DNA of 64,000 nucleotides from Aurantiochytrium sp. KH105 (Eukaryota; Sar; Bigyra; Thraustochytrida; Thraustochytriidae). Both the position numbers and the translations under genes were made by a program. The stretch spans positions 310,001 to 374,000 of the forward strand of contig BGKB01000018.1 in assembly GCA_003116975.1 (NCBI GenBank). Reading direction: 5' to 3'. The number at the start of each line of letters is the position of its first letter. The stretch's first letter is position 1. The notes beneath the pieces are model-generated. The model did not search any database. It had not been told where the DNA came from and was given only the letters and a program-made list of their open reading frames with translations. Below are positions 1 through 64,000 of the stretch, one piece after another.

Positions 1-736
1 AGGGGAGCCAATCTTTGTCGTCGCAGTACTGCATAAAGTAGTACGGGTCGTCTTCGAGAATGAGGAGATCGTGCTTGCAGGCCACTGCGTAGAGCTCGTG
101 TCTGCGCTCCTTGCTTAGCGATGTACCCCGTGGGTTGGATCCCGTCGGAATCACGTAGAGTACCTTGGGCTTGGGCTGGTCCGGATGATTCTGCGTCCAA
201 GAGGAAAGCATGGTGTCCAGCTCCGATGGCACGAGACCGAACCAGTCGGTCTTGACGGGGGCCATCTTGCATCCGTGCGCCTTGAGAAAGCTCAGCACGC
301 TCGAATACGTGACGTCTTCGACAAGGATTGTGTCAGTGGTCTCGACCAGACACTCGAGTGCCTTGGTCACGGCATCTTGACTACCCGTGGACACGAAGAT
401 GCCCCGGTTCTCGCGGCATCCCGCCGGGGGCGAGTGAAAGTGATCTTGAAAGTCTCCGAGCAGCTTCACGAGCGCGGGCAGGCCGGCGGAAGGAGTGTAC
501 TGGAGTGTTTCGGAGATGTTGTCAAGATTCATCTCGACCTCGTCGCCCTCGGGAGAGAGCATGGTGAACGACAGCTTCGTAATTGGAAAGGTGTCCGGGT
601 TCGGCATGCCGCCCCCGAGGCTGATGGCGTTCGGCTTCGACATGTGCTTGAGAAGCGAACGGATTGCCGACGGCTCGCGCCTGCGCGCCTGCGCCGTCAG
701 GTAGCGGTCGTATCGCGTCGCCTCATTGCCTGCCAT
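1..736 (-). CDS. PLP-dependent aminotransferase, 2-aminoadipate/kynurenine (AADAT/ARO8) type, 5' part only
   Basis: Reading the minus strand from an ATG at 736 gives about 245 residues of a fold-type I, class I/II aminotransferase; the gene runs off the left edge of the window. Seen: an early AISLGGGMPNPDTFP stretch typical of the AADAT/ARO8 N-terminus, then GSQDA, then the substrate/PLP-site stretch VIPTGSNPRGT and the following LEDDPYYFMQY. An in-frame TGA lies seven codons upstream of this ATG, which fixes the start within this exon. The family transfers amino groups between 2-oxoglutarate and 2-aminoadipate, kynurenine or aromatic amino acids. The catalytic lysine would lie beyond the edge and cannot be checked. 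No intron is evident in this part. The family is clear; the exact substrate is inferred. Confidence 0.85.
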   Translation of the reverse strand, partial: MAGNEATRYDRYLTAQARRREPSAIRSLLKHMSKPNAISLGGGMPNPDTFPITKLSFTMLSPEGDEVEMNLDNISETLQYTPSAGLPALVKLLGDFQDHFHSPPAGCRENRGIFVSTGSQDAVTKALECLVETTDTILVEDVTYSSVLSFLKAHGCKMAPVKTDWFGLVPSELDTMLSSWTQNHPDQPKPKVLYVIPTGSNPRGTSLSKERRHELYAVACKHDLLILEDDPYYFMQYCDDKDWLP

Positions 737-1166
737 AGCTGCCTTCGTTGTCGCTCAGCGTGCCGTGCAGCCTTCAGGCTGCGCTTCGCAGCCGCTCAGG
801 CAAGCCCAAGATCCGGGTCTGTGTCTGCCAACTTGGATCACAAAGGTTGCGTTGACGGAGAACTTGTGCTCGACGGAGAACTTGTCTTCGACCTGCCAGG
901 GAGGGGACACGAAAGATACTGTTACTAGCCTACTAGTCGTGAATCAATCAATCAACAAATCAATCAACCATGGCAATCGGACAATGAATCGGGGACAATC
1001 AACCAACCAAAAGCAACTTCAATCTTTCGTCCGTCGTTTGCTTCATTTGCCTGGTTGCTTTTTCTGCTCATCTCAACGACTCGCTCGCCCTCTTCGAGTT
1101 GTTCCTTGAAAGGTTTTCCCTGTGTTTTCTTGCAGCAGCAGAGAGAGAGAGGGGAAAAAAAAGAAG
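737..1166. other. Intergenic/upstream region of the aminotransferase
   Basis: About 430 bases between the aminotransferase start and the tRNA 3' flank. It contains short imperfect AATC/AACC runs (about 941-1010). I see no convincing gene; open frames here are short and lack family resemblance. Confidence 0.5.
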
Positions 1167-1173
1167 AAAAAAA
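1167..1173 (-). terminator. RNA polymerase III terminator of first tRNA-Glu
   Basis: A run of seven A on the plus strand, read as T7 on the minus strand, lies five bases beyond the 3' end of the tRNA at 1179-1249. A second T8 run follows at 1155-1162. Both are typical Pol III stop signals. Confidence 0.75.
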
Positions 1174-1178
1174 TATAT

Positions 1179-1249
1179 TCCGACGCCGGGAATTGAACCC
1201 GGAGACCCACGGTGAAAGCGTGGAATGTTAACCATTACACCACGTCGGA
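1179..1249 (-). tRNA. tRNA-Glu (anticodon UUC)
   Basis: The minus strand folds as a 71-nt tRNA. The 7-bp acceptor stem pairs TCCGACG with CGTCGGA. The anticodon stem CCACG/CGTGG encloses loop CTTTCAC with anticodon TTC. A B-box-like GGTTCAATTCC forms the T arm, and an A-box-like TGGTGTAATGGTTAA forms the D arm. No intron and no encoded CCA. It decodes GAA (and GAG by wobble). A near-identical copy lies at 1345-1415 in the same orientation. Confidence 0.96.
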
Positions 1250-1334
1250 TCTTATTGAGTGCAAGTCGGCCTACACTTGCTCTTGAAAGCGAGCTTTCAG
1301 AACAAAAGTGGAAAAAAGAAAAAGGGAAAACTGC

Positions 1335-1339
1335 AAAAA
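1335..1339 (-). terminator. RNA polymerase III terminator of second tRNA-Glu
   Basis: T5 on the minus strand, five bases past the 3' end of the tRNA at 1345-1415. Confidence 0.6.
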
Positions 1340-1344
1340 TAAAT

Positions 1345-1415
1345 TCCGACGCCGGGAATTGAACCCGGAGACCCACGGTGAAAGCGTGGAATGTTAACCA
1401 TTACACCACGTCGGA
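1345..1415 (-). tRNA. tRNA-Glu (anticodon UUC), second copy
   Basis: Same 71-nt sequence as the copy at 1179-1249 as far as I can read, with the same cloverleaf and TTC anticodon. The two genes are 95 bp apart and co-oriented, each with its own T-run terminator. Sequence outside the tRNAs is not obviously duplicated apart from a few bases, so this is an old or gene-sized tandem duplication. The retroelement fossil begins 123 bp upstream of this gene's 5' end. Confidence 0.96.
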
Positions 1416-1538
1416 AGCTAGGCTTGTAGCTTGGTAGCTTCATTGCCTGGGTGAGATGGCTCCGTACTTGTTTATAAAGAATCTCGATTGGGAGAGAGTG
1501 CGCAACACATTACGTCAACGTCCGAATGGCATAGTAGA

Positions 1539-1885
1539 TGTTGCGTACCAAGCTCTTCCCGTGGTTGGGGCGCCACGCGGTCACGACCCCCGGCGTGACC
1601 TACCTGCGCGTCGCCAAATTTCTCGTCAACTTAGAATAACAACGTTGTTGGGTCGCTTTTTTTTTTGTTTTCTTTTTTAGTTGGTATAATAGGGGTATGT
1701 TGCCCGGGGCTGCCGGGCCAACGTTATGGTCAGAAAGGCAAACCCTATCACTGGTCTTGGGTTGCCTCGATCGGGTGGTCCTCGATCCCAATCTGCTTGT
1801 ATAAATCTTGTAGAACCAGGCAGAACCAAGCCTATAACAATGTAGCAAATATCCTGTGTGTGTACTGTCGGTACAGTGTGCTACA
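1539..1885 (-). repeat. Left LTR (3' LTR of the minus-oriented element)
   Basis: 347 bp, beginning TGTTGCG and ending GTGCTACA; matches 5634-5991 along nearly all its length. Confidence 0.92.
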
Positions 1886-1918
1886 GCTCCCCCTATTTGC
1901 AAATAGCAGGGTGCAGTT

Positions 1919-4900
1919 CTATGCAATCGCTTCCTCGAGGAGCTGCGCTTCTTCGTGCCCCTCCTGTCGTCGCACTCGATCAATGTATCTTTTTGTAGCC
2001 AGAGGCGACATCTTGGCCAATTTGTTCAGTGACACGAACTCGTTTGCTGCGTCATCTTCACTAAGCCCCCGCCACCGCACCTTGACTACCATTCTTCCAT
2101 TCTGGACCTTGTGCTCCAACAAACTGCCAACATGCCACGCCAATTTCTGGTGGCGTAGATGTTCCAACATCGCGTCGGTGACTCGCATGCTGCTTGACGA
2201 ATATGGCACAATGCGCGTTACGTGTGCCATCACTAGCTCTCGGGTCACCAAGTCTTCAAGCTGAAGTGTATGTCCCGACATTAACGACCTAACTCGCATC
2301 GGTCCTCGCCACTTCGGTGTCAGCTTGCTCGGCGTAGGCCTCGGGACACTCAAATACAAAACGAAGTCACCTTCCGTGACCCGGAGTCCACTCGCCTTGT
2401 CGCGCTTGTCTCGCTGACAGCGTCCTGCGTCCCGTGAGGCGATGAGCTTTTCCCTGGCATCTGTTCGTGCCGTAGCTAGTTCTTCGGCAAGTTCGGTCAC
2501 TCGTGCCTGCAGAGCTGCAGACATTGTCCGCCCTATTGTCGGATCCTGCACTCCGTCCTCTGAAGACAACGCCTCGAATGGCCCTTGGGAACCCCAACCT
2601 GACCACAACTCGAACGGTGATCGGTTTCCAAGACTCTTGATCTTCCTGGCGTTCAGGGCATGCGTGACCATCGGCAGTACCTGCTCAAAATCCGCAAAGG
2701 TAAGTCCCTTCTCGCCCAGGATGCCGGTCAGGATGTGCTTCATGACTCGATGGATACGCTCATGTGCCCCGTTTGAGGCTGGTTGATGAGCCACGGACCA
2801 TCGACACTGGATTCCTAGCCTCTCTGTGAACCGCTCCATCACATTGTTCTCAAAGTGTGAGCCGTGATCCGAGCAAATGACTCTCGGCACTCCAGCATGC
2901 TGATACCATCGCAAAAGGCCCGCCACCGTAGCGGATGCATTGGCTCGTGCCGCTGGCTCAATCATGACGTACGACGTGAGCATGCATTTCAAAACCAACA
3001 CATAGCGATTGCTTGTCTCGGTCCCGGCTGACCGTGCCATCAGCGGTACAAAATCAATGCTGATAGCTTCGCCTGGTCTGTCGGGGATGTAGGTTTCACC
3101 AAGTGGGCGCGATACCTTACCGCCCAACCTGGTTGGTAAGCACTGGATGCAGCCGTTCAAAAACTGTCGCGTGTGTCGCGTGCAATTGTTCCACCAGAAT
3201 ACCTTCCGAACGATATCTTTGGTGGGCTTCGCACCTTGGTGTCCTTGCTCGCCGACGTGTGCTATGACCAGCACGCGTGCCTGGATATTCGTTGCCTGGG
3301 CTGGGATCCAAATCCGCCACCCCTGCTTTGTGTCCACTTCGACCAAACCTCGTCTGCGCCTCGTCGGCATGCCGTGGATGGTCTTCTGGTCATCGGAGAT
3401 CCTGTCAATAGTAGTTCGTAGTTCCACTGGCAGGCTCTCCAATGCTGACTGTTCTTGAGACGAGAGTTCTTGTTGCAATAGCGCCTTTTCTTGTGCTTGG
3501 CTAATCTCCGAGATTGATGGGAAGATCTTGCCGTCCACGTGAATGCCTGGCGTCCGTGCATCATCAAAATCAAACGAAACGGCCAGTGCACCGTCGTTTA
3601 CCGTTCTTGGCGCCACCGCTGGTGCGTCCCATTGGCCTTGCTCGTCGACGAATTGAAACTCTCGTGACTCCTCGAGAACCTCTGGCTCCTCATCAGGTGC
3701 CTGCTCCGAACCTGTGGCTGCGGCGTCAGCGCCGTCGTCATGTCGTGTTCGAGCTGTCTTTTTACTATTTTTTCTGGCGGCTTTTGTTGCCAGTCCTGCC
3801 CCCTCCCCCGGTACAAAGACTGCCGGAGTAACACGACGCCGGCGTGCCCGGGGCTTGACCTGAGCCAGCGCCTTCTGGCGCAATGCCGCGAACTCCTCTT
3901 GTGGGATACGCTTCAGACAGTTTCGTACGAGTCTACCATCGGCCTTGAAGATGAAGAACTCGTGGCCGGTCTCGTGGCAGCCCGCGCACCGTGCACCTGG
4001 CTTAGCCACTACCGTGCGCTCAGGGCGCTTGCTTCTCTCCGTCCGGCCGTGCTTCAGCACCCCCTGGTCAGTCCTGGCTCGGTCAGGGCGGTCTCGCAGC
4101 ATCGTTTCGCGAGGTCCTCGCTGTCCTCGCCCCTCCACGCGCCTGGGCCGTTGTTTACGGTCAGACTCGACTCCGTCGGGCTTTCCCGCTACTCGCTCGG
4201 CGCTACCTACGAGGCTGAGAGCGTGCTCACACTCGCCAGCAAGCCCCGCAACAGCCTCCCAGATGGCCACGACACTTTTTCCGTCATCGTCATCGCCCGA
4301 GCCTTGTTTCAGCACGTAATCAAGGATCTCCAATGGTAACTTTCGCTTGATCTCCGCGTACATGTCTTGCCGCAGCGATGCAAACTCTTCCACTTTTGCA
4401 ATCAGGTGTCCGATGCTGTCGAAACCATGTCTGTCCGCGAGCTGGTGCAGCGCCCTTGTCACGCGGTCGAACCCGTCGATCACTTCGCGGATGCCCCCCT
4501 TCTGCAGGTGCGTCTGGAAAAGTTTCACGATATCCTTTGACAAATGGGTCCTGAAAATGGACCGCTCGCTAACATCGAAAATGTCCGCTAGTCTAATAAG
4601 GTCTTCATTCCTCAACGAGGCCCTCGTGATTACCACCCATCTCATCAGGTATGATTCACCTGCCTCTATAGCGTTTATGCTCATGAGATACTGCAATTCC
4701 TGCATAGCCACCTCTGGAAATCCGCGCCGCGGTTCCAATGGGGTCAGATCCATGTCGATGCACTCCCTTGTGTAGGTCCGGTACTGAGAGTGCCATTTCA
4801 GGAACTGTACCTTCGTGAACTTTGCTGGGAGAGTCGGAAGTTCTGGCGATCCTGATCTCTGTCTACCCGAGGGCTGTCCTTCGCCGGCACTTTTCGTGGC

Positions 4901-5560
4901 TTTGTGCTTATCATTGTCATCCTCGTACTTTGAACGATAACCAAGCATTTCCCCTGCCCGCGCAAGACCAGTTTTTGCCCCACTTTGGCGTCTTTTCAGC
5001 AGCATTTCGTTCTCCAAACTTTGGCTCCGGCTCCGTCGCCGTTGGGTCCTTTCCGATATGACTGGCGTCTCCGCCATGAATCCAAAATTGTCTTCAGATT
5101 CGCTATCCGAAGACACTTTGTCCTTCTGTCGCCCAAGTTTTTCCATCAGCTCGTCAACCTGCCGTTGCAGCCGTTCGGTCTCTGCCTTGACTTTCTGAGC
5201 TTCCTCTTGGGCCCTTACCATGACAACTTGTGCCTCCTCTTGGGCCTTTCGCCTGACTTCCTGGGCCTCCTCTTCGGCCCATGTCATGGCTTTCTGTTGG
5301 CGAGCTTCAAACTCCTTTTGGCGTGATGCAAAATCCTCTTGCAGAGCCTTGAAGTCCTGCTGCTGGGCTTTGAAATTCGCTTGCTGGGTGTCGAAAAATG
5401 CCATCATTTTTTTGTACAACTGTTCCATGTAAATGTTGCCATTTCCAGTTGTCCCGGTGTTGTCTCCACCGGCGGCAACGGCGGAGGCGTCACTAGCCGC
5501 CGCGGTTTCACCATTTTCCTCGTTCTGTGATCGAGGATGGTGTCTCATTGGGAGTATCAT
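1919..5560 (-). CDS. Retroelement polyprotein (gag-like plus integrase), fossil element part
   Basis: One long frame of 1,213 codons inside the LTR element. On the minus strand, in order: a Glu/Gln/Lys-rich coiled coil near the N-terminus; a helical gag-like region; a Cys/His motif beginning CAGCHETGHE (about 3990-3960); an integrase zinc-binding HHCC motif (about 3250-3120); the integrase catalytic core, with acidic residues in SIDFVPL, SDHGSHFE and NGAHERIHR (about 3060-2750); and a chromodomain-like segment with VKVRWRGLSEDD near the end (about 2100-1980). The integrase/chromodomain order fits Ty3/Gypsy chromoviruses. Protease, reverse transcriptase and RNase H parts were not recognised. 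Treated here as a fossil. Confidence 0.85.
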   Translation of the reverse strand: MILPMRHHPRSQNEENGETAAASDASAVAAGGDNTGTTGNGNIYMEQLYKKMMAFFDTQQANFKAQQQDFKALQEDFASRQKEFEARQQKAMTWAEEEAQEVRRKAQEEAQVVMVRAQEEAQKVKAETERLQRQVDELMEKLGRQKDKVSSDSESEDNFGFMAETPVISERTQRRRSRSQSLENEMLLKRRQSGAKTGLARAGEMLGYRSKYEDDNDKHKATKSAGEGQPSGRQRSGSPELPTLPAKFTKVQFLKWHSQYRTYTRECIDMDLTPLEPRRGFPEVAMQELQYLMSINAIEAGESYLMRWVVITRASLRNEDLIRLADIFDVSERSIFRTHLSKDIVKLFQTHLQKGGIREVIDGFDRVTRALHQLADRHGFDSIGHLIAKVEEFASLRQDMYAEIKRKLPLEILDYVLKQGSGDDDDGKSVVAIWEAVAGLAGECEHALSLVGSAERVAGKPDGVESDRKQRPRRVEGRGQRGPRETMLRDRPDRARTDQGVLKHGRTERSKRPERTVVAKPGARCAGCHETGHEFFIFKADGRLVRNCLKRIPQEEFAALRQKALAQVKPRARRRRVTPAVFVPGEGAGLATKAARKNSKKTARTRHDDGADAAATGSEQAPDEEPEVLEESREFQFVDEQGQWDAPAVAPRTVNDGALAVSFDFDDARTPGIHVDGKIFPSISEISQAQEKALLQQELSSQEQSALESLPVELRTTIDRISDDQKTIHGMPTRRRRGLVEVDTKQGWRIWIPAQATNIQARVLVIAHVGEQGHQGAKPTKDIVRKVFWWNNCTRHTRQFLNGCIQCLPTRLGGKVSRPLGETYIPDRPGEAISIDFVPLMARSAGTETSNRYVLVLKCMLTSYVMIEPAARANASATVAGLLRWYQHAGVPRVICSDHGSHFENNVMERFTERLGIQCRWSVAHQPASNGAHERIHRVMKHILTGILGEKGLTFADFEQVLPMVTHALNARKIKSLGNRSPFELWSGWGSQGPFEALSSEDGVQDPTIGRTMSAALQARVTELAEELATARTDAREKLIASRDAGRCQRDKRDKASGLRVTEGDFVLYLSVPRPTPSKLTPKWRGPMRVRSLMSGHTLQLEDLVTRELVMAHVTRIVPYSSSSMRVTDAMLEHLRHQKLAWHVGSLLEHKVQNGRMVVKVRWRGLSEDDAANEFVSLNKLAKMSPLATKRYIDRVRRQEGHEEAQLLEEAIA

Positions 5561-5633
5561 CTCCCATTGTCCTTGCTTCTAGAAGCAACCACTTAGCTGA
5601 TACTTGAAGCTTCAGTTTTTATTTTTTAAAAAC

Positions 5634-5991
5634 TGTTGCGCACCAAGCTCTTCCCGTGGTTGGGGCGCCACGCGGTCACGACCCCCGGCGTGACCTACCT
5701 GCGCGTCGCCAAATGTCTCGTCAACTTAGAACAACAACGTTGTTGGGCCGAGCGCTCCGCGCTCGTCCTGTTTTTTGTTTTCTTTTTTAGTTGCTAGGCC
5801 TATAATAGGGGTATGTTGCCCGGGCCAACGTTATGGTCAGAAAGGCAAACCCTATCCCTTGTCTTGGGTTGCCTCGATCGGGTGGTCCTCGATCCCAATC
5901 TGCTTGTATACTCTTGTAGAACCAGGCAGAACCAAGCCTGTAACAATGTAGCAAATATCCTATGTGTGTACTGTCGGTACAGTGTGCTACA
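5634..5991 (-). repeat. Right LTR (5' LTR of the minus-oriented element)
   Basis: 358 bp, beginning TGTTGCG and ending GTGCTACA, alignable with 1539-1885. Directly followed by taga, the proposed target-site duplication. Confidence 0.92.
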
Positions 5992-6215
5992 TAGATGGCA
6001 TTGGCAATATTCTTGTTCTCTGCATGATAAGCATGCTTACTCACTGTTTTGAAAAATTCAATGAGATAGGTGCGTCTAACGGACTGGTATAGATGAATGG
6101 CAAGATTAGTGCCTCTGATTCAGAAACGAAAAAACCACGAAAGACTTCAATGAATGATAAAGGCAACAACATCGCTGTAATCAACTAAATGGATGGCAAA
6201 TCGGTTGGCAATTTT

Positions 6216-6246
<31 letters not shown>
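6216..6246. repeat. (TAC)n microsatellite
   Basis: About ten perfect CTA/TAC units in the 3' flank of the CFAP210-like gene, within the short AT-richer gap between the retroelement and that gene. Confidence 0.95.
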
Positions 6247-6283
6247 GATCACGACGGTCGTCAAAGATAAGTTACCTCAAAAC

Positions 6284-7657
6284 TTACTTTCCACGGATCA
6301 CGTCATTCACGCAGTTGATGAGCGGGTGTGGGTTCTTGCCTTGGGCCTTGACAATGGCGATGCGTTCGCGCGCAACACGCTTAAACTCCTCAAGATCAAC
6401 CTCGGCCTGCTTCTCGAGAATCTGAGATTCAAAGATACGCTGGCGCGTCACGTCAATCTCGCGCTCGCGCTTCTCTTGCGCCTGGTTGAGCAAGACCGCC
6501 TGGTGCTCACGCGCTGCTTGGAGTTCGGCCTCATTCTCAAGACGCTCAAGTTCCTCAGCGTCCTTGTTGTGCGCGCGCCAGCGGACCGCGGCCTCGTGGT
6601 CGAGGCGCAGCTGCTCTTCACGCTGCGCCTGGCGCTCCCGGATTTGGGCCTGACGCGAATCGTCGATAGTGCGCGCAAACGCAGCACGTTTGTCGGCAAG
6701 TCTCTGCAGACGCTCGTCCTCGATGCGACGCGCCTCAGCAATCTCGTTTTCAAGACGCGTGTTGTTCGAGTCATTGATCTCCTTGAGACGGCGAATGCCC
6801 TGCTCAATCATCTCGTCCCGGCGCTTCTGCTTGGCCTTTTCGATCTTTGCAAACTGCGCCTGCTGCCGCGTCTTTAGTGCCTCTTTGTCGGCAGCGTACT
6901 TTGCAATTTTGGCATCTTCCTCAGCCTCGCGAGCGGCCAACTCGGCCTTGAGAGCGAGAAGCTTCTCGTTGGCGGCCAAAACTTCGGCTTGGTTGCGCCG
7001 TGCCGCGCGCTCCTTCTCCTTTTGGGCCTCGATGGCCAAGAGCTCTTGACGACGCGCTTCCTCTGCCATCTTGATGCCAATAGCCTGTTCCTCCTTAAGA
7101 TTCTCCACGTACCGCTGGCGAACTTCAGCGAGCTGCTCCTGCTGCACCTCGGCAATGTGTTTCGCCATGGCTTCGCGCTCGGCAGTCTCTTTGTCTTCTC
7201 GGGCCTTGGCGCGCGCCATGCTCTCGCGCTCCATATCGACAAAGCGCTGATTATACACGACTTCTGCCTCGCGAATACGCTGTTTCAGGTCGACTTGATG
7301 ATCGCGCACATGAAGACAGTCACTGAGGCGTTCGGCGGACGCCAGACGCTTTGCTTTGTCCGTGTTTCTGTAAATTGTTTGCGCCGCTTGGTCGATGATT
7401 TGTTTGCGACGTTGCGCGCGGAGCATGTCTTCTTCGGCGTCAATTTTGCGCCGCTCCTCCTCCTGCGCAGCGAGCCGTGCACGGTAGTCTTCCTCTTTTT
7501 TGCGACGCTGCGCCTCGATGGTGTCTGGCCATCTTTTCATACGCGCTTGCGACATCGCTTGCTTCTCCTCCTTGCGTCGGACGCCCTCCGTCTTGGCGGG
7601 CGGCGCCACGAGTGCCTTGAAGCCATCGTACGTCTCTTGGCTGATGCGACGCGGCAT
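6284..7657 (-). CDS. CFAP210: CFAP210 (CCDC173)-like ciliary microtubule inner protein, TPH-type coiled coil
   Basis: 457 residues from the first in-frame ATG (7657), almost entirely charged alpha-helix rich in Glu, Arg, Lys, Ala and Gln. The N-terminal RRISQETYDGFKAL corresponds to the ISKxEW-type start of CCDC173/CFAP210. It is followed by a stretch recalling the family: MKRWPDTIEAQRRKKEE, then an RRKQIIDQA...YRNTDKAKR block, and the long trichohyalin-plectin-homology coiled coil. CFAP210 binds inside ciliary doublet microtubules. In-frame codons continue upstream to about 7726 without an ATG, so a short upstream exon is possible. No globular enzyme domain is seen. Family assignment is by pattern recall; another TPH-domain ciliary protein is the main alternative. 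Confidence 0.72.
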   Translation of the reverse strand: MPRRISQETYDGFKALVAPPAKTEGVRRKEEKQAMSQARMKRWPDTIEAQRRKKEEDYRARLAAQEEERRKIDAEEDMLRAQRRKQIIDQAAQTIYRNTDKAKRLASAERLSDCLHVRDHQVDLKQRIREAEVVYNQRFVDMERESMARAKAREDKETAEREAMAKHIAEVQQEQLAEVRQRYVENLKEEQAIGIKMAEEARRQELLAIEAQKEKERAARRNQAEVLAANEKLLALKAELAAREAEEDAKIAKYAADKEALKTRQQAQFAKIEKAKQKRRDEMIEQGIRRLKEINDSNNTRLENEIAEARRIEDERLQRLADKRAAFARTIDDSRQAQIRERQAQREEQLRLDHEAAVRWRAHNKDAEELERLENEAELQAAREHQAVLLNQAQEKREREIDVTRQRIFESQILEKQAEVDLEEFKRVARERIAIVKAQGKNPHPLINCVNDVIRGK

Positions 7658-7726
7658 TTCGCCCCAAAGAAGTGTATGTGCTTGCTCAAGCTGATCTGTG
7701 TCTGCAGGCGCTGCGCCTTTCTGCAA

Positions 7727-8251
7727 GGCTGGCGATCAGACGCCGTGCGGACCAGTGCACGCGCGCAGAGAAGGCCAGCTTCTCGCCTTGCCTGTCTGCC
7801 CGTCTGCCTACCTGCTTGGCAGAGAATCAGGTTGCGTTCTCGAGGAGCAACCCCGCGACGAGTTGCTCGCTCGTCGCAAATGCGTCTCTCGCTTTGCTCG
7901 CTTTTCTTCGAAGCGTGCACGCTTCTACTAAAATGACTACCTAAGTCAAACGAGTTGGCAAAGGTTGGCGCTGCGAACAGAGAGGCACGTTCTGCCTATC
8001 GGCGGCAGGTAAGTATGTCCCTTCCAGTTGCCTTGGCCGCGTCCTGCCAGTGAGATGACCCGCTAATGAGCTAAGAAGCTAGGCAGGGCTAGGCACCGGG
8101 CATTCGTTCTTTCAACGGATCGTTTTCTTTTACTTTTCCTTTTTTTATTTTCTCTCACAAGAATCTTCTTTCAAGTCTTTTTACTTGAAATTTTGATGTC
8201 CAACAGCAACTTGCCCCTTGTTTGGGGGAATTGATCTATTGAAGTCGGGAT
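7727..8251. other. Intergenic region between CFAP210-like and FHA-WDR70 genes
   Basis: About 525 bases, presumably 5' leader/promoter of the CFAP210-like gene plus 3' flank of the next gene. Polypyrimidine stretches near 8110-8190. No gene or RNA recognised. Confidence 0.4.
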
Positions 8252-10381
8252 TTATCGCCGCTTTGCAGAAAGCTCTTCCTCGTCAGCCTCCATTGTTCTG
8301 TCAGCTAGCACCGCACGTTTAGAACTGTCATTATCGTCGTCATGATGAGCAAAGAGCTGTGCGCGAATATCATTGGCACCCGTAGTTGACGACGTCTCCG
8401 TAGATCCAGACACTTGCGCAGGGTGCGGGGTGGACGAAGAAAGAAAAGAAGAAGAAGAAGAAGAAGAAGAAGAAGGTTGGCCTTGGGGCGCAGCTTGGAC
8501 CGTGGCAGCGCCAACGTCTGTTCGCGCCTTTTTCTTGACGCGATCCTTGCGAAACATGGGAAGAGCATTCGGCAGAATAATGTCCTCTTGACGAATTTTG
8601 TTAGGCTCCGTGGACGCAAAGAACTCGCGCTTCTTTGAAGCTTCGCGACTGCTGCTCAAAATCGCACCCTTGCTCGACTTCTCTCGGTCATAAAGCACAT
8701 AGGTGCTACCGTCTGTGCAGCCCACAAAGATTTGGTTCAGCTTGCCATGCCATTCCACGGCGACAGGCTTACTTCCTTGCTCAGCAAGACGCAAACGCAG
8801 AGGCGGCGCACTCTTGGAGTCGAGCCTGAATACAACTAGGTCGCCAAAGCCGGATTCCGCCGTCGCCACAAAGCGACCATCAGGGCTAAAAACGACCCCC
8901 GTTTGGGACCGATTGTTTTCGAGACGGTCCGACGACGTGAAGACACTCTTGTATGTACCACGCAAGGGCGTTGCGTCCCATACCTTGAGCGTCCCATCCT
9001 GACTGCGAGAGGCAAGCTGCGTTCCATCGGGCGAATAAGAAACGCTCGTGATCTCATTGTCTGCAAGGTGCGCATCTCGAATCGTTACGTCGGGACGAAT
9101 GTACGTCGCGTTTGGTCGGACATTCCAGACTTGAAGAGAGCCGTCCGAGCACCCTGCAATGATACGGTCCCCTCCGGGAGTCCATGCGCAAGAATGCACA
9201 GCAACGCGCGTTGCCCGTGCGCTCTTGGCTTTGATGATCCGTTGCGACATGAGAAAGTTGTCCATCATGGTGCGCTGACTGCGCTCCAGATCCCAAAGGC
9301 GAAGTGTACCATCAATCCCGCTTGTGAGGAATTGCGTCTTTGAGATCGGACTCCACGCTCCGTCTGTGATCATTGAGGGGTGCCCCTTGGTCTTGGCCAT
9401 ATCCATGAGATATGGGTCTCCCTTGGTCGTCCTTGCGAGCTCCACGCAGTCGCGATTATAAACCAGAGCAACTGAGTCGGCAAGAACGACGAGAAACGTA
9501 TTGCCCGACGGATTGAAACTCAGTGCGCGCACAATTTGATCCTCAACGGGCTGAAATTCTCGAAACGCTTTGTTGGCCTTGTTCATACCTCCAAAGTCAA
9601 AACAGGCCACTTTGCAGTCATTGCCGCCCGTCACGAAGCGTGATCCCGCCTTGTCGATGGCAATAGCGCTCACAGACTTGGTGTGGGCTGAAATACGAAT
9701 TTGCTCTGCGCGGGGCACATCTTCAAAGACGGATGCGGGCGCCTGCACGGGTCTGGGGCCCTCATCGTCGTCATCTTGGTCATCGTCTTCGTTTTCAACC
9801 TTTTTATCTCCAGCATTATGTGTCTGGAGTGCCGAGGTTGCGGGCGTGAGAGAGTACGTTGGCGCCGTGGTACTCATTTCGAGCGCAAGGCGTGCAATTT
9901 CTGCGTCGCGGTCCGCTCGCGAGAGCTCGGTCTCAATTCGGGCAACCTCACCCTGAGCGCTTTCTTTCTTGCTGGTCGAGACGTCCTTGGTCACGCCTGC
10001 TTCACGAAGTTGATAGCGCCGTGTGCTCGTGCCAAAGCGAAGCACATCCGTTTTGGTACGAAGTGGAACTGGGACGGAAGGCTCCAGTTTCTCGTCGTTT
10101 ACAAAGGTGCCCTGACTTGAGCCGAGGTCCACCACAACGAGTTCCGCCTCGCCGGCAAGTGTGTATACGGGAATGAGCGCTGCATGCGCGCGCGAAACGC
10201 TCCCATGGTCCACGACGATGTCGCAGTATTTACGCTTGCGCCCCACCACCACGACGGTCTTGGCGAGCTCGCCGACACGCAAAACATCGCCCACCTTGTC
10301 CTTGCCTTCCTTGCGGACTTCTAGCGCGGCTCCGGACCAGGGACCACTGGCGTTGCTGGCCACTGCAGCAGCGATCTCCAT
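8252..10381 (-). CDS. FHA domain-WD40 protein, WDR70 family with N-terminal FHA fusion
   Basis: 709 residues from an ATG at 10381. Residues about 30-130 form a forkhead-associated domain: VVVVGRKRKYCDIVV, then SVSRAHAALI and DLGSSQGTFVND, which match the GR, SxxH and GTxxN signatures of phosphothreonine binding. Residues about 225-600 are WD40 repeats with clear WDR70 traits, such as FLTSGIDGTLRLWDL, LASRSQDGTLKVWD and, near the end, KLNQIFVGCTDGS followed by DIILPNALPMFR. The tail is Lys- and Ser-rich, with a Ser run encoded by a GAA/TTC repeat (8446-8475). WDR70 in animals and fission yeast is a nuclear factor linked to H2B ubiquitination and DNA-damage response with CRL4-DDB1; an FHA fusion would suit phospho-dependent recruitment (inference). 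No intron is seen. Confidence 0.87.
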   Translation of the reverse strand: MEIAAAVASNASGPWSGAALEVRKEGKDKVGDVLRVGELAKTVVVVGRKRKYCDIVVDHGSVSRAHAALIPVYTLAGEAELVVVDLGSSQGTFVNDEKLEPSVPVPLRTKTDVLRFGTSTRRYQLREAGVTKDVSTSKKESAQGEVARIETELSRADRDAEIARLALEMSTTAPTYSLTPATSALQTHNAGDKKVENEDDDQDDDDEGPRPVQAPASVFEDVPRAEQIRISAHTKSVSAIAIDKAGSRFVTGGNDCKVACFDFGGMNKANKAFREFQPVEDQIVRALSFNPSGNTFLVVLADSVALVYNRDCVELARTTKGDPYLMDMAKTKGHPSMITDGAWSPISKTQFLTSGIDGTLRLWDLERSQRTMMDNFLMSQRIIKAKSARATRVAVHSCAWTPGGDRIIAGCSDGSLQVWNVRPNATYIRPDVTIRDAHLADNEITSVSYSPDGTQLASRSQDGTLKVWDATPLRGTYKSVFTSSDRLENNRSQTGVVFSPDGRFVATAESGFGDLVVFRLDSKSAPPLRLRLAEQGSKPVAVEWHGKLNQIFVGCTDGSTYVLYDREKSSKGAILSSSREASKKREFFASTEPNKIRQEDIILPNALPMFRKDRVKKKARTDVGAATVQAAPQGQPSSSSSSSSSFLSSSTPHPAQVSGSTETSSTTGANDIRAQLFAHHDDDNDSSKRAVLADRTMEADEEELSAKRR
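8446..8475. repeat. (GAA)n trinucleotide repeat inside coding sequence
   Basis: Ten GAA-type units on the plus strand; read on the minus strand they encode a polyserine run in the C-terminal tail of the FHA-WDR70 protein. Confidence 0.9.
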
Positions 10382-10929
10382 TCTCTTGGCCCGCGCGCGT
10401 ACCGAAGCACGTCTTCGATAGATAATTGTCTCAACGATGCGAGTCTCTCTCTTTTACTCATACTGGTGGTTCATCATTGCTAATCTTAAGCTTGAATTTG
10501 ACGACGACGCAAGTTCGGGTTGAAGAGCTGCGGCACCGCCGGTCGGCCGGCCGGCCGGTCGGTCGGTCGGTCGGTCGGTCGGTCGGTCGGTCGGTCGGAA
10601 AGGGTGTGGTGCAAATCGAAGTGAAACAAGACAAGATCTAAGTCCTCAAGATCGTCATTTAGCTCTGACTACAGAAAACAAATTGAATCAACACTTACAC
10701 GTATACACTCATTAGGGATATCGCCTCGCTGGTTGAAGAGAAGAACACAGAAATGCAGGCCATTCGTTCGTTGGGTTCGTTGGATTTGTTTGATCATCCC
10801 ATTGGACGTTTTTCTCGCTCCTCCTTTGTCCACTTCGTTGATCGATCAACGTACACATACAGCCATGCGTAACTCAGCTATTGTCAAGTAAAGCTAAGCT
10901 TGACATCCAAAGCTGGGATTTCAAGTTAG
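10382..10929. other. Intergenic region between FHA-WDR70 and WASP-like genes
   Basis: About 548 bases holding the 5' flank of the FHA-WDR70 gene and 3' flank of the WASP-like gene. Contains the (GGTC)n tract at 10556-10598. No gene recognised. Confidence 0.5.
10556..10598. repeat. (GGTC)n tetranucleotide tandem repeat
   Basis: About ten perfect units, preceded by a GGCC-rich stretch; about 175 bp upstream of the FHA-WDR70 start codon. Confidence 0.95.
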
Positions 10930-12522
10930 TTAGCTCCAGTCGTCGCTGTCAAAACTGTCGGAGCGAATGCGCTCGCGACGCTCCATGAGTCCTTGACGAA
11001 GTCTGTCGACCAGAGTTTCCTGCTGCAAAAGCTTGACCTGCGTAAGGTCTGGCAAAACACTCTGCCGAATGCGTTGCACTGTAAAGTTGGGACGCGGAGC
11101 GGGGGCAGTCAGTCCACGTTTCGACTGCTGCAAAAGAGAAAGGCGTGGAGCAGCCGGTCGCGGGACACCGGAACCAGCAGTGAGCGTGTTTGGCATGGCT
11201 GGAGGCGCCGGCGGTTGGTGTTGCGATGGCTCAAATCTACGCGAAGGCCCAGCGCGAAGGAGACGCTCGCGCGAGCTGCTATCGTATTCACCCGGCGACC
11301 TTCCTCCGCGACCGTTGTCGTCGTCGCCGCCGTCGTCGTCAAAGGTCTCGTTATAGGTATCGTCCGAGGCTGGCGCTGCGGGCGCCCGAGCAGCCTTGCG
11401 CGGTGGCACACGCGGCGGCACGCGCGGCGGCAACGGAGGGCCAGATTGCTCAGTCAGAGTCGACATGCCCGAGGCCATTGTTGCGCTGCTGTTCTGCCGA
11501 CTGAGAGACCGGCGAAGACGCTGGCTCAGAGAGGCGCGCTTGGACGCCGGGCGAAACGAGACATCTGGCGGTGCGGCCTGTCGCGCCGAAGGGCGAAGTC
11601 CCAGTGCTTCGTTGGCGGTGGCGACAGGGGTGGGGCGCATAAAGTCTGGCATTTCAACCGCATTCGTAGGCTTGCGGCGCGACAGTCGCGCAGCCAACGA
11701 CTTTCGCTTCGTCAGTGGCTCACGACGAGGTACGGGCGCTGGGGCTGCCAATGAAGGCGCCGGGGCGGGCGCTGGAGCTGGAGCTCGAGCTGGAGCACGG
11801 GCGGATGATCGCTGTTGTCGCTGCTGCTCCTTGACTTCTTCACGAACACTTGCTTCGTAGGCTTCCAATTCGGCCTGGTAACGCTGGTACTGCTCAATCT
11901 CGGCCGGAGAGGCGCCAGCCTTTTGCAAGTCAGCCGGTGCAAGGTCACGTGGTGGGGCCTGCGTTGATATCCCCATATCTTCAAGACACGAAAGGATGAG
12001 ATCTGAAAGCGACGGATCCTGAAGATCTGCATCCGTGAAGCCTGCCTGAGTGAGCAAGCGCAGCCAGGACGAAGGCAGATTCTCGAGCTTGAGCGTACCG
12101 TCAGGATTGAAAAATGTTGCATCGTAAATGTGTCCCGTGTCGTTGAGAATTTCCTGCACCATGGTGAAGAATCGATGCGCAGCGCGCTCGTCCACGAAGC
12201 TGAACCCTAGCAGACCGTCGCTCGTCTCGTATGCGTGAAAGCTCGTATGCAGCTCGCGATAGTCCATGCCCGGGTACAATTCAAAGGAGTAGAGGACTGA
12301 AAAATTGTGAAGAGCAAAGATCATGAATGCGTATGCGCCTGACTGCTTGTCGCTGACGAGGCAGAGTGCGCCTTGTACACCAGCTTCTCTCCATGGCATT
12401 TGTGCGCATTGACGAGGATCATACACCGAGTAGAACACCGTGGCCATGGCCCCAGTGAGAACGCTTCCCCGGCCATGGAGCTGCTGATTACATCTCGTCA
12501 GCTCTTGCGGGCTCAGCGACAT
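10930..12522 (-). CDS. WASP-family actin nucleation-promoting factor (WH1-GBD-polyPro-CA)
   Basis: 530 residues from the ATG at 12522; codons upstream to 12555 lack an ATG. Residues about 4-129 are a WH1/EVH1 domain; the fragments LHGRGSVLTGAMATVFYSVY, GALCLVSDKQSGAYAFMI and LGFSFVDERAAHRFF align with WASP WH1. Residues about 144-184 match the autoinhibitory GBD helices (LLTQAGFTDADLQD, then LILSCLEDMGIS). A basic and proline-rich middle (PPLPPRVPPRVPPR) should bind SH3 proteins or profilin. The last ~35 residues form a central helix (LVDRLRQGLMERRERI) and an acidic tail ending DSDDWS with the conserved Trp, which together bind Arp2/3. A WH2 motif is only weakly present (SLLQQSKRGL) and I see no canonical CRIB sequence. 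It would promote branched actin assembly. Confidence 0.88.
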   Translation of the reverse strand: MSLSPQELTRCNQQLHGRGSVLTGAMATVFYSVYDPRQCAQMPWREAGVQGALCLVSDKQSGAYAFMIFALHNFSVLYSFELYPGMDYRELHTSFHAYETSDGLLGFSFVDERAAHRFFTMVQEILNDTGHIYDATFFNPDGTLKLENLPSSWLRLLTQAGFTDADLQDPSLSDLILSCLEDMGISTQAPPRDLAPADLQKAGASPAEIEQYQRYQAELEAYEASVREEVKEQQRQQRSSARAPARAPAPAPAPAPSLAAPAPVPRREPLTKRKSLAARLSRRKPTNAVEMPDFMRPTPVATANEALGLRPSARQAAPPDVSFRPASKRASLSQRLRRSLSRQNSSATMASGMSTLTEQSGPPLPPRVPPRVPPRKAARAPAAPASDDTYNETFDDDGGDDDNGRGGRSPGEYDSSSRERLLRAGPSRRFEPSQHQPPAPPAMPNTLTAGSGVPRPAAPRLSLLQQSKRGLTAPAPRPNFTVQRIRQSVLPDLTQVKLLQQETLVDRLRQGLMERRERIRSDSFDSDDWS

Positions 12523-12790
12523 GGTTTGTTGTGGAAAAGTTTGCGCGAAAGCCACTTCGCCACCTGCTTGAGTTCCGTCTGCTGCTCTAGCTCTTGCTTG
12601 CCTCCTGTTCGAGGGATGAGGCCTGCCTACCCGCCTCCTTTAGGCAGGGCAGGCAGGCAGGCTAGCGAGCGAGCGAGCTCGTGCGTCGTCTATCTCTCGC
12701 TCACTCGCTCGACGCCGAGCACCTCCAGCGACGCCAGCGAGACGACGTACCGTCCAAGGCCTCCGGGCTCGGCTCGCTCCGAGGACAGGC

Positions 12791-12844
<54 letters not shown>

Positions 12845-14009
12845 GAGCAAGCAAGCAAGCGCTCGGACGCCGTCGCGGTCGCTCTGCTCTCTCCGCGTCG
12901 TCTCCACTCGCGCGCTCGCTCTCCTTGCCGCCGCCGCCGCGACGCTCGTGTCGTGCTCGCTCGCGCGGCCCCGGCTCGCTTTGCTTCTTCTCTGCTCCTC
13001 TGCTGCTCCTCCCTCTCACTCATCGCGCGCCTTGCTTCGCGCGCTCGCCGCCCGAGCACGCGCCCCACGTGTCGCCCTCCCGGTCGCCGTGCGCCGCCAA
13101 ACAGTCCCGTACGCTCTCGCCTACTGATCCGGCCCCTGTGCCTCTCGCACAGGACCCCGCCGCCCCCCTGCGTTCCGTGTTCGTTCCTCCCCTGTTCCAG
13201 AGCGCTTCGGAGAACGGGCTCGCGCCGGACATTCCCCTCGTTCCCCGCTGGCCGCGCGCACGTGCCGCGGCGGTGCACGCGCCGCAGAGGCACATTTGTG
13301 GTGTCATTGCGGCGCGGGCGTGCGTGGGACTTGCCTGCTTGGCCGCTCTTCAATGTGTGACATGGCCGAAGCGATCTCCCCCCTCCCCCGGCGCCCTCCC
13401 CCCTCCCCTCCCCGCCAGGACCGGTCCTTCTCTCGCGCGCCACACCGGCCCCCCTTCCCCCCCCCCCCGCGCGTGCCGGCCGTCCAGCCAGCCTCCGTGG
13501 CCAGCGGGGGGAGAACCTGCGGCTCCGGCCGGTGCCAGCTGGCTGTGCACGAGAACCTCGGTTCCAGCGCCGGCCAGACGCGGCTCTGCGACCTAATCCT
13601 AGTAACAGCAGCAGCAGAAAGCAGTACCTCAACAGGAGAGCAACCAGGGCGCGCGCACGAAGGAAGGGGAGCAGATCCGGAACGAGCTCGCGAGGCCGGT
13701 GTCGTCGAGCCGTGCGTGCCTCTTGGCCCCGCCCGCCTTCCCCCCCCCCCGAAAACTAGTCACCGACGCTCCCTCGCTCGCGCGCGCGGAGCGAGAGCGA
13801 GAGTCCATTCCCTCGATCAACTTTCCATTGTGAAGGATCGCTGCACGCGCGCCGTTCTTCTTTCGCCGTCGATAAATCCAGCGAGCGGCGTGCAGGTGCG
13901 CTGCAATCAATCACCCTTCGCGGAGGACAGCAGCTGCAGCGCGGACCGCCTTCACTCAGCCCCCTCCTCCTTTCGTCGCCAGGGAGCAGCGAGCGAGTAG
14001 CCTTAGACT
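12523..14009. promoter_or_regulatory. GC-rich divergent upstream region (WASP-like / NMA111-like)
   Basis: About 1.49 kb between two divergent start codons; strongly GC-rich with C-runs (for example near 13461 and 13741) and the (CAAG)n tract. Long open frames occur on both strands, but they are Arg/Pro/Ser/Ala-rich translations of biased DNA with no family resemblance. Likely bidirectional promoter and leaders. Confidence 0.5.
12791..12861. repeat. (CAAG)n tetranucleotide tandem repeat
   Basis: About 17 units with one interruption (cgag), about 270 bp upstream of the WASP-like start. A second, shorter CAAG array is at 25271-25296. Confidence 0.96.
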
Positions 14010-17006
14010 ATGAAGAAGCTGTTCTGCGGACCCCAGGCCAGCAGCGCGGCGGCCTCGACCAAGGTGAACGCCGACGAAGCGCCGGCGCTCAACGGCGCCA
14101 TGGCGTCGTCCTCGGCAACCGCGACGCCCCGCGGAAGCCTGCGCAAGTCGCTCGCCCGCATGTCCAGCGCGGTCTCCGTCTCGTCGAATATGATTACCAA
14201 CCCCAACTTTGAGGAGACCGTCAACCGTGCCATTCTCGGCGTCGTGGTCCTCAACATGACCTACACGCGCCCCTACGAGGGCGGCCAGCGCGGATCTGGC
14301 GGTGCCACCGGCTTTGTCGTCGACAAAAAGCGCGGCATCATCCTCACCAATCGCCACGTGGTCACCGGCGCCCCCATGCGCGCCTTCGCCACCTTTCAGA
14401 GCAAAGAGGAGGTTGAGCTCGAGCCCATTTACTCGGACCCGATCCACGACTTTGGCTTTTTCCGCTTCGATCCGTCCAAGGTTCAGTACCAGGAACTCAT
14501 CGAGATCCCCCTCGCGCCCGAGCGCGCCAAGGTTGGCACGGATATTCGCGTCTGCGGTAACGACAACGGTGAGAAGCTCGCCATTCTCAGCGGTACCCTC
14601 GCCCGTCTCGACCGTAACGCCCCGCGCTATGGTGGGCCGTACTCGGACCACAACACCTTTTACCTGTCTGCTGCATCCAACACCTCGGGCGGATCCTCGG
14701 GATCCCCCGTGCTTGACCGCGACGGCTACGCTGTCGGCCTGAACGCTGGTGGCGCTTTCTTTGCGGCATCCAGCTTTTACCTTCCCCTCGAACGCGTGGT
14801 GCGCAGTTTCGAGTACATTAAGCGCGGCGAGCTACCCCCGCGCCGGACCGTGCAGACGATCATGGTGCACAAGTCCTTTGTCGAGGTAGAGCGCCTCGGT
14901 CTCCCTGACACGGAGCAGGCTACCTTTCGCAAAAAGTTCCCCAAGTCGTCGGGTCTTCTCACGGTCGACGAGGTCATTCCGGAAAGCCAGGCCGAGTCCC
15001 TCGGCATCAAGCCAGGCGACATTCTTGTCAAGATGAACGGAAAGCGCATTTGGGACTTTGTCTCATTCGAAGACATGATTGACTCCTCCGACTCTGTCAC
15101 GCTTTCCATGCGTCGCGGTGTCGAGGACATCGAGTTCACTCTTGATACCGAGAGCCTTCACGACATGATGCCCACGCAGCTCCTCGAGCTCTCGAACGGC
15201 GCCGTTCACACGCTCTCGTACATGCAGGCCGTCAGCTCGCATCGTCCCGTGGGCGGCGTCGTCATCAACACGCCCGGCTACATGTTCAACCGCTCCGGTA
15301 TTCCCGGCAACATCGTCCTCAAGGCCGTCGGTGACCAGCCCACGCCTGACATCCAGTCCTTTGCTTTGGCCATGTCCAAGCTCAATGATCTCGATAAGGT
15401 GAGTCTCACCTTTACCGGCGTCATGGACAAGCACCGCAAGCAAGTCAAGCCCTTCACGGTGGATCGCCGCTGGTTCCCTTGGGTGCGCCGCGAGCGCGTC
15501 TTTGAAAACGGCCAATGGGAATGGCAGGAGCGTCCTTGGCTTTTCGATGGCGATGACTCGAAAGAGGCCGAAGCCGTCGCCGCTGCGAAAAAGGCCGACA
15601 GCGACAAGACGCGCAAGGTGCAAATCCTCGACGACGAGGATCCGCGTCTCTGTGCCGTCTCCTTCGAGTCGCCCATTCCCATCATGGAGATCGAGGCCAA
15701 TTCCTTTATTGGATGCGGTGTCATTATCGACGCCAGCGAGGGTCTCGTGGTCTGTGACCGGAACACGGTTCCTTCCACCCTCGGCAACGTCTCTGTCACT
15801 ATCGGTGGCACAGTCGAGCTGCCGGCGCAGGTGCTTCTCGTTCATCCCATGCACAACCTCGCGCTGATCAAGTACGATGCCAGCAAGGTCGAGGTTGACC
15901 TGGGCGAGAGTGAGGCCGCCCAAATGGGTCTTGGTCTTGACGCCCCGGCGCCCTCGCCTGTCGAGCTCAAGAGCGGCATGAAGACGCGCTTTGTTGGATT
16001 TTCCGGACAGCTGCAGCAGGTTGCCCAAAAGGCCACCGTCACGGTCGTAAAGCACATGCAGTCCGGTACCGCAAGCATGGATGCCATGGGTGACTTTCTC
16101 ATGATGTTTGGCTCGGGAGCGTCCTCGAGCGGAGCCAAGAACCAGATTGTGATTGAACTCGACAACAACATGGACAACATTGGCGGCGTCCTTCTCGACG
16201 ATGACGGTCTCGTGCAGGCCTTTTGGTTCGACTTTTGGGGCTGGAAGACGGGTGTGCCCGCGTCGATCATTTACGACGCAGTCAACCGCTTTCGTGAAGG
16301 CGAGCCGCTCCGTACGCTTGCTGCCGAGCTCGGGACCTTGCATCTGTCCAAGGCCGCTTCCGCCATGGGCTTGTCTGACGAATGGGTCGCCGAGTTCAGC
16401 GCGAGCTCCAAGAACCGCCACGTGCTGAGCGTGTCGACGGTCCTCATCGGATCAAACTCCGAAAAGGTTCTCCAGCCTGGCGACATTATTCTCGCCATTG
16501 ATGACAAGCCTATGATCGACTATCGCGCAGTCGAGCAGGCCACGGCTGACAAGGACGAAGTCAAGGTCACGGTTCTGCGCGACCTCGCCGAGGAAGTCCT
16601 CACCGTGCCCACAACCGTGCTGCCGTACTCTGGCACGGACCGCGTCATTCTCTGGGCCGGAGCGATCATGCAGCAGGCGCCTCTCGATCTCGCTTTTCGC
16701 GGATTTCTTCCCGAAGGCTCGGAGGGCAAGGGTGTGCTTTGCTCTGGCTTGTATGGCGGATCCCCGGCGCACCAGTACCATCTGCGCTCTCATGTCTTTA
16801 TCAATGCCATCAACGAGTCCGAAACGCCGGATCTTGATGCCTTTGCCGAGGTCGTCAGCGGTCTCCCTGACGGGGAGTTTGTGCGTGTCCATACCACCAC
16901 TCTCGAGGGCATCCAGGATGTGTCCACGGTCAAGCTTGATGACCTTTATTGGGAGCTTCGCCAGCTTCGTTATGATGAGGATTCCAACGACTGGGAGTAC
17001 GTATAA
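14010..17006 (+). CDS. NMA111: NMA111/Deg7-type HtrA serine protease with PDZ domains
   Basis: 998 residues, almost exactly the length of yeast Nma111 (997). The catalytic triad of the first trypsin-like domain is visible: His116 in LTNRHVV, Asp147 in PIHDFGFF, and Ser230 in GGSSGSPV. A PDZ domain follows (VIPESQAESLGIKPGDIL, about residues 320-375). The second half contains a degenerate protease-like region with no triad and a further PDZ-like segment (LQPGDIILAIDDKPMIDY, about residues 825-845), as is usual for Nma111/Ynm3 and plant DEG7. Yeast Nma111 is a nuclear pro-apoptotic protease; DEG7 is chloroplastic. No targeting peptide is obvious here beyond a Ser/Ala-rich N-terminus, so location is open. 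No intron is seen. GID8 follows 238 bp downstream on the same strand. Confidence 0.93.
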   Translation: MKKLFCGPQASSAAASTKVNADEAPALNGAMASSSATATPRGSLRKSLARMSSAVSVSSNMITNPNFEETVNRAILGVVVLNMTYTRPYEGGQRGSGGATGFVVDKKRGIILTNRHVVTGAPMRAFATFQSKEEVELEPIYSDPIHDFGFFRFDPSKVQYQELIEIPLAPERAKVGTDIRVCGNDNGEKLAILSGTLARLDRNAPRYGGPYSDHNTFYLSAASNTSGGSSGSPVLDRDGYAVGLNAGGAFFAASSFYLPLERVVRSFEYIKRGELPPRRTVQTIMVHKSFVEVERLGLPDTEQATFRKKFPKSSGLLTVDEVIPESQAESLGIKPGDILVKMNGKRIWDFVSFEDMIDSSDSVTLSMRRGVEDIEFTLDTESLHDMMPTQLLELSNGAVHTLSYMQAVSSHRPVGGVVINTPGYMFNRSGIPGNIVLKAVGDQPTPDIQSFALAMSKLNDLDKVSLTFTGVMDKHRKQVKPFTVDRRWFPWVRRERVFENGQWEWQERPWLFDGDDSKEAEAVAAAKKADSDKTRKVQILDDEDPRLCAVSFESPIPIMEIEANSFIGCGVIIDASEGLVVCDRNTVPSTLGNVSVTIGGTVELPAQVLLVHPMHNLALIKYDASKVEVDLGESEAAQMGLGLDAPAPSPVELKSGMKTRFVGFSGQLQQVAQKATVTVVKHMQSGTASMDAMGDFLMMFGSGASSSGAKNQIVIELDNNMDNIGGVLLDDDGLVQAFWFDFWGWKTGVPASIIYDAVNRFREGEPLRTLAAELGTLHLSKAASAMGLSDEWVAEFSASSKNRHVLSVSTVLIGSNSEKVLQPGDIILAIDDKPMIDYRAVEQATADKDEVKVTVLRDLAEEVLTVPTTVLPYSGTDRVILWAGAIMQQAPLDLAFRGFLPEGSEGKGVLCSGLYGGSPAHQYHLRSHVFINAINESETPDLDAFAEVVSGLPDGEFVRVHTTTLEGIQDVSTVKLDDLYWELRQLRYDEDSNDWEYV

Positions 17007-17244
17007 ACTGAACATGAACATGTGTGTTTTTCCTTTCCTTTCCTTCTCACCTCTTTTCTTTTCTTCTCTTTTCTTTATTTCATTGCGGCCCCGCACGGCG
17101 TTGTCGCGCTCTTCTCTTGCGTGCGCATCCTTCTTTCGTTGTCATGATCCGAGAACTTTCTTCTATACCACTTGCAAATCTTGATTTGACGCCGCGCCCG
17201 AGCCGAGCCGGAGCCGAGTCGGTCATCTTGCAAAGCTTGCTACG

Positions 17245-18180
17245 ATGCCCATCGGCGCCGATGGTGGCAGCAACAACGCTGGCGCCGCCGCCGCCGCTGC
17301 GCCACACGCCTGGGAGGAGCTCCTTGACGCAGCAGCCGTCCCAAAGCGGTAAGTTTTTCAGAATGGCCATGAGACAGACACGTCAGTAGAAGAACGTGCG
17401 CGCAAACCTGAGGCCCGCACCAAGGAATCGAGCAGCTAGCTGACCGACTGACTGACCGATCGACCGACCGACTGATTGCCCGAACGACGAATCAACTTGA
17501 CTTCCTGCCCGCCAAACTTGGCTGCGACCGATCATCGCTCGACAAAACGCGTTTCTTTCCTCCTGATACCCTTTTGCAGTGTGGTCGACGACCTCTTGAT
17601 CGAGTACCTTTTGACAGAAGGCTACGTCCACTCGGCATTGCTCCTCAAAGAAGAAGCAGGCGCTGACGCCGATGAGAGCGAATTCGAAAAAGTTGGATCT
17701 CGCAACGACATCCGTGATGCCGTGCTGTCAAGGGACATGGAGCGAGCCATGGAGCTCACTGACGCTATAGCACCCGAAGTGCTGCGTCAAAATCCCAAGC
17801 TTCTCTTTCGACTGCGAAAGCACATGCTCATTCGCCTCATTCGACAAGGCGATGTCAACGAAGCAATCACGTTTGCTCAAACGAAGCTCGCACCGCTCAT
17901 CGGTCCTGATGATCTCGAAATGCGCCACGATCTCGAGCAGGTCATGGCGCTTCTCATTTTTGACGATATCGATGTCTCGCCCGTTGCGCATGTCTTGCAC
18001 GACAGCGAAGTTAAAGACACCGCCCGGATGCTGAATGGGGCCATCCTGCGCAACCAAGGTCGTTCTGACGAAGCCAAAGTTCTCCGTCTCATTCAAGAGG
18101 CCCAATGGGCTCAAGACAAATTACAGGACGCCGGCGTCGATGTCTATCAGGTCTTGCGCACCCCACGGACCCTTCAATGA
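17245..18180 (+). CDS. GID8: GID8/TWA1, LisH-CTLH-CRA subunit of GID/CTLH E3 ubiquitin ligase (2 exons)
   Basis: Exon 1 is 17245-17348 and exon 2 is 17580-18180; the intron begins GTAAGT and ends TTTTGCAG. The split Arg codon joins PKR to VVDDLLIEYLL, giving 234 residues, close to human GID8 (228). LisH motif about residues 36-68 (LLIEYLLTEGYVHSALLL), CTLH about 75-130 (LFRLRKHMLIRLIRQGDVNE), then a CRA region with AITFAQTKLAPL and LLIFDD. GID8 scaffolds the GID/CTLH E3 ligase that degrades gluconeogenic enzymes in yeast and other substrates in animals. The exon 1 N-terminus is Ala-rich and variable. The stop codon is only 132 bp from the stop of the convergent gene. Confidence 0.92.
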
Positions 18181-18312
18181 ATCAATGCGCATCCAATCTC
18201 TCTTCAAGAGACTTGCCTCCACACATCCTCCTTCTCTCTTTGGTTTTACTTTACTTCTGTGCAATGGCGTATCAAAAATCAAAGCAAGCTGCCTTAGTCT
18301 AATTACCTCAGC

Positions 18313-21300
18313 TTATGCTGTTGTAGCACACAGAGCTGCACGGAAAAGGCTCGTCGCCGTGCAGGTACTTGTACAGGCTAGCGTGTCATCAATATCAGTA
18401 CCAAAACATCTCGCCTCCAGAGCTTCCGCATTGGAAGGCACGCAGTCCAACGCAAGACGCCACGTATCGTCCAGACTCTTTACGCCTGCATAACCCCCGA
18501 AAACCCAAAGCGAAGGGCCGACACTAACCACAGCTGGTGCAGTGCGCATTGCCGGGATCTCTGTTGCAAGCGATGTGTTGACAACAACACGCTCCTCCGT
18601 AAACATGTCAATCGTGTGCAAGGTATGGGGCATAGTGGCGTCAAAAACGAACAAGTGGCCCAAACTTTGGATGGGCAGGAACATTTCTCTGTCCCGAACT
18701 GCGCTCGTGTCCACTTCCCCTCGTTCTTCCCATATACCGCTGGCGATATCGTACACCCAGAGGTCATGTCGGAGCCCTGCGACGGGGTCCTTTCCTCCGA
18801 AGATGAATATTTGCCCATTCACTGACATGCTCGTATGTTTATAGCGAGCTGGTGGTCCACCTGCGAGCTGCGTCCATGTAGGTTTCGGCTCGCACGGATG
18901 CACGGCAACGTGGGCTCGCCACGAAACCAGCGATGCTCCTGTTACATCTCCGTTCAACTCCTCATCCGCCACAGCGATTGACCACCCATTCCCTTTATAG
19001 AGCACGCCGGCATACCCTTCAAGAGGAGATGCTGGCCGAAAAGTGCCTTCCGCTTGCATATGAAACCCGTCGCGAAAGGTCAGCGCAGCATCGTCCTCAA
19101 GAACCAGTGACGTCAGGGTGTCGTTGCGACCAACAATGCATCCTTGGCGCGCACTACTGCGCAGATCCATGAGCAGCGTGCCAAACGTATCGTCGACGTT
19201 ACGACCTTCCGTACCGGGGCCGCGCAACCACACGCGCAAGGAATTGGGGCATGGGTGATCAATCTCGAGTTCGACGCGCTCAATGGCAATCACGCAAAGA
19301 TCCTCGCCGTTCGCGTTTGTAGGCGCCATTGAGGCCTCGATACCAGGGGAAATCAGCATGCTGCCTTCAACCGCGGACTCAAAGCTGACTTCTGCGGCGC
19401 TTTCCACGATGGCTTGCAGATTTTGCGTTGGATCATACACATAAAAGTCCGCGAGAGCGCTGCGATCCCAGTCGTCGGGCGCGCTACTCAACGAGAGGGG
19501 CGAATCGATCGAAAATGACGTGAGACGCCCACCTGCGTCCCTTTGCTCGCTAGCGGATACCCCAACAACTTCTTCGCGGTCCGCGCGAGAATAGACAATA
19601 CCTCCGAATACATACAATCGATTTTCCCATTGAGCTGCTGTGTGCAGGCCTCTTGGCGGCGGAGCTGGCAGCGCCGAGACGCGCATTTCCAGCTCCCACG
19701 TGCTAGCAATGGGGTCAAAAACCCACAACTCGCTTGTCGTGCGTCTACCCTGGACGCAGTCCATGGAAATGTGGCCCGAGGCCAGCGCGCAAGGCCGACC
19801 ATCGGTAAACCCCCCAAACATGTAAATGCGCCCATTATCGAGAAAAGTGGCTGTGTGGCCATGCCGAGGCATCCACCGCGCCTCTGCAGACTGCAGCTGC
19901 GCTGTTGCCGGATTTGCGCGCCCACTCCCGCTTCCCGGATCATCCTCCCAGGCATAGCTCAGCAAGTGTTCGTCCACATCTTCGCTCGATCGAAGTCGCG
20001 TTTGCAAAGGCATAGCGAATGGCTGGAACTCTACGGACGACCATTCAGGAAGTGGTTTGCTCAACATTTGCACCACAAGAGCCTCGCCTACGCGCTCCGG
20101 TCCGCCACGTGACGATATGGCGCGCACGCGCACCGCATAGACGGCGTCAGGTTCAAGACCTTGCAACAGGGCCTCGTGTGCGCCAGAAACATGTTTTGCG
20201 ACCGCAAAATCTTCGTTGCCAAGACCTCGCGAAATCTCAACAATGTACCGCGCCCCATGTTGCGCAGGCCAGGATATCAAAAGCGTTTGCGAAGTTTTCT
20301 CGACAAGTTCTACGTGTGGCGAAGTAAACGAGGCAAATGGGGTCTCTGGGCTCACTCGCGAGAGAAAAAGTACTTCGGCAAGCACGAAAGAGCTTCCACC
20401 ACCACCGCCACCGCCTTCCACGCCACTTCCTCCACCGCCGCCTCCCATGAAGCCGCCTCCGCCGCCGCCGCCGCCTTCGTGCCCACTGCCTCCATCCCCG
20501 CCGCGCCCAAGGGCGCCGCTGGAAGCTTGCGTTTTGAGGGACGATTCGTATGAACCCGCTTTGCCTCCTTGGCCGCCTCGGGAGCTCGTGGCCCCACTAC
20601 CTGCGCTCGCGAGCAAAGTATAATTTGCCTCAGGCGCAAGACCGAGGTCCTTGTTGTAGTGCTCCGCAAATGCGGCCGTGTTGTCATCAACTGCGGGAAG
20701 TCCCAGGAGGACTGTTGCAGCGTCAGGGACCGCGCCGTCTCCATGGGCATCGCCTCCATGTGCACAGCAGTAGTCGGCACCGCCGGCGCCACCGCCTCCA
20801 GCTGCAGCCAAAATCGGAGAGCTTGCGTCACTGAGAAAGATGGAGGATGCGCCGCCGCCGCCGCCGCCACGTCGCAAGGTGCCCTTGCCGCCATTACCGC
20901 CACCATTCCAGCCGCCCATGCCACCGCTTCCTCCAGACGCACCTCCGCCACCAACGCGAACATGCAAAGGCCCACTTAGGGCACGAAGAGCAATACGTGC
21001 ATGAACAAAGGCCCCGGCACCACCGTGCGTGCTGAGGGATCCGAGACTCGAGCTACTGCCGCCGCCGCCGCCCCACATCTTGATGTCGAGCTGATCAATG
21101 CGCGCATCCGCAGGGAGCTCGTAAATTTGGGTGGCGCCTGTATAGAAGAAGACCTTTGCTGCCCAAGTGCGATCGTGTATTCCAGCTCCATGAGATGTCC
21201 GCGGGCGAATCACGACGAGGCCAGGTCCCCCATGGTAACCCTCCTGAGCATCTCCATTGGCGCCTGTGGAGGCGCCGCCGCCAAGGCCAACCCCATTTAC

Positions 21301-23439
21301 AAAGAGTGGGTCGTCGGACCGCGGTGCCACGCCAGCCTCGCCCGCTTCGACAAGGACATCTGCCAGCGCGCGTGCGCGTGCATCCTGCAAATCGAGACCG
21401 TTTGGTGCATCGACGAGGGCGTTCGGGGCCATGTCGGTTCGCACGGGTCCCACTGGAGTACTCCAACTCCCGGCCTCAAGGCGGCCCGTTGAGGCGCTCA
21501 CATAGACGCTACGAATGCGAAAGGCATACCAGGTATAGGCTTTAAGACCTGCGACGGAGGCCTCAAGAACCTCTGATTGGGCTGCATAGACGGGAGCCAC
21601 ACCATCTCGTGCGGTTGAAACAGCAACGGGACCGCCCGCGCCTGACCACGAGCCGCTCGACGCTGTCGACAAGGTCTCTGCTACCACGAGCAGCGGGGGC
21701 TGATCACCTGGGTGCAAAAGAGGATCAAAGACGACCGAATACGTATATCCTCCCTCTGACGTAGGCGCTGACCGTGTCACGGAGCGAGCGTTGACGCCGA
21801 GGCTTTCGAGCACAAGCTGAACCTCGCTTGCGGTAGCATCGTACGCGATAGGATCGCTTGGGCTTCTTGCATCTCGGAACGCAAGCTGGTAGCTGCCTCC
21901 ATCAATGGAGCCACTGCCTGCATCAACTCGTGTTGTAATTGTTTGCACTTCGGCGCGACCGACATGATACTGGGGAAGACCTTCAAGAACGACATGCGTC
22001 CAGGCACCGTTATCGTCGTCCAAGTACTCTGTTGACCGACGACCGTCAGAAAGCTCGCGCGCCTGGAGCTGAAATTCAGTCACTTGGTCGCGCATTTGCG
22101 TCCACGTAGCCAAGACACTCTCCGGTCCATCGGGAACAATATTAAGCTCAATACCGCTGAGAGAGGCGTCGGCGGTGCGGAAGACCTTGGTGTCTGCGTG
22201 CACGCCGTCTTGACCCGGGACCAGAGCACGAACCGCATACTCTGCACTCGAATCAAGTCCTGTGGCTTCATAGTCGTTTGTATCTCCAGTTGTTGCCTTT
22301 GCAAGCGTTGTCCAAACTCCGGGTTCTGCTTCAAGCTGTACAATCGTGCCCTCCGGCGCAGAGTCCTGAACGGCAATTCGGAATCCCTCGGCACTCACCG
22401 AAGCGAGGCTGAGGCTGCTTGCGCTTGCGAGCACGCGTGAGCCAGGAATGCTCACTCGTGCCGAGACCTCGGAGTATGCAGACCATAAGCGTTCACCAGC
22501 GGGGCCACGCAAGAGGGCGCGAATCCGGTACATGTAGATGTGGAACGGAAGGACCGAGTCATCGAAGAAGGTGCACATGCTTTTTGAAGGCACGCGTCGA
22601 TCAGGATCATTGATGCACGGGAATGTGTGCGAGGTCCCTGGACGTATTTCCGAGACGGTGACCGTTCGCAGTTGATCCCCGGACGCAAGCGCATCCAATG
22701 TACTCGTAACAACTTGCAGGGCTGGATAACTTTCAGCAGCATCCATAAAAGTCACTGTCCATTGATATCCTCCTTGCGTGTCTGGCCCTGACCTTGTCGT
22801 GCGAACGGAACCGATGTTGCCGAGTGCCTCGAGGGCGCCGGTTAGATCGGCTGCTGATGCGTCGAACGAGATCCAATCAGTCATGGAGTGTGTCTCTGTG
22901 TCTGCGTCGTGAATTCCATCTTTTTGCAGGGACAGACGAAAGCTTCCTGCGGTGATGGACTGGCCCTCATCTGCGCGGGAGGTGACAAGCTGCACCTCGC
23001 GTGGACCCTGGCTGCTCGAGGACGCTTCGAGACGCGCAATCTCTGACCAAGCGCCGCCAAGCTCTGCGCGCTCAATGGAGAACCCTTGGCCGTTTAGAAT
23101 CTGCTCTTCAGCAGGCGTCCAGGCGAGGCGGACGGCTTGCAATGATGATTGTTCTGCCTGGGTCAAGCTCGTCATTGTTGACGTCTTCATCGCTGTCGCC
23201 GATGTAATGGCGCTTGTCGTTGTCAGCTCTGTGTCGATGCGCACGAGGGCGTGCGCGGGAATAGCTAGCGCAACGAGCACCGTAATCAACGCGGCCTTGA
23301 TCGTCGTCTTTCCCCCGCGGCATCCTGATCTCGGTCTTCGCCGAGGCGTCTGCGCAGGCTGTGCAGGCACCGTCGCTCCTCCTTCGCAACCTCCATTGCC
23401 TTCCCCGTGTCGTCGACGTCCTCCTCCTCCTCGTCCCAT
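18313..23439 (-). CDS. Giant secreted/surface mosaic: FN3-like, Gly-rich, kelch and P-like domains
   Basis: 1,708 residues from ATG 23439; an in-frame ATG at 23757 would add an Arg-rich N-terminus. A basic N-terminus precedes one hydrophobic stretch (IKAALITVLVALAIPAHAL), probably a long signal peptide or signal anchor. Then come FN3-like domains, two of which contain an inserted repeat (described under findings). Next is a Gly-rich domain with GGGGASGGSGG-type runs, resembling ALK-type Gly-rich modules. After that are kelch repeats (GRIYMFGGFTDGRP, RLYVFGGIVYS, QIFIFGGKDP, SLWVFGGYAG) interrupted by a proprotein-convertase P-like domain (PNSLRVWLRGPGTEG to NGWSIAVADEELNGD). The C-terminus carries five Cys. 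No kinase or second membrane segment is seen. It is probably an adhesive or cell-surface protein; the exact role is unknown. Confidence 0.8.
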   Translation of the reverse strand: MGRGGGGRRRHGEGNGGCEGGATVPAQPAQTPRRRPRSGCRGGKTTIKAALITVLVALAIPAHALVRIDTELTTTSAITSATAMKTSTMTSLTQAEQSSLQAVRLAWTPAEEQILNGQGFSIERAELGGAWSEIARLEASSSSQGPREVQLVTSRADEGQSITAGSFRLSLQKDGIHDADTETHSMTDWISFDASAADLTGALEALGNIGSVRTTRSGPDTQGGYQWTVTFMDAAESYPALQVVTSTLDALASGDQLRTVTVSEIRPGTSHTFPCINDPDRRVPSKSMCTFFDDSVLPFHIYMYRIRALLRGPAGERLWSAYSEVSARVSIPGSRVLASASSLSLASVSAEGFRIAVQDSAPEGTIVQLEAEPGVWTTLAKATTGDTNDYEATGLDSSAEYAVRALVPGQDGVHADTKVFRTADASLSGIELNIVPDGPESVLATWTQMRDQVTEFQLQARELSDGRRSTEYLDDDNGAWTHVVLEGLPQYHVGRAEVQTITTRVDAGSGSIDGGSYQLAFRDARSPSDPIAYDATASEVQLVLESLGVNARSVTRSAPTSEGGYTYSVVFDPLLHPGDQPPLLVVAETLSTASSGSWSGAGGPVAVSTARDGVAPVYAAQSEVLEASVAGLKAYTWYAFRIRSVYVSASTGRLEAGSWSTPVGPVRTDMAPNALVDAPNGLDLQDARARALADVLVEAGEAGVAPRSDDPLFVNGVGLGGGASTGANGDAQEGYHGGPGLVVIRPRTSHGAGIHDRTWAAKVFFYTGATQIYELPADARIDQLDIKMWGGGGGSSSSLGSLSTHGGAGAFVHARIALRALSGPLHVRVGGGGASGGSGGMGGWNGGGNGGKGTLRRGGGGGGASSIFLSDASSPILAAAGGGGAGGADYCCAHGGDAHGDGAVPDAATVLLGLPAVDDNTAAFAEHYNKDLGLAPEANYTLLASAGSGATSSRGGQGGKAGSYESSLKTQASSGALGRGGDGGSGHEGGGGGGGGFMGGGGGGSGVEGGGGGGGSSFVLAEVLFLSRVSPETPFASFTSPHVELVEKTSQTLLISWPAQHGARYIVEISRGLGNEDFAVAKHVSGAHEALLQGLEPDAVYAVRVRAISSRGGPERVGEALVVQMLSKPLPEWSSVEFQPFAMPLQTRLRSSEDVDEHLLSYAWEDDPGSGSGRANPATAQLQSAEARWMPRHGHTATFLDNGRIYMFGGFTDGRPCALASGHISMDCVQGRRTTSELWVFDPIASTWELEMRVSALPAPPPRGLHTAAQWENRLYVFGGIVYSRADREEVVGVSASEQRDAGGRLTSFSIDSPLSLSSAPDDWDRSALADFYVYDPTQNLQAIVESAAEVSFESAVEGSMLISPGIEASMAPTNANGEDLCVIAIERVELEIDHPCPNSLRVWLRGPGTEGRNVDDTFGTLLMDLRSSARQGCIVGRNDTLTSLVLEDDAALTFRDGFHMQAEGTFRPASPLEGYAGVLYKGNGWSIAVADEELNGDVTGASLVSWRAHVAVHPCEPKPTWTQLAGGPPARYKHTSMSVNGQIFIFGGKDPVAGLRHDLWVYDIASGIWEERGEVDTSAVRDREMFLPIQSLGHLFVFDATMPHTLHTIDMFTEERVVVNTSLATEIPAMRTAPAVVSVGPSLWVFGGYAGVKSLDDTWRLALDCVPSNAEALEARCFGTDIDDTLACTSTCTATSLFRAALCATTA

Positions 23440-23891
23440 GGCTCTTCCCGAGCGAGACGCTCGACTCGATCTACCGTTCGCTCTGCACGACCTGGCGGGT
23501 GACTGACGGCCACGGCGAGAGCGGGCACGAGGACTGGGAGAGAGAACGCGCCGGCGATGGGCGATTGACTGTGCAAACGATCCCTCCGCGTCGAGCCCCA
23601 CCGCCTCGCGGCCAGCCAGCTCGCTCCGGGGGTCGAGCCAAGCAAGCTCGAGCTCCAAGCTGGGCTCGTGGGCCTCGAAGAAACAAGCAAACAAGCACAA
23701 CAAAGCGCGCAGGCCCAACGGAAAGGGACGCGCCGGAGCTGCGCAACCCCAATTCATTTCTGCGCAACGCAAAAGCGGGGGCCGGGCAGAGGCGCTCTTT
23801 GCCGGAGGGTGTTGGAGTAGAGCGCGAAAGCGGAGAGGGCGCGGGGGCTGTCGAGCGAGCGAGCGAGCTTGCTTGCGCAGAGCGGGGCAAG
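23440..23891. promoter_or_regulatory. Divergent upstream region (mosaic surface protein / FDXACB1-like)
   Basis: 452 bp between divergent start codons, GC-rich. Could include an N-terminal extension of the minus-strand protein if its ATG at 23757 is used. GAGC/GAGCGAGC runs lie near 23850-23875. No other gene recognised. Confidence 0.5.
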
Positions 23892-25238
23892 ATGGCGGCT
23901 GCAGACGGGGCCCTGGAGCTGGCAGATCTGCGGAGGCTGGGCGCCCCCGATGGCTCGGTCTCGCAGCACCATGTACGCGCGGACCTGACGACGCTAGGTC
24001 TCCCGGCCGATGCTGGAACGATTGGTGGTGGCGACAGCGAGAATAAGGAGGGTGACGGCAACGAGCAGGAGGACCAGGGCCCGCTCGTGCTGGTGTGCGG
24101 CGACGGCGACTGCTCCTACACGCTTTCGCTTGCGATTCTGCTTCAACGAGAGAACCGCCGTGCTAGAATTGTGGGCACGACGCTCGACACGGCCGAGGAG
24201 ATGCTCAAGTACAAACGATACCCTGCGATTCGCAAACGCATTGAGGAGGAATTTAGCAACGTGCGTCTCGTGCATGGTGTCGACGCGCGCAAGATCGAGG
24301 GTGATAAGCAACGAGAGATTTTCGGCGAAGGTCCGCCGTACGCGCAGTTCGTGCTGTTCAACTTTCCTCATTACGGCGGCCAGAGCAAGGTTCAGGTCAA
24401 TCGCAAACTTTTGGGAGATTTTTTCCTGTGCGCGCGGCAATTTATTCGCGCTGGCGAGGGGCAGATTTGGGTAAGCCTCATTTCAGGCCAGGGTGGTACG
24501 CAGGCAGAGCGATTCAAGAGGTTACTGTGGGCGAACACGTGGCAGGTCCAAGATCAAGCTGCGCAGGCAGGTCTATTGATGAAGGACGTTGAGCCAGCAC
24601 AGCCGGCTCTCTACCGACTAGCTAAAGCGGACTCGGAGCTTGGCTACCGGTCTCGCGGCTACAAGGATGGTGACGCGGGCTTTCACCAGGTCGGTTCGAT
24701 CACGCACAAGTTTGCGTGGCCGCATCCGACCTTTTGTCCGCGTGCGCGGTTTCCCCTCGTGTGGGAAGGCTCACTTGGCATGTACTATGACCCGGACCAC
24801 TTTGAGCCTGATGAGCTGTACAGCCGACTCCGCAAACATCTTTACGGCGCGCGTTTTCGCGCGTACGCCTTTGATCGATACATTGAGCCCTGGTCGCGTC
24901 GGATGGCAAGGACCTATCGCATCGAGATCACATCCCTCGAGGTTCCTGTGAGTCGTATGTATGTGCACCAGCTCATGGCAACACTCAAGACCGAGCTTTT
25001 GGAGCTCGAAGAGCTTTATTTGGATCGCTACAATTTGCGACGATGGTCCAAGACGGAAATGCGCGAAGCTCGTGCCGCTGGAATTTTGGACGTGCCACGG
25101 CTAGCTGCCGAGGCAGGGGTAGCTCGCCTCGAGCGACTAGGTTTTCTTGCCAAAGAGGAGGAAATCAAAGAAGTTGCGGAGGAGCAGATTTCTCCCACGC
25201 AAGAAGCGTCTTCGTCTCAGACTGAGAAAGATTTATAA
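23892..25238 (+). CDS. FDXACB1-like: BMT5-like Rossmann methyltransferase plus FDX-ACB domain
   Basis: 448 residues from ATG 23892, chosen because the upstream frame is unrelated GC-rich sequence overlapping the divergent promoter. Residues about 64-230 are a 25S rRNA uridine-N3-methyltransferase-like (BMT5, PF10354) domain: LVLVCGDGDCSYTLSLA, then VGTTLDTAEEMLKY, then FVLFNFPHYGG and LISGQGG. After a linker, residues about 305-410 resemble the ferredoxin-fold anticodon-binding domain of PheRS (FEPDELYSRLRKHLYGARF, then RTYRIEITSLEVPVSRMYV). That order is the human FDXACB1 arrangement. The role is likely in rRNA or tRNA modification, but the human protein's exact activity is not settled. The C-terminus is acidic and low-complexity. 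Confidence 0.82.
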   Translation: MAAADGALELADLRRLGAPDGSVSQHHVRADLTTLGLPADAGTIGGGDSENKEGDGNEQEDQGPLVLVCGDGDCSYTLSLAILLQRENRRARIVGTTLDTAEEMLKYKRYPAIRKRIEEEFSNVRLVHGVDARKIEGDKQREIFGEGPPYAQFVLFNFPHYGGQSKVQVNRKLLGDFFLCARQFIRAGEGQIWVSLISGQGGTQAERFKRLLWANTWQVQDQAAQAGLLMKDVEPAQPALYRLAKADSELGYRSRGYKDGDAGFHQVGSITHKFAWPHPTFCPRARFPLVWEGSLGMYYDPDHFEPDELYSRLRKHLYGARFRAYAFDRYIEPWSRRMARTYRIEITSLEVPVSRMYVHQLMATLKTELLELEELYLDRYNLRRWSKTEMREARAAGILDVPRLAAEAGVARLERLGFLAKEEEIKEVAEEQISPTQEASSSQTEKDL

Positions 25239-25603
25239 TATTTAGCAACAAGGAGTTATAGACAGGGGAGCAAGCAAGCAAGCAAGCAAGCAAGCAGACA
25301 GGTACACAATTAAACGAGCAGATGCATACATACACACGCACTCGATCACCCCGAGGAAGAAGTCTGGGAAGCAACTCAACTTTCTCCCCACTCTCCCATT
25401 GCACTCACTGCCTTGCTTACTCTGCCCAAATGGCGGAGAGACTCCGTCTTTGCCCTCTACACTAGCGACGTGACCCCAAACTGTGTTTCAATGTGTTAGG
25501 TGTTTAGGACTGGAGAGGGAAGTGGAGGCGATGTAGAAGAACGGCGTGCAGAGGCGAAGAAAGGACGACCCAAAAGGGTTCGCCCACAAGATTAGCTCAA
25601 AGC
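25239..25603. other. Convergent intergenic region (FDXACB1-like / SDHD)
   Basis: 365 bp of 3' flanks with the second (CAAG)n tract at 25271-25296. No gene recognised. Confidence 0.5.
25271..25296. repeat. (CAAG)n tandem repeat
   Basis: Six to seven CAAG units in the 3' flank; same unit as 12791-12861. Confidence 0.95.
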
Positions 25604-26380
25604 TTATTTGGAATCGCGCGACTTCTTGAGCTCCTCAGGACTAGACCAGGTGGCCTTGAGGGTGCCGACGAGGCCCTCGTCGACAATGCTCACCTTGAGA
25701 AGGCCCAGAATGGTGAGACCGGTGACGGCGAGAACACCGTAGCGGATAGCGCTGTTGGGCGTGGCGGCCGGGACGTAATCAGTGAGGATCCAGTTGATGC
25801 CAATGTGGGCGTGGAGCGGGAAGACCACAGAGAGGACAATGTCAATGGGCATCGAGAGAAAGCTAGGGTGCGCCAGGACGGCAATGGGCGTGAGAGCCAG
25901 CGACGCAAGGCTAGTCTGGTGGAAGAGCTTTTGCACAGCAAGCGACTGGTCAGCTGTGAGCAGCAACACACAACAAGTTACATGGGATGGGTGGGGTGTG
26001 CATAGAGAGATGAGTCGAGTTGAGGATCATCGTCGGTCCGCCGGTCCGTCGGAGTCGTTCGTTAAAATAAGTCAGTCAACGCAATTCCCGCAATCAATCA
26101 TTGACTCTCTCTCCTCTTGTTTTCTGCTTTTTTTTTTCGTTGCTGCGCTGTGCCTCGGAAGGGTTTAAGCGCCAAAAACTGTTCTTTTCTCTCCGCCCCC
26201 TTGCCTTTCGTGGGCAAGAAGAGGCTTTGCTTTTGTCGTTCACGTACCTGCGACCAGGCTGAAGGGTGCGTCTGACTTAGTGGCCATGGAGCGCGTGGCC
26301 GTAAGGCGCAGGGCAGGCCGTGCGCCGACGAGGCCTGCCGAGGCGAGCTGGCGGCCCATGGGCATCATGGTGCGGAGCAT
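25604..26380 (-). CDS. SDHD: Succinate dehydrogenase membrane anchor, CybS small subunit (2 exons)
   Basis: Exon 1 is 26380-26248 and exon 2 is 25953-25604 (minus strand); the intron starts GTACGT and ends CTCACAG, and the joined frame gives 160 residues. The N-terminus MLRTMMPMGRQLASAGL... is Arg-rich without acids, a typical mitochondrial presequence; an upstream in-frame ATG at 26464 is an alternative start. The mature part has three hydrophobic segments, and the stretch FPLHAHIGINWILTDYV matches the SDHD motif LHGHxGxxxxxTDYV that carries the haem/quinone-site His and the Asp-Tyr pair. SDHD anchors complex II in the inner mitochondrial membrane and helps form the ubiquinone site. Confidence 0.9.
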
Positions 26381-27350
26381 CGTGTCCTTGATAAAGCTTT
26401 TCGCTTGTCCTTTGCTTGCCTTCCTGCTTCTATTCGCGGGTTTGGCTGTGCCACGTCTCGCCATCCGCAGGCAACGACATCGCCGCGCGGCTCTCCTCGT
26501 CAGTCAACCCGCCTTTCCTCCTCGCCTCGCCCGCGCGCCCCGCCTCTCCTCCGCTCTCCCCGCCCGCGCGCGCGCAGGCGCAGGCGCAGGCGCAGGCGCA
26601 CGGGCGCGAGCTCAGTCCTTCCATGGCTGCATTTCGCGGCATGCATCCATCCATCCATCCATCCATCCATCAGCCCATCGTCCACCCGTCCATCCGCGCA
26701 AGCGTCCGCGCGCCCTCCAGCAGGCCGTCCGCGCGCCTCTCCTCCGCGCGCGCCTCGCCGCCGCCCGCGCGCGCCGCCGCCGCCCGCCGCGGCCTCGGCG
26801 TCCCGACCTACCTCGCGAGTCTGCTCTCCGGATTTGATCGAGCTGCGACTCGGCAGCCGGGCCCGCGCCACTCCGATTGGGACACCTGGAAAAGGTGCCC
26901 CCCCCCCCCCCCCTCTTCGCGCGGGCCGGCAGCCGCGCGCGCGGCGACGCGGCCGCGCGGAGGGCTGGGGGGTTAGAGGTGACCTTGACCTGCGCAGGCG
27001 CAGCGACCGAGGGGCGGAGCTGGACGCGGGAGGGGAGAGGGGAGGGCGAAGAGGTTGGTGCGGGTTGAGAAGCGAGGGAGGCCGGGATGTGTTGTCATGG
27101 AAAGTCACTGTCAATGGTTTTCGCCTTTCTTTGGGGTTGGCGTGGGAAAGCGGCGGTGGCAAGGATTCGTTGTGCGCATTTTTGCATGCAGGAATGCAAT
27201 TGCATGCGAGCATCACATGGCGATGCTCGATATTCCTTGGATAAGATTATGAGACACAGAGGCAGAAAGTTTGTTCAAATGGAGAGTTAGCATGTCATGT
27301 CAGTCTGGAGGAAGAAAAAGAACCAGAGATGGCGGGCGAGGCGCGCCGAG
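26381..27350. other. GC-rich intergenic region upstream of SDHD
   Basis: 970 bp with AGGCGC repeats (about 26577-26600), the CATC array and a C-run near 26900. Contains the putative SDHD promoter and the 3' flank of the methyltransferase-TPR gene. Long open frames here are low-complexity Arg/Pro/Ala/Ser with no recognisable family. Confidence 0.5.
26643..26672. repeat. (CATC)n tandem repeat
   Basis: About seven CATC units, about 265 bp upstream of the SDHD start. Confidence 0.95.
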
Positions 27351-29510
27351 CTAAAGGAGCTCCTCGCCGCGCGAGATGTCGCGCACAGTCGAGCAGCGGG
27401 ACAAAGGGGTCGAAGCCTGCGGCGTCTTGGCGCGTTCAATGACTTCCGGATCGAAGGAAATGCGAACGTGACGCGAGTTCTGCGGCGACTTCGCAATGCG
27501 CTCCTTTTCAATAAGATCGCGTCGGGTCGGCGTCAGACACGGGCTTCGAGGCAGCAATTTGGCGCGCTGCTCGCTGGCCTTGACGTACGTTGGGTTCAGT
27601 CGTAAACACGAGTCGAAACGATCGAGAGCCGCCTGGCGATTTCCAAGACTTGCGTGGCAAAGACCAATATTGTGCTCCGTGACGTGATGTTTGCCGACGA
27701 GGTCAGAAGACTTGGAATAAAACACAAGAGCGCGCTGGTACTCTTGCAGGCCGTAGTAAAAGCGGCCGAGCTCAAAGGCAAAGTCCTTTTCGCGCTCCAG
27801 GAAAAAGTAGTTTTCCCAAGCGCGCTCCATACCGCGGCGCAAATCGTTGAGAAGGCGCACATTGCAGACGCCAAGGTTGTTCAAAAGTACCTCACGATAC
27901 TTGAAAACAAGGTCGGCGTCCCAATCGCTGAGCTGAAGGAGCGCAACGACGGCCCGCACAAGCGACTCGTCCTGCGAGGCTGCGCAGTCAGCAAGTTCGC
28001 GCTGCTGCAGTTGGAAAAAGTGGTCCGGACCGAAATCACCCACAGTCTCTGCAAAGGCCAGTCGCAGTCCTGCAAAGGGCCGCGTGAGCGCTGGCGCAGC
28101 CTCGCCGAAACAATTCCATGATGCAGTGTCCAAGGGCGAGTCGACGGGCGAAGGCGTCTCAATCACAAAGGCCGAGACTTTGAGCGAGGCGTCCTCGAGC
28201 GGACAGTGCAGTGCAAAGCCACCATGCGCTTGGAACCAGAGTCCAATGGCATGATAATTGACCATGAGCGAGAACGAGCCGTGGACAGCAATGTGTGGAT
28301 CGCAAAGACCATTTTGTCGCAGCGCGATCGTCGTCGACTGACCCTTGTCGCCGGAAAGTACCATGAGGCGGCCCGTGCGAGAGAGCGAGCGAAGGCGATC
28401 AAGGCATCGGAGCGACTGCGTCGGCAGCAGGAACGAAGCGTCTGTCTTGCCAAAGTGCGCGGCATACCATGCGAGAATCTCGTGGCAAATCGACTCCGTC
28501 TCGTCGGGCGTCGACTCCGGGTTATTTTGCCGCTGCTCTTGTTGCTGCTGAGCCTGCTCGTCCTGCTGATCTTTACTTCTCTCGCTGCGGCCTGCAAAAG
28601 AAACAGGGTTCCATTCCCAATGAGGAGAAAAGCGATTGAGGATCGCGGGGTCTGTGCGGTCGCGCTCTACGGTCGGGGTCTTGACCGTCAAGAGCCCATG
28701 GCTGAGCACGCCATCCTTGACGCGATAGGCGTCCGCAGGCAAGGTGTCAAAGAGGTAGTTTGCCACAACAATGGGCGGATTAGCCATGTTGCGAACCACA
28801 GATCCGCACACCTCGAGACGGATCGCATCATCTTGGCACGCATCGAACTTGGCAAAGTCGAGAAGACCGGCGTTCAGGTACCGCTGCAGCGCAGGATGTT
28901 TGCGCCAAAATGCAAAAGGCGTCTCACAAAAGTCCGTCAGCACGTACTTGAAGCGAACGGGAGGATCGTCACCGTACATGGCCTCCATGCGCTCGACCAG
29001 CGCCTTGAGCAGCAAGAAAGAGAACTTGCCCGACCCAACGCCAAGCTCTACAATGTAGACAGGTTCGCTGGGATCAACGGCACCTTTGGCGTGCAGATCG
29101 CTCAAGTAGCTCTGTAGGATCTTGGCGTACGATCGTGCGATAAAGGCGTTGCATGTAATAAAGTGCGGAACGATACCTAGGGACCACGCATCGACGCCCT
29201 GGTCAGCATAGAAGCGACGCATCATGTCCCAGAGCACGCTTTCACTGAAGCGAGCTCCTTGCTCCAGCACATGCTCGTTGTTTTTGCGTGTGCACGAGGT
29301 GGTGGCGGCGGTGGTGGTGGTGGCGGCGGTGGTGCAGCCAATGAGGCCTTCGACGATGCTGTCGCAGTCGCTTGACGTTTCCTCTTTGTGTTCTTCCATG
29401 AGCTGCACCTCGATGCGGTCCTCCTCGATGCCCTCTTTGTCAACGCTTGACTTTTTCATCATACGATCTTGCATCGTGCACGTCTCTTCGATGCGCTCGC
29501 TTTGCGTCAT
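27351..29510 (-). CDS. SAM-dependent methyltransferase-like protein with C-terminal TPR
   Basis: 719 residues from ATG 29510; the frame stays open upstream to 29663 but has no ATG there. After a low-complexity Glu/Thr-rich N-terminus (1-80), residues about 90-130 (VLWDMMRRFYADQGVDAW, then VPHFITCNAFIARSYA) lead into a Rossmann methyltransferase motif I, PVYIVELGVGSGKFSFLL (about 151-168). A motif II-like segment (FKYVLTDFCETPF) and PIVVANYLFDTLPADAYR follow. Residues about 605-675 look like TPR helices (ALVFYSKSSDLVG, then LGNRQAALDRFDSCLRLNP). I recall bacterial and algal proteins of this methyltransferase-TPR type but know no assigned substrate. No targeting signal or intron is evident. Confidence 0.72.
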   Translation of the reverse strand: MTQSERIEETCTMQDRMMKKSSVDKEGIEEDRIEVQLMEEHKEETSSDCDSIVEGLIGCTTAATTTTAATTSCTRKNNEHVLEQGARFSESVLWDMMRRFYADQGVDAWSLGIVPHFITCNAFIARSYAKILQSYLSDLHAKGAVDPSEPVYIVELGVGSGKFSFLLLKALVERMEAMYGDDPPVRFKYVLTDFCETPFAFWRKHPALQRYLNAGLLDFAKFDACQDDAIRLEVCGSVVRNMANPPIVVANYLFDTLPADAYRVKDGVLSHGLLTVKTPTVERDRTDPAILNRFSPHWEWNPVSFAGRSERSKDQQDEQAQQQQEQRQNNPESTPDETESICHEILAWYAAHFGKTDASFLLPTQSLRCLDRLRSLSRTGRLMVLSGDKGQSTTIALRQNGLCDPHIAVHGSFSLMVNYHAIGLWFQAHGGFALHCPLEDASLKVSAFVIETPSPVDSPLDTASWNCFGEAAPALTRPFAGLRLAFAETVGDFGPDHFFQLQQRELADCAASQDESLVRAVVALLQLSDWDADLVFKYREVLLNNLGVCNVRLLNDLRRGMERAWENYFFLEREKDFAFELGRFYYGLQEYQRALVFYSKSSDLVGKHHVTEHNIGLCHASLGNRQAALDRFDSCLRLNPTYVKASEQRAKLLPRSPCLTPTRRDLIEKERIAKSPQNSRHVRISFDPEVIERAKTPQASTPLSRCSTVRDISRGEELL

Positions 29511-31205
29511 TGTTGGTGCTGCACTGTCAAGCTCTTGAATGCGAAAGGCCAATGCTCTGGTGGCGGCAGGTGTTCGTGAGGTGAATGCGGCTTCAATTCG
29601 GTGGTCGCGCAAGGGTAAACGATTCTGTCGTCGCGCAAGGAGACACGGAGTCCTCGTTTTCAACGATCTTCGCCTCGCCTCGCCTCGCCTAGCGTCGACA
29701 CGTCCCGCCTTGCGCAGGCGAGACGCGCGAGCTTGACCGCTTGCGTGTAGCGTTAACTCTTTGGATTTCCTCTGCCTCTTCTTCCCAGCCTGTCTTCTGC
29801 CAACGAAATGTATTTAACCGATAAAGAGGCCGGTGGCGCCTCAGCTCAGTCTCAAGTCGAGTCGAGTCGAGGCGCGTCGAGTCTTGCCGAGAGCGATAAA
29901 CTACCCTGGTGCCACTGCACTGCACTGTGCCGCCCTGCAGCGAGCGATAGTCAACCCAGCTCCAAACACCCACCCACCCACCAGCGTCCGCCAAAACTCC
30001 CCTCCTCCGACATACACAAGCGCCCACTCCTCGTCCTCCTCCTCACCATCCTCGCTCACCGGACACGTGTGCACCACCACCACCTCCCTCACCTTGCACG
30101 GCTGCACTGCGCTGCACTGCATTGCTGCCAGTGCGCGCCGAACTAAACCCGAGCCGTTCCATCCGTTCCGTTCTCTTCACCTTCCTCTCTCCCTCTTCCC
30201 TCTGCGCGTCTGTCTCGTCGATTGATGCCATGACAGTGGTCGGTGTGCGTGTGCGCCAGCGCAGCCAATGCCTGCCTCCCTCCGCCGCCCTCGCTTCGCG
30301 CAGAGTTAGAGCTGCGGCTCTCGGTCGCCCGCCGCCCGCGTCGCTCGCTCGCTCGCTCGCTCCCTCCCGAGGCCTTTCTCGGCCAAGATGCGCTACGTAC
30401 TACACATCCTGCCGATGTCTGCGTCGCAGTCGCGGTCATCAATGCTCGCATCACTCGTCACCGGCGGGCGCCCGCCTCACGCACGGCGTAGAACAGCACG
30501 GAACGGATAGGACCCCCTAGCCGGCAGCTAGCGACCGCGGGGGCCTGCGCGGCGCGCGGGAGTCCCCGCGCGCCCCCGCGGGGCGGCGCGCGGCGGCGGC
30601 GCGAGGGCGGCCGCGATCGCGGGCGGGGGGGGCACGCGGCGCCAGTGCGCGCTGCAGCGAGCGGCCTCGGAAAAGCCCTGCAGACCCAGTTCGAGCCGCA
30701 GGCCGAGACCACCCACCCAGTACGTGCGTCACGCGCGGCGCCGCGCCCGCCGCCGCGCCCGCCGCCGCCCGCCGCCGCGCCGCCGCGCCCGCGCGCGCCC
30801 CCGCGCGCCTCTCCCGCCCGCCGCGCCTGCGCGCGAGCGGGCGGCGCCGCGCGGGCGCGGGCGGCGCGGTGCAGGCGCGAGGGCGAGGATCGACGCGGCG
30901 CAGCCGGCGAGGGGCTAGGCGCCGCGTAGGGGAAACGCTAGGGGGCGGGCAATGACGCGGAGTCCAACCAGCAGCAGCTGCTGCAGCAGCAGCTGCGCAG
31001 CGACTGGTGGCCGCGAATGCACGGGGAGAGGGGCTGGCGGGAGAGGCTGGCAGGCGAGGGGAGGAGGCCCAGGAGGAGGAGGGGGGCATGGAGACGGGAG
31101 GAACGCGGACAGACGGACGGTCGAACTAACGCTGTGGCGCAATATCGGATGCACGTGCAGGCAGAAAGAAGGAAGCTTTCGCGCTAAACCCAACAACCAG
31201 GAAAA
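29511..31205. promoter_or_regulatory. Divergent, extremely GC-rich upstream region (methyltransferase-TPR / phosphate carrier)
   Basis: About 1.7 kb between divergent starts. 30520-30920 is almost pure G/C with GCC/CGC runs. It also holds (CCTCG)n at 29671-29691, GTCGA repeats at 29854-29871 and CTCG repeats near 30345-30362. No gene recognised; presumed promoters and leaders. Confidence 0.5.
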
Positions 31206-32434
31206 ATGTTCGGCCCCCTCGGCTCGATGCAGGCCCGCGTGGCCGTCGAGAAGGAGCACAAGCCTGTGCGCGCCATGTCCGGCGCTGACCAGGGCCCCTT
31301 CGACCTCATGTACTTCCTCAAGGGCGCTTTCTCGGGTGTAAGTTATATTAGGAAAAGTCTTGCCCAGAGCCGGCAGACTAGCGTTCTCTCCCTATCCGTG
31401 TGAATGCTTGAGACATACACACATGTAGAGAAAGAGAGCCACGCGGTCTTGATTGGTACGAGAAAACAGAGACTGACCATGACCGTGCGCGGCTTGCATT
31501 CTTTTGCTTGCTTTTTTCTTGCTTCTTCGCATTGCTTTTTCTTTCTCGCGCGTAGGGTGTCTGCTGTGGTATCACCCACGGTGCCCTGTGCCCCGTCGAT
31601 GTCGTCAAGACCCGCATGCAGCTCGAGCCCACCAAGTACACTGGCATGATCTCCGGCTTCCGCAAGGTTATCGCTGAGGAGGGTGTCGGCGCGCTCGCCA
31701 CTGGCCTCGGCCCCACTGCCGTCGGCTACTTCATCCAGGGCTGGTTCAAGTTCGGTGGTGTCGAGTTCTTCAAGATCCAGCAGGCAAGCTACTTTGGTGT
31801 CGAGAAGGCCTGGGAGTACCGCTTCCCCATCTACCTCTCGTCCGCCGCTGCCGCCGAGTTCATCGCTGATATCTTCCTCTGCCCCCTCGAGGCCACCCGC
31901 ATCAAGCTCGTGTCCAACCCGAGCTACGCTTCGGGCCTCATCTCTGCCTTCCCCAAGATCATTGCCGATGAGGGCTTTATCTCTGGCTTCTACAGTGGCT
32001 TCATCCCCATCCTCTTCAAGCAGGTTCCCTACACCATGGCCAAGTTTGCCGTCCAGGGTGCCGCCCAGGAGAAGATCTGCGATATGACCAGCATTGACCT
32101 CGCCACCGCCCCCGAGTCCACCAAGGTTTCCGTCTCGCTCGCCTCTGGTGTCATTGCCGGTGTCGCCGCCGCCATCATCTCGCACCCCGCTGATACCCTC
32201 CTTTCCGTCATCAACAAGCCCGGCGCCGGTGGCAAGGGTACCATGTTCGTCCGTCTCGGCCGCGTCGCCGCCGAGCTTGGCTTCGTCAAGCTCTGCCTCA
32301 CTGGTCTCCCGGCCCGTTGCATCATGATCGGTACCCTCACCGCCGGTCAGTTCGGTATCTTCGACACCGTCATGGCCTTCACCGGTGCCTCCAAGTTCCA
32401 CTTCACGGACCCCGCCGAGCTCGAGCACAAGTAA
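31206..32434 (+). CDS. SLC25A3: Mitochondrial phosphate carrier, SLC25A3/MIR1 family (2 exons)
   Basis: Exon 1 is 31206-31337 and exon 2 is 31556-32434; the intron begins GTAAGT and ends GCGTAG, joining ALKG-type FSG to GVCCGITHGA. The product is 336 residues. Mitochondrial carrier signatures are visible in each third: PVDVVKTRMQ, then PLEATRIKLV, and PADTLLSVIN in the last. Phosphate-carrier hallmarks include CGITHGALCPVDVVKTR, GLGPTAVGYFIQGWFKFGG and LPARCIMIGTLTAGQF. It imports phosphate with protons across the inner mitochondrial membrane for ATP synthesis. Codon use is strongly biased to C-ending codons, fitting high expression. No cleavable presequence is obvious. Confidence 0.95.
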
Positions 32435-33222
32435 GCGAGAACCTGACCTCATCTTTCTCCACCTCGTGCCGCGCACGCCTTCACATCCCTGCTGGGTTAA
32501 ACGAAGTAATATCGCTGTGTCTGCGATCTCTTGATCTTTGCTCTTGATGGCCGCACTCTATTCTTTTGTTTACAACCACATAGCAGCGTCTCATCCTTGT
32601 TCGCTGTGAGTATAATCAGACACATACACATCTCATGTGTGTCAGAAATTCCTCACATGTGAATGCAATACTGGAAGCAGCATTATAGCACTATCTGCTA
32701 GCGACAGGATATCTTCCCGTTGATTCGTCCCAGCAATTCTTGAAATCACTTATCCTTTTTTCCATCAAAAGAATGACGCGCAAAGCTTTGGTCTCGGAGA
32801 AATGAAACAAGCGGAGAGGAAGAGAAAAAAATGCCTTGGTGAGTTGAATTTAGTTTGGGTGAATATGCCTTGGTATGAAACGATACTTCTTCCATGGTCG
32901 CGCAGCATGCAAAGGATGACGCAATGAGTGATGAAAACATGAGGTCTTTCACCTTTATGCGACTTCATGGAAAAAGAAGAAGAAGAAAAGAAAAGACAAG
33001 AACCCAGGATGTGGGATCTTGAAACACGTAAGAGAAATGTGCACTTGGTAGCTGCACGCATGAATGGATGGATGGATGGATGGATGGATAAAGGCGCAAC
33101 AGGACAATTTTATCCTGATGGCTTGTGCGTGCTTTTTCTTGTACCGACTGCATCGAAGAATGCGCGTCGGCGGAAAGGTCGGTCCACTGAGGACCGAATG
33201 ATGGAAAGTCTTTTTGCTTGTT
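32435..33222. other. Convergent intergenic region
   Basis: 788 bp, AT-richer than its neighbours, between convergent stop codons. Contains the (ATGG)n tract at 33063-33089. No gene or RNA recognised. Confidence 0.5.
33063..33089. repeat. (ATGG)n tandem repeat
   Basis: About six to seven TGGA/ATGG units in the 3' flank of the 2OG-CTR gene. Confidence 0.95.
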
Positions 33223-35079
33223 TCAAGAATGGCAGCAAGAAGAACCGGTGGCAGACTTCTGCGGTGGCATGCTCACTACAGCCTTGCCAGGAGGCTCGTC
33301 CGGAGTATCGTCAATCTCCTCCGCGAACTGGCAACACGGTTCTGCAGCCTGGCCCTTGATGTCACGCAGATTCATGTTAAAGAAGAAGTGACCCGCGGCA
33401 AGACCAAGCACAACCGCAGAAAAGAGAAAAGCCGAGTACGTCATGATGATGAGCATGGCAAAGTAGCCATTGAGCACCTGGATGATGTACATGGTCATGT
33501 AAATGAGCTTGTTCTGCCAAGGCCTGAGACGGTCTTGCACGTTCTTGAGATGGTAGCGACGCACATAGATGTGCGCTTCCACGAGCATGCCATAGATAAA
33601 AACGGCAATGGTGCCGCCTGCCAATCTTCCCGGCGTGTCGAGCGTCCAGGACTTGAAGAGGATGTTCACGCAGTTCTCCGCAGGATCAATGCTCGACGCG
33701 AAACCAAACATGTACATGACGGTACCTACGCCGTTGCAAATACCCTCCGTGTTGGTCTCCGGTAGCGAGTCAGAGTAGCACCACGGCTCGCACGTCGGGC
33801 AGTGGTCCGTCGGCGAAGCTGTGGGCGACCATGTCGTGCCGTCCGGACTCACGCACTGGACATCCGCCTCGTCGGTGTCGTCCGTGCATCCAGAGTCATC
33901 CGAGTACGCCATGCACTGATGCCAGCAGTAGAACTCGCCATCGCCACAGGCATCCGCAAGGTCGCGCGCCATGACCACGTCAGAGCTGTTGTACGCGTGG
34001 GCGCAGCCAGCAGCAAAAGACTCGCTAGCCTGGAGCGTAGCGCTCGTGCGAATCTTCAAGTCCTCGCCAAAGGTGCGCTGCGTGTACTCGTTGATGCCAT
34101 CGGCAGGGGGCAAAAACATGCGACCATACCAGGTTCGAACCACATCACCCAGCATGCACGCTGGCTGCATGACCAACGCGTGTGGAACGGGACGCATGGG
34201 TACGCAGCGGTCCGCAAGCTCCGTCATGCCTTGACCAATCATAAAGAGAATCACGTCACCGTCTTCAGCAAGAGCAGGGCGGCCTACCACACCCTTAGCA
34301 TCTTGAATGAGGAATCCGAGGCCTGGCGCGACATCATTCACGGGGATGCCCGTACGCGCATCCACAAAGGCGGAAGGCAAAAGAGCAATAAAGAGACCCG
34401 CGTCCGTATGCATCTCCAGCGCAGGCGCCGTAGAAGATCCAGTGCAGTTCGCTTGATACGCGTGGAAATGTTCCAGATGGACACCAGCGTGCAAAAAGGA
34501 CTGCGCAGAGGCATACGGCTCGCCCGTGGCATGGAGTGCAAAGTGCTCGCCGCCTTGGCGGGTGCCACAGAGCGCGTCGATTTGGGCGAAAACGAGCGTC
34601 GAGACGCGCGAGATGAGCTCACGAAGGGCAGCAGCAGATCTTTCAAAGGCGACGCACTCCGTCGAAAGGGTCGAGGCGCCAAAGTGCGAAGCAAGATTGA
34701 AATCGTGACGCTGGCCGTGCTCGATGGCGGCAACAAAGGTTCGGCGGATCGTGTCGTCCGCGAGGAAATACGAGGGGACACCCGAGCCCATGGACTCCAT
34801 GCACTGCACGAGTTCCGCAAAGGTCTTCTGACGCAGGGCTTTGAGGCTCGGCACCTGGGTCACCTGGAAAACGCCGTCCCTCACGACCGCGCGCCGAATG
34901 GAGCTTCCGTCCACGTCGGTCAGCAGCGCGTCAAAGGTGACTTCCTCCACCTCGACGACGGCCGCTTGCTCGAGGCCCGCGCGCGCCTGCACGACCGCGG
35001 CGCTGCCCTCGCCGCAAAGCCCCGCGGCCGCCACGGCAAAAAGGAGGGCCGCCGCGAAGCGTCTCGCCATCATCACCAT
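33223..35079 (-). CDS. Signal peptide, 2OG-Fe(II) oxygenase-like domain and CTR copper transporter domain in one protein
   Basis: 618 residues from ATG 35079, which opens a signal peptide (MVMMARRFAAALLFAVAAAG); the open frame upstream lacks a plausible start. Residues about 50-330 resemble an isopenicillin-N-synthase-like 2OG oxygenase, with the metal facial triad His224-x-Asp226 (LEMHTDAGLF) and a candidate distal His300 (VPHALV), followed by GRMFLPP. Residues about 375-435 are Cys-rich. Residues about 455-575 are a CTR copper transporter: YMFGF, NILFKSWTLDTPGRLAGG, then TM2 with Met542-xxx-Met546 (MLIIM) and TM3 with GLAAG (GxxxG). The tail ends SSCCHS, recalling the metal-handing C-terminus of Ctr1. 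CTR proteins import Cu(I) as trimers. The oxygenase part would be lumenal or extracellular. Whether it is enzymatically active is unknown. Confidence 0.82.
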   Translation of the reverse strand: MVMMARRFAAALLFAVAAAGLCGEGSAAVVQARAGLEQAAVVEVEEVTFDALLTDVDGSSIRRAVVRDGVFQVTQVPSLKALRQKTFAELVQCMESMGSGVPSYFLADDTIRRTFVAAIEHGQRHDFNLASHFGASTLSTECVAFERSAAALRELISRVSTLVFAQIDALCGTRQGGEHFALHATGEPYASAQSFLHAGVHLEHFHAYQANCTGSSTAPALEMHTDAGLFIALLPSAFVDARTGIPVNDVAPGLGFLIQDAKGVVGRPALAEDGDVILFMIGQGMTELADRCVPMRPVPHALVMQPACMLGDVVRTWYGRMFLPPADGINEYTQRTFGEDLKIRTSATLQASESFAAGCAHAYNSSDVVMARDLADACGDGEFYCWHQCMAYSDDSGCTDDTDEADVQCVSPDGTTWSPTASPTDHCPTCEPWCYSDSLPETNTEGICNGVGTVMYMFGFASSIDPAENCVNILFKSWTLDTPGRLAGGTIAVFIYGMLVEAHIYVRRYHLKNVQDRLRPWQNKLIYMTMYIIQVLNGYFAMLIIMTYSAFLFSAVVLGLAAGHFFFNMNLRDIKGQAAEPCCQFAEEIDDTPDEPPGKAVVSMPPQKSATGSSCCHS

Positions 35080-35145
35080 CTTGCTTGTCCTCGTCTCCTC
35101 CCCTCGGCGCCCGACGCTCGGTCCGGGCGCGCGCTCCACCAGGCT

Positions 35146-35176
<31 letters not shown>

Positions 35177-35981
35177 CGGCGCCCCTGCGCCTGCCGCTCT
35201 TGCCCGCCGCGCAATGCGCTCCGCACACCCTCGCGGCCCGTGCGCTTGCCTGTTCTTATTCGGCTCTGCTGCTGCACCACCGCCTGTCTGCAGCAAAGAC
35301 CACCTTGAAGCGTCGGCAAACAGCGACCACTCGACTGCCGCCATTCTTCACTTTCTGGTTTCTATTGTTCACTGTCGGCACGCAGCCGTTCCCTGTAGAG
35401 CTGTACTAGACCACTATTTCACTGCATGCTCAGCCCTGCACGTTTCGATCGATAAACTTTGGCGCCAAAAGGCCGACGGGCCAGGCCGCGGCGCCTTGCG
35501 GTGTCTGGCCTGCCAGCCAGCCGGCCATGGCCAGAGAGGGCTTTTCGCGGTTCGAGGGAGCGAGCGATCGAGGCCATGTGTGTGCATGTGTGGAAGTTCG
35601 CTGCAGCTGACAGTGGCTGCAGCGGCATGAATGGATGGGAACAGAGAAAGAAAATAAAGTGTTGCTTCGCTCTTTTACGAAAAAGAATCTCGAGGAAAAA
35701 AAAGAAGCTACCCACGCCACCAATCTTGTGCGCCTGGCTGCGCTCGACGACTGAACTTCCAATCCTACCGTGCAAAGGGCAACAACGGCGCCGCGAGCGT
35801 GCAAGTGTTCCGTCGTCGTCGTTGTTGTTCGAGACCATTGTCTTAACTTACACCTTGACATTTATTCTCCTCCAGCTTTGCCTCGCTCACATTGCGTCAT
35901 TGCGACAGCGCGTTCTCACAACTTCAAGTCGCGTCTATGCGATGACCTATTCTTGCTCTTCTTGAAACACTTGGTTGAATC
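35080..35981. promoter_or_regulatory. Upstream region of the 2OG-CTR gene
   Basis: 902 bp covering the leader/promoter of the 2OG-CTR gene and 3' flank of CFAP161. Contains the CTCCTG array at 35147-35175. No gene recognised. Confidence 0.45.
35147..35175. repeat. (CTCCTG)n hexanucleotide repeat
   Basis: About five units, 70-95 bp upstream of the 2OG-CTR start codon, probably in its 5' leader. Confidence 0.92.
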
Positions 35982-37160
35982 TTATTTTTTGCTGTTGACA
36001 GAAGCACCATCGAGCACACGGTCCAGAAAGTCTGACACAGAAATTGCGTCGCGTTCGACCGCATCGAGGCACAGTGAATCCGTGAGCACTTCGATTTCGT
36101 CCGCGGTGAGGTCGAGACCGGCGTCAAGAAGTGCATACTTGAACTGAACACGGTCCAGCATATCGTCACCAGCCTCGTCAAAGCTTCTCATGTGGTCCGC
36201 AAAAGAGGGTGCTTCAGCCTGTACTGCCTCGGAGACAAGGGCCAAGACAGCATCCGCCGAGAGCGGGGCTCCAAGCTCGTCTTGCGACAAACTCGGTGGG
36301 CTGTCTGCGAGTTCAAAGGTCCAGGCATTACGAGCAAGTACTGGGAGACGATGATCTGCAGTGCGAACACCACGAGCTTCGTGCTTGAGTACGTGCACCT
36401 TACGCGTTGCTTGGTCCAGCGTGCAAAAAACGTCGAGCTCGGGACCGTAGTCGTTGTACACGAGAGTGGCTGCATCCATGGCTAGAGCCTTGCCCGAGGC
36501 ACAATGTACGAGCTGCAGCGGCGTATCACAGGCAACTCGCGTATCAGCGCCCACAGGAAATGGCTGCGATAACATCGGCTCGATGCGCCAACGCATGTAT
36601 GCTTCGTCCTTGGTGACGAGCGGCTCCTTGGCAATGCGCACCTCTTGCTCACCCGACTGACTTGTGCTGCCCAGTAAGCTCGAGGGCGAAGAGAAGACGT
36701 ACAACTGTTTTTGAAAGAGACCACTCGATGCGCTCACGCGCAGACTCGGCGCGGTTGCGAGAATAACTTCGTCTCCGAAACGCACAAAGTCATCCTCGGT
36801 GTTCTCGGCGAAAAGGTTGACGCCACGAGGGCGCTGGATGACAAAGCTAGTGCGAAGACTCTGGTTTTCAACGCCCGAAGCCTGGAACTTGCGCGCTTCA
36901 ACCTCGTTGGAGACGTTGCTGGCAAGTCGTCGCCCGGTTGCGCCGTGTTTAAGCGCAATGAGGAAGCCGTAACGGAGGAGACCGTCCTCACTCCATGACA
37001 GCTGCGCGGGTTCACGTCCAGCGGCAGTCGCGTTATCAACTTGGTCCACGAGACGTGTGCCCTGATTCACGTTGTGCTGCACGAGCTTCTTCTGGATATC
37101 GGCCAGGGACTTGTCCTCGTTCCAGTTCCCGATCAGCACTTTAGCGCTGTACCTGCTCAT
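35982..37160 (-). CDS. CFAP161: CFAP161, ciliary microtubule inner protein
   Basis: 392 residues from ATG 37160. The N-terminal VLIGNWNEDKSLADIQ matches the CFAP161 signature (IGNWNED), followed by the family pattern LSWSEDGLLRYGF, FGDEVIL and a C-terminal sheet-rich domain (DTPLQLVHCASGKALAMD, then NAWTFELADS). CFAP161 is a protein of the lumen of ciliary doublet microtubules. It is about 90 residues longer than the human protein (301). The extra C-terminus (SFADHMRSFDEAGDDMLDR...FKYALLDAGLDLTADEIEVL) looks like a degenerate EF-hand pair. The gene is divergent from the coiled-coil gene at 38056. Confidence 0.88.
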   Translation of the reverse strand: MSRYSAKVLIGNWNEDKSLADIQKKLVQHNVNQGTRLVDQVDNATAAGREPAQLSWSEDGLLRYGFLIALKHGATGRRLASNVSNEVEARKFQASGVENQSLRTSFVIQRPRGVNLFAENTEDDFVRFGDEVILATAPSLRVSASSGLFQKQLYVFSSPSSLLGSTSQSGEQEVRIAKEPLVTKDEAYMRWRIEPMLSQPFPVGADTRVACDTPLQLVHCASGKALAMDAATLVYNDYGPELDVFCTLDQATRKVHVLKHEARGVRTADHRLPVLARNAWTFELADSPPSLSQDELGAPLSADAVLALVSEAVQAEAPSFADHMRSFDEAGDDMLDRVQFKYALLDAGLDLTADEIEVLTDSLCLDAVERDAISVSDFLDRVLDGASVNSKK

Positions 37161-38055
37161 CTTGTTGCGAGACGTGTTTTGCGCTCGGTGTCCGCGCCGA
37201 GCAAACCGCTTGCTCGCGTGCGTGTGACTGCTGCTGTGCAGACAAGATAAAGATCAATTACAGACCCTTCTCTCGCTCTGCCCGTCCGTCACCAGACGTG
37301 ACGCCGAGCCACAGCCCGATGCCGCCCGTGCCCGTGTGGCCAGTCGGTGCACACGTTGCAGTTGTACTAGGGACACACTGAGACCGCCACTACCCCGGCG
37401 ATCCGTTGGGTTCCCCGTCGGCATTCCCCTATCAATGAAGTGCGCACACGGGCTCGAACTCGGGTCGAACCGGTCTTCTGTATCTCGTTTGAGTCAGATA
37501 GATCGTGTCGAGTGGAGAGACGCGATGCCGATGCGATTGCTACAGATAGGTACACACTTAGCGCGCGCTTAAAGAGACACGATACGACAAGGGGAGAGGA
37601 GCAAGTGAGATTTCATCCAAGTGATCGCTTCCAGTGAGTGAAGGCAGGCGCTGCTCTGCCACGGACCCGGGGTGGCGTAAACCCGCGACCGAAGGAGGCA
37701 GGCCGGCCGGCCAGAAGGCACCTCGGACACGTTGCGTCGTGGCGCGGACCGAAGCAAAGAAGTACACCTTGAGCAGCTCTCCCTTCCCATTCTGTCCTTG
37801 GCAAGAAGTGGGGAAAAAGGGAGCTCAGAAATTGCAAGTATTGATTTCTAGCGCTTCTTCGAGCCAAGAAAGTTGTCGGCTTGGCTCTTGGCCGACTGGC
37901 TTGGCGCAAGTCTGCAGCTTCATTTTTTCTGTCAACGCTGCCCACCACCCCCATCACCGTGATTTTACCTGACCAAAAGGAGAAGATTTGTCGCGCTGTG
38001 TCAGCGTTTGAGCCCGCGACCTAGCAAGTAGAGCCGGCATTTGCTACATAATCGA
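37161..38055. promoter_or_regulatory. Divergent upstream region (CFAP161 / coiled-coil gene)
   Basis: 895 bp between divergent starts; likely bidirectional promoter for a ciliary gene and a candidate microtubule protein. I did not find a convincing RFX X-box by eye. No gene recognised; a tRNA-like TCGAACTCGGGTCGAACC near 37450 does not fold into a tRNA. Confidence 0.45.
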
Positions 38056-40521
38056 ATGGACGCCCTGTACGGACGCGCGCCGCCAGAGTCGCGCAAAACA
38101 GACTGGGCGCGTTCTCAATTACTCGTGCCTCGGCGAGAACGTGGACTCAAACCGCTTGTTTCGCAAGATGGCGATATCGACGATGAAGAAGAGGAAGAGC
38201 GAATTGTACGTGAGGCAGAAGCTGCGAATGCAAGGCTTCTCGCAAGCGGCATGGATCGCTGCCCGACGGGTCGGCTTCCCGGGCTTGGAACTGTCAAGTC
38301 TGAGCACGTTTTGATCAAACAACGCCAGGCCGAAGCGCGAGCAGAGGCCTTGAGACGCAGAGAAATGGCAGAAAAGGGCTTTGTGCAGTGGCTCAAGCGT
38401 AAACAGGAGCAAGGTCAAATTCTTGCTCCTCAAGCTGCGGCTCAAGAGGAAGAGAAACAAGCTCAAGAGCAGGCGAAGCGAGCGGAGCGACGCCGTCTCG
38501 CCGACGAGCGTTTCAATGAATGGCGCAAGGCAAAAGACCAGCAACGTCGCGAGCAGCGCAAAAAGGAACGCGAGGCACGCGCAGACGCGCTCGCAAGTAT
38601 CATGGCAGTGGTGTCTCCGGGTAACAGTCAAGCGAATGCGAGCCCTGGACCCAGTTCTTTAAATTCTCCCAAATCTCTGATGAGCCCCATCGATGAGCCA
38701 AGAGAGCAGACGCGTGGCACTCCGCACAGCAATCAGCGCGCAAAGAGTCCTCTTGGACGTCTTAAAGCTGCTGACATGAAATGGGCGCGCGTTTATCTGG
38801 ACAAAGCCCTGCCAAGACCTCCCGGAGGCGCTGCTCTAGTAGGGTCAGACGTTGGCTCTCCGCAGGACGGTGAGCGAACGCTTCTTCGCTGGTGTCTACA
38901 GCGATTCACGCGTTGGCTGTCGAAACCGCAGCATCGAGTCAATCTTGAAGACAGCTTGCGACGCGCTGATCATGTTGGAAACGGCCAGCTCGATGAAGAA
39001 ACGACGATGTCGCTCCTTCGCGAATGTGGCTTCAAGGTTGACGCCTATGAGAGCCGCCTGCTCTTTAGACATATTTCAACAAAGTACCACGGCCAGTGCG
39101 AGCGCCTCATCACGCGTCTCAATGCCAAGCGGGAAGCAAGGGCCGCAAGCCAGCGTGAAGCAAATCTCAGGCGCTCTCCTAGTCCTCGCAAGCGACGACC
39201 TCGGCACGCAAGCGCAGCAAGACGAAAAGCCGCAGCTCGAAGAATCATGCAAGCTCTCAACGGAGACACGGGCAGCGACCTCGAGGACATTTTGGAGCAT
39301 GCAGCAGAAAATGCCGCCGAAGCGCTCGCCAACGCCACCGACCTACGCTCGCGTCTGGACAACTTTCTGGCGACATCCGAGAAGCACCACATGTCTGAGC
39401 TCCTCGACAAGGACCTTGCAATGCTCTGCAGTTCGTTCATGGAGGACGAAACTGCAGACCATCCAAGGTCTGTTTCGGGCTTGCTCTTTTTCGTTCGCGA
39501 AATGGCACAGGATAGTGAAAACAGAAATTTTGCTGGTGAGGCGCAGGGCCCCGGGGAGAAGGCCTCTCTCGAAGTGAAAATCTCCGAGAATGTGCGAGAG
39601 CCGCTTCGCGAATTCTTCCGTTCGATGGGCTCCATCCCGACCTGCGCACGGGTTCGAGAAGCGCTCACTCTCTGTCACGAGTCCTCGACGATCGAGGGGA
39701 CCGTTCTCGTCGAGATTCTTGCCGCGCACGGGGAAGACTTTACGCGGGGCTTTGACGATGCGAACGAGCAAGTCACCGAGAGGTCATTTGTTGATTACTT
39801 TGCCGACAAGTACGATCAGTACCAAAAGGAGAGCATGAACATCCAAAGTCCATCGATGCGACCGCGCTCGCCTCGACCCCGGACTTCACGAAATCGTTCC
39901 CGTAAAACTGGCGGTGGACGAGGCGGTGACAATGGTGGCGCCAAGCGGCGTGCAGGCACCTCTCCGAGCAGGATTCGCGTGGTGCGCCCGCCAAGGCACC
40001 AGCTGGAGGCCAAGGCCGAGCGCGAGCGTCTTACGCGGGCCACGTATACGTCCGGGGAGGAGGACCTCGTCGAGGTGCGGCCAAAGCCAAGTCCTGCGTA
40101 CGTGGCCTTCCAGACTCTGCACGAGCGCGCCAAATCCGCTGCCAGGAGTCTCGGCTCGGTGACCTCTGCCCAGGTCGCCGAGGTCCTCAACCTGGAGCGG
40201 CCTCCGAAGGACGTGATGCGCACCATCGGCGGCGCCTGCCTCCTTGTCGGCGTGGCGCCCACCTGGAAGCACGCGCGCGGGCTCTTCCGGCACTGGCCCA
40301 ACTTCCTCGCCTTCGCGTCCAGCGTCACCACCACGCATGTGCCCAAGTTCGACGCCGCCACGCTGCTCAGACTTCGCGCCGCCGCCGCGCCGCTCCCCGT
40401 CCCCGAAGGCCCCGCCGCGGCCCCGCTCCCGCGCCTCGCGCTGGTTCTGCACCGCTGGGTCGCCGCCATGCTCGCGCTGCTTGAGAGCGCCCGGGACGCG
40501 CCCGCGGCGTCCCCCCCTTAG
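38056..40521 (+). CDS. Coiled-coil protein with EF-hand-like segment and dynein-stalk-like C-terminal domain
   Basis: 821 residues from ATG 38056. The N-terminal ~190 residues are charged helix with a repeated Phe-x-x-Trp pattern (KGFVQWLKRK, ERFNEWRKAK) as in MAP9/CCDC-type microtubule proteins. About 290-350 contains an EF-hand-like helix-loop-helix (HVGNGQLDEETTMSLL). The middle is Arg/Ser-rich. Residues about 685-815 (TSAQVAEVLNLERPPKDV, CLLVGVAPTWKHARGLF, then LHRWVAAMLALLES) resemble the dynein heavy-chain stalk/microtubule-binding region, with its Pro-Pro-xx-Val, LLG-x-Pro-x-Trp and xxWVxAM landmarks, but the AAA motor is absent. A microtubule or axoneme role is inferred. The gene is divergent from CFAP161 and tandem with the gene at 40829. 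Confidence 0.65.
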   Translation: MDALYGRAPPESRKTDWARSQLLVPRRERGLKPLVSQDGDIDDEEEEERIVREAEAANARLLASGMDRCPTGRLPGLGTVKSEHVLIKQRQAEARAEALRRREMAEKGFVQWLKRKQEQGQILAPQAAAQEEEKQAQEQAKRAERRRLADERFNEWRKAKDQQRREQRKKEREARADALASIMAVVSPGNSQANASPGPSSLNSPKSLMSPIDEPREQTRGTPHSNQRAKSPLGRLKAADMKWARVYLDKALPRPPGGAALVGSDVGSPQDGERTLLRWCLQRFTRWLSKPQHRVNLEDSLRRADHVGNGQLDEETTMSLLRECGFKVDAYESRLLFRHISTKYHGQCERLITRLNAKREARAASQREANLRRSPSPRKRRPRHASAARRKAAARRIMQALNGDTGSDLEDILEHAAENAAEALANATDLRSRLDNFLATSEKHHMSELLDKDLAMLCSSFMEDETADHPRSVSGLLFFVREMAQDSENRNFAGEAQGPGEKASLEVKISENVREPLREFFRSMGSIPTCARVREALTLCHESSTIEGTVLVEILAAHGEDFTRGFDDANEQVTERSFVDYFADKYDQYQKESMNIQSPSMRPRSPRPRTSRNRSRKTGGGRGGDNGGAKRRAGTSPSRIRVVRPPRHQLEAKAERERLTRATYTSGEEDLVEVRPKPSPAYVAFQTLHERAKSAARSLGSVTSAQVAEVLNLERPPKDVMRTIGGACLLVGVAPTWKHARGLFRHWPNFLAFASSVTTTHVPKFDAATLLRLRAAAAPLPVPEGPAAAPLPRLALVLHRWVAAMLALLESARDAPAASPP

Positions 40522-40654
40522 ACCACTTTCTAAGCACGAGAAAAAACTTTTTCCCGCTCGCGCGCCCTTGGGCCCTTTTATTCCCCGCTTCCCAGGCGCC
40601 GCTTTTCTGGCGCAGACCCGGATCGACCGAGAGACCGCTGCGCTCGCGAGGCGC

Positions 40655-40686
40655 GGCTCGGCTCGGCTCGGCTCGGCTCGGCTCGG
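40655..40686. repeat. (GGCTC)n pentanucleotide repeat
   Basis: About six units, about 145-175 bp upstream of the start codon at 40829. Confidence 0.95.
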
Positions 40687-40778
40687 CTTGGCGCAGCGCA
40701 GCTTGGGCTCCAGCGCGGCGGCGCTCGCGCAAGGGCCGAGGTCTCGAGAGACGCGGCCGACCGACCTGGCAGACGCAT

Positions 40779-40804
40779 CGACTCGACTCGACTCGACTCG
40801 AGTC
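40779..40804. repeat. (CGACT)n pentanucleotide repeat
   Basis: Five units immediately upstream of the start codon at 40829; the complementary unit (GAGTC) recurs at 29854-29871. Confidence 0.95.
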
Positions 40805-40828
40805 GTCCCGGCGTGGAAACTCGGGACC

Positions 40829-43800
40829 ATGGCCGGCGACGGGAAGGCCGGCGAGGCGCGCGACGCCGAGACCGCCAGCGACGGCGACGAGGCCGCTAGG
40901 TCCTCCGCCCCCGCGTCCGCCGCGGCCGCAGCAGCGCACGTGTCGAGAAAGAGGCCGAGAGGCCAAGCCCGCCCCGGACCGGCAGCGGCGAGGGGGACAC
41001 CGCGCAAGCCGTCCCGCCGCGAGCTCGGCTATGGCGTGTCCGTGCAGGACCCGTACACAGAGGCGATGGCTGACGAGGACGACAACGAGGGCACCGAGCC
41101 AGGTTCAAATGCTTCACAGCAGGAGCAGCAGCAGCAGCAGAGCCTCGCAGAGACAGAGCCCGTAGAACATGCGCGGAGGCTGTACGATGTCTCGCAAGGC
41201 GAAGATATTCTCGTGCTTGAGGAAGTCTTGGACGCCTTGCAGTCGGCTCAACAGGTCTATGATCTGGATCATGTGGAATGGCTCATCACGCTTTGCCAGC
41301 GGGCCGAGGAGAGACGATTGGAGCGCATCCAGGAGGAGGCCATGCGACTTGTCGACGACTGGGCCCGAAATCTGCAAACCTACATCCCCGCAGACGGTGT
41401 CCCCGTCCCTGATCCGCTCCGAGACGAGCTCATCGACAGCGCTGTTACCTTCCTCGAAGATGATCAGGTCAGCGACCGCTCCATCGACGAAAAGGTACAA
41501 TTTCTTCTCGAAAAGGGCCTCAATCGGACGGAGATCCGCATCGCCTGTGCTCAGGTCGGCATCGAGGCCCCGAGCTCCCTCCTATACGCGGAACCGACAC
41601 GGAAGCAAATGGTTGACAACGGTGCAGCTTTCTTGACTATGGAGGACGTCAAGGGGAAGTCGTTGCAGGAGAAACTTAGCTTTTTGCAATCCAAGGGCTT
41701 GTCCAAAGCTGAAATGATGCGTGCTTGCGAGGTAGCCCAAGTTAATCCAATGCCCACGCCGGAAGACCTTGAAAATCTTGAAGAGTACCATGAACGTGCT
41801 GCACGTGAGGACATGATCAAGAATGGCGCCATTTTTCTCAATCACAAGTCGATGGCTGCGAAAACGATGCGCGAGCGTCTCGAATTTCTCAAGTCCAAGG
41901 GCATGACGGCAACCGAAGTGGCCAAGGCCTGTGAGCGCGCCGGTGTCACCCTCGATGACGATCTTCGCAAAGAGTTTGCCACGCCCTCTTCGCCCTCTTC
42001 CGCACGCGAGAAAACTAAGGCGAAGTCGCAAGAACAAAACCACCGCAGTCCCGGCATGGCCGCCACGCAAGAGGCCGCAGCCGCTGCAAGCGACGATAAC
42101 GATGGTGACGACAGCGAGTCCGCTGCGTCTTCTGTTCGAGAAGCTATGGTGCAAAAGGGATTCACCTTTCTCACGCATCAGAGCGTGCAGGGCAAACCTA
42201 CAGCAGAAAAGCTTGCTTTCCTTCGCCAAAAATCGCTCACGGAGGCGGAAATCAAAGCTGCCTGCGAAAAGGCAGGGGCAACGTACGCAGCGCCAGACGG
42301 CGAGGGCAACGCCAATAACAGTGCCAACGTGAAGAAGGCGGTGGCGTTCCTGCAGCACCCCAGCGCGCAGTCGAGACCCCTTCGCGAGAAGATTAGCTAC
42401 TTGTCCTCCAAAGGTCTGAGCAAGGACGAAATTGAAGAGGCCTGCCGCCAAGTAGGCCTCGTGAAAAGTGGTAGTACCATGAACGCGACGAGTGCTCAGA
42501 TCCTGTCTTCTTCAAAGGATGGTGGTGACGGTGGCGAGACTGATGCTAAGCAAGAAGGGGCCGACGAGAGTGACGCGCATGGTACCAATTCGACCTCTTC
42601 AACCAAGAAACCAAGCCCCTCGAGGGCAAGCGATGATCGGAAGAGCGACGCGGATGACCTTGAGTCAAGAAGGCGCATTCGGCAGGGCGAGCGCTTCCTC
42701 CAGCATGCAAAGACGCAAGAGCTCGACGAAGAAGCGAAAGCGAGCTTCCTTCTGGGAAAGGGCCTCAGCTTGGACGAAGTTGAAACCGCTTTTGCGGTGG
42801 CCGGGCTTCCGTGGGACGCGGACAAGATGAAAACCGTAGCACCCGAAGACCAGAGCAAGGCACGCATGGAGCGTGCTGAGCGCTTTCTTCGTGAGCAAAT
42901 GGACAAGATTTCCGAGGGTGAAACGCTCGACGTGGCCAAGCAAGCTCTCTTCTTGCGACAGCAAGGTATGTCCGAGACCGAGCTAACGTCAGTCTTCACG
43001 GATCTTGGACTCGATTTCGATGCAGACAAACTCGATCAAGATATGGTGGAAATCGGCAAAGTCTTTGTCACACGTGCGGGACCCACCGAAGAGGCGCGCA
43101 CCTTTTTGCGGGAAAAGCATAATCTCACGGATTCACAAATCGAACGCGCTTTCGACGGCCGTCAAGAGGATCGCATTGAGCGCGCCCGGCGCTTTCTACT
43201 CAGCCCACGCGCCGTACGCACACCACTTGCCGACCGCATTCGTTTTCTTCGAGAGTCTCAAAAGCTCGACACGGATCAAATTAAGCAGGCTCTTGCGCTT
43301 GCCGGACTAGAGGCCACAGAGGCAGAGATTCTCGCTGCCGGGGACGGCGTCGACGCCAAAGTTATGCAAGGCGCAGCGTTCTTGACGAGCCCGGCTGCAG
43401 CTAGCGCGAATCTCGCTGAACGCAAGGAGTTTTTGCGGTCCAAGGGCCTGAGTGAGGCCCAAATCAACCGAGCCTTTGAGCGCGCCGGACTGGACCCGAG
43501 CAAGGAAGGCCCACAACGACCCGAACTTGATCCCCTCGTGCTCCAGGGTCGATCATTTCTGAAAAATCGCAAGACAGCCGATGCATCGCCGGCCGACCGA
43601 GCAAGCTTTCTTCGCAATAAAGGACTGAGCGAAGAACAGGTTCGAGCTGCCTTTGAACTCGCTGGACAGCCTCCGCCTCCTCTTCCCTCCGAAAGCCCTG
43701 CGGAAGGAGGGACAACATCAGCAAAGGTGCCAGTCAAGGGTGCAGGCGGAAGTGGTGCGGAGGACCTCCTCGTGGAGCAAGCTGCGAAGTTTTTGGTGAA

Positions 43801-46528
43801 TGAGCAGGCTGCCTCTGCTAGTATTGGCGAGCGCAAGGCTTACCTTCGTAGCAAGGGATTGTCCGACGCGCAAATCGAGGCAGCTTTTGCAAAGGCAGGA
43901 CTTACGACAGGCCCTGAGGACGACGTGCGGGAGGACATGGTGGACCGTGGAGCGCGCTTCCTCAAGGACCCCAACACAGCTGACACGCCGATTGAAGACC
44001 GCGTCGACTTTCTCAAGCAACAAGGTCTCACAGAAGATGAAGTTCTCCAGGCTGCAATGCGCGCGAAAGTCAGCCTCGTGCCTTCGCATCTCTGTACAAT
44101 TCCCTCGAAACAGCTCAAGGCCGACAGCGTAAAAGTGGACCCTGACACGGAGCCGTCCGGACGGGCTCTCCAAGGCGCCATGAATGCCATGGTGGCGCTT
44201 TTGCCGACAATTGAAAGCCGTGCAGTTCCGTCCGCTCGCTTTGGGTCTCGTGCTCTGATGCTCCTCGCCACGTGTCTCTGCCGTTGCCGTCCCGCGCGAG
44301 TCTCGGCGGCATGTGTCGCCTTTAGCTCCCTGAGCTTACAAAAGGGCCTGCGAAACGCTCAGCTACCGAGCGAGGGCGCAGCTGATCAGGACGTTCAAGG
44401 TCTTCTTGAGGCCTGCGCCGAGCTTGCCGCGCGCGCGGCGCAAATTAACCGCTTCGCCAAGGAGGGCCTTGACCAAATGCAGCAGGTTAACCTGCATTTC
44501 ATCAAGTGCGAAGACGTGATTACCGCCGTGCTTCAATTCTGGCGCTCAACTCGCTCAACTGATATCGGCATTGACCAGGGCATGATCTTGGCACGGGCTG
44601 TCCATGGCCATTTCAGCCCGGCAGCAGCCTTTCAACCCATGAAGGACGCCACCGCACCGGCGATTGCCAAGGTCATCGAGCACATGTCTATCGAAAGGCA
44701 TGGTCTTGCGCCTGTGGCCGCATCTTTTTTTGCAGCAGGGCTTTTGCGAGGTGCTCCGGACTATGCGTGGGCCAATGATGTGGAGAAGAGTCCGCAACCT
44801 GGCCTCGAGGCTGCTTTCCGCCGGCTTGCACGGAAGAGCGCCCAACTGAAGGATATGGTTATGTCGTCTGGCGTCGGGTGCGCTGTCGTCTACGCGGATA
44901 CGCAGCTCTCCTGGAGTTCCCCAATGTTGTGGGCGGTCGCGGAGTGCCTCTTTAACGAAGCCCTTGGTGGTTTCTTCCTTGCAGAGGATGCTACCTCGGT
45001 GGACTCCCGCGCGCGCAGTGCACAGCGTTTCACCGAACGAGAAATTTTCAAGCTTGCCCCGCAGCTGGTCTCCCTTGTGATGAGCAAGCTCTCTGGGTCG
45101 CAGGCTAGCTGGGCAACACGTCGTATGCACGCCTTTGCAACGCACGTGCACCGTCTCTGTCGGGATGACGAGGGTCTCACGGGCGTCATTGCGAGAAGAA
45201 CGATTTTAGCGCTGTATGGCACGGGCGAAGAAGCCGCGGCGTCTTCTGCTGACGGTGACGATTCTTCTGCAGGCGAGGGAGACACAGATTCTGGCGGCTC
45301 GCCACCTCCCGTGGATCTTGGTAACCATGCTGAGCTCGCGCGGCTCCTCCAAATGGGCTACTTGACTGTGGTGATTATTGGCACAAAAACCGCCCCTCTC
45401 ACGGATGATTGGATGCTGATTTGGGATGCGATGGCGAGCTTAAATGCCTTTCAGGTCAGAGTTCAAGACACGGTCGACCTCGAGGATCTACTTAAGCGCA
45501 TGCTTCGAATGGAAGGCGACCGAGGCGCGCAGATCCTTATGGACTTGCTTGGCACTCGAGACGACGAAGTGTATGACGATGAGGAAGACAATGGTGAGGA
45601 GGAGAACATGGACAAGAACGACGGCGTCAAGGGTGACGCCGCCTTGAAATTGCGAGAGCTCGGACAAAAGCGGGCAGGACGACAGACGCCCCGGATTCGT
45701 TGGTCCACTGATCCGCGAGCAAAGCCTGCCAAGGGGAGCTCGAAGGACGTTCTGGATCCGCGCAAGCAACTCTTTGACTGGATTTTCGCTGGTCGTCTCG
45801 AGTGTCTCCTTGATACAGGTGAAGCGTGGCTGCATGACAAGGTCCGCACGAGCGCTTCGCTGGTCTCTCTCTTGATCGATGTTGCTGTTGCGCACCCGTT
45901 CGTGCATTTGAACATGCGGGCTCATCGATGGATTACGGATATGCTGCACGCGTATGCCGACGCCCAGGACAGTGCCGTTTTGGCCAAGGCAAATCCTCTC
46001 GACCCGCCACCACTGGGACTCGCGATCGTTCCAACTTATATTGATGCATCAATCCAGGCGCACCCGCATGCAACCACCACACGCACTCTTTCGTTTGCGA
46101 TTGGGTCAACCTTGTCTGCTCTCGCTGCCCAACCCGATGAGCGTGCACAACCTCTGGCGCTGATGTGTCTTCAACGCTTTATGCTCGCTCTCGACGACCG
46201 CATTGCTGGCCGTCCCAAGTACAAGCAGGATGGCGCCATCTTGGCGAGGATCCTTCTTGCGGCTCTCAAAGCAGTTCCTCTGCCTGTGTTTCCTCTGGCG
46301 CTCGACCAGACTGTAGACATTATTGAGCGGGCACCCATGTCAGAGAGCATCACTCTAGATGTCGGAGGAGATTCGTCTTCTTTGGAAGGGGAAAGCGCCA
46401 AGCTCACTCGCAAAGAGCTCGTTGACCTCATGTTTAATGCCATTCAAACGACGGATGATCAGCCCAGGCGCACTCTCCTCGCGAAAGCTTACCTTCGCTT
46501 GGTGCAATCGAGCTCATGCAGATTATGA
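40829..46528 (+). CDS. Protein with 13 tandem PEX14 N-terminal-like domains, large helical C-terminus and PTS1-like end
   Basis: 1,899 residues from ATG 40829 (context GGGACCATGG), one uninterrupted exon. After a basic, then Gln-rich N-terminus, residues 199-1083 hold thirteen ~47-residue modules starting near 199, 259, 326, 437, 498, 614, 679, 737, 780, 842, 900, 978 and 1034. The best ones (for example 842-889: AAFLTSPAAASANLAERKEF then LRSKGLSEAQINRAFERAG) follow the human PEX14 N-domain pattern AVKFL...FLKKKGLTDEEI closely, keeping both Phe-Leu positions and the KGL turn. In PEX14 that three-helix domain binds WxxxF/Y motifs of PEX5 and a PEX19 helix at the peroxisome membrane. Residues 1100-1899 are helical with acidic linkers; I do not recognise them. 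The chain ends SSSCRL, where CRL fits the PTS1 consensus. There is no transmembrane segment like that of PEX14. Confidence 0.82.
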   Translation: MAGDGKAGEARDAETASDGDEAARSSAPASAAAAAAHVSRKRPRGQARPGPAAARGTPRKPSRRELGYGVSVQDPYTEAMADEDDNEGTEPGSNASQQEQQQQQSLAETEPVEHARRLYDVSQGEDILVLEEVLDALQSAQQVYDLDHVEWLITLCQRAEERRLERIQEEAMRLVDDWARNLQTYIPADGVPVPDPLRDELIDSAVTFLEDDQVSDRSIDEKVQFLLEKGLNRTEIRIACAQVGIEAPSSLLYAEPTRKQMVDNGAAFLTMEDVKGKSLQEKLSFLQSKGLSKAEMMRACEVAQVNPMPTPEDLENLEEYHERAAREDMIKNGAIFLNHKSMAAKTMRERLEFLKSKGMTATEVAKACERAGVTLDDDLRKEFATPSSPSSAREKTKAKSQEQNHRSPGMAATQEAAAAASDDNDGDDSESAASSVREAMVQKGFTFLTHQSVQGKPTAEKLAFLRQKSLTEAEIKAACEKAGATYAAPDGEGNANNSANVKKAVAFLQHPSAQSRPLREKISYLSSKGLSKDEIEEACRQVGLVKSGSTMNATSAQILSSSKDGGDGGETDAKQEGADESDAHGTNSTSSTKKPSPSRASDDRKSDADDLESRRRIRQGERFLQHAKTQELDEEAKASFLLGKGLSLDEVETAFAVAGLPWDADKMKTVAPEDQSKARMERAERFLREQMDKISEGETLDVAKQALFLRQQGMSETELTSVFTDLGLDFDADKLDQDMVEIGKVFVTRAGPTEEARTFLREKHNLTDSQIERAFDGRQEDRIERARRFLLSPRAVRTPLADRIRFLRESQKLDTDQIKQALALAGLEATEAEILAAGDGVDAKVMQGAAFLTSPAAASANLAERKEFLRSKGLSEAQINRAFERAGLDPSKEGPQRPELDPLVLQGRSFLKNRKTADASPADRASFLRNKGLSEEQVRAAFELAGQPPPPLPSESPAEGGTTSAKVPVKGAGGSGAEDLLVEQAAKFLVNEQAASASIGERKAYLRSKGLSDAQIEAAFAKAGLTTGPEDDVREDMVDRGARFLKDPNTADTPIEDRVDFLKQQGLTEDEVLQAAMRAKVSLVPSHLCTIPSKQLKADSVKVDPDTEPSGRALQGAMNAMVALLPTIESRAVPSARFGSRALMLLATCLCRCRPARVSAACVAFSSLSLQKGLRNAQLPSEGAADQDVQGLLEACAELAARAAQINRFAKEGLDQMQQVNLHFIKCEDVITAVLQFWRSTRSTDIGIDQGMILARAVHGHFSPAAAFQPMKDATAPAIAKVIEHMSIERHGLAPVAASFFAAGLLRGAPDYAWANDVEKSPQPGLEAAFRRLARKSAQLKDMVMSSGVGCAVVYADTQLSWSSPMLWAVAECLFNEALGGFFLAEDATSVDSRARSAQRFTEREIFKLAPQLVSLVMSKLSGSQASWATRRMHAFATHVHRLCRDDEGLTGVIARRTILALYGTGEEAAASSADGDDSSAGEGDTDSGGSPPPVDLGNHAELARLLQMGYLTVVIIGTKTAPLTDDWMLIWDAMASLNAFQVRVQDTVDLEDLLKRMLRMEGDRGAQILMDLLGTRDDEVYDDEEDNGEEENMDKNDGVKGDAALKLRELGQKRAGRQTPRIRWSTDPRAKPAKGSSKDVLDPRKQLFDWIFAGRLECLLDTGEAWLHDKVRTSASLVSLLIDVAVAHPFVHLNMRAHRWITDMLHAYADAQDSAVLAKANPLDPPPLGLAIVPTYIDASIQAHPHATTTRTLSFAIGSTLSALAAQPDERAQPLALMCLQRFMLALDDRIAGRPKYKQDGAILARILLAALKAVPLPVFPLALDQTVDIIERAPMSESITLDVGGDSSSLEGESAKLTRKELVDLMFNAIQTTDDQPRRTLLAKAYLRLVQSSSCRL

Positions 46529-47092
46529 AAATCTGTATGGTTTCGGGTTCGTGTACACCTATATAGATTGCGAAGGCCTCTTGGGACACGGGCAAGCTGC
46601 TCTCGGTAGGAGGCCATGCTCAAATCAAACTCAAGAATTAGAACAACGCAAAGTGAATGTCATATTTTTTTTATCGTAGATCGTCGCGATTGTCGTGGAG
46701 AGTTACGGTGGCTCGCAAGGCGTGCGAAAGACACAAAGGAACTGAGACTTGCCAGGCTTTATAGAAAACAAAAAAGTTGTTTGTTACTAGATGTGAGTGA
46801 CCTCGGCAACCTCGTACGAAACGATGTCAATTTTGTTTGACAGGTCATTGCGCTTCGCCCCATACGCTTGAGTCAACCGACAAGGCACATCATTTCTAGG
46901 TGTCTACTTGATTTATTCAGATAAATGGTCAACGTAAGAATGAAACTCTGTGAAGGCCCAAGCTCAACCTCAAGCTCGCACACACTGCGAGCCCGCGCTG
47001 AGCGAAAGTGGGACGTACTTAACATCGGAGAATGCAAAATTAGTGCCAGACGAGAAAAAAGGAAATTCGAAAGAGAAAATGAAGCATAGAAA
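46529..47092. other. Convergent intergenic region
   Basis: 564 bp of AT-richer sequence between convergent stops; no gene or repeat of note. Confidence 0.5.
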
Positions 47093-48139
47093 TTATTTCT
47101 TGACGGGAAATTTCTCGTCGCGGTTGTGGGGCTTCATGTGGATCTCATACCAGCACTCGGGAAAGTCCTTGTCCGAGAAAGCTTGAAAGGGCGAGATCGG
47201 GATGATGCTGTAAGGGTTGATCTTCTTGTGACTGCATGTGTAGTGCGTGCGCGCATCATCAATATCCACGGTGTCACGCACGCCAGGCATCTGCAGGATC
47301 TCCTTGAGATGCTCAAAAACGTGCGGGCAGGACTCGGAAATTCGGCGCGTGCACTTAAAGTGCGAAGCGTAGATTTCGTCAAAACGAACGCTGGTCACGA
47401 AGAAGCGGACATCCGCCTCGGTGAAGCGGTCGCCAGCAAGGTACCGCTGCTCAGAAAGAATCTTCTCGGCACGATCGAGAGCCTCCCAGACCTCCTTGAC
47501 AGCCTCGTTGTAGGCCTCCTGCGAGGTGGCAAAGCCCGAACGGTACACGCCGTTATTGTACATGGGATAGACCCATTCGTTGACGGCATCAATTTCCTTT
47601 TTGAGGTCTTCCGGGTAGAGATCAACGCCGGCAAAGGGCGCGGACTTGTCGGCAAACTCGTTGAATTCCTTGAGCATACGAATGATCTCGGACGATTCGT
47701 TCGAGACGATCTTGTTCTGCTTCTTGTCGAAAAGAACGGGCACGGTGAACTTGGTGGTCTTGCCCTGGGGGTCGACCTTTTCGTACAGCTCGCGAATGTG
47801 CTTGCATCCGTTGATGGTGTCAGGGCGCTTGTCAGAGAACCACCAACCAATGTGCTGATCCTCCGGGTCGTCGGGCTTAGTGCGAGCCATAATGGGCTCG
47901 ACGGCAATCGTCTCGATAACGTCCTGGAGGCCGAGCAAGGCGCGTACGGCCAGCGTACGGCACGCCCACGGGCACGCCCAGCTATAGTAGATGACATAGC
48001 GATCCTTCTCCGCGGGGAAGTCGGTGCTGCCATCCGCCTTGACCCAGGCTCTGTACTGACTTTCGGTCCGCTGGAACTTGCCATCCTTGGACATCTCGTC
48101 CATCGCCGTCACCGCCTTGCGCTTCTGGCCCTCCGTCAT
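47093..48139 (-). CDS. S-glutathionyl-hydroquinone reductase (Xi-class GST, ECM4/GTO type)
   Basis: 348 residues from ATG 48139; family members are about 320-370. The catalytic Cys lies in YYSWACPWACRT (CPWA motif). Next are KFTVPVLFDKKQNKIVSNES and the helical domain with GVYRSGFATSQEAYNEAV, then ERYLAGDRFTEADVRFF-like sequence and DDARTHYTCSHKKINP near the end, all typical of Xi-class enzymes. These reduce glutathionyl-quinone conjugates. An in-frame upstream ATG at 48313 would add MLARGLGAAAAAAAAVSG-type Ala/Arg sequence that could be a mitochondrial presequence; the DNA there is very GC-rich, so I keep the shorter start and note the alternative. No intron is seen. Confidence 0.9.
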   Translation of the reverse strand: MTEGQKRKAVTAMDEMSKDGKFQRTESQYRAWVKADGSTDFPAEKDRYVIYYSWACPWACRTLAVRALLGLQDVIETIAVEPIMARTKPDDPEDQHIGWWFSDKRPDTINGCKHIRELYEKVDPQGKTTKFTVPVLFDKKQNKIVSNESSEIIRMLKEFNEFADKSAPFAGVDLYPEDLKKEIDAVNEWVYPMYNNGVYRSGFATSQEAYNEAVKEVWEALDRAEKILSEQRYLAGDRFTEADVRFFVTSVRFDEIYASHFKCTRRISESCPHVFEHLKEILQMPGVRDTVDIDDARTHYTCSHKKINPYSIIPISPFQAFSDKDFPECWYEIHMKPHNRDEKFPVKK

Positions 48140-49406
48140 GATGTCTCCTCCCTTTTCTCTGCCCGAGGCGGTCCTGCTTGTCGTCCTCGGCGTCTGCGTC
48201 AGCGTCGTCGACGTCAAGGCCCTCCTGCCCCAGGCCGCGCTCGGCCTCGCGGTCCTCGCCCCGGATACCGCCGCTGCTGCCGCCGCCGCCGCGCCGAGTC
48301 CGCGCGCAAGCATCAACCGCCCGCCCGACCGCGCTGCCGCTCTCGTCGTCGCCGTCGCCGTCCGCCTCGATCGCGATCTGCTCTGCGTCGCTCTGCGCCT
48401 CGTTCTCTCTCTGGCTGGGCCAGCTCGGCACGAGCGGCCTCGGTATCCGAGGGGGCTGCGCCCGGCGCACACCCCTGGGAACGGGAACGGCAACCTCGCA
48501 AGCGAGGCTGGCTGGTGAATACGAGGACTGCGCCGGGGAGGGCAGCAGCAGATCGTGATGGTGGAGGGCTGTGGCGGAGAGAGCTGGAGAACGTAGAGAA
48601 AGCGGAGCGAAGGGAGAGAAAGCGGAGCGAAGGGAGAGAAAGCGGAGCGAATGATGAGTTTGGTGATTCATGGCTTTCCACAGATTGAGGCACACGCGAA
48701 CCCCCGAAAGAGCAGACCCTCTACTTTTCTTCTCATTTCTTCATCATCTATCTGCGTAGGCAGGCTCACTGGTTTTTATAAAAAAAAATTATCTTATCAA
48801 GCATGTTTTGACGTCTTTGTATACTTCTACAGCAACATGGCCCTATCGGAGTGCGTATTGTGTACGCCAGCCAGCGATTTCATGCTTGCCGCCGCTTTTT
48901 CTTTTTCATCGTAATGCTTGGGAATATTCCAGGCTCACGAGAAAGTTGCCGTCGCGTTTGACCCGGACGAATCATCCAGCTCTCAATGTCAATCCTTCAC
49001 TTTGGCTTCCTTCCTCCCTTCGAATGTAGTGTAGTACACACATCGAAACTACCTATCCGTTGAAATTTTTACGAGCCTTCTACAACTCACAGACTCGACC
49101 AACCTGAGCAGCCCGCTTGGTGACGCTGCATCCTACGGAGAAAGGACGGGTAATGAATAGCAAACAGCGCGGAGTCCCGAGAGTCTGTTGCGCGAGTGTG
49201 TGTGCGCGCGCCGTGGTTGGTGCCGGCAGTATACCCCTGGTTGGATCTGGCTGCAACGCGAGAGATCACGGTCCTGGTATCGGGTCCTGAACAGTTCAAG
49301 AGCTAGAGGCAGGGCGCGCAAGGGTCGATCGAAGCGTGGGCGCGACTCGGGACCTCTAGGCTGCTTGCACTACGCAAGAGATCATCTGCGCAAGAGTGCA
49401 CGCGCA
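48140..49406. promoter_or_regulatory. Divergent upstream region (GS-hydroquinone reductase / kinesin-like)
   Basis: 1.27 kb between divergent starts. The left part is GC-rich and may encode a presequence of the reductase; 48595-48652 is a 20-bp tandem repeat; the right part is AT-richer. No gene recognised. Confidence 0.45.
48595..48652. repeat. 20-bp tandem repeat, about 2.9 copies
   Basis: Unit agagaaagcggagcgaaggg repeated nearly perfectly three times, in the divergent upstream region. Confidence 0.93.
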
Positions 49407-52400
49407 ATGAATGTGGAGGTCTTGGTCCGCCTCGTAGCAGGGCCGCGGAGCAAGAGGCGAGGGTCGCGCGTGGGCGATGACGCAAGTCTCTTGAGCGATG
49501 ACCTGCTGCACGACGAGCTCAAAGAAGACCAAGCATCGTCCAGAGGCAGTCACAAAAACACATGCGTGACGGCGTGCAGCTCTACCGCACTGCAGTCCGG
49601 CTTCAAGGTGTTTGATGTCGATGCTGTTCATGAAGTTCCCGCGCGAGTCGCTGAGAGTCATGCAGGCGCACACATGGATAACATTTTCAACAATCTTGTC
49701 CGTCCGGTTGTAGAGGAAAGCCAGCGCACGCAAAAAACGGGGCTCATTCTTATGCAGGGCTGCGCGCACAGAGACGATTTTGCCTGGATGCTTCGCGAAC
49801 TCGTTGTCACTGGTCTACGCATGGGAGGTCCTCATGCAGCCGTCCGCCTCTCTGGCACAGAGATCTGGAACGAAACCACGCGCGACCTCATTTCCCCTGA
49901 AACTCAGGAAGAGCATGTTCTAGCATCCAAGGGCTCAAGCGTTAAAGTTCGTGCGGCCGAGGATGTGACGGGACTTGTCTCACTCTTGCAAAAACGACGG
50001 AAGCGCATGCGTGGGCACAAAGGTTTTCTTTCGCATCTCGTCGTGACGCTGTCATGGGATGACGAATGCTCAATCGACCTCGTGGACCTTGCCGACCCGC
50101 AAGGGGGCGAAGACAAGGATCAACGCAACATCAAAAAGTCTCGCCTGGCCCTCGAAAAGGTACTTTCCGCGCTCAACCAGCCGTCGACGCTCGCGCGCGG
50201 AGGTCATGTTCCTTTTCGCGACTCCAAACTTACACGCGTATTGCAGCCAACTCTGCTCCAGCCGTCGCGTGTCGTCCTCGTGGCGACGGTCAGTGACGCC
50301 GAGGCAGACTCGATCGGCACGCTCGGTACGCTCGAATTCTGTAATAACATTCGACGGTCCAAACGCGCGCGTCGCACCTCGACGATCTCGACTGCGAGCT
50401 CGCATGGATTCAATGGTATTATGGCCGGCGATGTGCATAGTGTTGCCGGTTCAGAGTATTCCAAGCAGTCGTTCTCCACATTGTGCAGTTCCGACGGAAA
50501 GCCACTCGGAATGATGATCGATGAGAGCCGCGATGCGACTGCGGGGCCAAGCGATGGGAGCAGTCATGGCGGACGATCAAGTCGCAGAAGCAGCCGCATG
50601 TGCAGCACCGCTGCCGCCTCGCGAAGAAGGAGCACAGGGGACATGAGAAGTAGCGCCGCTCGACGCTTCCATGGTGGCCAAGAGGAAGCCAGTGCTGCGA
50701 GCAGTGCATCGAGTGCGTTTTTGACCGCCACGAGATCAACGGTCTCGACTCTCGCCTCGGAATCAGGAGCGTCTGCAGAGCCCGGAGACTCGTTCGGCCA
50801 GCTGCAGCGCGACAATCGTGCAAAGGCACGACTCATCAACATCCTCGCGTCCGAAACTGTCGGCAAAGGGGACGCTATCAAATCTCTTGTCCAAGAGTCA
50901 CGCGACAAGCAACAAGCCCTCGAGCTCGCGCAAGAAGAACTTGCCGCCCAACGCGAGATTATCTTGCAAATGCGGGGCCAGATTGAGGAGCAGCAGCTGC
51001 AGATCGAGCAACTGCAAGAACATGGAAGGCGAATCTCGGTTCGCTCGGCGTCTTCGGAGACCGCAGCTTTGAGCGCTCATCGGGAACTTGAAGACCGCGT
51101 TGCAGCCATGCAAAAAGAGAACGAAGTCCTCGTGGCACAGGCTGCGACGGCGGCAGAGGAGTTCACCACCAAACTGCAGCGCCAGAGTGTGGAGATCGAG
51201 GCCCTGCGCGCTGATCTAAGCCTCGCCAAGGCTGAAGAAGCAAACGTGCGTATTCAGCACGACGCAGAGCTGTCGGCGCTGCAAGAAGCATTCAAGGAAG
51301 AGAAGACGGGGCTGAAGCGGGAGGCCATCAATCTCGCGCACGAAGTTTGCACGCTTGAGAAAGACCATGACCGATTTCAGATTGAAGCTGCTGCATCGGC
51401 GCGAGCAGCTCTATGCGCCGAGATGCGAGCAGTCGGTGAGGCCCGGGCCTGGGCTTTGAGAGCGCGGTGTATTCGTCAAGGCGCTGTTTTATTGCTCAAG
51501 GCAGCCTTGCGATCACATGACATTTTGCGCAGCGATCTGCGGACCGCGCTTGGAGCAGCGGCCACGTTCCGCCTTGCAGCTGCTCTCGGAGGCGCAAGCG
51601 CACCAAAGACGGAAACGTCGGCTACCTCCGAGGAACACGACCTGCAGGCGGATCTGCAAAACCAAATTAATCGCCTGGAGACAGCACTGCGAGAGCGCGA
51701 TGCGACCATTGACTCCTTGGAAGCCTTTCTTCTTAGCCCGCCCAGTACGCCGTTTGAAGGCGGCGTGCAATCGCTTCAGAGTTCCCAGGATGGCGGCTTC
51801 GTTGAGTCTCCCGACGTTCGTGGTAGTGCAAGCGAAGACTGGGCAGAGATTGCGCGTCTTCGCGCAGAGCTCGAGGCTGCACGACTGAGATCGGATCGTG
51901 CACAGGATGACAAGCAAAGGGTTCTTGAAGCCCTCGAGCACAAAAATGGAACAATCTCTCAGCTTAGCGCAGAGCGCAACACACTTGCAGAGGAAAAGGA
52001 CAAAATCATGCGCGAGGCTTTCAAGATTGTCGCCTGGCTGCAAGGCGAGGACGACCGCAAGTCCAAGCTCCTTGCATCGTTGCTCAAGGAGAGCGGTAAT
52101 GCGCAATCTGGGGGCATTGTATCGCTCGCCCCGTTGTTGAATCCGTTCTCTGTACAGCAGTACGAGCGTGAAGATTCGGCATCGCGAGCCGATCAGGACC
52201 ACGAGCAGTCAAAAAGTCTCGGCGAGGAACATGACAGCGAACGTTCTGTTGAGGAGAAATCTTACCAAGATGAGCAAGAGGACCAGCTTGCAACGAGTAC
52301 GGATCAGCAACTGAGTGATGACGACGAATTTTCAACACCGCCAGCTCCTCCGACGCCCGTCTATCGTCCCTCTAGGGCTCTCCCGATGCCGTCCCCTTTG

Positions 52401-52415
52401 GCTTCTCTCGATTAA
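49407..52415 (+). CDS. Kinesin-like protein with degenerate motor domain and coiled-coil tail
   Basis: 1,002 residues from ATG 49407, where kinesin similarity starts (MNVEVLVRLVAGP, cf. VxVxVRVRP). Residues about 1-325 follow the kinesin fold: FKVFDVDAVHE, DNIFNNLVRPVVEE, SLLQKRRKRM-type alpha3, IDLVDLADP, NIKKSRLALEKVLSALNQ, HVPFRDSKLTRVLQPTL, VLVATVSD and GTLEFCNNIRR. The nucleotide motifs are not conserved: the P-loop position reads LMQGCAHRDDF (residues 115-125) instead of GQTGSGKT, the switch I SSRSH is HKGFLSH, and switch II DLAGSE is DLADPQ. A Ser-rich linker follows, then coiled coil from about 470-700 and again about 820-880, with an acidic tail. ATP hydrolysis is therefore unlikely; a microtubule-binding or scaffold role is inferred. 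Confidence 0.82.
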   Translation: MNVEVLVRLVAGPRSKRRGSRVGDDASLLSDDLLHDELKEDQASSRGSHKNTCVTACSSTALQSGFKVFDVDAVHEVPARVAESHAGAHMDNIFNNLVRPVVEESQRTQKTGLILMQGCAHRDDFAWMLRELVVTGLRMGGPHAAVRLSGTEIWNETTRDLISPETQEEHVLASKGSSVKVRAAEDVTGLVSLLQKRRKRMRGHKGFLSHLVVTLSWDDECSIDLVDLADPQGGEDKDQRNIKKSRLALEKVLSALNQPSTLARGGHVPFRDSKLTRVLQPTLLQPSRVVLVATVSDAEADSIGTLGTLEFCNNIRRSKRARRTSTISTASSHGFNGIMAGDVHSVAGSEYSKQSFSTLCSSDGKPLGMMIDESRDATAGPSDGSSHGGRSSRRSSRMCSTAAASRRRSTGDMRSSAARRFHGGQEEASAASSASSAFLTATRSTVSTLASESGASAEPGDSFGQLQRDNRAKARLINILASETVGKGDAIKSLVQESRDKQQALELAQEELAAQREIILQMRGQIEEQQLQIEQLQEHGRRISVRSASSETAALSAHRELEDRVAAMQKENEVLVAQAATAAEEFTTKLQRQSVEIEALRADLSLAKAEEANVRIQHDAELSALQEAFKEEKTGLKREAINLAHEVCTLEKDHDRFQIEAAASARAALCAEMRAVGEARAWALRARCIRQGAVLLLKAALRSHDILRSDLRTALGAAATFRLAAALGGASAPKTETSATSEEHDLQADLQNQINRLETALRERDATIDSLEAFLLSPPSTPFEGGVQSLQSSQDGGFVESPDVRGSASEDWAEIARLRAELEAARLRSDRAQDDKQRVLEALEHKNGTISQLSAERNTLAEEKDKIMREAFKIVAWLQGEDDRKSKLLASLLKESGNAQSGGIVSLAPLLNPFSVQQYEREDSASRADQDHEQSKSLGEEHDSERSVEEKSYQDEQEDQLATSTDQQLSDDDEFSTPPAPPTPVYRPSRALPMPSPLASLD

Positions 52416-52814
52416 AAATGACACGATGACACCATATATAAATATTGAGCGAAATCCAACCAGAACTTGATTCAAGCCAAACCTGGAAGTGTGAGAAGCG
52501 TGTCAGCAAATGGGCCTACTGCTTCTTTCCCATTTCTTTTCGTTTTCTCAGAAACATATTCCGCTTGCTTGCTCGCTCGCTCGTGGTGACATGACACCAG
52601 CCAGCTTCATGACCACTGCACGCTTGAGGGACGTCGACTTATGCGCAGGTGACAATTTTCCCTCTTGTCATAGCGTGTCGGCACTTTTGGCGAAATGCGG
52701 TTTTTCTAGGTTTTCTGTCCGTGCTCTTTCTCTGCCTAGTGAAATCTTCTGCTTCTCGCCAAGGATGATTACAAAATCGAAACCAAAAACAATGAAATCA
52801 ATGAAAGGTTACAC
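52416..52814. other. Convergent intergenic region
   Basis: 399 bp between convergent stops; no gene recognised. Confidence 0.5.
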
Positions 52815-53444
52815 TCATGACTTGATCGCGGCATGTTCGCTCCAATAAGCGACAGACTTCAAGTACGATTCTTTATCAAGCGGAACGCCGGAACCTCCTT
52901 CTTCCTTTCCAAGCGCGTTTCGCAGCATGGTGATAGGTTGCATCGGAAGCTCCTTGTCTTGATTTTGAGGTTTGATCGAAATTATACCCCACGGCGCCTT
53001 TTCGTCAGGGTCCCCGGCCTCGCCCATGGACTTATTCTCAACGTTGATTTGCTCGCGCGAATAGAGGATAATGTCAAGCATTTCAGCCTCAGGAACCTCG
53101 TCGATATCGGCGACGTCAAAGAACCGCGCAAGCACGGGCAGTTCTCCCTCGCGACGCGCCTCGTATGCGGTGCGGAGCAGGTGCTTATTCCCTTCTGTAA
53201 TGGCGAGATCAAGCGTGCGTGCGCCGCAAAAATTCTTCATGAAAACATGCTTGCAGAACGGGGCGTATCCGGGCTCCAGACACGCGTCGAGGCCGCCGCG
53301 GCGCTCGATCTCCTCGTTGACCTTGTCCTCGAACGCCTGCTTGTCAAAGGCAATCTTGCCTACCGGCGCGGCCCGCGTCGCCATCTCCTTGGCGGCGACG
53401 AACTGCCGGTGCGCGAACTTGTCGAGCGTCACGAACTTCTGCAT
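52815..53444 (-). CDS. DUF3228 family protein
   Basis: 209 residues from ATG 53444; codons upstream in frame encode a CSL repeat from a 9-bp DNA repeat and are not conserved. It begins MQKFVTLDKFAHRQF and carries the family's conserved blocks: NKHLLRTAYEARREGELPVL, LDIILYSREQI, APWGIISIKPQ, and PMQPITMLRNALGKEEGGSG with the closing SVAYWSEHA. DUF3228 (PF11539) occurs in bacteria and eukaryotes without an assigned function. The protein is soluble with no targeting signal. It shares a 237-bp divergent upstream region with the AP endonuclease gene. Confidence 0.87.
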   Translation of the reverse strand: MQKFVTLDKFAHRQFVAAKEMATRAAPVGKIAFDKQAFEDKVNEEIERRGGLDACLEPGYAPFCKHVFMKNFCGARTLDLAITEGNKHLLRTAYEARREGELPVLARFFDVADIDEVPEAEMLDIILYSREQINVENKSMGEAGDPDEKAPWGIISIKPQNQDKELPMQPITMLRNALGKEEGGSGVPLDKESYLKSVAYWSEHAAIKS

Positions 53445-53475
53445 GGTGCCGCGGCCTGCGCTCCCGCCCTCCTCG

Positions 53476-53512
53476 CTGCACAGGCTGCACAAGCTGCACA
53501 AGCTGCACAAGC
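53476..53512. repeat. 9-bp tandem repeat (CTGCACAAG)
   Basis: About four copies just upstream of the DUF3228 start, in its leader or the shared divergent promoter with APEX. Confidence 0.93.
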
Positions 53513-53681
53513 GCGGCGCCGGCGCTCGGTCGTTCGGCGGTGGTTAGATTTCTGTCGAGCGACGATTGATGGCAAGCCAAAGACTCAACCCAACCGCACT
53601 CTCTGTCGCCGATACCACGATACGAAGACTCGCAACGTTCTTCGTGCTGCGCCGCGAGACGTCGGGAGGCCGGTCACGCGT

Positions 53682-54968
53682 ATGCTGCGTGCGGCAGCAG
53701 GGCTTTCGCGCAGCGTGAAGAAGCCCGCCTTCGTCATGGCGCGGCCAACCCGGGGCATGGCGACCAAGGCAGCCGAGGGCAAGGACGCCCAAAAGCCCGA
53801 CGTCGAGGACAGGAACACCGCCAAGAGGAAGAAATCGACGACGACGACGACGACGACGACGGCAACGGTGAACAAGAAAAAGAAGACGGCCACGAAGGGC
53901 GAGCCAGAGGTCAAGACGACCAAGACTGCGACGAAGACCACAACCAAGACCACGACCTCCAAGAGCAAGAAGAAGGCGGGCGAGGAGGCTGATGGCGCCA
54001 AGAAGGCACCAGCAAAGAGGGCGCGGAAAACGCCGGCGGAAAGAGACGCTGGCAAGACGGTTTTCCCGCGCGAAGCGATCGAACGCAGAGCGGTACCGAG
54101 CGAAGAGGCGAAGCTCTTCAAGGTCCTTTCGTGGAACGTGAACGGCCTGCGAGCCATGGCGCGCAAACAGCCCGCAATGCTGGCTACTCTTGCACAAGAG
54201 GAAAAGCCGCAGATTGTCTGCTTGCAAGAGACCAAGATTCAAGAGTCTCATGTTGGCGACTTTGAAAAGCTCTTGCCTGGATACACGAGCTTCTGGTCCT
54301 GCTCCACGGTGAAAAAGGGCTATGCTGGCACAGCGCTCTTTGTCGCCGATGGATATGAAAAGTGCGAGGTCTCATATGGAATCGGAATGGATAAACACGA
54401 GGGTGAGGGCCGTGCCATCACGGCTCGCCTTCCCTTTTGCAACCTCGTGTCGCTCTATGTTCCAAATGCGGGGCAAGATCTTAAGCGTCTTGAATATCGT
54501 ACCAAGGAGTGGGACCTTGACCTTCGTTCATATCTGCGGGATCTTGAAGCCGAGACCGGCCTACCTTGCATTGTGTGCGGCGACCTGAATGTCGCTCACC
54601 GTGACCTCGACGTGTGGAATCCGGATGCCAAACACGTGCCGAAAACGGCAGGAAGTACACCGGAAGAGAGGGCTTCGTTTACCGAGTTTTTGCACGAGAT
54701 GGAGTACGTCGATGCCTTCCGCTATTTGCATGGCGATGCCAAGGGCCACTTTACGTACTGGTCGATGCGCACGAACGGCCGTCCCTTCAACCGTGGCAAT
54801 CGGCTCGATTACTTTTGCATGCCGCGTCGCGTTGCCGAGGCTGCGGCTACCGACGCGGACACCCCGGTCCGCTTACACGACACTTACGTGCTGCACGAGC
54901 CCACTGTAGGTGTAAGCGACCACTGTCCCGTAGTTTGTGTGCTCGAAGATAGATCGAAAGAGACATGA
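53682..54968 (+). CDS. APEX1: AP endonuclease, exonuclease III/APE1 family, with Lys/Thr-rich N-terminal extension
   Basis: 428 residues from ATG 53682. The start MLRAAAGLSRSVKKPAFVMA looks like a mitochondrial presequence. It is followed by a Lys/Thr/Ala-rich linker to about 140, including an eight-Thr run encoded by an ACG repeat. The catalytic domain keeps all key positions: Asn152 (SWNVNGLRA), Glu183 (CLQETKI), Asp301 and Asn303 (CGDLNVAHRDLD), the NRLDYF block, and Asp413-His414 (VSDHCPV). It cleaves abasic sites in base excision repair. Basic Lys clusters could also serve as nuclear localisation signals, so dual nuclear/mitochondrial targeting is plausible. No intron is seen. Confidence 0.94.
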   Translation: MLRAAAGLSRSVKKPAFVMARPTRGMATKAAEGKDAQKPDVEDRNTAKRKKSTTTTTTTTATVNKKKKTATKGEPEVKTTKTATKTTTKTTTSKSKKKAGEEADGAKKAPAKRARKTPAERDAGKTVFPREAIERRAVPSEEAKLFKVLSWNVNGLRAMARKQPAMLATLAQEEKPQIVCLQETKIQESHVGDFEKLLPGYTSFWSCSTVKKGYAGTALFVADGYEKCEVSYGIGMDKHEGEGRAITARLPFCNLVSLYVPNAGQDLKRLEYRTKEWDLDLRSYLRDLEAETGLPCIVCGDLNVAHRDLDVWNPDAKHVPKTAGSTPEERASFTEFLHEMEYVDAFRYLHGDAKGHFTYWSMRTNGRPFNRGNRLDYFCMPRRVAEAAATDADTPVRLHDTYVLHEPTVGVSDHCPVVCVLEDRSKET

Positions 54969-55088
54969 TAGAAAAAGTAAAGAAAAAACCAAGAAAGCGA
55001 AAGGAGTTTCAAGTGTTCCCCGGGTTCCCCCAACGGCTATCGTTTCATGTATTTCACTCCATTCTGGCACGTGTATACCGACAGAGAC

Positions 55089-55138
<50 letters not shown>

Positions 55139-55815
55139 CATCAGACACCCCTTGCTTGACCGACCCGCAGAGGGCGGGGGGAGGGGCCAGGGGGGAAGAT
55201 AAAGAAGGGAAAAGAAGAAGGCAAAGGAGTAGTAGGGGCCCACGTGAGAGACAGAAGACGATACCTATCACGATTGACTTGACTACTTACCGAACGTGCC
55301 AACGCACTGCGCAACGTGCAAGGCGGCGCTCAGCGAAGGTTGCGAGTGAGACAGCAGGCTTGGCGAAGGACGCTGACGCGGTGCTTCCAAGGCTCGTGCG
55401 CCCTTTAGTAAAGCCAAACGTCTTTTATTGAGCCATCTCATACACGAAAGTACGAGACAGTACGACATCGTTTGGCCAAGTGTTGTTTTGCTTCGTGTAC
55501 CTCGCAGGAAGGGACCAAGCGACTAGCCGCGATCATATTTTGCTTTGTCACTTTCTCACCATCGGCTCGCCTCGCTCTTTCTTCTGGGTTGATCGTTACC
55601 TGTCTTGTCGTCGCACCAAAGAGGCGAGTTCTGCGCGCACATTGCATGCTTGCTTGCTTGCAACAAGCTCGCGCTGGCGGGAAAGTTTTTATACATCGTC
55701 GAGCCAACCTCTCAACCTATCTCACATCGGCTGTCTGCAGTTTCGTCCACCTCAACTTTGGCTTTGGTCTGAGTTGTCCCTTTTTGCCAACCGCGAGGGC
55801 TGCGCAGGGACCCTA
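54969..55815. other. Intergenic region between APEX and Lys-tailed unknown
   Basis: 847 bp with the (ACAG)n array at 55090-55138 and an AT-richer right half. The downstream gene's frame is open from 55480 but lacks a convincing earlier ATG context. Confidence 0.45.
55090..55138. repeat. (ACAG)n tetranucleotide repeat
   Basis: About twelve perfect units in the 3' flank of the AP endonuclease gene. Confidence 0.97.
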
Positions 55816-57579
55816 ATGGGAGACCTCAGCCGCGCGCGACCATGGTCCGCGCGGCAACACACGACTATTGGCGCCCAAGCAGCGCAAGTCACTCGATCTG
55901 ACGCTTTGCCAATGCGGCCTGCCTCCGCCATGGACAGACTGCGGAGTCGCGAAGCTGCGGATTCCTTGACGGGAATTCGCAAACGCAATCTTTACCAAGC
56001 GCACGCACGACGTTTGTACTCTCGCACCCAAAGTAGTCTCGACGAGCAACTTGATATGCTTGCCGCCTCCATGAAACGTGGACCAGAGCGTACCGACCAC
56101 GAGGCACGCGTGACTGCAATGGCCGCTCACTTGAGCAAACATGCACGTGAGAAACTTGCCGAACAAAATACTCAAGCGGCAACTGGCTATGCTGGTAATC
56201 GTCGTCGCCCCTCGAGCGCTCATGCAAGTCAGAGCATTCCATTGCATATTGCGAGTGAGCGAGCTGCTGAGTCTGCCAAAGCATATGGGCACGGGGCATC
56301 AGCATTTACGCGTCACGAGCCAGCCGAGGTGGATGCCGAACAGTGGCTAGAACACATGTGGGTTGCAAAAAGAACCAAAGATATGGTCTCCAAAGCTCAG
56401 GAAGAACAGGTTCGAAAGGCTCTTCGTGATTGGGAACGCGAACGAGATCAACGAGAACAGGCTTTTGAAAACACGCTTCGAATGCGCATGCAATTACGCG
56501 GGTCCACACTGCCCATGGGTTGCAAATCAGCGCGAAAATTGAGTCAGCGTCTGGAAAATGACACTGATGGACGTCTCGAGGTGGACTCCGAAGCACAGAG
56601 AGCTCGCATGGAGCGAAATCTTCAAGTGTTCAAGGCCACAGTCGATTCTTCCGCTATTCCTGGCCACCCGTATCGACAGCATTCCGCCAGCACAGCAGAA
56701 CAGCTACGACGCCCAAAGTCGGCCGCCCCGGTGCGTCGTGCACACTCGTTCAAGGATCGTCGAAATGATGCTGCCAATGCGACTGTCTTTGTTCAGCCCT
56801 TAATGCGATTTGCCCAGGCTGCACCATCTCACATTGCTGCACAGCGACGTCTGGGGCGCAAGAGTGATCAGCGTCCGTCAATCGAGAACCAGCGCGAAAA
56901 GCCAGATGCTTGGGATGCCGAAGCAAAGACAGCAAGCGACGACAAAGAAAAGAGCGGTTTTGCAGCGCGCAGCAATGAGGATTGTGATGATGGCAAGTCT
57001 GTTGACTCTTCTGATTCACCAGAAGCAGACGCGTTGCAGTCAAGAGAAGCCGAATTGGCAAGCAAAGGCTTCACTACGGTTCGTCGCGGAGACGCACGAG
57101 ATCGACGACTGGCTTGGGACGCGGATGGAGATGAAGAGCTTCAGGTGTACGAAGCTGCTGCACGACAACGAGCCCCTTCACATCAGCTAGAGGAAAAGAG
57201 CGGCAAGGCTCATTATTTCTCCACTCGCACTGGAGAGGAGCTCGAAGAGTGCAAGCAGGTTCTCGAGCGCTTTGACGATCGGGGTCTCGCGGGCGAAGTG
57301 TCCGCACAAGTTTTGCACCGAGCGCTCGTGACACCTCAGGATCTTCCTTTTCAGCTTGCTTGCAAAGGACTGCCAACCCCGGGAAGCACGCTCCCACGAG
57401 ACCCTGCTCTCCTTGCTCAGCGACTTTCGGGTGGTGTCAAAGGCAAGAAGGGCAAGGGGAAAAAGAAGAAGGGCAAGGTGGGTGCCACGAAAAAGAAGAA
57501 AAAGGCCGGCGCTGGGGCCTCGTCGCCTGGGAAAGGGAAAAAGAAGGCGGCTACCAAAGCGAAGAAGAAGAAGAAGTGA
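55816..57579 (+). CDS. Unrecognised basic protein with Lys-rich tail
   Basis: 587 residues from ATG 55816 (MGDLSRARPWSARQ); the frame is open to 55480 with an ATG there, but that extension is Ser/Leu-rich with no conserved look. The protein is hydrophilic and helical. Features seen: repeated RPxSA motifs (MRPASAMDRL, RRPSSAHAS, RRPKSAAPVRR) like those in axonemal and microtubule proteins, a charged helix at about 190-230 (VRKALRDWERERDQREQ), an acidic/Ser-rich middle, a possible helix pair (ECKQVLERFDDRGLAGEVSA), and a terminal ~45 residues of Lys/Gly/Ala ending KAKKKKK. No known domain is recognised. The RPxSA motifs and the ciliary neighbourhood suggest a flagellar protein, which is inference. 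Confidence 0.7.
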   Translation: MGDLSRARPWSARQHTTIGAQAAQVTRSDALPMRPASAMDRLRSREAADSLTGIRKRNLYQAHARRLYSRTQSSLDEQLDMLAASMKRGPERTDHEARVTAMAAHLSKHAREKLAEQNTQAATGYAGNRRRPSSAHASQSIPLHIASERAAESAKAYGHGASAFTRHEPAEVDAEQWLEHMWVAKRTKDMVSKAQEEQVRKALRDWERERDQREQAFENTLRMRMQLRGSTLPMGCKSARKLSQRLENDTDGRLEVDSEAQRARMERNLQVFKATVDSSAIPGHPYRQHSASTAEQLRRPKSAAPVRRAHSFKDRRNDAANATVFVQPLMRFAQAAPSHIAAQRRLGRKSDQRPSIENQREKPDAWDAEAKTASDDKEKSGFAARSNEDCDDGKSVDSSDSPEADALQSREAELASKGFTTVRRGDARDRRLAWDADGDEELQVYEAAARQRAPSHQLEEKSGKAHYFSTRTGEELEECKQVLERFDDRGLAGEVSAQVLHRALVTPQDLPFQLACKGLPTPGSTLPRDPALLAQRLSGGVKGKKGKGKKKKGKVGATKKKKKAGAGASSPGKGKKKAATKAKKKKK

Positions 57580-58053
57580 TCTCAAAAATGTTTTGCAAGT
57601 TTGGAATGAAGAGTATGCGATATCTTGGGCCCCAACTAGCCAAAGACAGATAAATGAATGGCATGTCTTGACCAAATAGCAGGATGCCGAACCTTGCTAA
57701 AAAGTGAAAGGTACCAAACACATATATACATTGGGAAGCTCCTGATGGTGTGAAGGAACCAGGCATTGTTTTCGTCGCATAAAAGAACAAGTTCTCTCCG
57801 ACGGTCTGAAAGATCTCTATCCTCGTTTTCCTCTTTTTCTTCTTTCTTTTTTTGGGAAGAATCGTTCCGAGAAAACAATTTGTGCACTTGCCTCTTTTGC
57901 CTTCAGCAAGTTTTCAGTTACGTCATGCCTTGCTCTACTACGTGCTGTGCCGAAAAGGTTCCTTTGTCCGTCGGATGCCAAAAAAAGTGCAATCAAGTAG
58001 AATCAATCGGTTGCTTTGTTCCAAAAATAAAAAAGGAGGTGCAACATTCGTTC
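57580..58053. other. Convergent intergenic region
   Basis: 474 bp, AT-rich with T- and A-runs (57830-57860, 58030-58070). No gene recognised. Confidence 0.5.
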
Positions 58054-61000
58054 TCATTTGTCAAAAAAGGAGAAAAGCTCCGCGAGCTTCTCCTTATCAC
58101 TGGTAAATAAGCCGGGGAATCGAGCATGTGATACCAGCATAAGAGCTCTCTTGAATTCAGTCAACGTAAGCCCCTGCGCCCCCTTTTCGCAGTCCTCACC
58201 GGCCCTATTGCACTTATGAAATACGTCGGTCAGAAATTGCTTGGTGACGCAGCCCTTTTCCGTGAGCCAACGATTGCCGTCCAGAAGATGCTTCCAATTT
58301 CCCAGCGAAAGTTGATCAACGGGTGCATTTTTGGAACGCAAACGATGGAAAATTTGTCGTGCCAGCGCTGCTTGATCTGCGGTATAGACGGCAAGATCTC
58401 CCGAGGTTAGTTCCGAACACTGCTTGAGACGTTCGAGGACACGGGAACGAAATACTTCGATGTAGTCAGCGGAGGCATTGTCTTCAATCGCCATGTCAAA
58501 TTGCCAGTCCGCAACAAAGAACAAAGCAAAAATGAAGATCTCGAGAGGTGTTTTGTTTTCAGTAGAGCACACTGCATTCAGAGCGCTACGATACTTCTTT
58601 CCGGAGAGGTCGTTGAGATCTGCGAGATCAGCTTCCTTGATCATGTCCACAGGCGACTCGTATCTGTCGAGCAATATGCTAAGGACCTTGCTGTACTCGA
58701 GAATCATGTCGGGAACATTGTCGAGCGCAAGCTTGTGAGCCTGCATCGCCTTCTCGACAATGGTAATAACATCTCCTGGCATGATGAGAATGATTCCGTT
58801 CTTGCGGACAAAGCTTCCGTGCGAAGCCCTCGAAGACATTGAGGACCCAGAGCTCCGCCGACGCTTCATAGTCATGGAGGACTTGCGCCGCTCTGATTTT
58901 GCTTTGTTGTTCTCGCTTTCTGCCACAGTTTGTACGGACACACCCGCTACAAGCTGATTCCAGACCCCTGCTTCCGCAAGACGCGTAGCACTTTCCCAAG
59001 AGTTGTTTTGGCGGAGCTTCGTCGATTGAAGTTGTACACTCCGCATGGTCTCCTGCAGTCTGCACTTGATGTCGATGACTGCATCAATGTGGGACTCGGG
59101 GTTTTGTAGAAACAGCTCGACCTCGTCCTGCGCGTTCTGCTGAAATAGAGGACTCGCAATTGCGCCTTCTTCTGTTTCACTTTGAAGGAAAAGCGCGGTG
59201 TTGTTCGCGAGCGATGGCCTCGATAGGGAAAGCTGTAGTGGTGACTTTCCACCTTGCGTCTGGAGGCGCTGCTGATTGAGGGGCTCGCCAAGAAAGAGGT
59301 CCGTGACACGCTGAAAGTCGCTGCGTATTGTTGCAATCGCTTGCAGGATTGCGTCTTCGCTGCTGAGAAGAGGCGGTAATAAGGGTGATGCCATGAAGAA
59401 TTGCGAGAGAAAGACGGAGAGAAAGGTGGAATCGCTGGGGCCCTCGGGCTCGAGCGCATCAAGAATCTCCGTGATTGCAATGACGGGGAGAGACTCGTCT
59501 ACAAATCGACTTGCGGTCTCTTGCTGCGCACTCGCTACCTGGTGTGATGCCACGGAAGCACCGGCTTGAGACTGCGTATCAATTTCCAATTTGGAGAGCA
59601 TCAGTTTGCTGCTTTGGCGCTCGAGGAGAGACCACCTAGAACTCTGCTGTCTCTGCATCAAGACAAGTGGGGATTGCGGCTCGAGGAGTGCACGGTCACT
59701 AGTAAGCCCATCGCGAGGTGCGGTCTGGATTTCTAATAGTTCTCCTTCTAAAAGAGTCGATCCACGACTGAGACTGAGCGCGGAACCCCGTCGCACCAGC
59801 GCGCTTCCGCGAATGTCACCGTGGCACAGCGTCTGTACGCGCATGAGGGAGGCTACGATATCAATGTGGTCTTGATTGTATGTTGTAAGGTCCATATGTT
59901 CTGTTACAGCGCCGAGTGGGATCTTTTCCTCTGCCTGCAAACGCAGTCGAGGAGGAATGCAACGAGCGAGATCGAGACACATTCCCAGATGAACAATTTC
60001 ATGCACAGTGTCAGCGCTGTGTAAGAGAGTGTGCTTGCTTTTGTCCTCCTCGTACAGCATTCCAAGTGTGCGTTTCAGCCAGGCCAAGAGGAGTCGGTCG
60101 TCTGCGCGATGCCTTCTATCGTCGCCATGTTCATTTGACTTTTGCTCATGTGCGGAATCATGGCTCGAGAATGGCTGTGAAATTGAAAGCACGAAGCTTG
60201 CGTCCGGTGCCTCGGCAAGCTGCTTGAGAGAGGTACCCGTCGTACGCAAGAGTCCACTGCCGAGAGCATCCACAAGCTGGCGGAGCTTTCGGGCGACCTT
60301 CATGAGAGACGCTTTGGCCTCACTCACGTCTTTTGCATGCTCGGCTTCAGACGCTGCAGCTTCGCGAAGGGCCTCGCAGGATTTCAGCTCTGCTTCGTAT
60401 TCTGCCTCCAGAGTTGCAATCTGCTCTCGCTTTTTGCGCAATATAAGCTGACGCTCGGCGACGATGCGCTCGTGATAGGCAAGGTCGTCCGAACCCTTTT
60501 GCAGATCATCCAAGAGACGCTGCCGAACGGCTGCTTGCCGAAAGGCAGACCACTTTGTAAAGTACACGCGGAGAAGGTCATCTCCCTGATACCATTTGGC
60601 AAAGATGCCCTGCATCTTCACTAAATGTTGTTTACCGAGAGCTACGGAGCGCTTCCAGGTTGAAAAGGTTCGCCGCAAAAGCCCTTGCTGCCAAAACAGG
60701 ACTGTGTCATCGAAGAGCATCTTGTGACGCTCGTGTTCCTTCTTCATATTCTGTTGTTTCTCAACAAGAGCGGCACGTTGTGTACGCAGTGCTTTCACTT
60801 CTTTGCACAATTCCTTCTCCAGAACAAAGTGTGGCGTGGTCGTTGCTTCACCATACACAACTTGCAGCAAGTGTTCGTGGAGACTCTCCACGATATCTGC
60901 CAGAGATGAGTTTACATGAAGGCTCAGTTCGCCTAAAATATTGATCACGCCGCTCGTCAGAATCTCGTTTGGCTGCCGCAAGGCCGAGGATTTACGTCGG

Positions 61001-61425
61001 TATTCTGTGAGCAGGACGTGAGCGCGGACAAAGGGCGAGGTGAACTTGGCGTCGCTCACTGAAGCCGAGTGATGGACATTGAGACTCCGCGATGGACTAT
61101 GTGCAGATAGAGTAGCTGCTTCAAGGTGCTTTGTCGCTAACAAGTCGTTAAGATCGCCTCCTCGATGGAGGACGTGCTCGTGCGCCTCGCGCACAATGTG
61201 AGCTCGATGGCCATCAGAAAGCTCAATTTTGCGCACGTGCGTTTCACGGACATTGTTCGCTGCGTTCTTCCCCCGCGTCTGTTTACGAAGTCTCGCAACA
61301 AGTGCGCTCTCATCCTCGACGCGCCAAAGACCATTCTCGCCTCGCAAGGATTCTTCACCCTGACCTCGCGAAGCGGCCGGCAACGTCAATCTGTCGTATG
61401 TTCGCAATTTTCTTCTTGTTTTCAT
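58054..61425 (-). CDS. Large coiled-coil protein of unknown function
   Basis: 1,123 residues from ATG 61425. The N-terminus is basic. Residues about 210-360 are coiled coil containing SFI1-like Trp motifs (LLRRTFSTWKRSV, GIFAKWYQGDDLLRVYFTKW). About 440-500 is a helical domain beginning LLLAWLKRTLGMLYEE. The middle is Ser/Gln-rich, with Arg/Ser clusters (TMKRRRSSGSSMSS). The C-terminal 200 residues are helical, include NWKHLLDGNRWLTEKG and an EF-hand-like end (LTLTEFKRALMLVS), and finish FSFFDK. No enzyme motif or signal peptide is seen. The SFI1-like Trp repeats and the divergent IFT52 neighbour suggest a centrin-binding basal body or axoneme role (inference). Confidence 0.7.
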   Translation of the reverse strand: MKTRRKLRTYDRLTLPAASRGQGEESLRGENGLWRVEDESALVARLRKQTRGKNAANNVRETHVRKIELSDGHRAHIVREAHEHVLHRGGDLNDLLATKHLEAATLSAHSPSRSLNVHHSASVSDAKFTSPFVRAHVLLTEYRRKSSALRQPNEILTSGVINILGELSLHVNSSLADIVESLHEHLLQVVYGEATTTPHFVLEKELCKEVKALRTQRAALVEKQQNMKKEHERHKMLFDDTVLFWQQGLLRRTFSTWKRSVALGKQHLVKMQGIFAKWYQGDDLLRVYFTKWSAFRQAAVRQRLLDDLQKGSDDLAYHERIVAERQLILRKKREQIATLEAEYEAELKSCEALREAAASEAEHAKDVSEAKASLMKVARKLRQLVDALGSGLLRTTGTSLKQLAEAPDASFVLSISQPFSSHDSAHEQKSNEHGDDRRHRADDRLLLAWLKRTLGMLYEEDKSKHTLLHSADTVHEIVHLGMCLDLARCIPPRLRLQAEEKIPLGAVTEHMDLTTYNQDHIDIVASLMRVQTLCHGDIRGSALVRRGSALSLSRGSTLLEGELLEIQTAPRDGLTSDRALLEPQSPLVLMQRQQSSRWSLLERQSSKLMLSKLEIDTQSQAGASVASHQVASAQQETASRFVDESLPVIAITEILDALEPEGPSDSTFLSVFLSQFFMASPLLPPLLSSEDAILQAIATIRSDFQRVTDLFLGEPLNQQRLQTQGGKSPLQLSLSRPSLANNTALFLQSETEEGAIASPLFQQNAQDEVELFLQNPESHIDAVIDIKCRLQETMRSVQLQSTKLRQNNSWESATRLAEAGVWNQLVAGVSVQTVAESENNKAKSERRKSSMTMKRRRSSGSSMSSRASHGSFVRKNGIILIMPGDVITIVEKAMQAHKLALDNVPDMILEYSKVLSILLDRYESPVDMIKEADLADLNDLSGKKYRSALNAVCSTENKTPLEIFIFALFFVADWQFDMAIEDNASADYIEVFRSRVLERLKQCSELTSGDLAVYTADQAALARQIFHRLRSKNAPVDQLSLGNWKHLLDGNRWLTEKGCVTKQFLTDVFHKCNRAGEDCEKGAQGLTLTEFKRALMLVSHARFPGLFTSDKEKLAELFSFFDK

Positions 61426-62126
61426 CCTTCCTTTATCACAGCGCGGCAGCTTCTACACTGCCTGCGCTGTCTGCTCGCGCCGTTCGCACACGCGAGCTGC
61501 AGCTGCTTGATTTGCGTGCGCTCTCAAAGAAAGGTGTGCACCGACCGATCGCCGCTGCCGCAAAAAGAGAGAAAAAAGAAAAAAAGAATAGAAAAGAAAA
61601 AAAGAACCGTAAACCTAACCTGGCCCTAACCGGTTTGACCGTTTCGTTGCGGTGCGTTGCGTTGCGTTGCTGCAAGGTCTTCATTCATTCCTACTAGAAC
61701 TTATGATAAACAGCGCGAGTGCGTGAGTGCGCGGCTGCGATAGAGAACGAGAAGGGAGAAACCCAAGAGGCAGGCAGGCACAAGAAAGAAAGAGGCCAGC
61801 CGGGCCTGCCGACCCAGCATAACTATTCGGGGCGAGGGCATGGCTGAGACGCGGCGCTGCTTGGCCGCCCAGAACTGAGCGCCAAGGGCATCGGGAGCTC
61901 GCGTCGCGCGCGGCGAACAGAAGCAAGGAGGAGAGAGGCGAAGGCGAGAGCGACTTCTGTCACGACCCGAATCGTTTGCCGTGTGCCTGAAGGATCTGTC
62001 ACAAAGGCTGCGCGAGGAAAAGAAAGACGTTGCTGCGGCCCGACGCTGTCAAAGGCTGGTTTAGTAGCTTGTTCTAGTCCCTCGACCTAGTTGCCGAGGA
62101 CGCGTGACGATTGGCTGCTGGCTGAG
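61426..62126. promoter_or_regulatory. Divergent upstream region (coiled-coil unknown / IFT52)
   Basis: 701 bp between divergent starts; contains a purine-rich stretch (61559-61604) and GCGTTGC repeats near 61650-61672. No gene recognised. Confidence 0.45.
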
Positions 62127-63698
62127 ATGAGCACCAACAACACAATAGCCGCGGAGGCGAATGTTGGCAAGACGATTCTGATTGATGCAGCAAAGCGCGA
62201 AACGCACCATGGAAACAATGGTTTGAAGCGTCTTCATCGCCGACTGCGCAACGCGTACAAGGTGGAGGTCAACAAGGAGCCTCTGACCGCAGAGGTGCTC
62301 ACGGATGTGTCGCTTATCATTTTTGGTGGTCCGCGAGAAAAGTTTTCCTCTGCAGAGTTCGCAGTTCTCAAGCAGTTTTTGGACCAAGGAGGATCTGTAC
62401 TCTTCATGCTCGGCGAGGGTGGTGAGGAAAAGTATGGTACGAATGTGAACTTTTTGCTGGAGGAGTTCGGAATCTCATTCAACAATGATAGCGTCGCACG
62501 AACCGTGTACTACAAGTACCTGCACCCAAAGGAAGTTTTCATTGGTAATGGCGTGCTGAATCGCGGAATGGCCGAAGGCGCCAAGTTATCGTCTGGGTCT
62601 GGACCCGGCAAGCGTGGAAGCAGCAAGATCGACAAACGGCGCGCAAAGCAGGCTAGTTCCTCGTTGGCCAGCAAATCAAAGAGGAGGGATGACAGCGGCA
62701 AGGAAAATGGCGGGCTTGAGTTCGTGTATCCGTATGGCAGCACACTCAACGTTCAGAAACCAGCCGTGGCGTTGTTGTCGTCTGGACACATTTCTTACCC
62801 TCTCAACCGCCCAGTTGTCGCCTGCGCGCAAACGAGTGGCTCAGCAACCTGGGAGAAAAAAGGAGCTGGACGCATTGGCGTCGTTGGGTCCGTTGAAATG
62901 TTCTCCGACAACTGGCTGACGCACGAGGACAACGAAAAGGTTTTTGATGTCCTCAGCAAGTGGCTCCTGGGCGAGGGGGGTGTCATTCTTGATCACGCAG
63001 ATGCAGAGGACCCGGATGTAAGCGATTACCACCACGTTCCGAACACGGAGGCTCTCGCCGAACGGCTCCGCTCTTGTTTGCAAGAAGGCGAGCCGCTTCC
63101 TCAGGACTTCACAGATCTCTTTGCTGAGGATGTTTTCAAGTTTGACACCAACCTCATCCCTGAGGCCGTTGCCTTGTACAAGACGCTCAGTGTCAAGCAC
63201 GAACCTCTGACGCTTATCCCGCCCCAGTTCGAAGCCCCGCTTCCTCCCTTGGTGCCAGCGGTCTTCCCTCCGGCGATGCGCGAGCCTCCGCCCCCTGCAC
63301 TCGACCAGTTTGACCTTGACGAGCACTTTGCATCGGAGCGCTTACGTCTGGCTCAGCTCACCAACAAGTGCGAGGACGACGATCTCGAGTATTACGTCCG
63401 TGAAAGCGGTGAGACCCTCGGCGTGGTCCGTGAAATGGGTGTGGACCCTGAAGATCTCAAGGGCGAGCATGGTGCCAAACGCATTCTCGAGTTTATGCTC
63501 CGCGAGCTTGTCCGCTTTAAGAAGCTCAATCAAGATGAGCCCGCGGGGCACGGTGAGAATCAACCTCTTCGAGCGAATCGCGAGGAACAAGTTTCCTTTT
63601 CGCAGCCAAAGCGCGGCGTCAGTGCCAGTTCGAATGCCTCGTCCTTCTACAATATCGAGGAAAGTGTCGGTGCGGAGTACAAGGAAGGCAAAGAATAA
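62127..63698 (+). CDS. IFT52: Intraflagellar transport protein IFT52 (IFT-B core)
   Basis: 523 residues from ATG 62127 (MSTNNTIAAEANVGKTILID); an upstream open stretch to 62091 lacks an ATG-supported extension. The N-terminal GIFT domain carries LIIFGGPREKFSSAEF and VLFMLGEGGEEKYGTN, YYKYLHPKEVFIGNGVLNRG, then FVYPYGSTLNVQKPAVALLS and PLNRPVVA, all IFT52 hallmarks. The middle and C-terminal parts keep DAEDPDVSDYHHVP, LTLIPPQFEAPLPPL, PAVFPPAMREPPPPAL and ARLAQLTNKC-like sequence (LRLAQLTNKCEDDDLEYYV). A basic Ser/Lys-rich linker of about 40 residues (about 160-205) is longer than in the human protein (437 aa). IFT52 is a central IFT-B1 subunit needed for cilium assembly. Confidence 0.95.
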   Translation: MSTNNTIAAEANVGKTILIDAAKRETHHGNNGLKRLHRRLRNAYKVEVNKEPLTAEVLTDVSLIIFGGPREKFSSAEFAVLKQFLDQGGSVLFMLGEGGEEKYGTNVNFLLEEFGISFNNDSVARTVYYKYLHPKEVFIGNGVLNRGMAEGAKLSSGSGPGKRGSSKIDKRRAKQASSSLASKSKRRDDSGKENGGLEFVYPYGSTLNVQKPAVALLSSGHISYPLNRPVVACAQTSGSATWEKKGAGRIGVVGSVEMFSDNWLTHEDNEKVFDVLSKWLLGEGGVILDHADAEDPDVSDYHHVPNTEALAERLRSCLQEGEPLPQDFTDLFAEDVFKFDTNLIPEAVALYKTLSVKHEPLTLIPPQFEAPLPPLVPAVFPPAMREPPPPALDQFDLDEHFASERLRLAQLTNKCEDDDLEYYVRESGETLGVVREMGVDPEDLKGEHGAKRILEFMLRELVRFKKLNQDEPAGHGENQPLRANREEQVSFSQPKRGVSASSNASSFYNIEESVGAEYKEGKE

Positions 63699-64000
63699 AA
63701 GTGTAAAAGACGAATTGGATTTTGCTTGTGTGTCCAATGTTCCACATCTTGGTGTCGCATTCACTATGGCCGGCCTCACTTTTAAAATTAAATACGATTC
63801 GCTTTTGGTCACGGCGATGATCGCTATTTTGCAACGAGGACAGGCGAATGTGGTGGCATCACATCCGAACAAGCGCCAAATCGTAGCCTCGCATTTCAGT
63901 ATCAAATTCGAACAAGAATCGAAGCATTTTTACATGGTCATTCCTATGTTGGCTGAGAACACGCGCCTGAGCTGTGTGCGTTAGGCCTACTTGGGTTCGA
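63699..64000. other. 3' flank of IFT52, right window edge
   Basis: 302 bp, AT-richer; no gene recognised before the edge. Confidence 0.4.

Follow-up and report, generated by a model that had tools for sequence, protein, structure and literature searches.

A predicted multivalent array of PEX14 N-terminal-like domains in a protein of Aurantiochytrium sp. KH105

What might a single protein do with thirteen copies of a domain that PEX14 carries once? The question is raised by a gene in the window analyzed here, a stretch of 64,000 nucleotides of Aurantiochytrium sp. KH105 (GCA_003116975.1, contig BGKB01000018.1, 310,001-374,000, forward strand). The start codon of this gene sits in an ACCATGG context, and its features are collected in Table 1. 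Just 5' of the start lie two simple repeats, GGCTC (8.6 units, 40650-40692) and TCGAC (5.6 units, 40778-40805). Elsewhere, the window contains genes encoding a probable retroelement product that combines an integrase core domain with an H2C2 zinc-binding domain (1922-5578, minus strand), an HtrA-like protein with a trypsin-like domain and PDZ domains (14007-17003, plus strand), the intraflagellar transport protein IFT52 (62091-63695, plus strand, E 7e-103), a kinesin (49161-52412), and a TPH-domain protein (6287-7735, minus strand).

Table 1. Features of the array gene (positions in the window)
Feature	Positions	Strand	Evidence or description
Single-frame CDS, 1899 aa + stop	40829..46528	+	uninterrupted ORF
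N-terminal extension, aa 1-195	40829..41413	+	low-complexity, basic stretch, Gln run
Pex14_N module 1	41414..41566	+	genome scan, single-module scan, leave-one-out
Pex14_N module 2	41594..41749	+	genome scan, leave-one-out
Pex14_N module 3	41801..41950	+	genome scan, leave-one-out
Pex14_N module 4	42134..42283	+	genome scan, leave-one-out
Pex14_N module 5	42314..42463	+	genome scan, leave-one-out
Pex14_N module 6	42662..42814	+	genome scan, leave-one-out
Pex14_N module 7, divergent	42848..43015	+	leave-one-out E 2.4e-8; absent from genome-scan list
Pex14_N module 8, divergent and shortened	43031..43156	+	leave-one-out E 2e-6; absent from genome-scan list
Pex14_N module 9	43160..43312	+	genome scan, leave-one-out
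Pex14_N module 10	43349..43498	+	genome scan, leave-one-out
Pex14_N module 11	43523..43675	+	genome scan, leave-one-out
Pex14_N module 12	43757..43906	+	genome scan, PDB match, leave-one-out
Pex14_N module 13	43922..44074	+	genome scan, leave-one-out
C-terminal region, 816 aa	44078..46525	+	no recognised domain
C-terminal tripeptide Cys-Arg-Leu, PTS1-like	46517..46525	+	fits [SAC][KRH][LM]

Detection and properties of the modules

The first-pass annotation had described about thirteen tandem PEX14-N-like modules and proposed a search with the Pfam family Pex14_N (PF04695). The whole protein scores 306.6 bits with this family (E 1.6e-93), the gathering cut-off being 23.2, and none of the 11 further Pfam families found up to E 10 exceeds its own cut-off. 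In a six-frame scan of the genome, 11 stretches of the array gene score over the Pex14_N cut-off; scanned one by one, 12 of the 13 modules match the family at E<=1. The profile of all thirteen modules finds 13 stretches in the protein, scoring 43.7-76.3 bits, the maximum in 200 shuffles being 3.8 bits. Leave-one-out profiles recover every module (13/13, E 9.5e-24 to 2e-6), with modules 7 and 8 the weakest. In the module alignment, module 7 carries a 5-residue insertion on the C-terminal side of the first Phe-Leu, and module 8 is separated from module 9 by one residue. Each of the 12 PDB entries that the array matches at E<=1 carries the name PEX14 (best E 1.7e-4). The leave-one-out recovery and the genome scan thus bear out the modular reading and the first-pass count of about thirteen, and at the level of sequence these are thirteen genuine PEX14 N-terminal-like domains in one protein. 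A recent tandem expansion at the DNA level was considered and rejected: Tandem Repeats Finder reported three rows in 40500-46600, all of them short simple repeats.

The helix-1 Phe is kept in all thirteen modules of the alignment, the second aromatic position is occupied by Phe in 11 and by Tyr in 2, and 9 modules retain a nearby Lys that the other 4 have lost. We take these three positions to line the ligand pockets of PEX14; the conserved aromatic positions may also serve the domain core. An array serving as a spacer or structural rod, most of its modules having lost ligand binding, would accord with the divergence of modules 7 and 8, the loss of the nearby Lys, and a retention of Phe for the core alone, but both aromatic positions of the presumed pocket are kept in every module, and we consider such a rod very improbable. 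Since each module has the two aromatic positions, we favor the prediction that the modules form a multivalent binder of aromatic motifs. The earlier proposal of a multivalent platform stands in part, namely in the homology of the modules to the PEX14 domain and in the multivalent layout. According to the available part of the source, the PEX14 N-terminal domain is a three-helix bundle that binds WxxxF/Y motifs (PMC12925559). Intramolecular binding was also considered, but self-binding via WxxxF/Y is unsupported: the array protein contains no strict copy of the motif, and WMLIW at aa 1528 is all that it offers.

In the open-licence literature searched (PEX14 or Pex14_N, and stramenopile and labyrinthulean peroxins), no description of a Pex14_N array was found among the part of the matches listed, in agreement with the first-pass annotation, which knew of no described protein laid out in this way. 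Similar proteins may exist unremarked in eukaryotic sequence databases. The available part of a comparative PEX survey, whose eukaryotes include a diatom and Phytophthora, assigns the Pex14_N domain to PEX14 and PEX33 and mentions no array (PMC8172628), and the diatom Phaeodactylum is reported, in the part of the source at hand, without an identifiable PEX14 (PMC3178647). A viral contig collection yielded no relatives of the array or the C-terminal region, and a prokaryotic one no relatives of the array; both searches reach close relatives only, and neither is informative on eukaryotes. The aligned modules vary too much among themselves to serve as a search pattern. The domain is known; the thirteen-module architecture appears to be new.

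Second copy, selection, and the regions outside the array

A second copy of the array gene is located on contig C73, where the frame is open across 1902 codons. The two copies (1899 and 1902 residues) share the same residue at 1850 of the 1899 aligned codons, and their DNA identity is 96.9%. Genome loci occur in apparent pairs across contigs (C18/C73, C97/C200, C4/C187), a pattern like that of a phased diploid assembly. Because the other loci in such pairs have similar scores or sequences, we infer that the array gene and its C73 copy are alleles.

Between the copies, dN/dS is 0.118 for the whole gene, 0.059 for the modules (9 nonsynonymous and 41 synonymous changes in fixed 43-codon windows), 0.294 for the linkers (16 and 17, respectively), and 0.114 for the C-terminal region (18 and 49). 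The modules are more constrained than the linkers both in the fixed 43-codon windows, which assign a few residues of module 7 to the linker (Fisher p 0.006), and with profile-defined borders (modules, 11 changed and 48 silent codons; linkers, 14 and 9; p 0.0004). Constraint on the modules and on the C-terminal region is not different (p 0.28); both are under constraint. Given equal constraint on the C-terminal region, it does not follow that the array is the functionally most important part of the protein. A pseudogene is ruled out, since both copies are open and have the low whole-gene dN/dS given above.

No domain was recognised in the N-terminal extension, and aa 110-198 have no Pfam match over the cut-off. 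The extension is probably helical from about aa 110 onward, and the basic stretch read from the translation at the N-terminus is NLS-like. The C-terminal region yielded no PDB sequence matches up to E 10 and no Pfam families over the cut-off; HEAT repeats had no Pfam match in this region or in the whole protein. At E <= 0.01, its only matches in the genome are the array gene and the C73 copy. Examined for a transmembrane span of the kind that follows the domain in PEX14, the protein shows two hydropathy peaks, 1.93 and 1.66, both within its C-terminal region; the putative membrane span in the PEX14 of this organism reaches just 1.28. Amphipathic-helix z-scores are 3.5 for aa 1105-1445 and 0.6 for aa 1631-1899; the array, intended as the positive control, gave no helical signal (z -1.5), and therefore little weight is placed on this periodicity test.

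PTS1-like tail, peroxisomal machinery, and candidate ligands

The C-terminal tripeptide fits the loose PTS1 consensus [SAC][KRH][LM]. This tail was spotted post hoc and not predicted beforehand. Both copies end in SSSCRL, and they are so similar that the shared CRL tells little about conservation. No consensus tail occurs in 15 further large ORFs from the window, the expectation from composition being 0.39%. An SKL end would weigh more than CRL does. Neither of the two papers checked lists CRL as a PTS1, and it is not among the tripeptides ending the matrix enzymes of this organism (12 ends). The sample of these enzymes comprised 14 loci over the acyl-CoA oxidase, malate synthase, and isocitrate lyase family cut-offs, with 12 visible C-termini; two loci of the malate synthase family (L032 and L033, E 4e-18 and 5e-18), whose ORFs run off the locus, were left out of the count. 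Ten of the 12 proteins end in AKL or SKL (6 acyl-CoA oxidases, 2 malate synthases, and 2 isocitrate lyases), and two low-scoring matches to the isocitrate lyase family (L036 and L037, E 4e-9 and 5e-9) end in RLAQ. Judged from these predicted C-termini, the organism uses PTS1 import.

Human PEX14 has an Nin-Cout topology, with the N-terminus inside the peroxisome, as stated in the available part of the source (PMC8172628); the matrix is thus the usual place of PEX14 domains. By analogy, the CRL tail and the orientation of human PEX14 would point to the matrix at least as much as to the cytosol. As a cytosolic scaffold, the array could gather PEX5, PEX19, or other aromatic-motif proteins, or could tether peroxisomes to each other or to the cytoskeleton. 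The same domain and selection data fit this scaffold, the long low-complexity N-terminus gives no hint of a membrane or matrix protein, and the CRL tail is perhaps there by chance. However, a cytosolic scaffold leaves the topology of the PEX14 N-terminus and the PTS1-like tail of both copies unexplained, and we regard it as unlikely, though by no means negligible.

A separate gene (C97/C200) encodes a one-domain PEX14 with the domain near the protein start and, by our own reading, a putative membrane span. The domain scores 60.4 bits with the 13-module profile, inside the range of the modules themselves. PEX19 is present in the genome, and the Pex2/Pex12 family has six loci there, which seem to form three pairs. 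A TPR peptide pattern led to a PEX5 gene (L020 on C4, 1071-3799), the last exon of which matches solved PTS1 receptors with E 8.4e-55. Because all these components are also present, the array protein is an extra protein. A genome search for PEX13 gave no match anywhere, from which absence does not follow.

In the approximate gene model, the features of the PEX5 N-terminus are an early Cys, a single strict WxxxF/Y motif (WINDF), and one FAAEF; the last exon contains no strict WxxxF/Y. Before the TPR domain there are many other Trp-containing stretches, several of them starting with AW, and looser motifs, for example WAGQM and WAHEM, might be additional ligands. For human PEX5, the available part of the source counts seven WxxxF/Y motifs plus one LVAEF (PMC8086558). 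With thirteen domains facing one or two receptor motifs, as counted in this approximate PEX5 gene model, the human ratio would be reversed. In the parts of the descriptions available, a single PEX14 domain meets many PEX5 motifs, and the array protein turns this ratio around beside an ordinary PEX14. Under selection as it is, the array represents a natural test of the role of multivalency in peroxisomal import.

The domain could also have been co-opted beyond peroxisomes and bind unrelated aromatic-motif proteins, for example in the nucleus, on microtubules, or in the flagellum. The PEX5 of this organism has few strict WxxxF/Y motifs to fill thirteen modules; this, the basic N-terminal stretch, and the large constrained C-terminal region without a known family match are consistent with co-option. 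The modules, however, still closely resemble the domain in the PEX14 of this organism and retain the aromatic positions, and the protein has a PTS1-like end. We hold co-option to be improbable, but worth keeping in view.

A possible task in PEX5 handling and likeness to known peroxins

We tentatively prefer a soluble, multivalent PEX14-type array that binds PEX5 as part of the peroxisomal import machinery, with a weakly assigned matrix location and a PEX8-like task; this reading is plausible rather than probable. Each domain would dock onto an aromatic motif of the disordered PEX5 N-terminus, and one array would thereby hold many PEX5 molecules. The CRL tail might carry the array into the matrix, where it might catch arriving PEX5 and help to pass it to the Pex2-10-12 exit ligase. 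The basic, NLS-like N-terminus and the single strict WxxxF/Y in the PEX5 exons read speak against this preferred reading. The more specific proposal that a thirteen-headed array inside the peroxisome captures PEX5 from the matrix side, with the multivalency on the capturer and not on the receptor, and that this PEX8-like activity arose independently outside fungi, seems quite unlikely to us.

Among known systems, PEX14 has an N-terminal domain homologous to the array modules. It carries one such domain near its start, whereas the array protein has thirteen, the first of them at aa 196; no other part of PEX14 was recognised in the array protein, and the organism's PEX14 is encoded by a separate gene. 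The fungal PEX14 paralogue PEX33, as presented in the available part of the survey, is an additional PEX14-related peroxin beside PEX14 (PMC8172628), and the array protein is likewise an extra PEX14-related protein beside PEX14. No array is mentioned for PEX33 in that part of the survey, and the array protein differs from it in its far larger size and distinct C-terminal region.

In the available part of a preprint, fungal Pex8 is described as a solenoid of HEAT repeats on the matrix side; it ends in a PTS1 and directs the N-terminus of Pex5 to Pex2-10-12. A structural analogue is reported there for Arabidopsis (PMC13015374). Compared by description and not by sequence, fungal PEX8 is a HEAT-repeat protein, whereas no HEAT repeats were detected in the array protein. 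The resemblance would be one of working only: a possible matrix position, a PTS1-like end, and possible handling of PEX5. If the array acts in the matrix, it would bear on how organisms without a fungal-type PEX8 pass PEX5 to the exit ligase.
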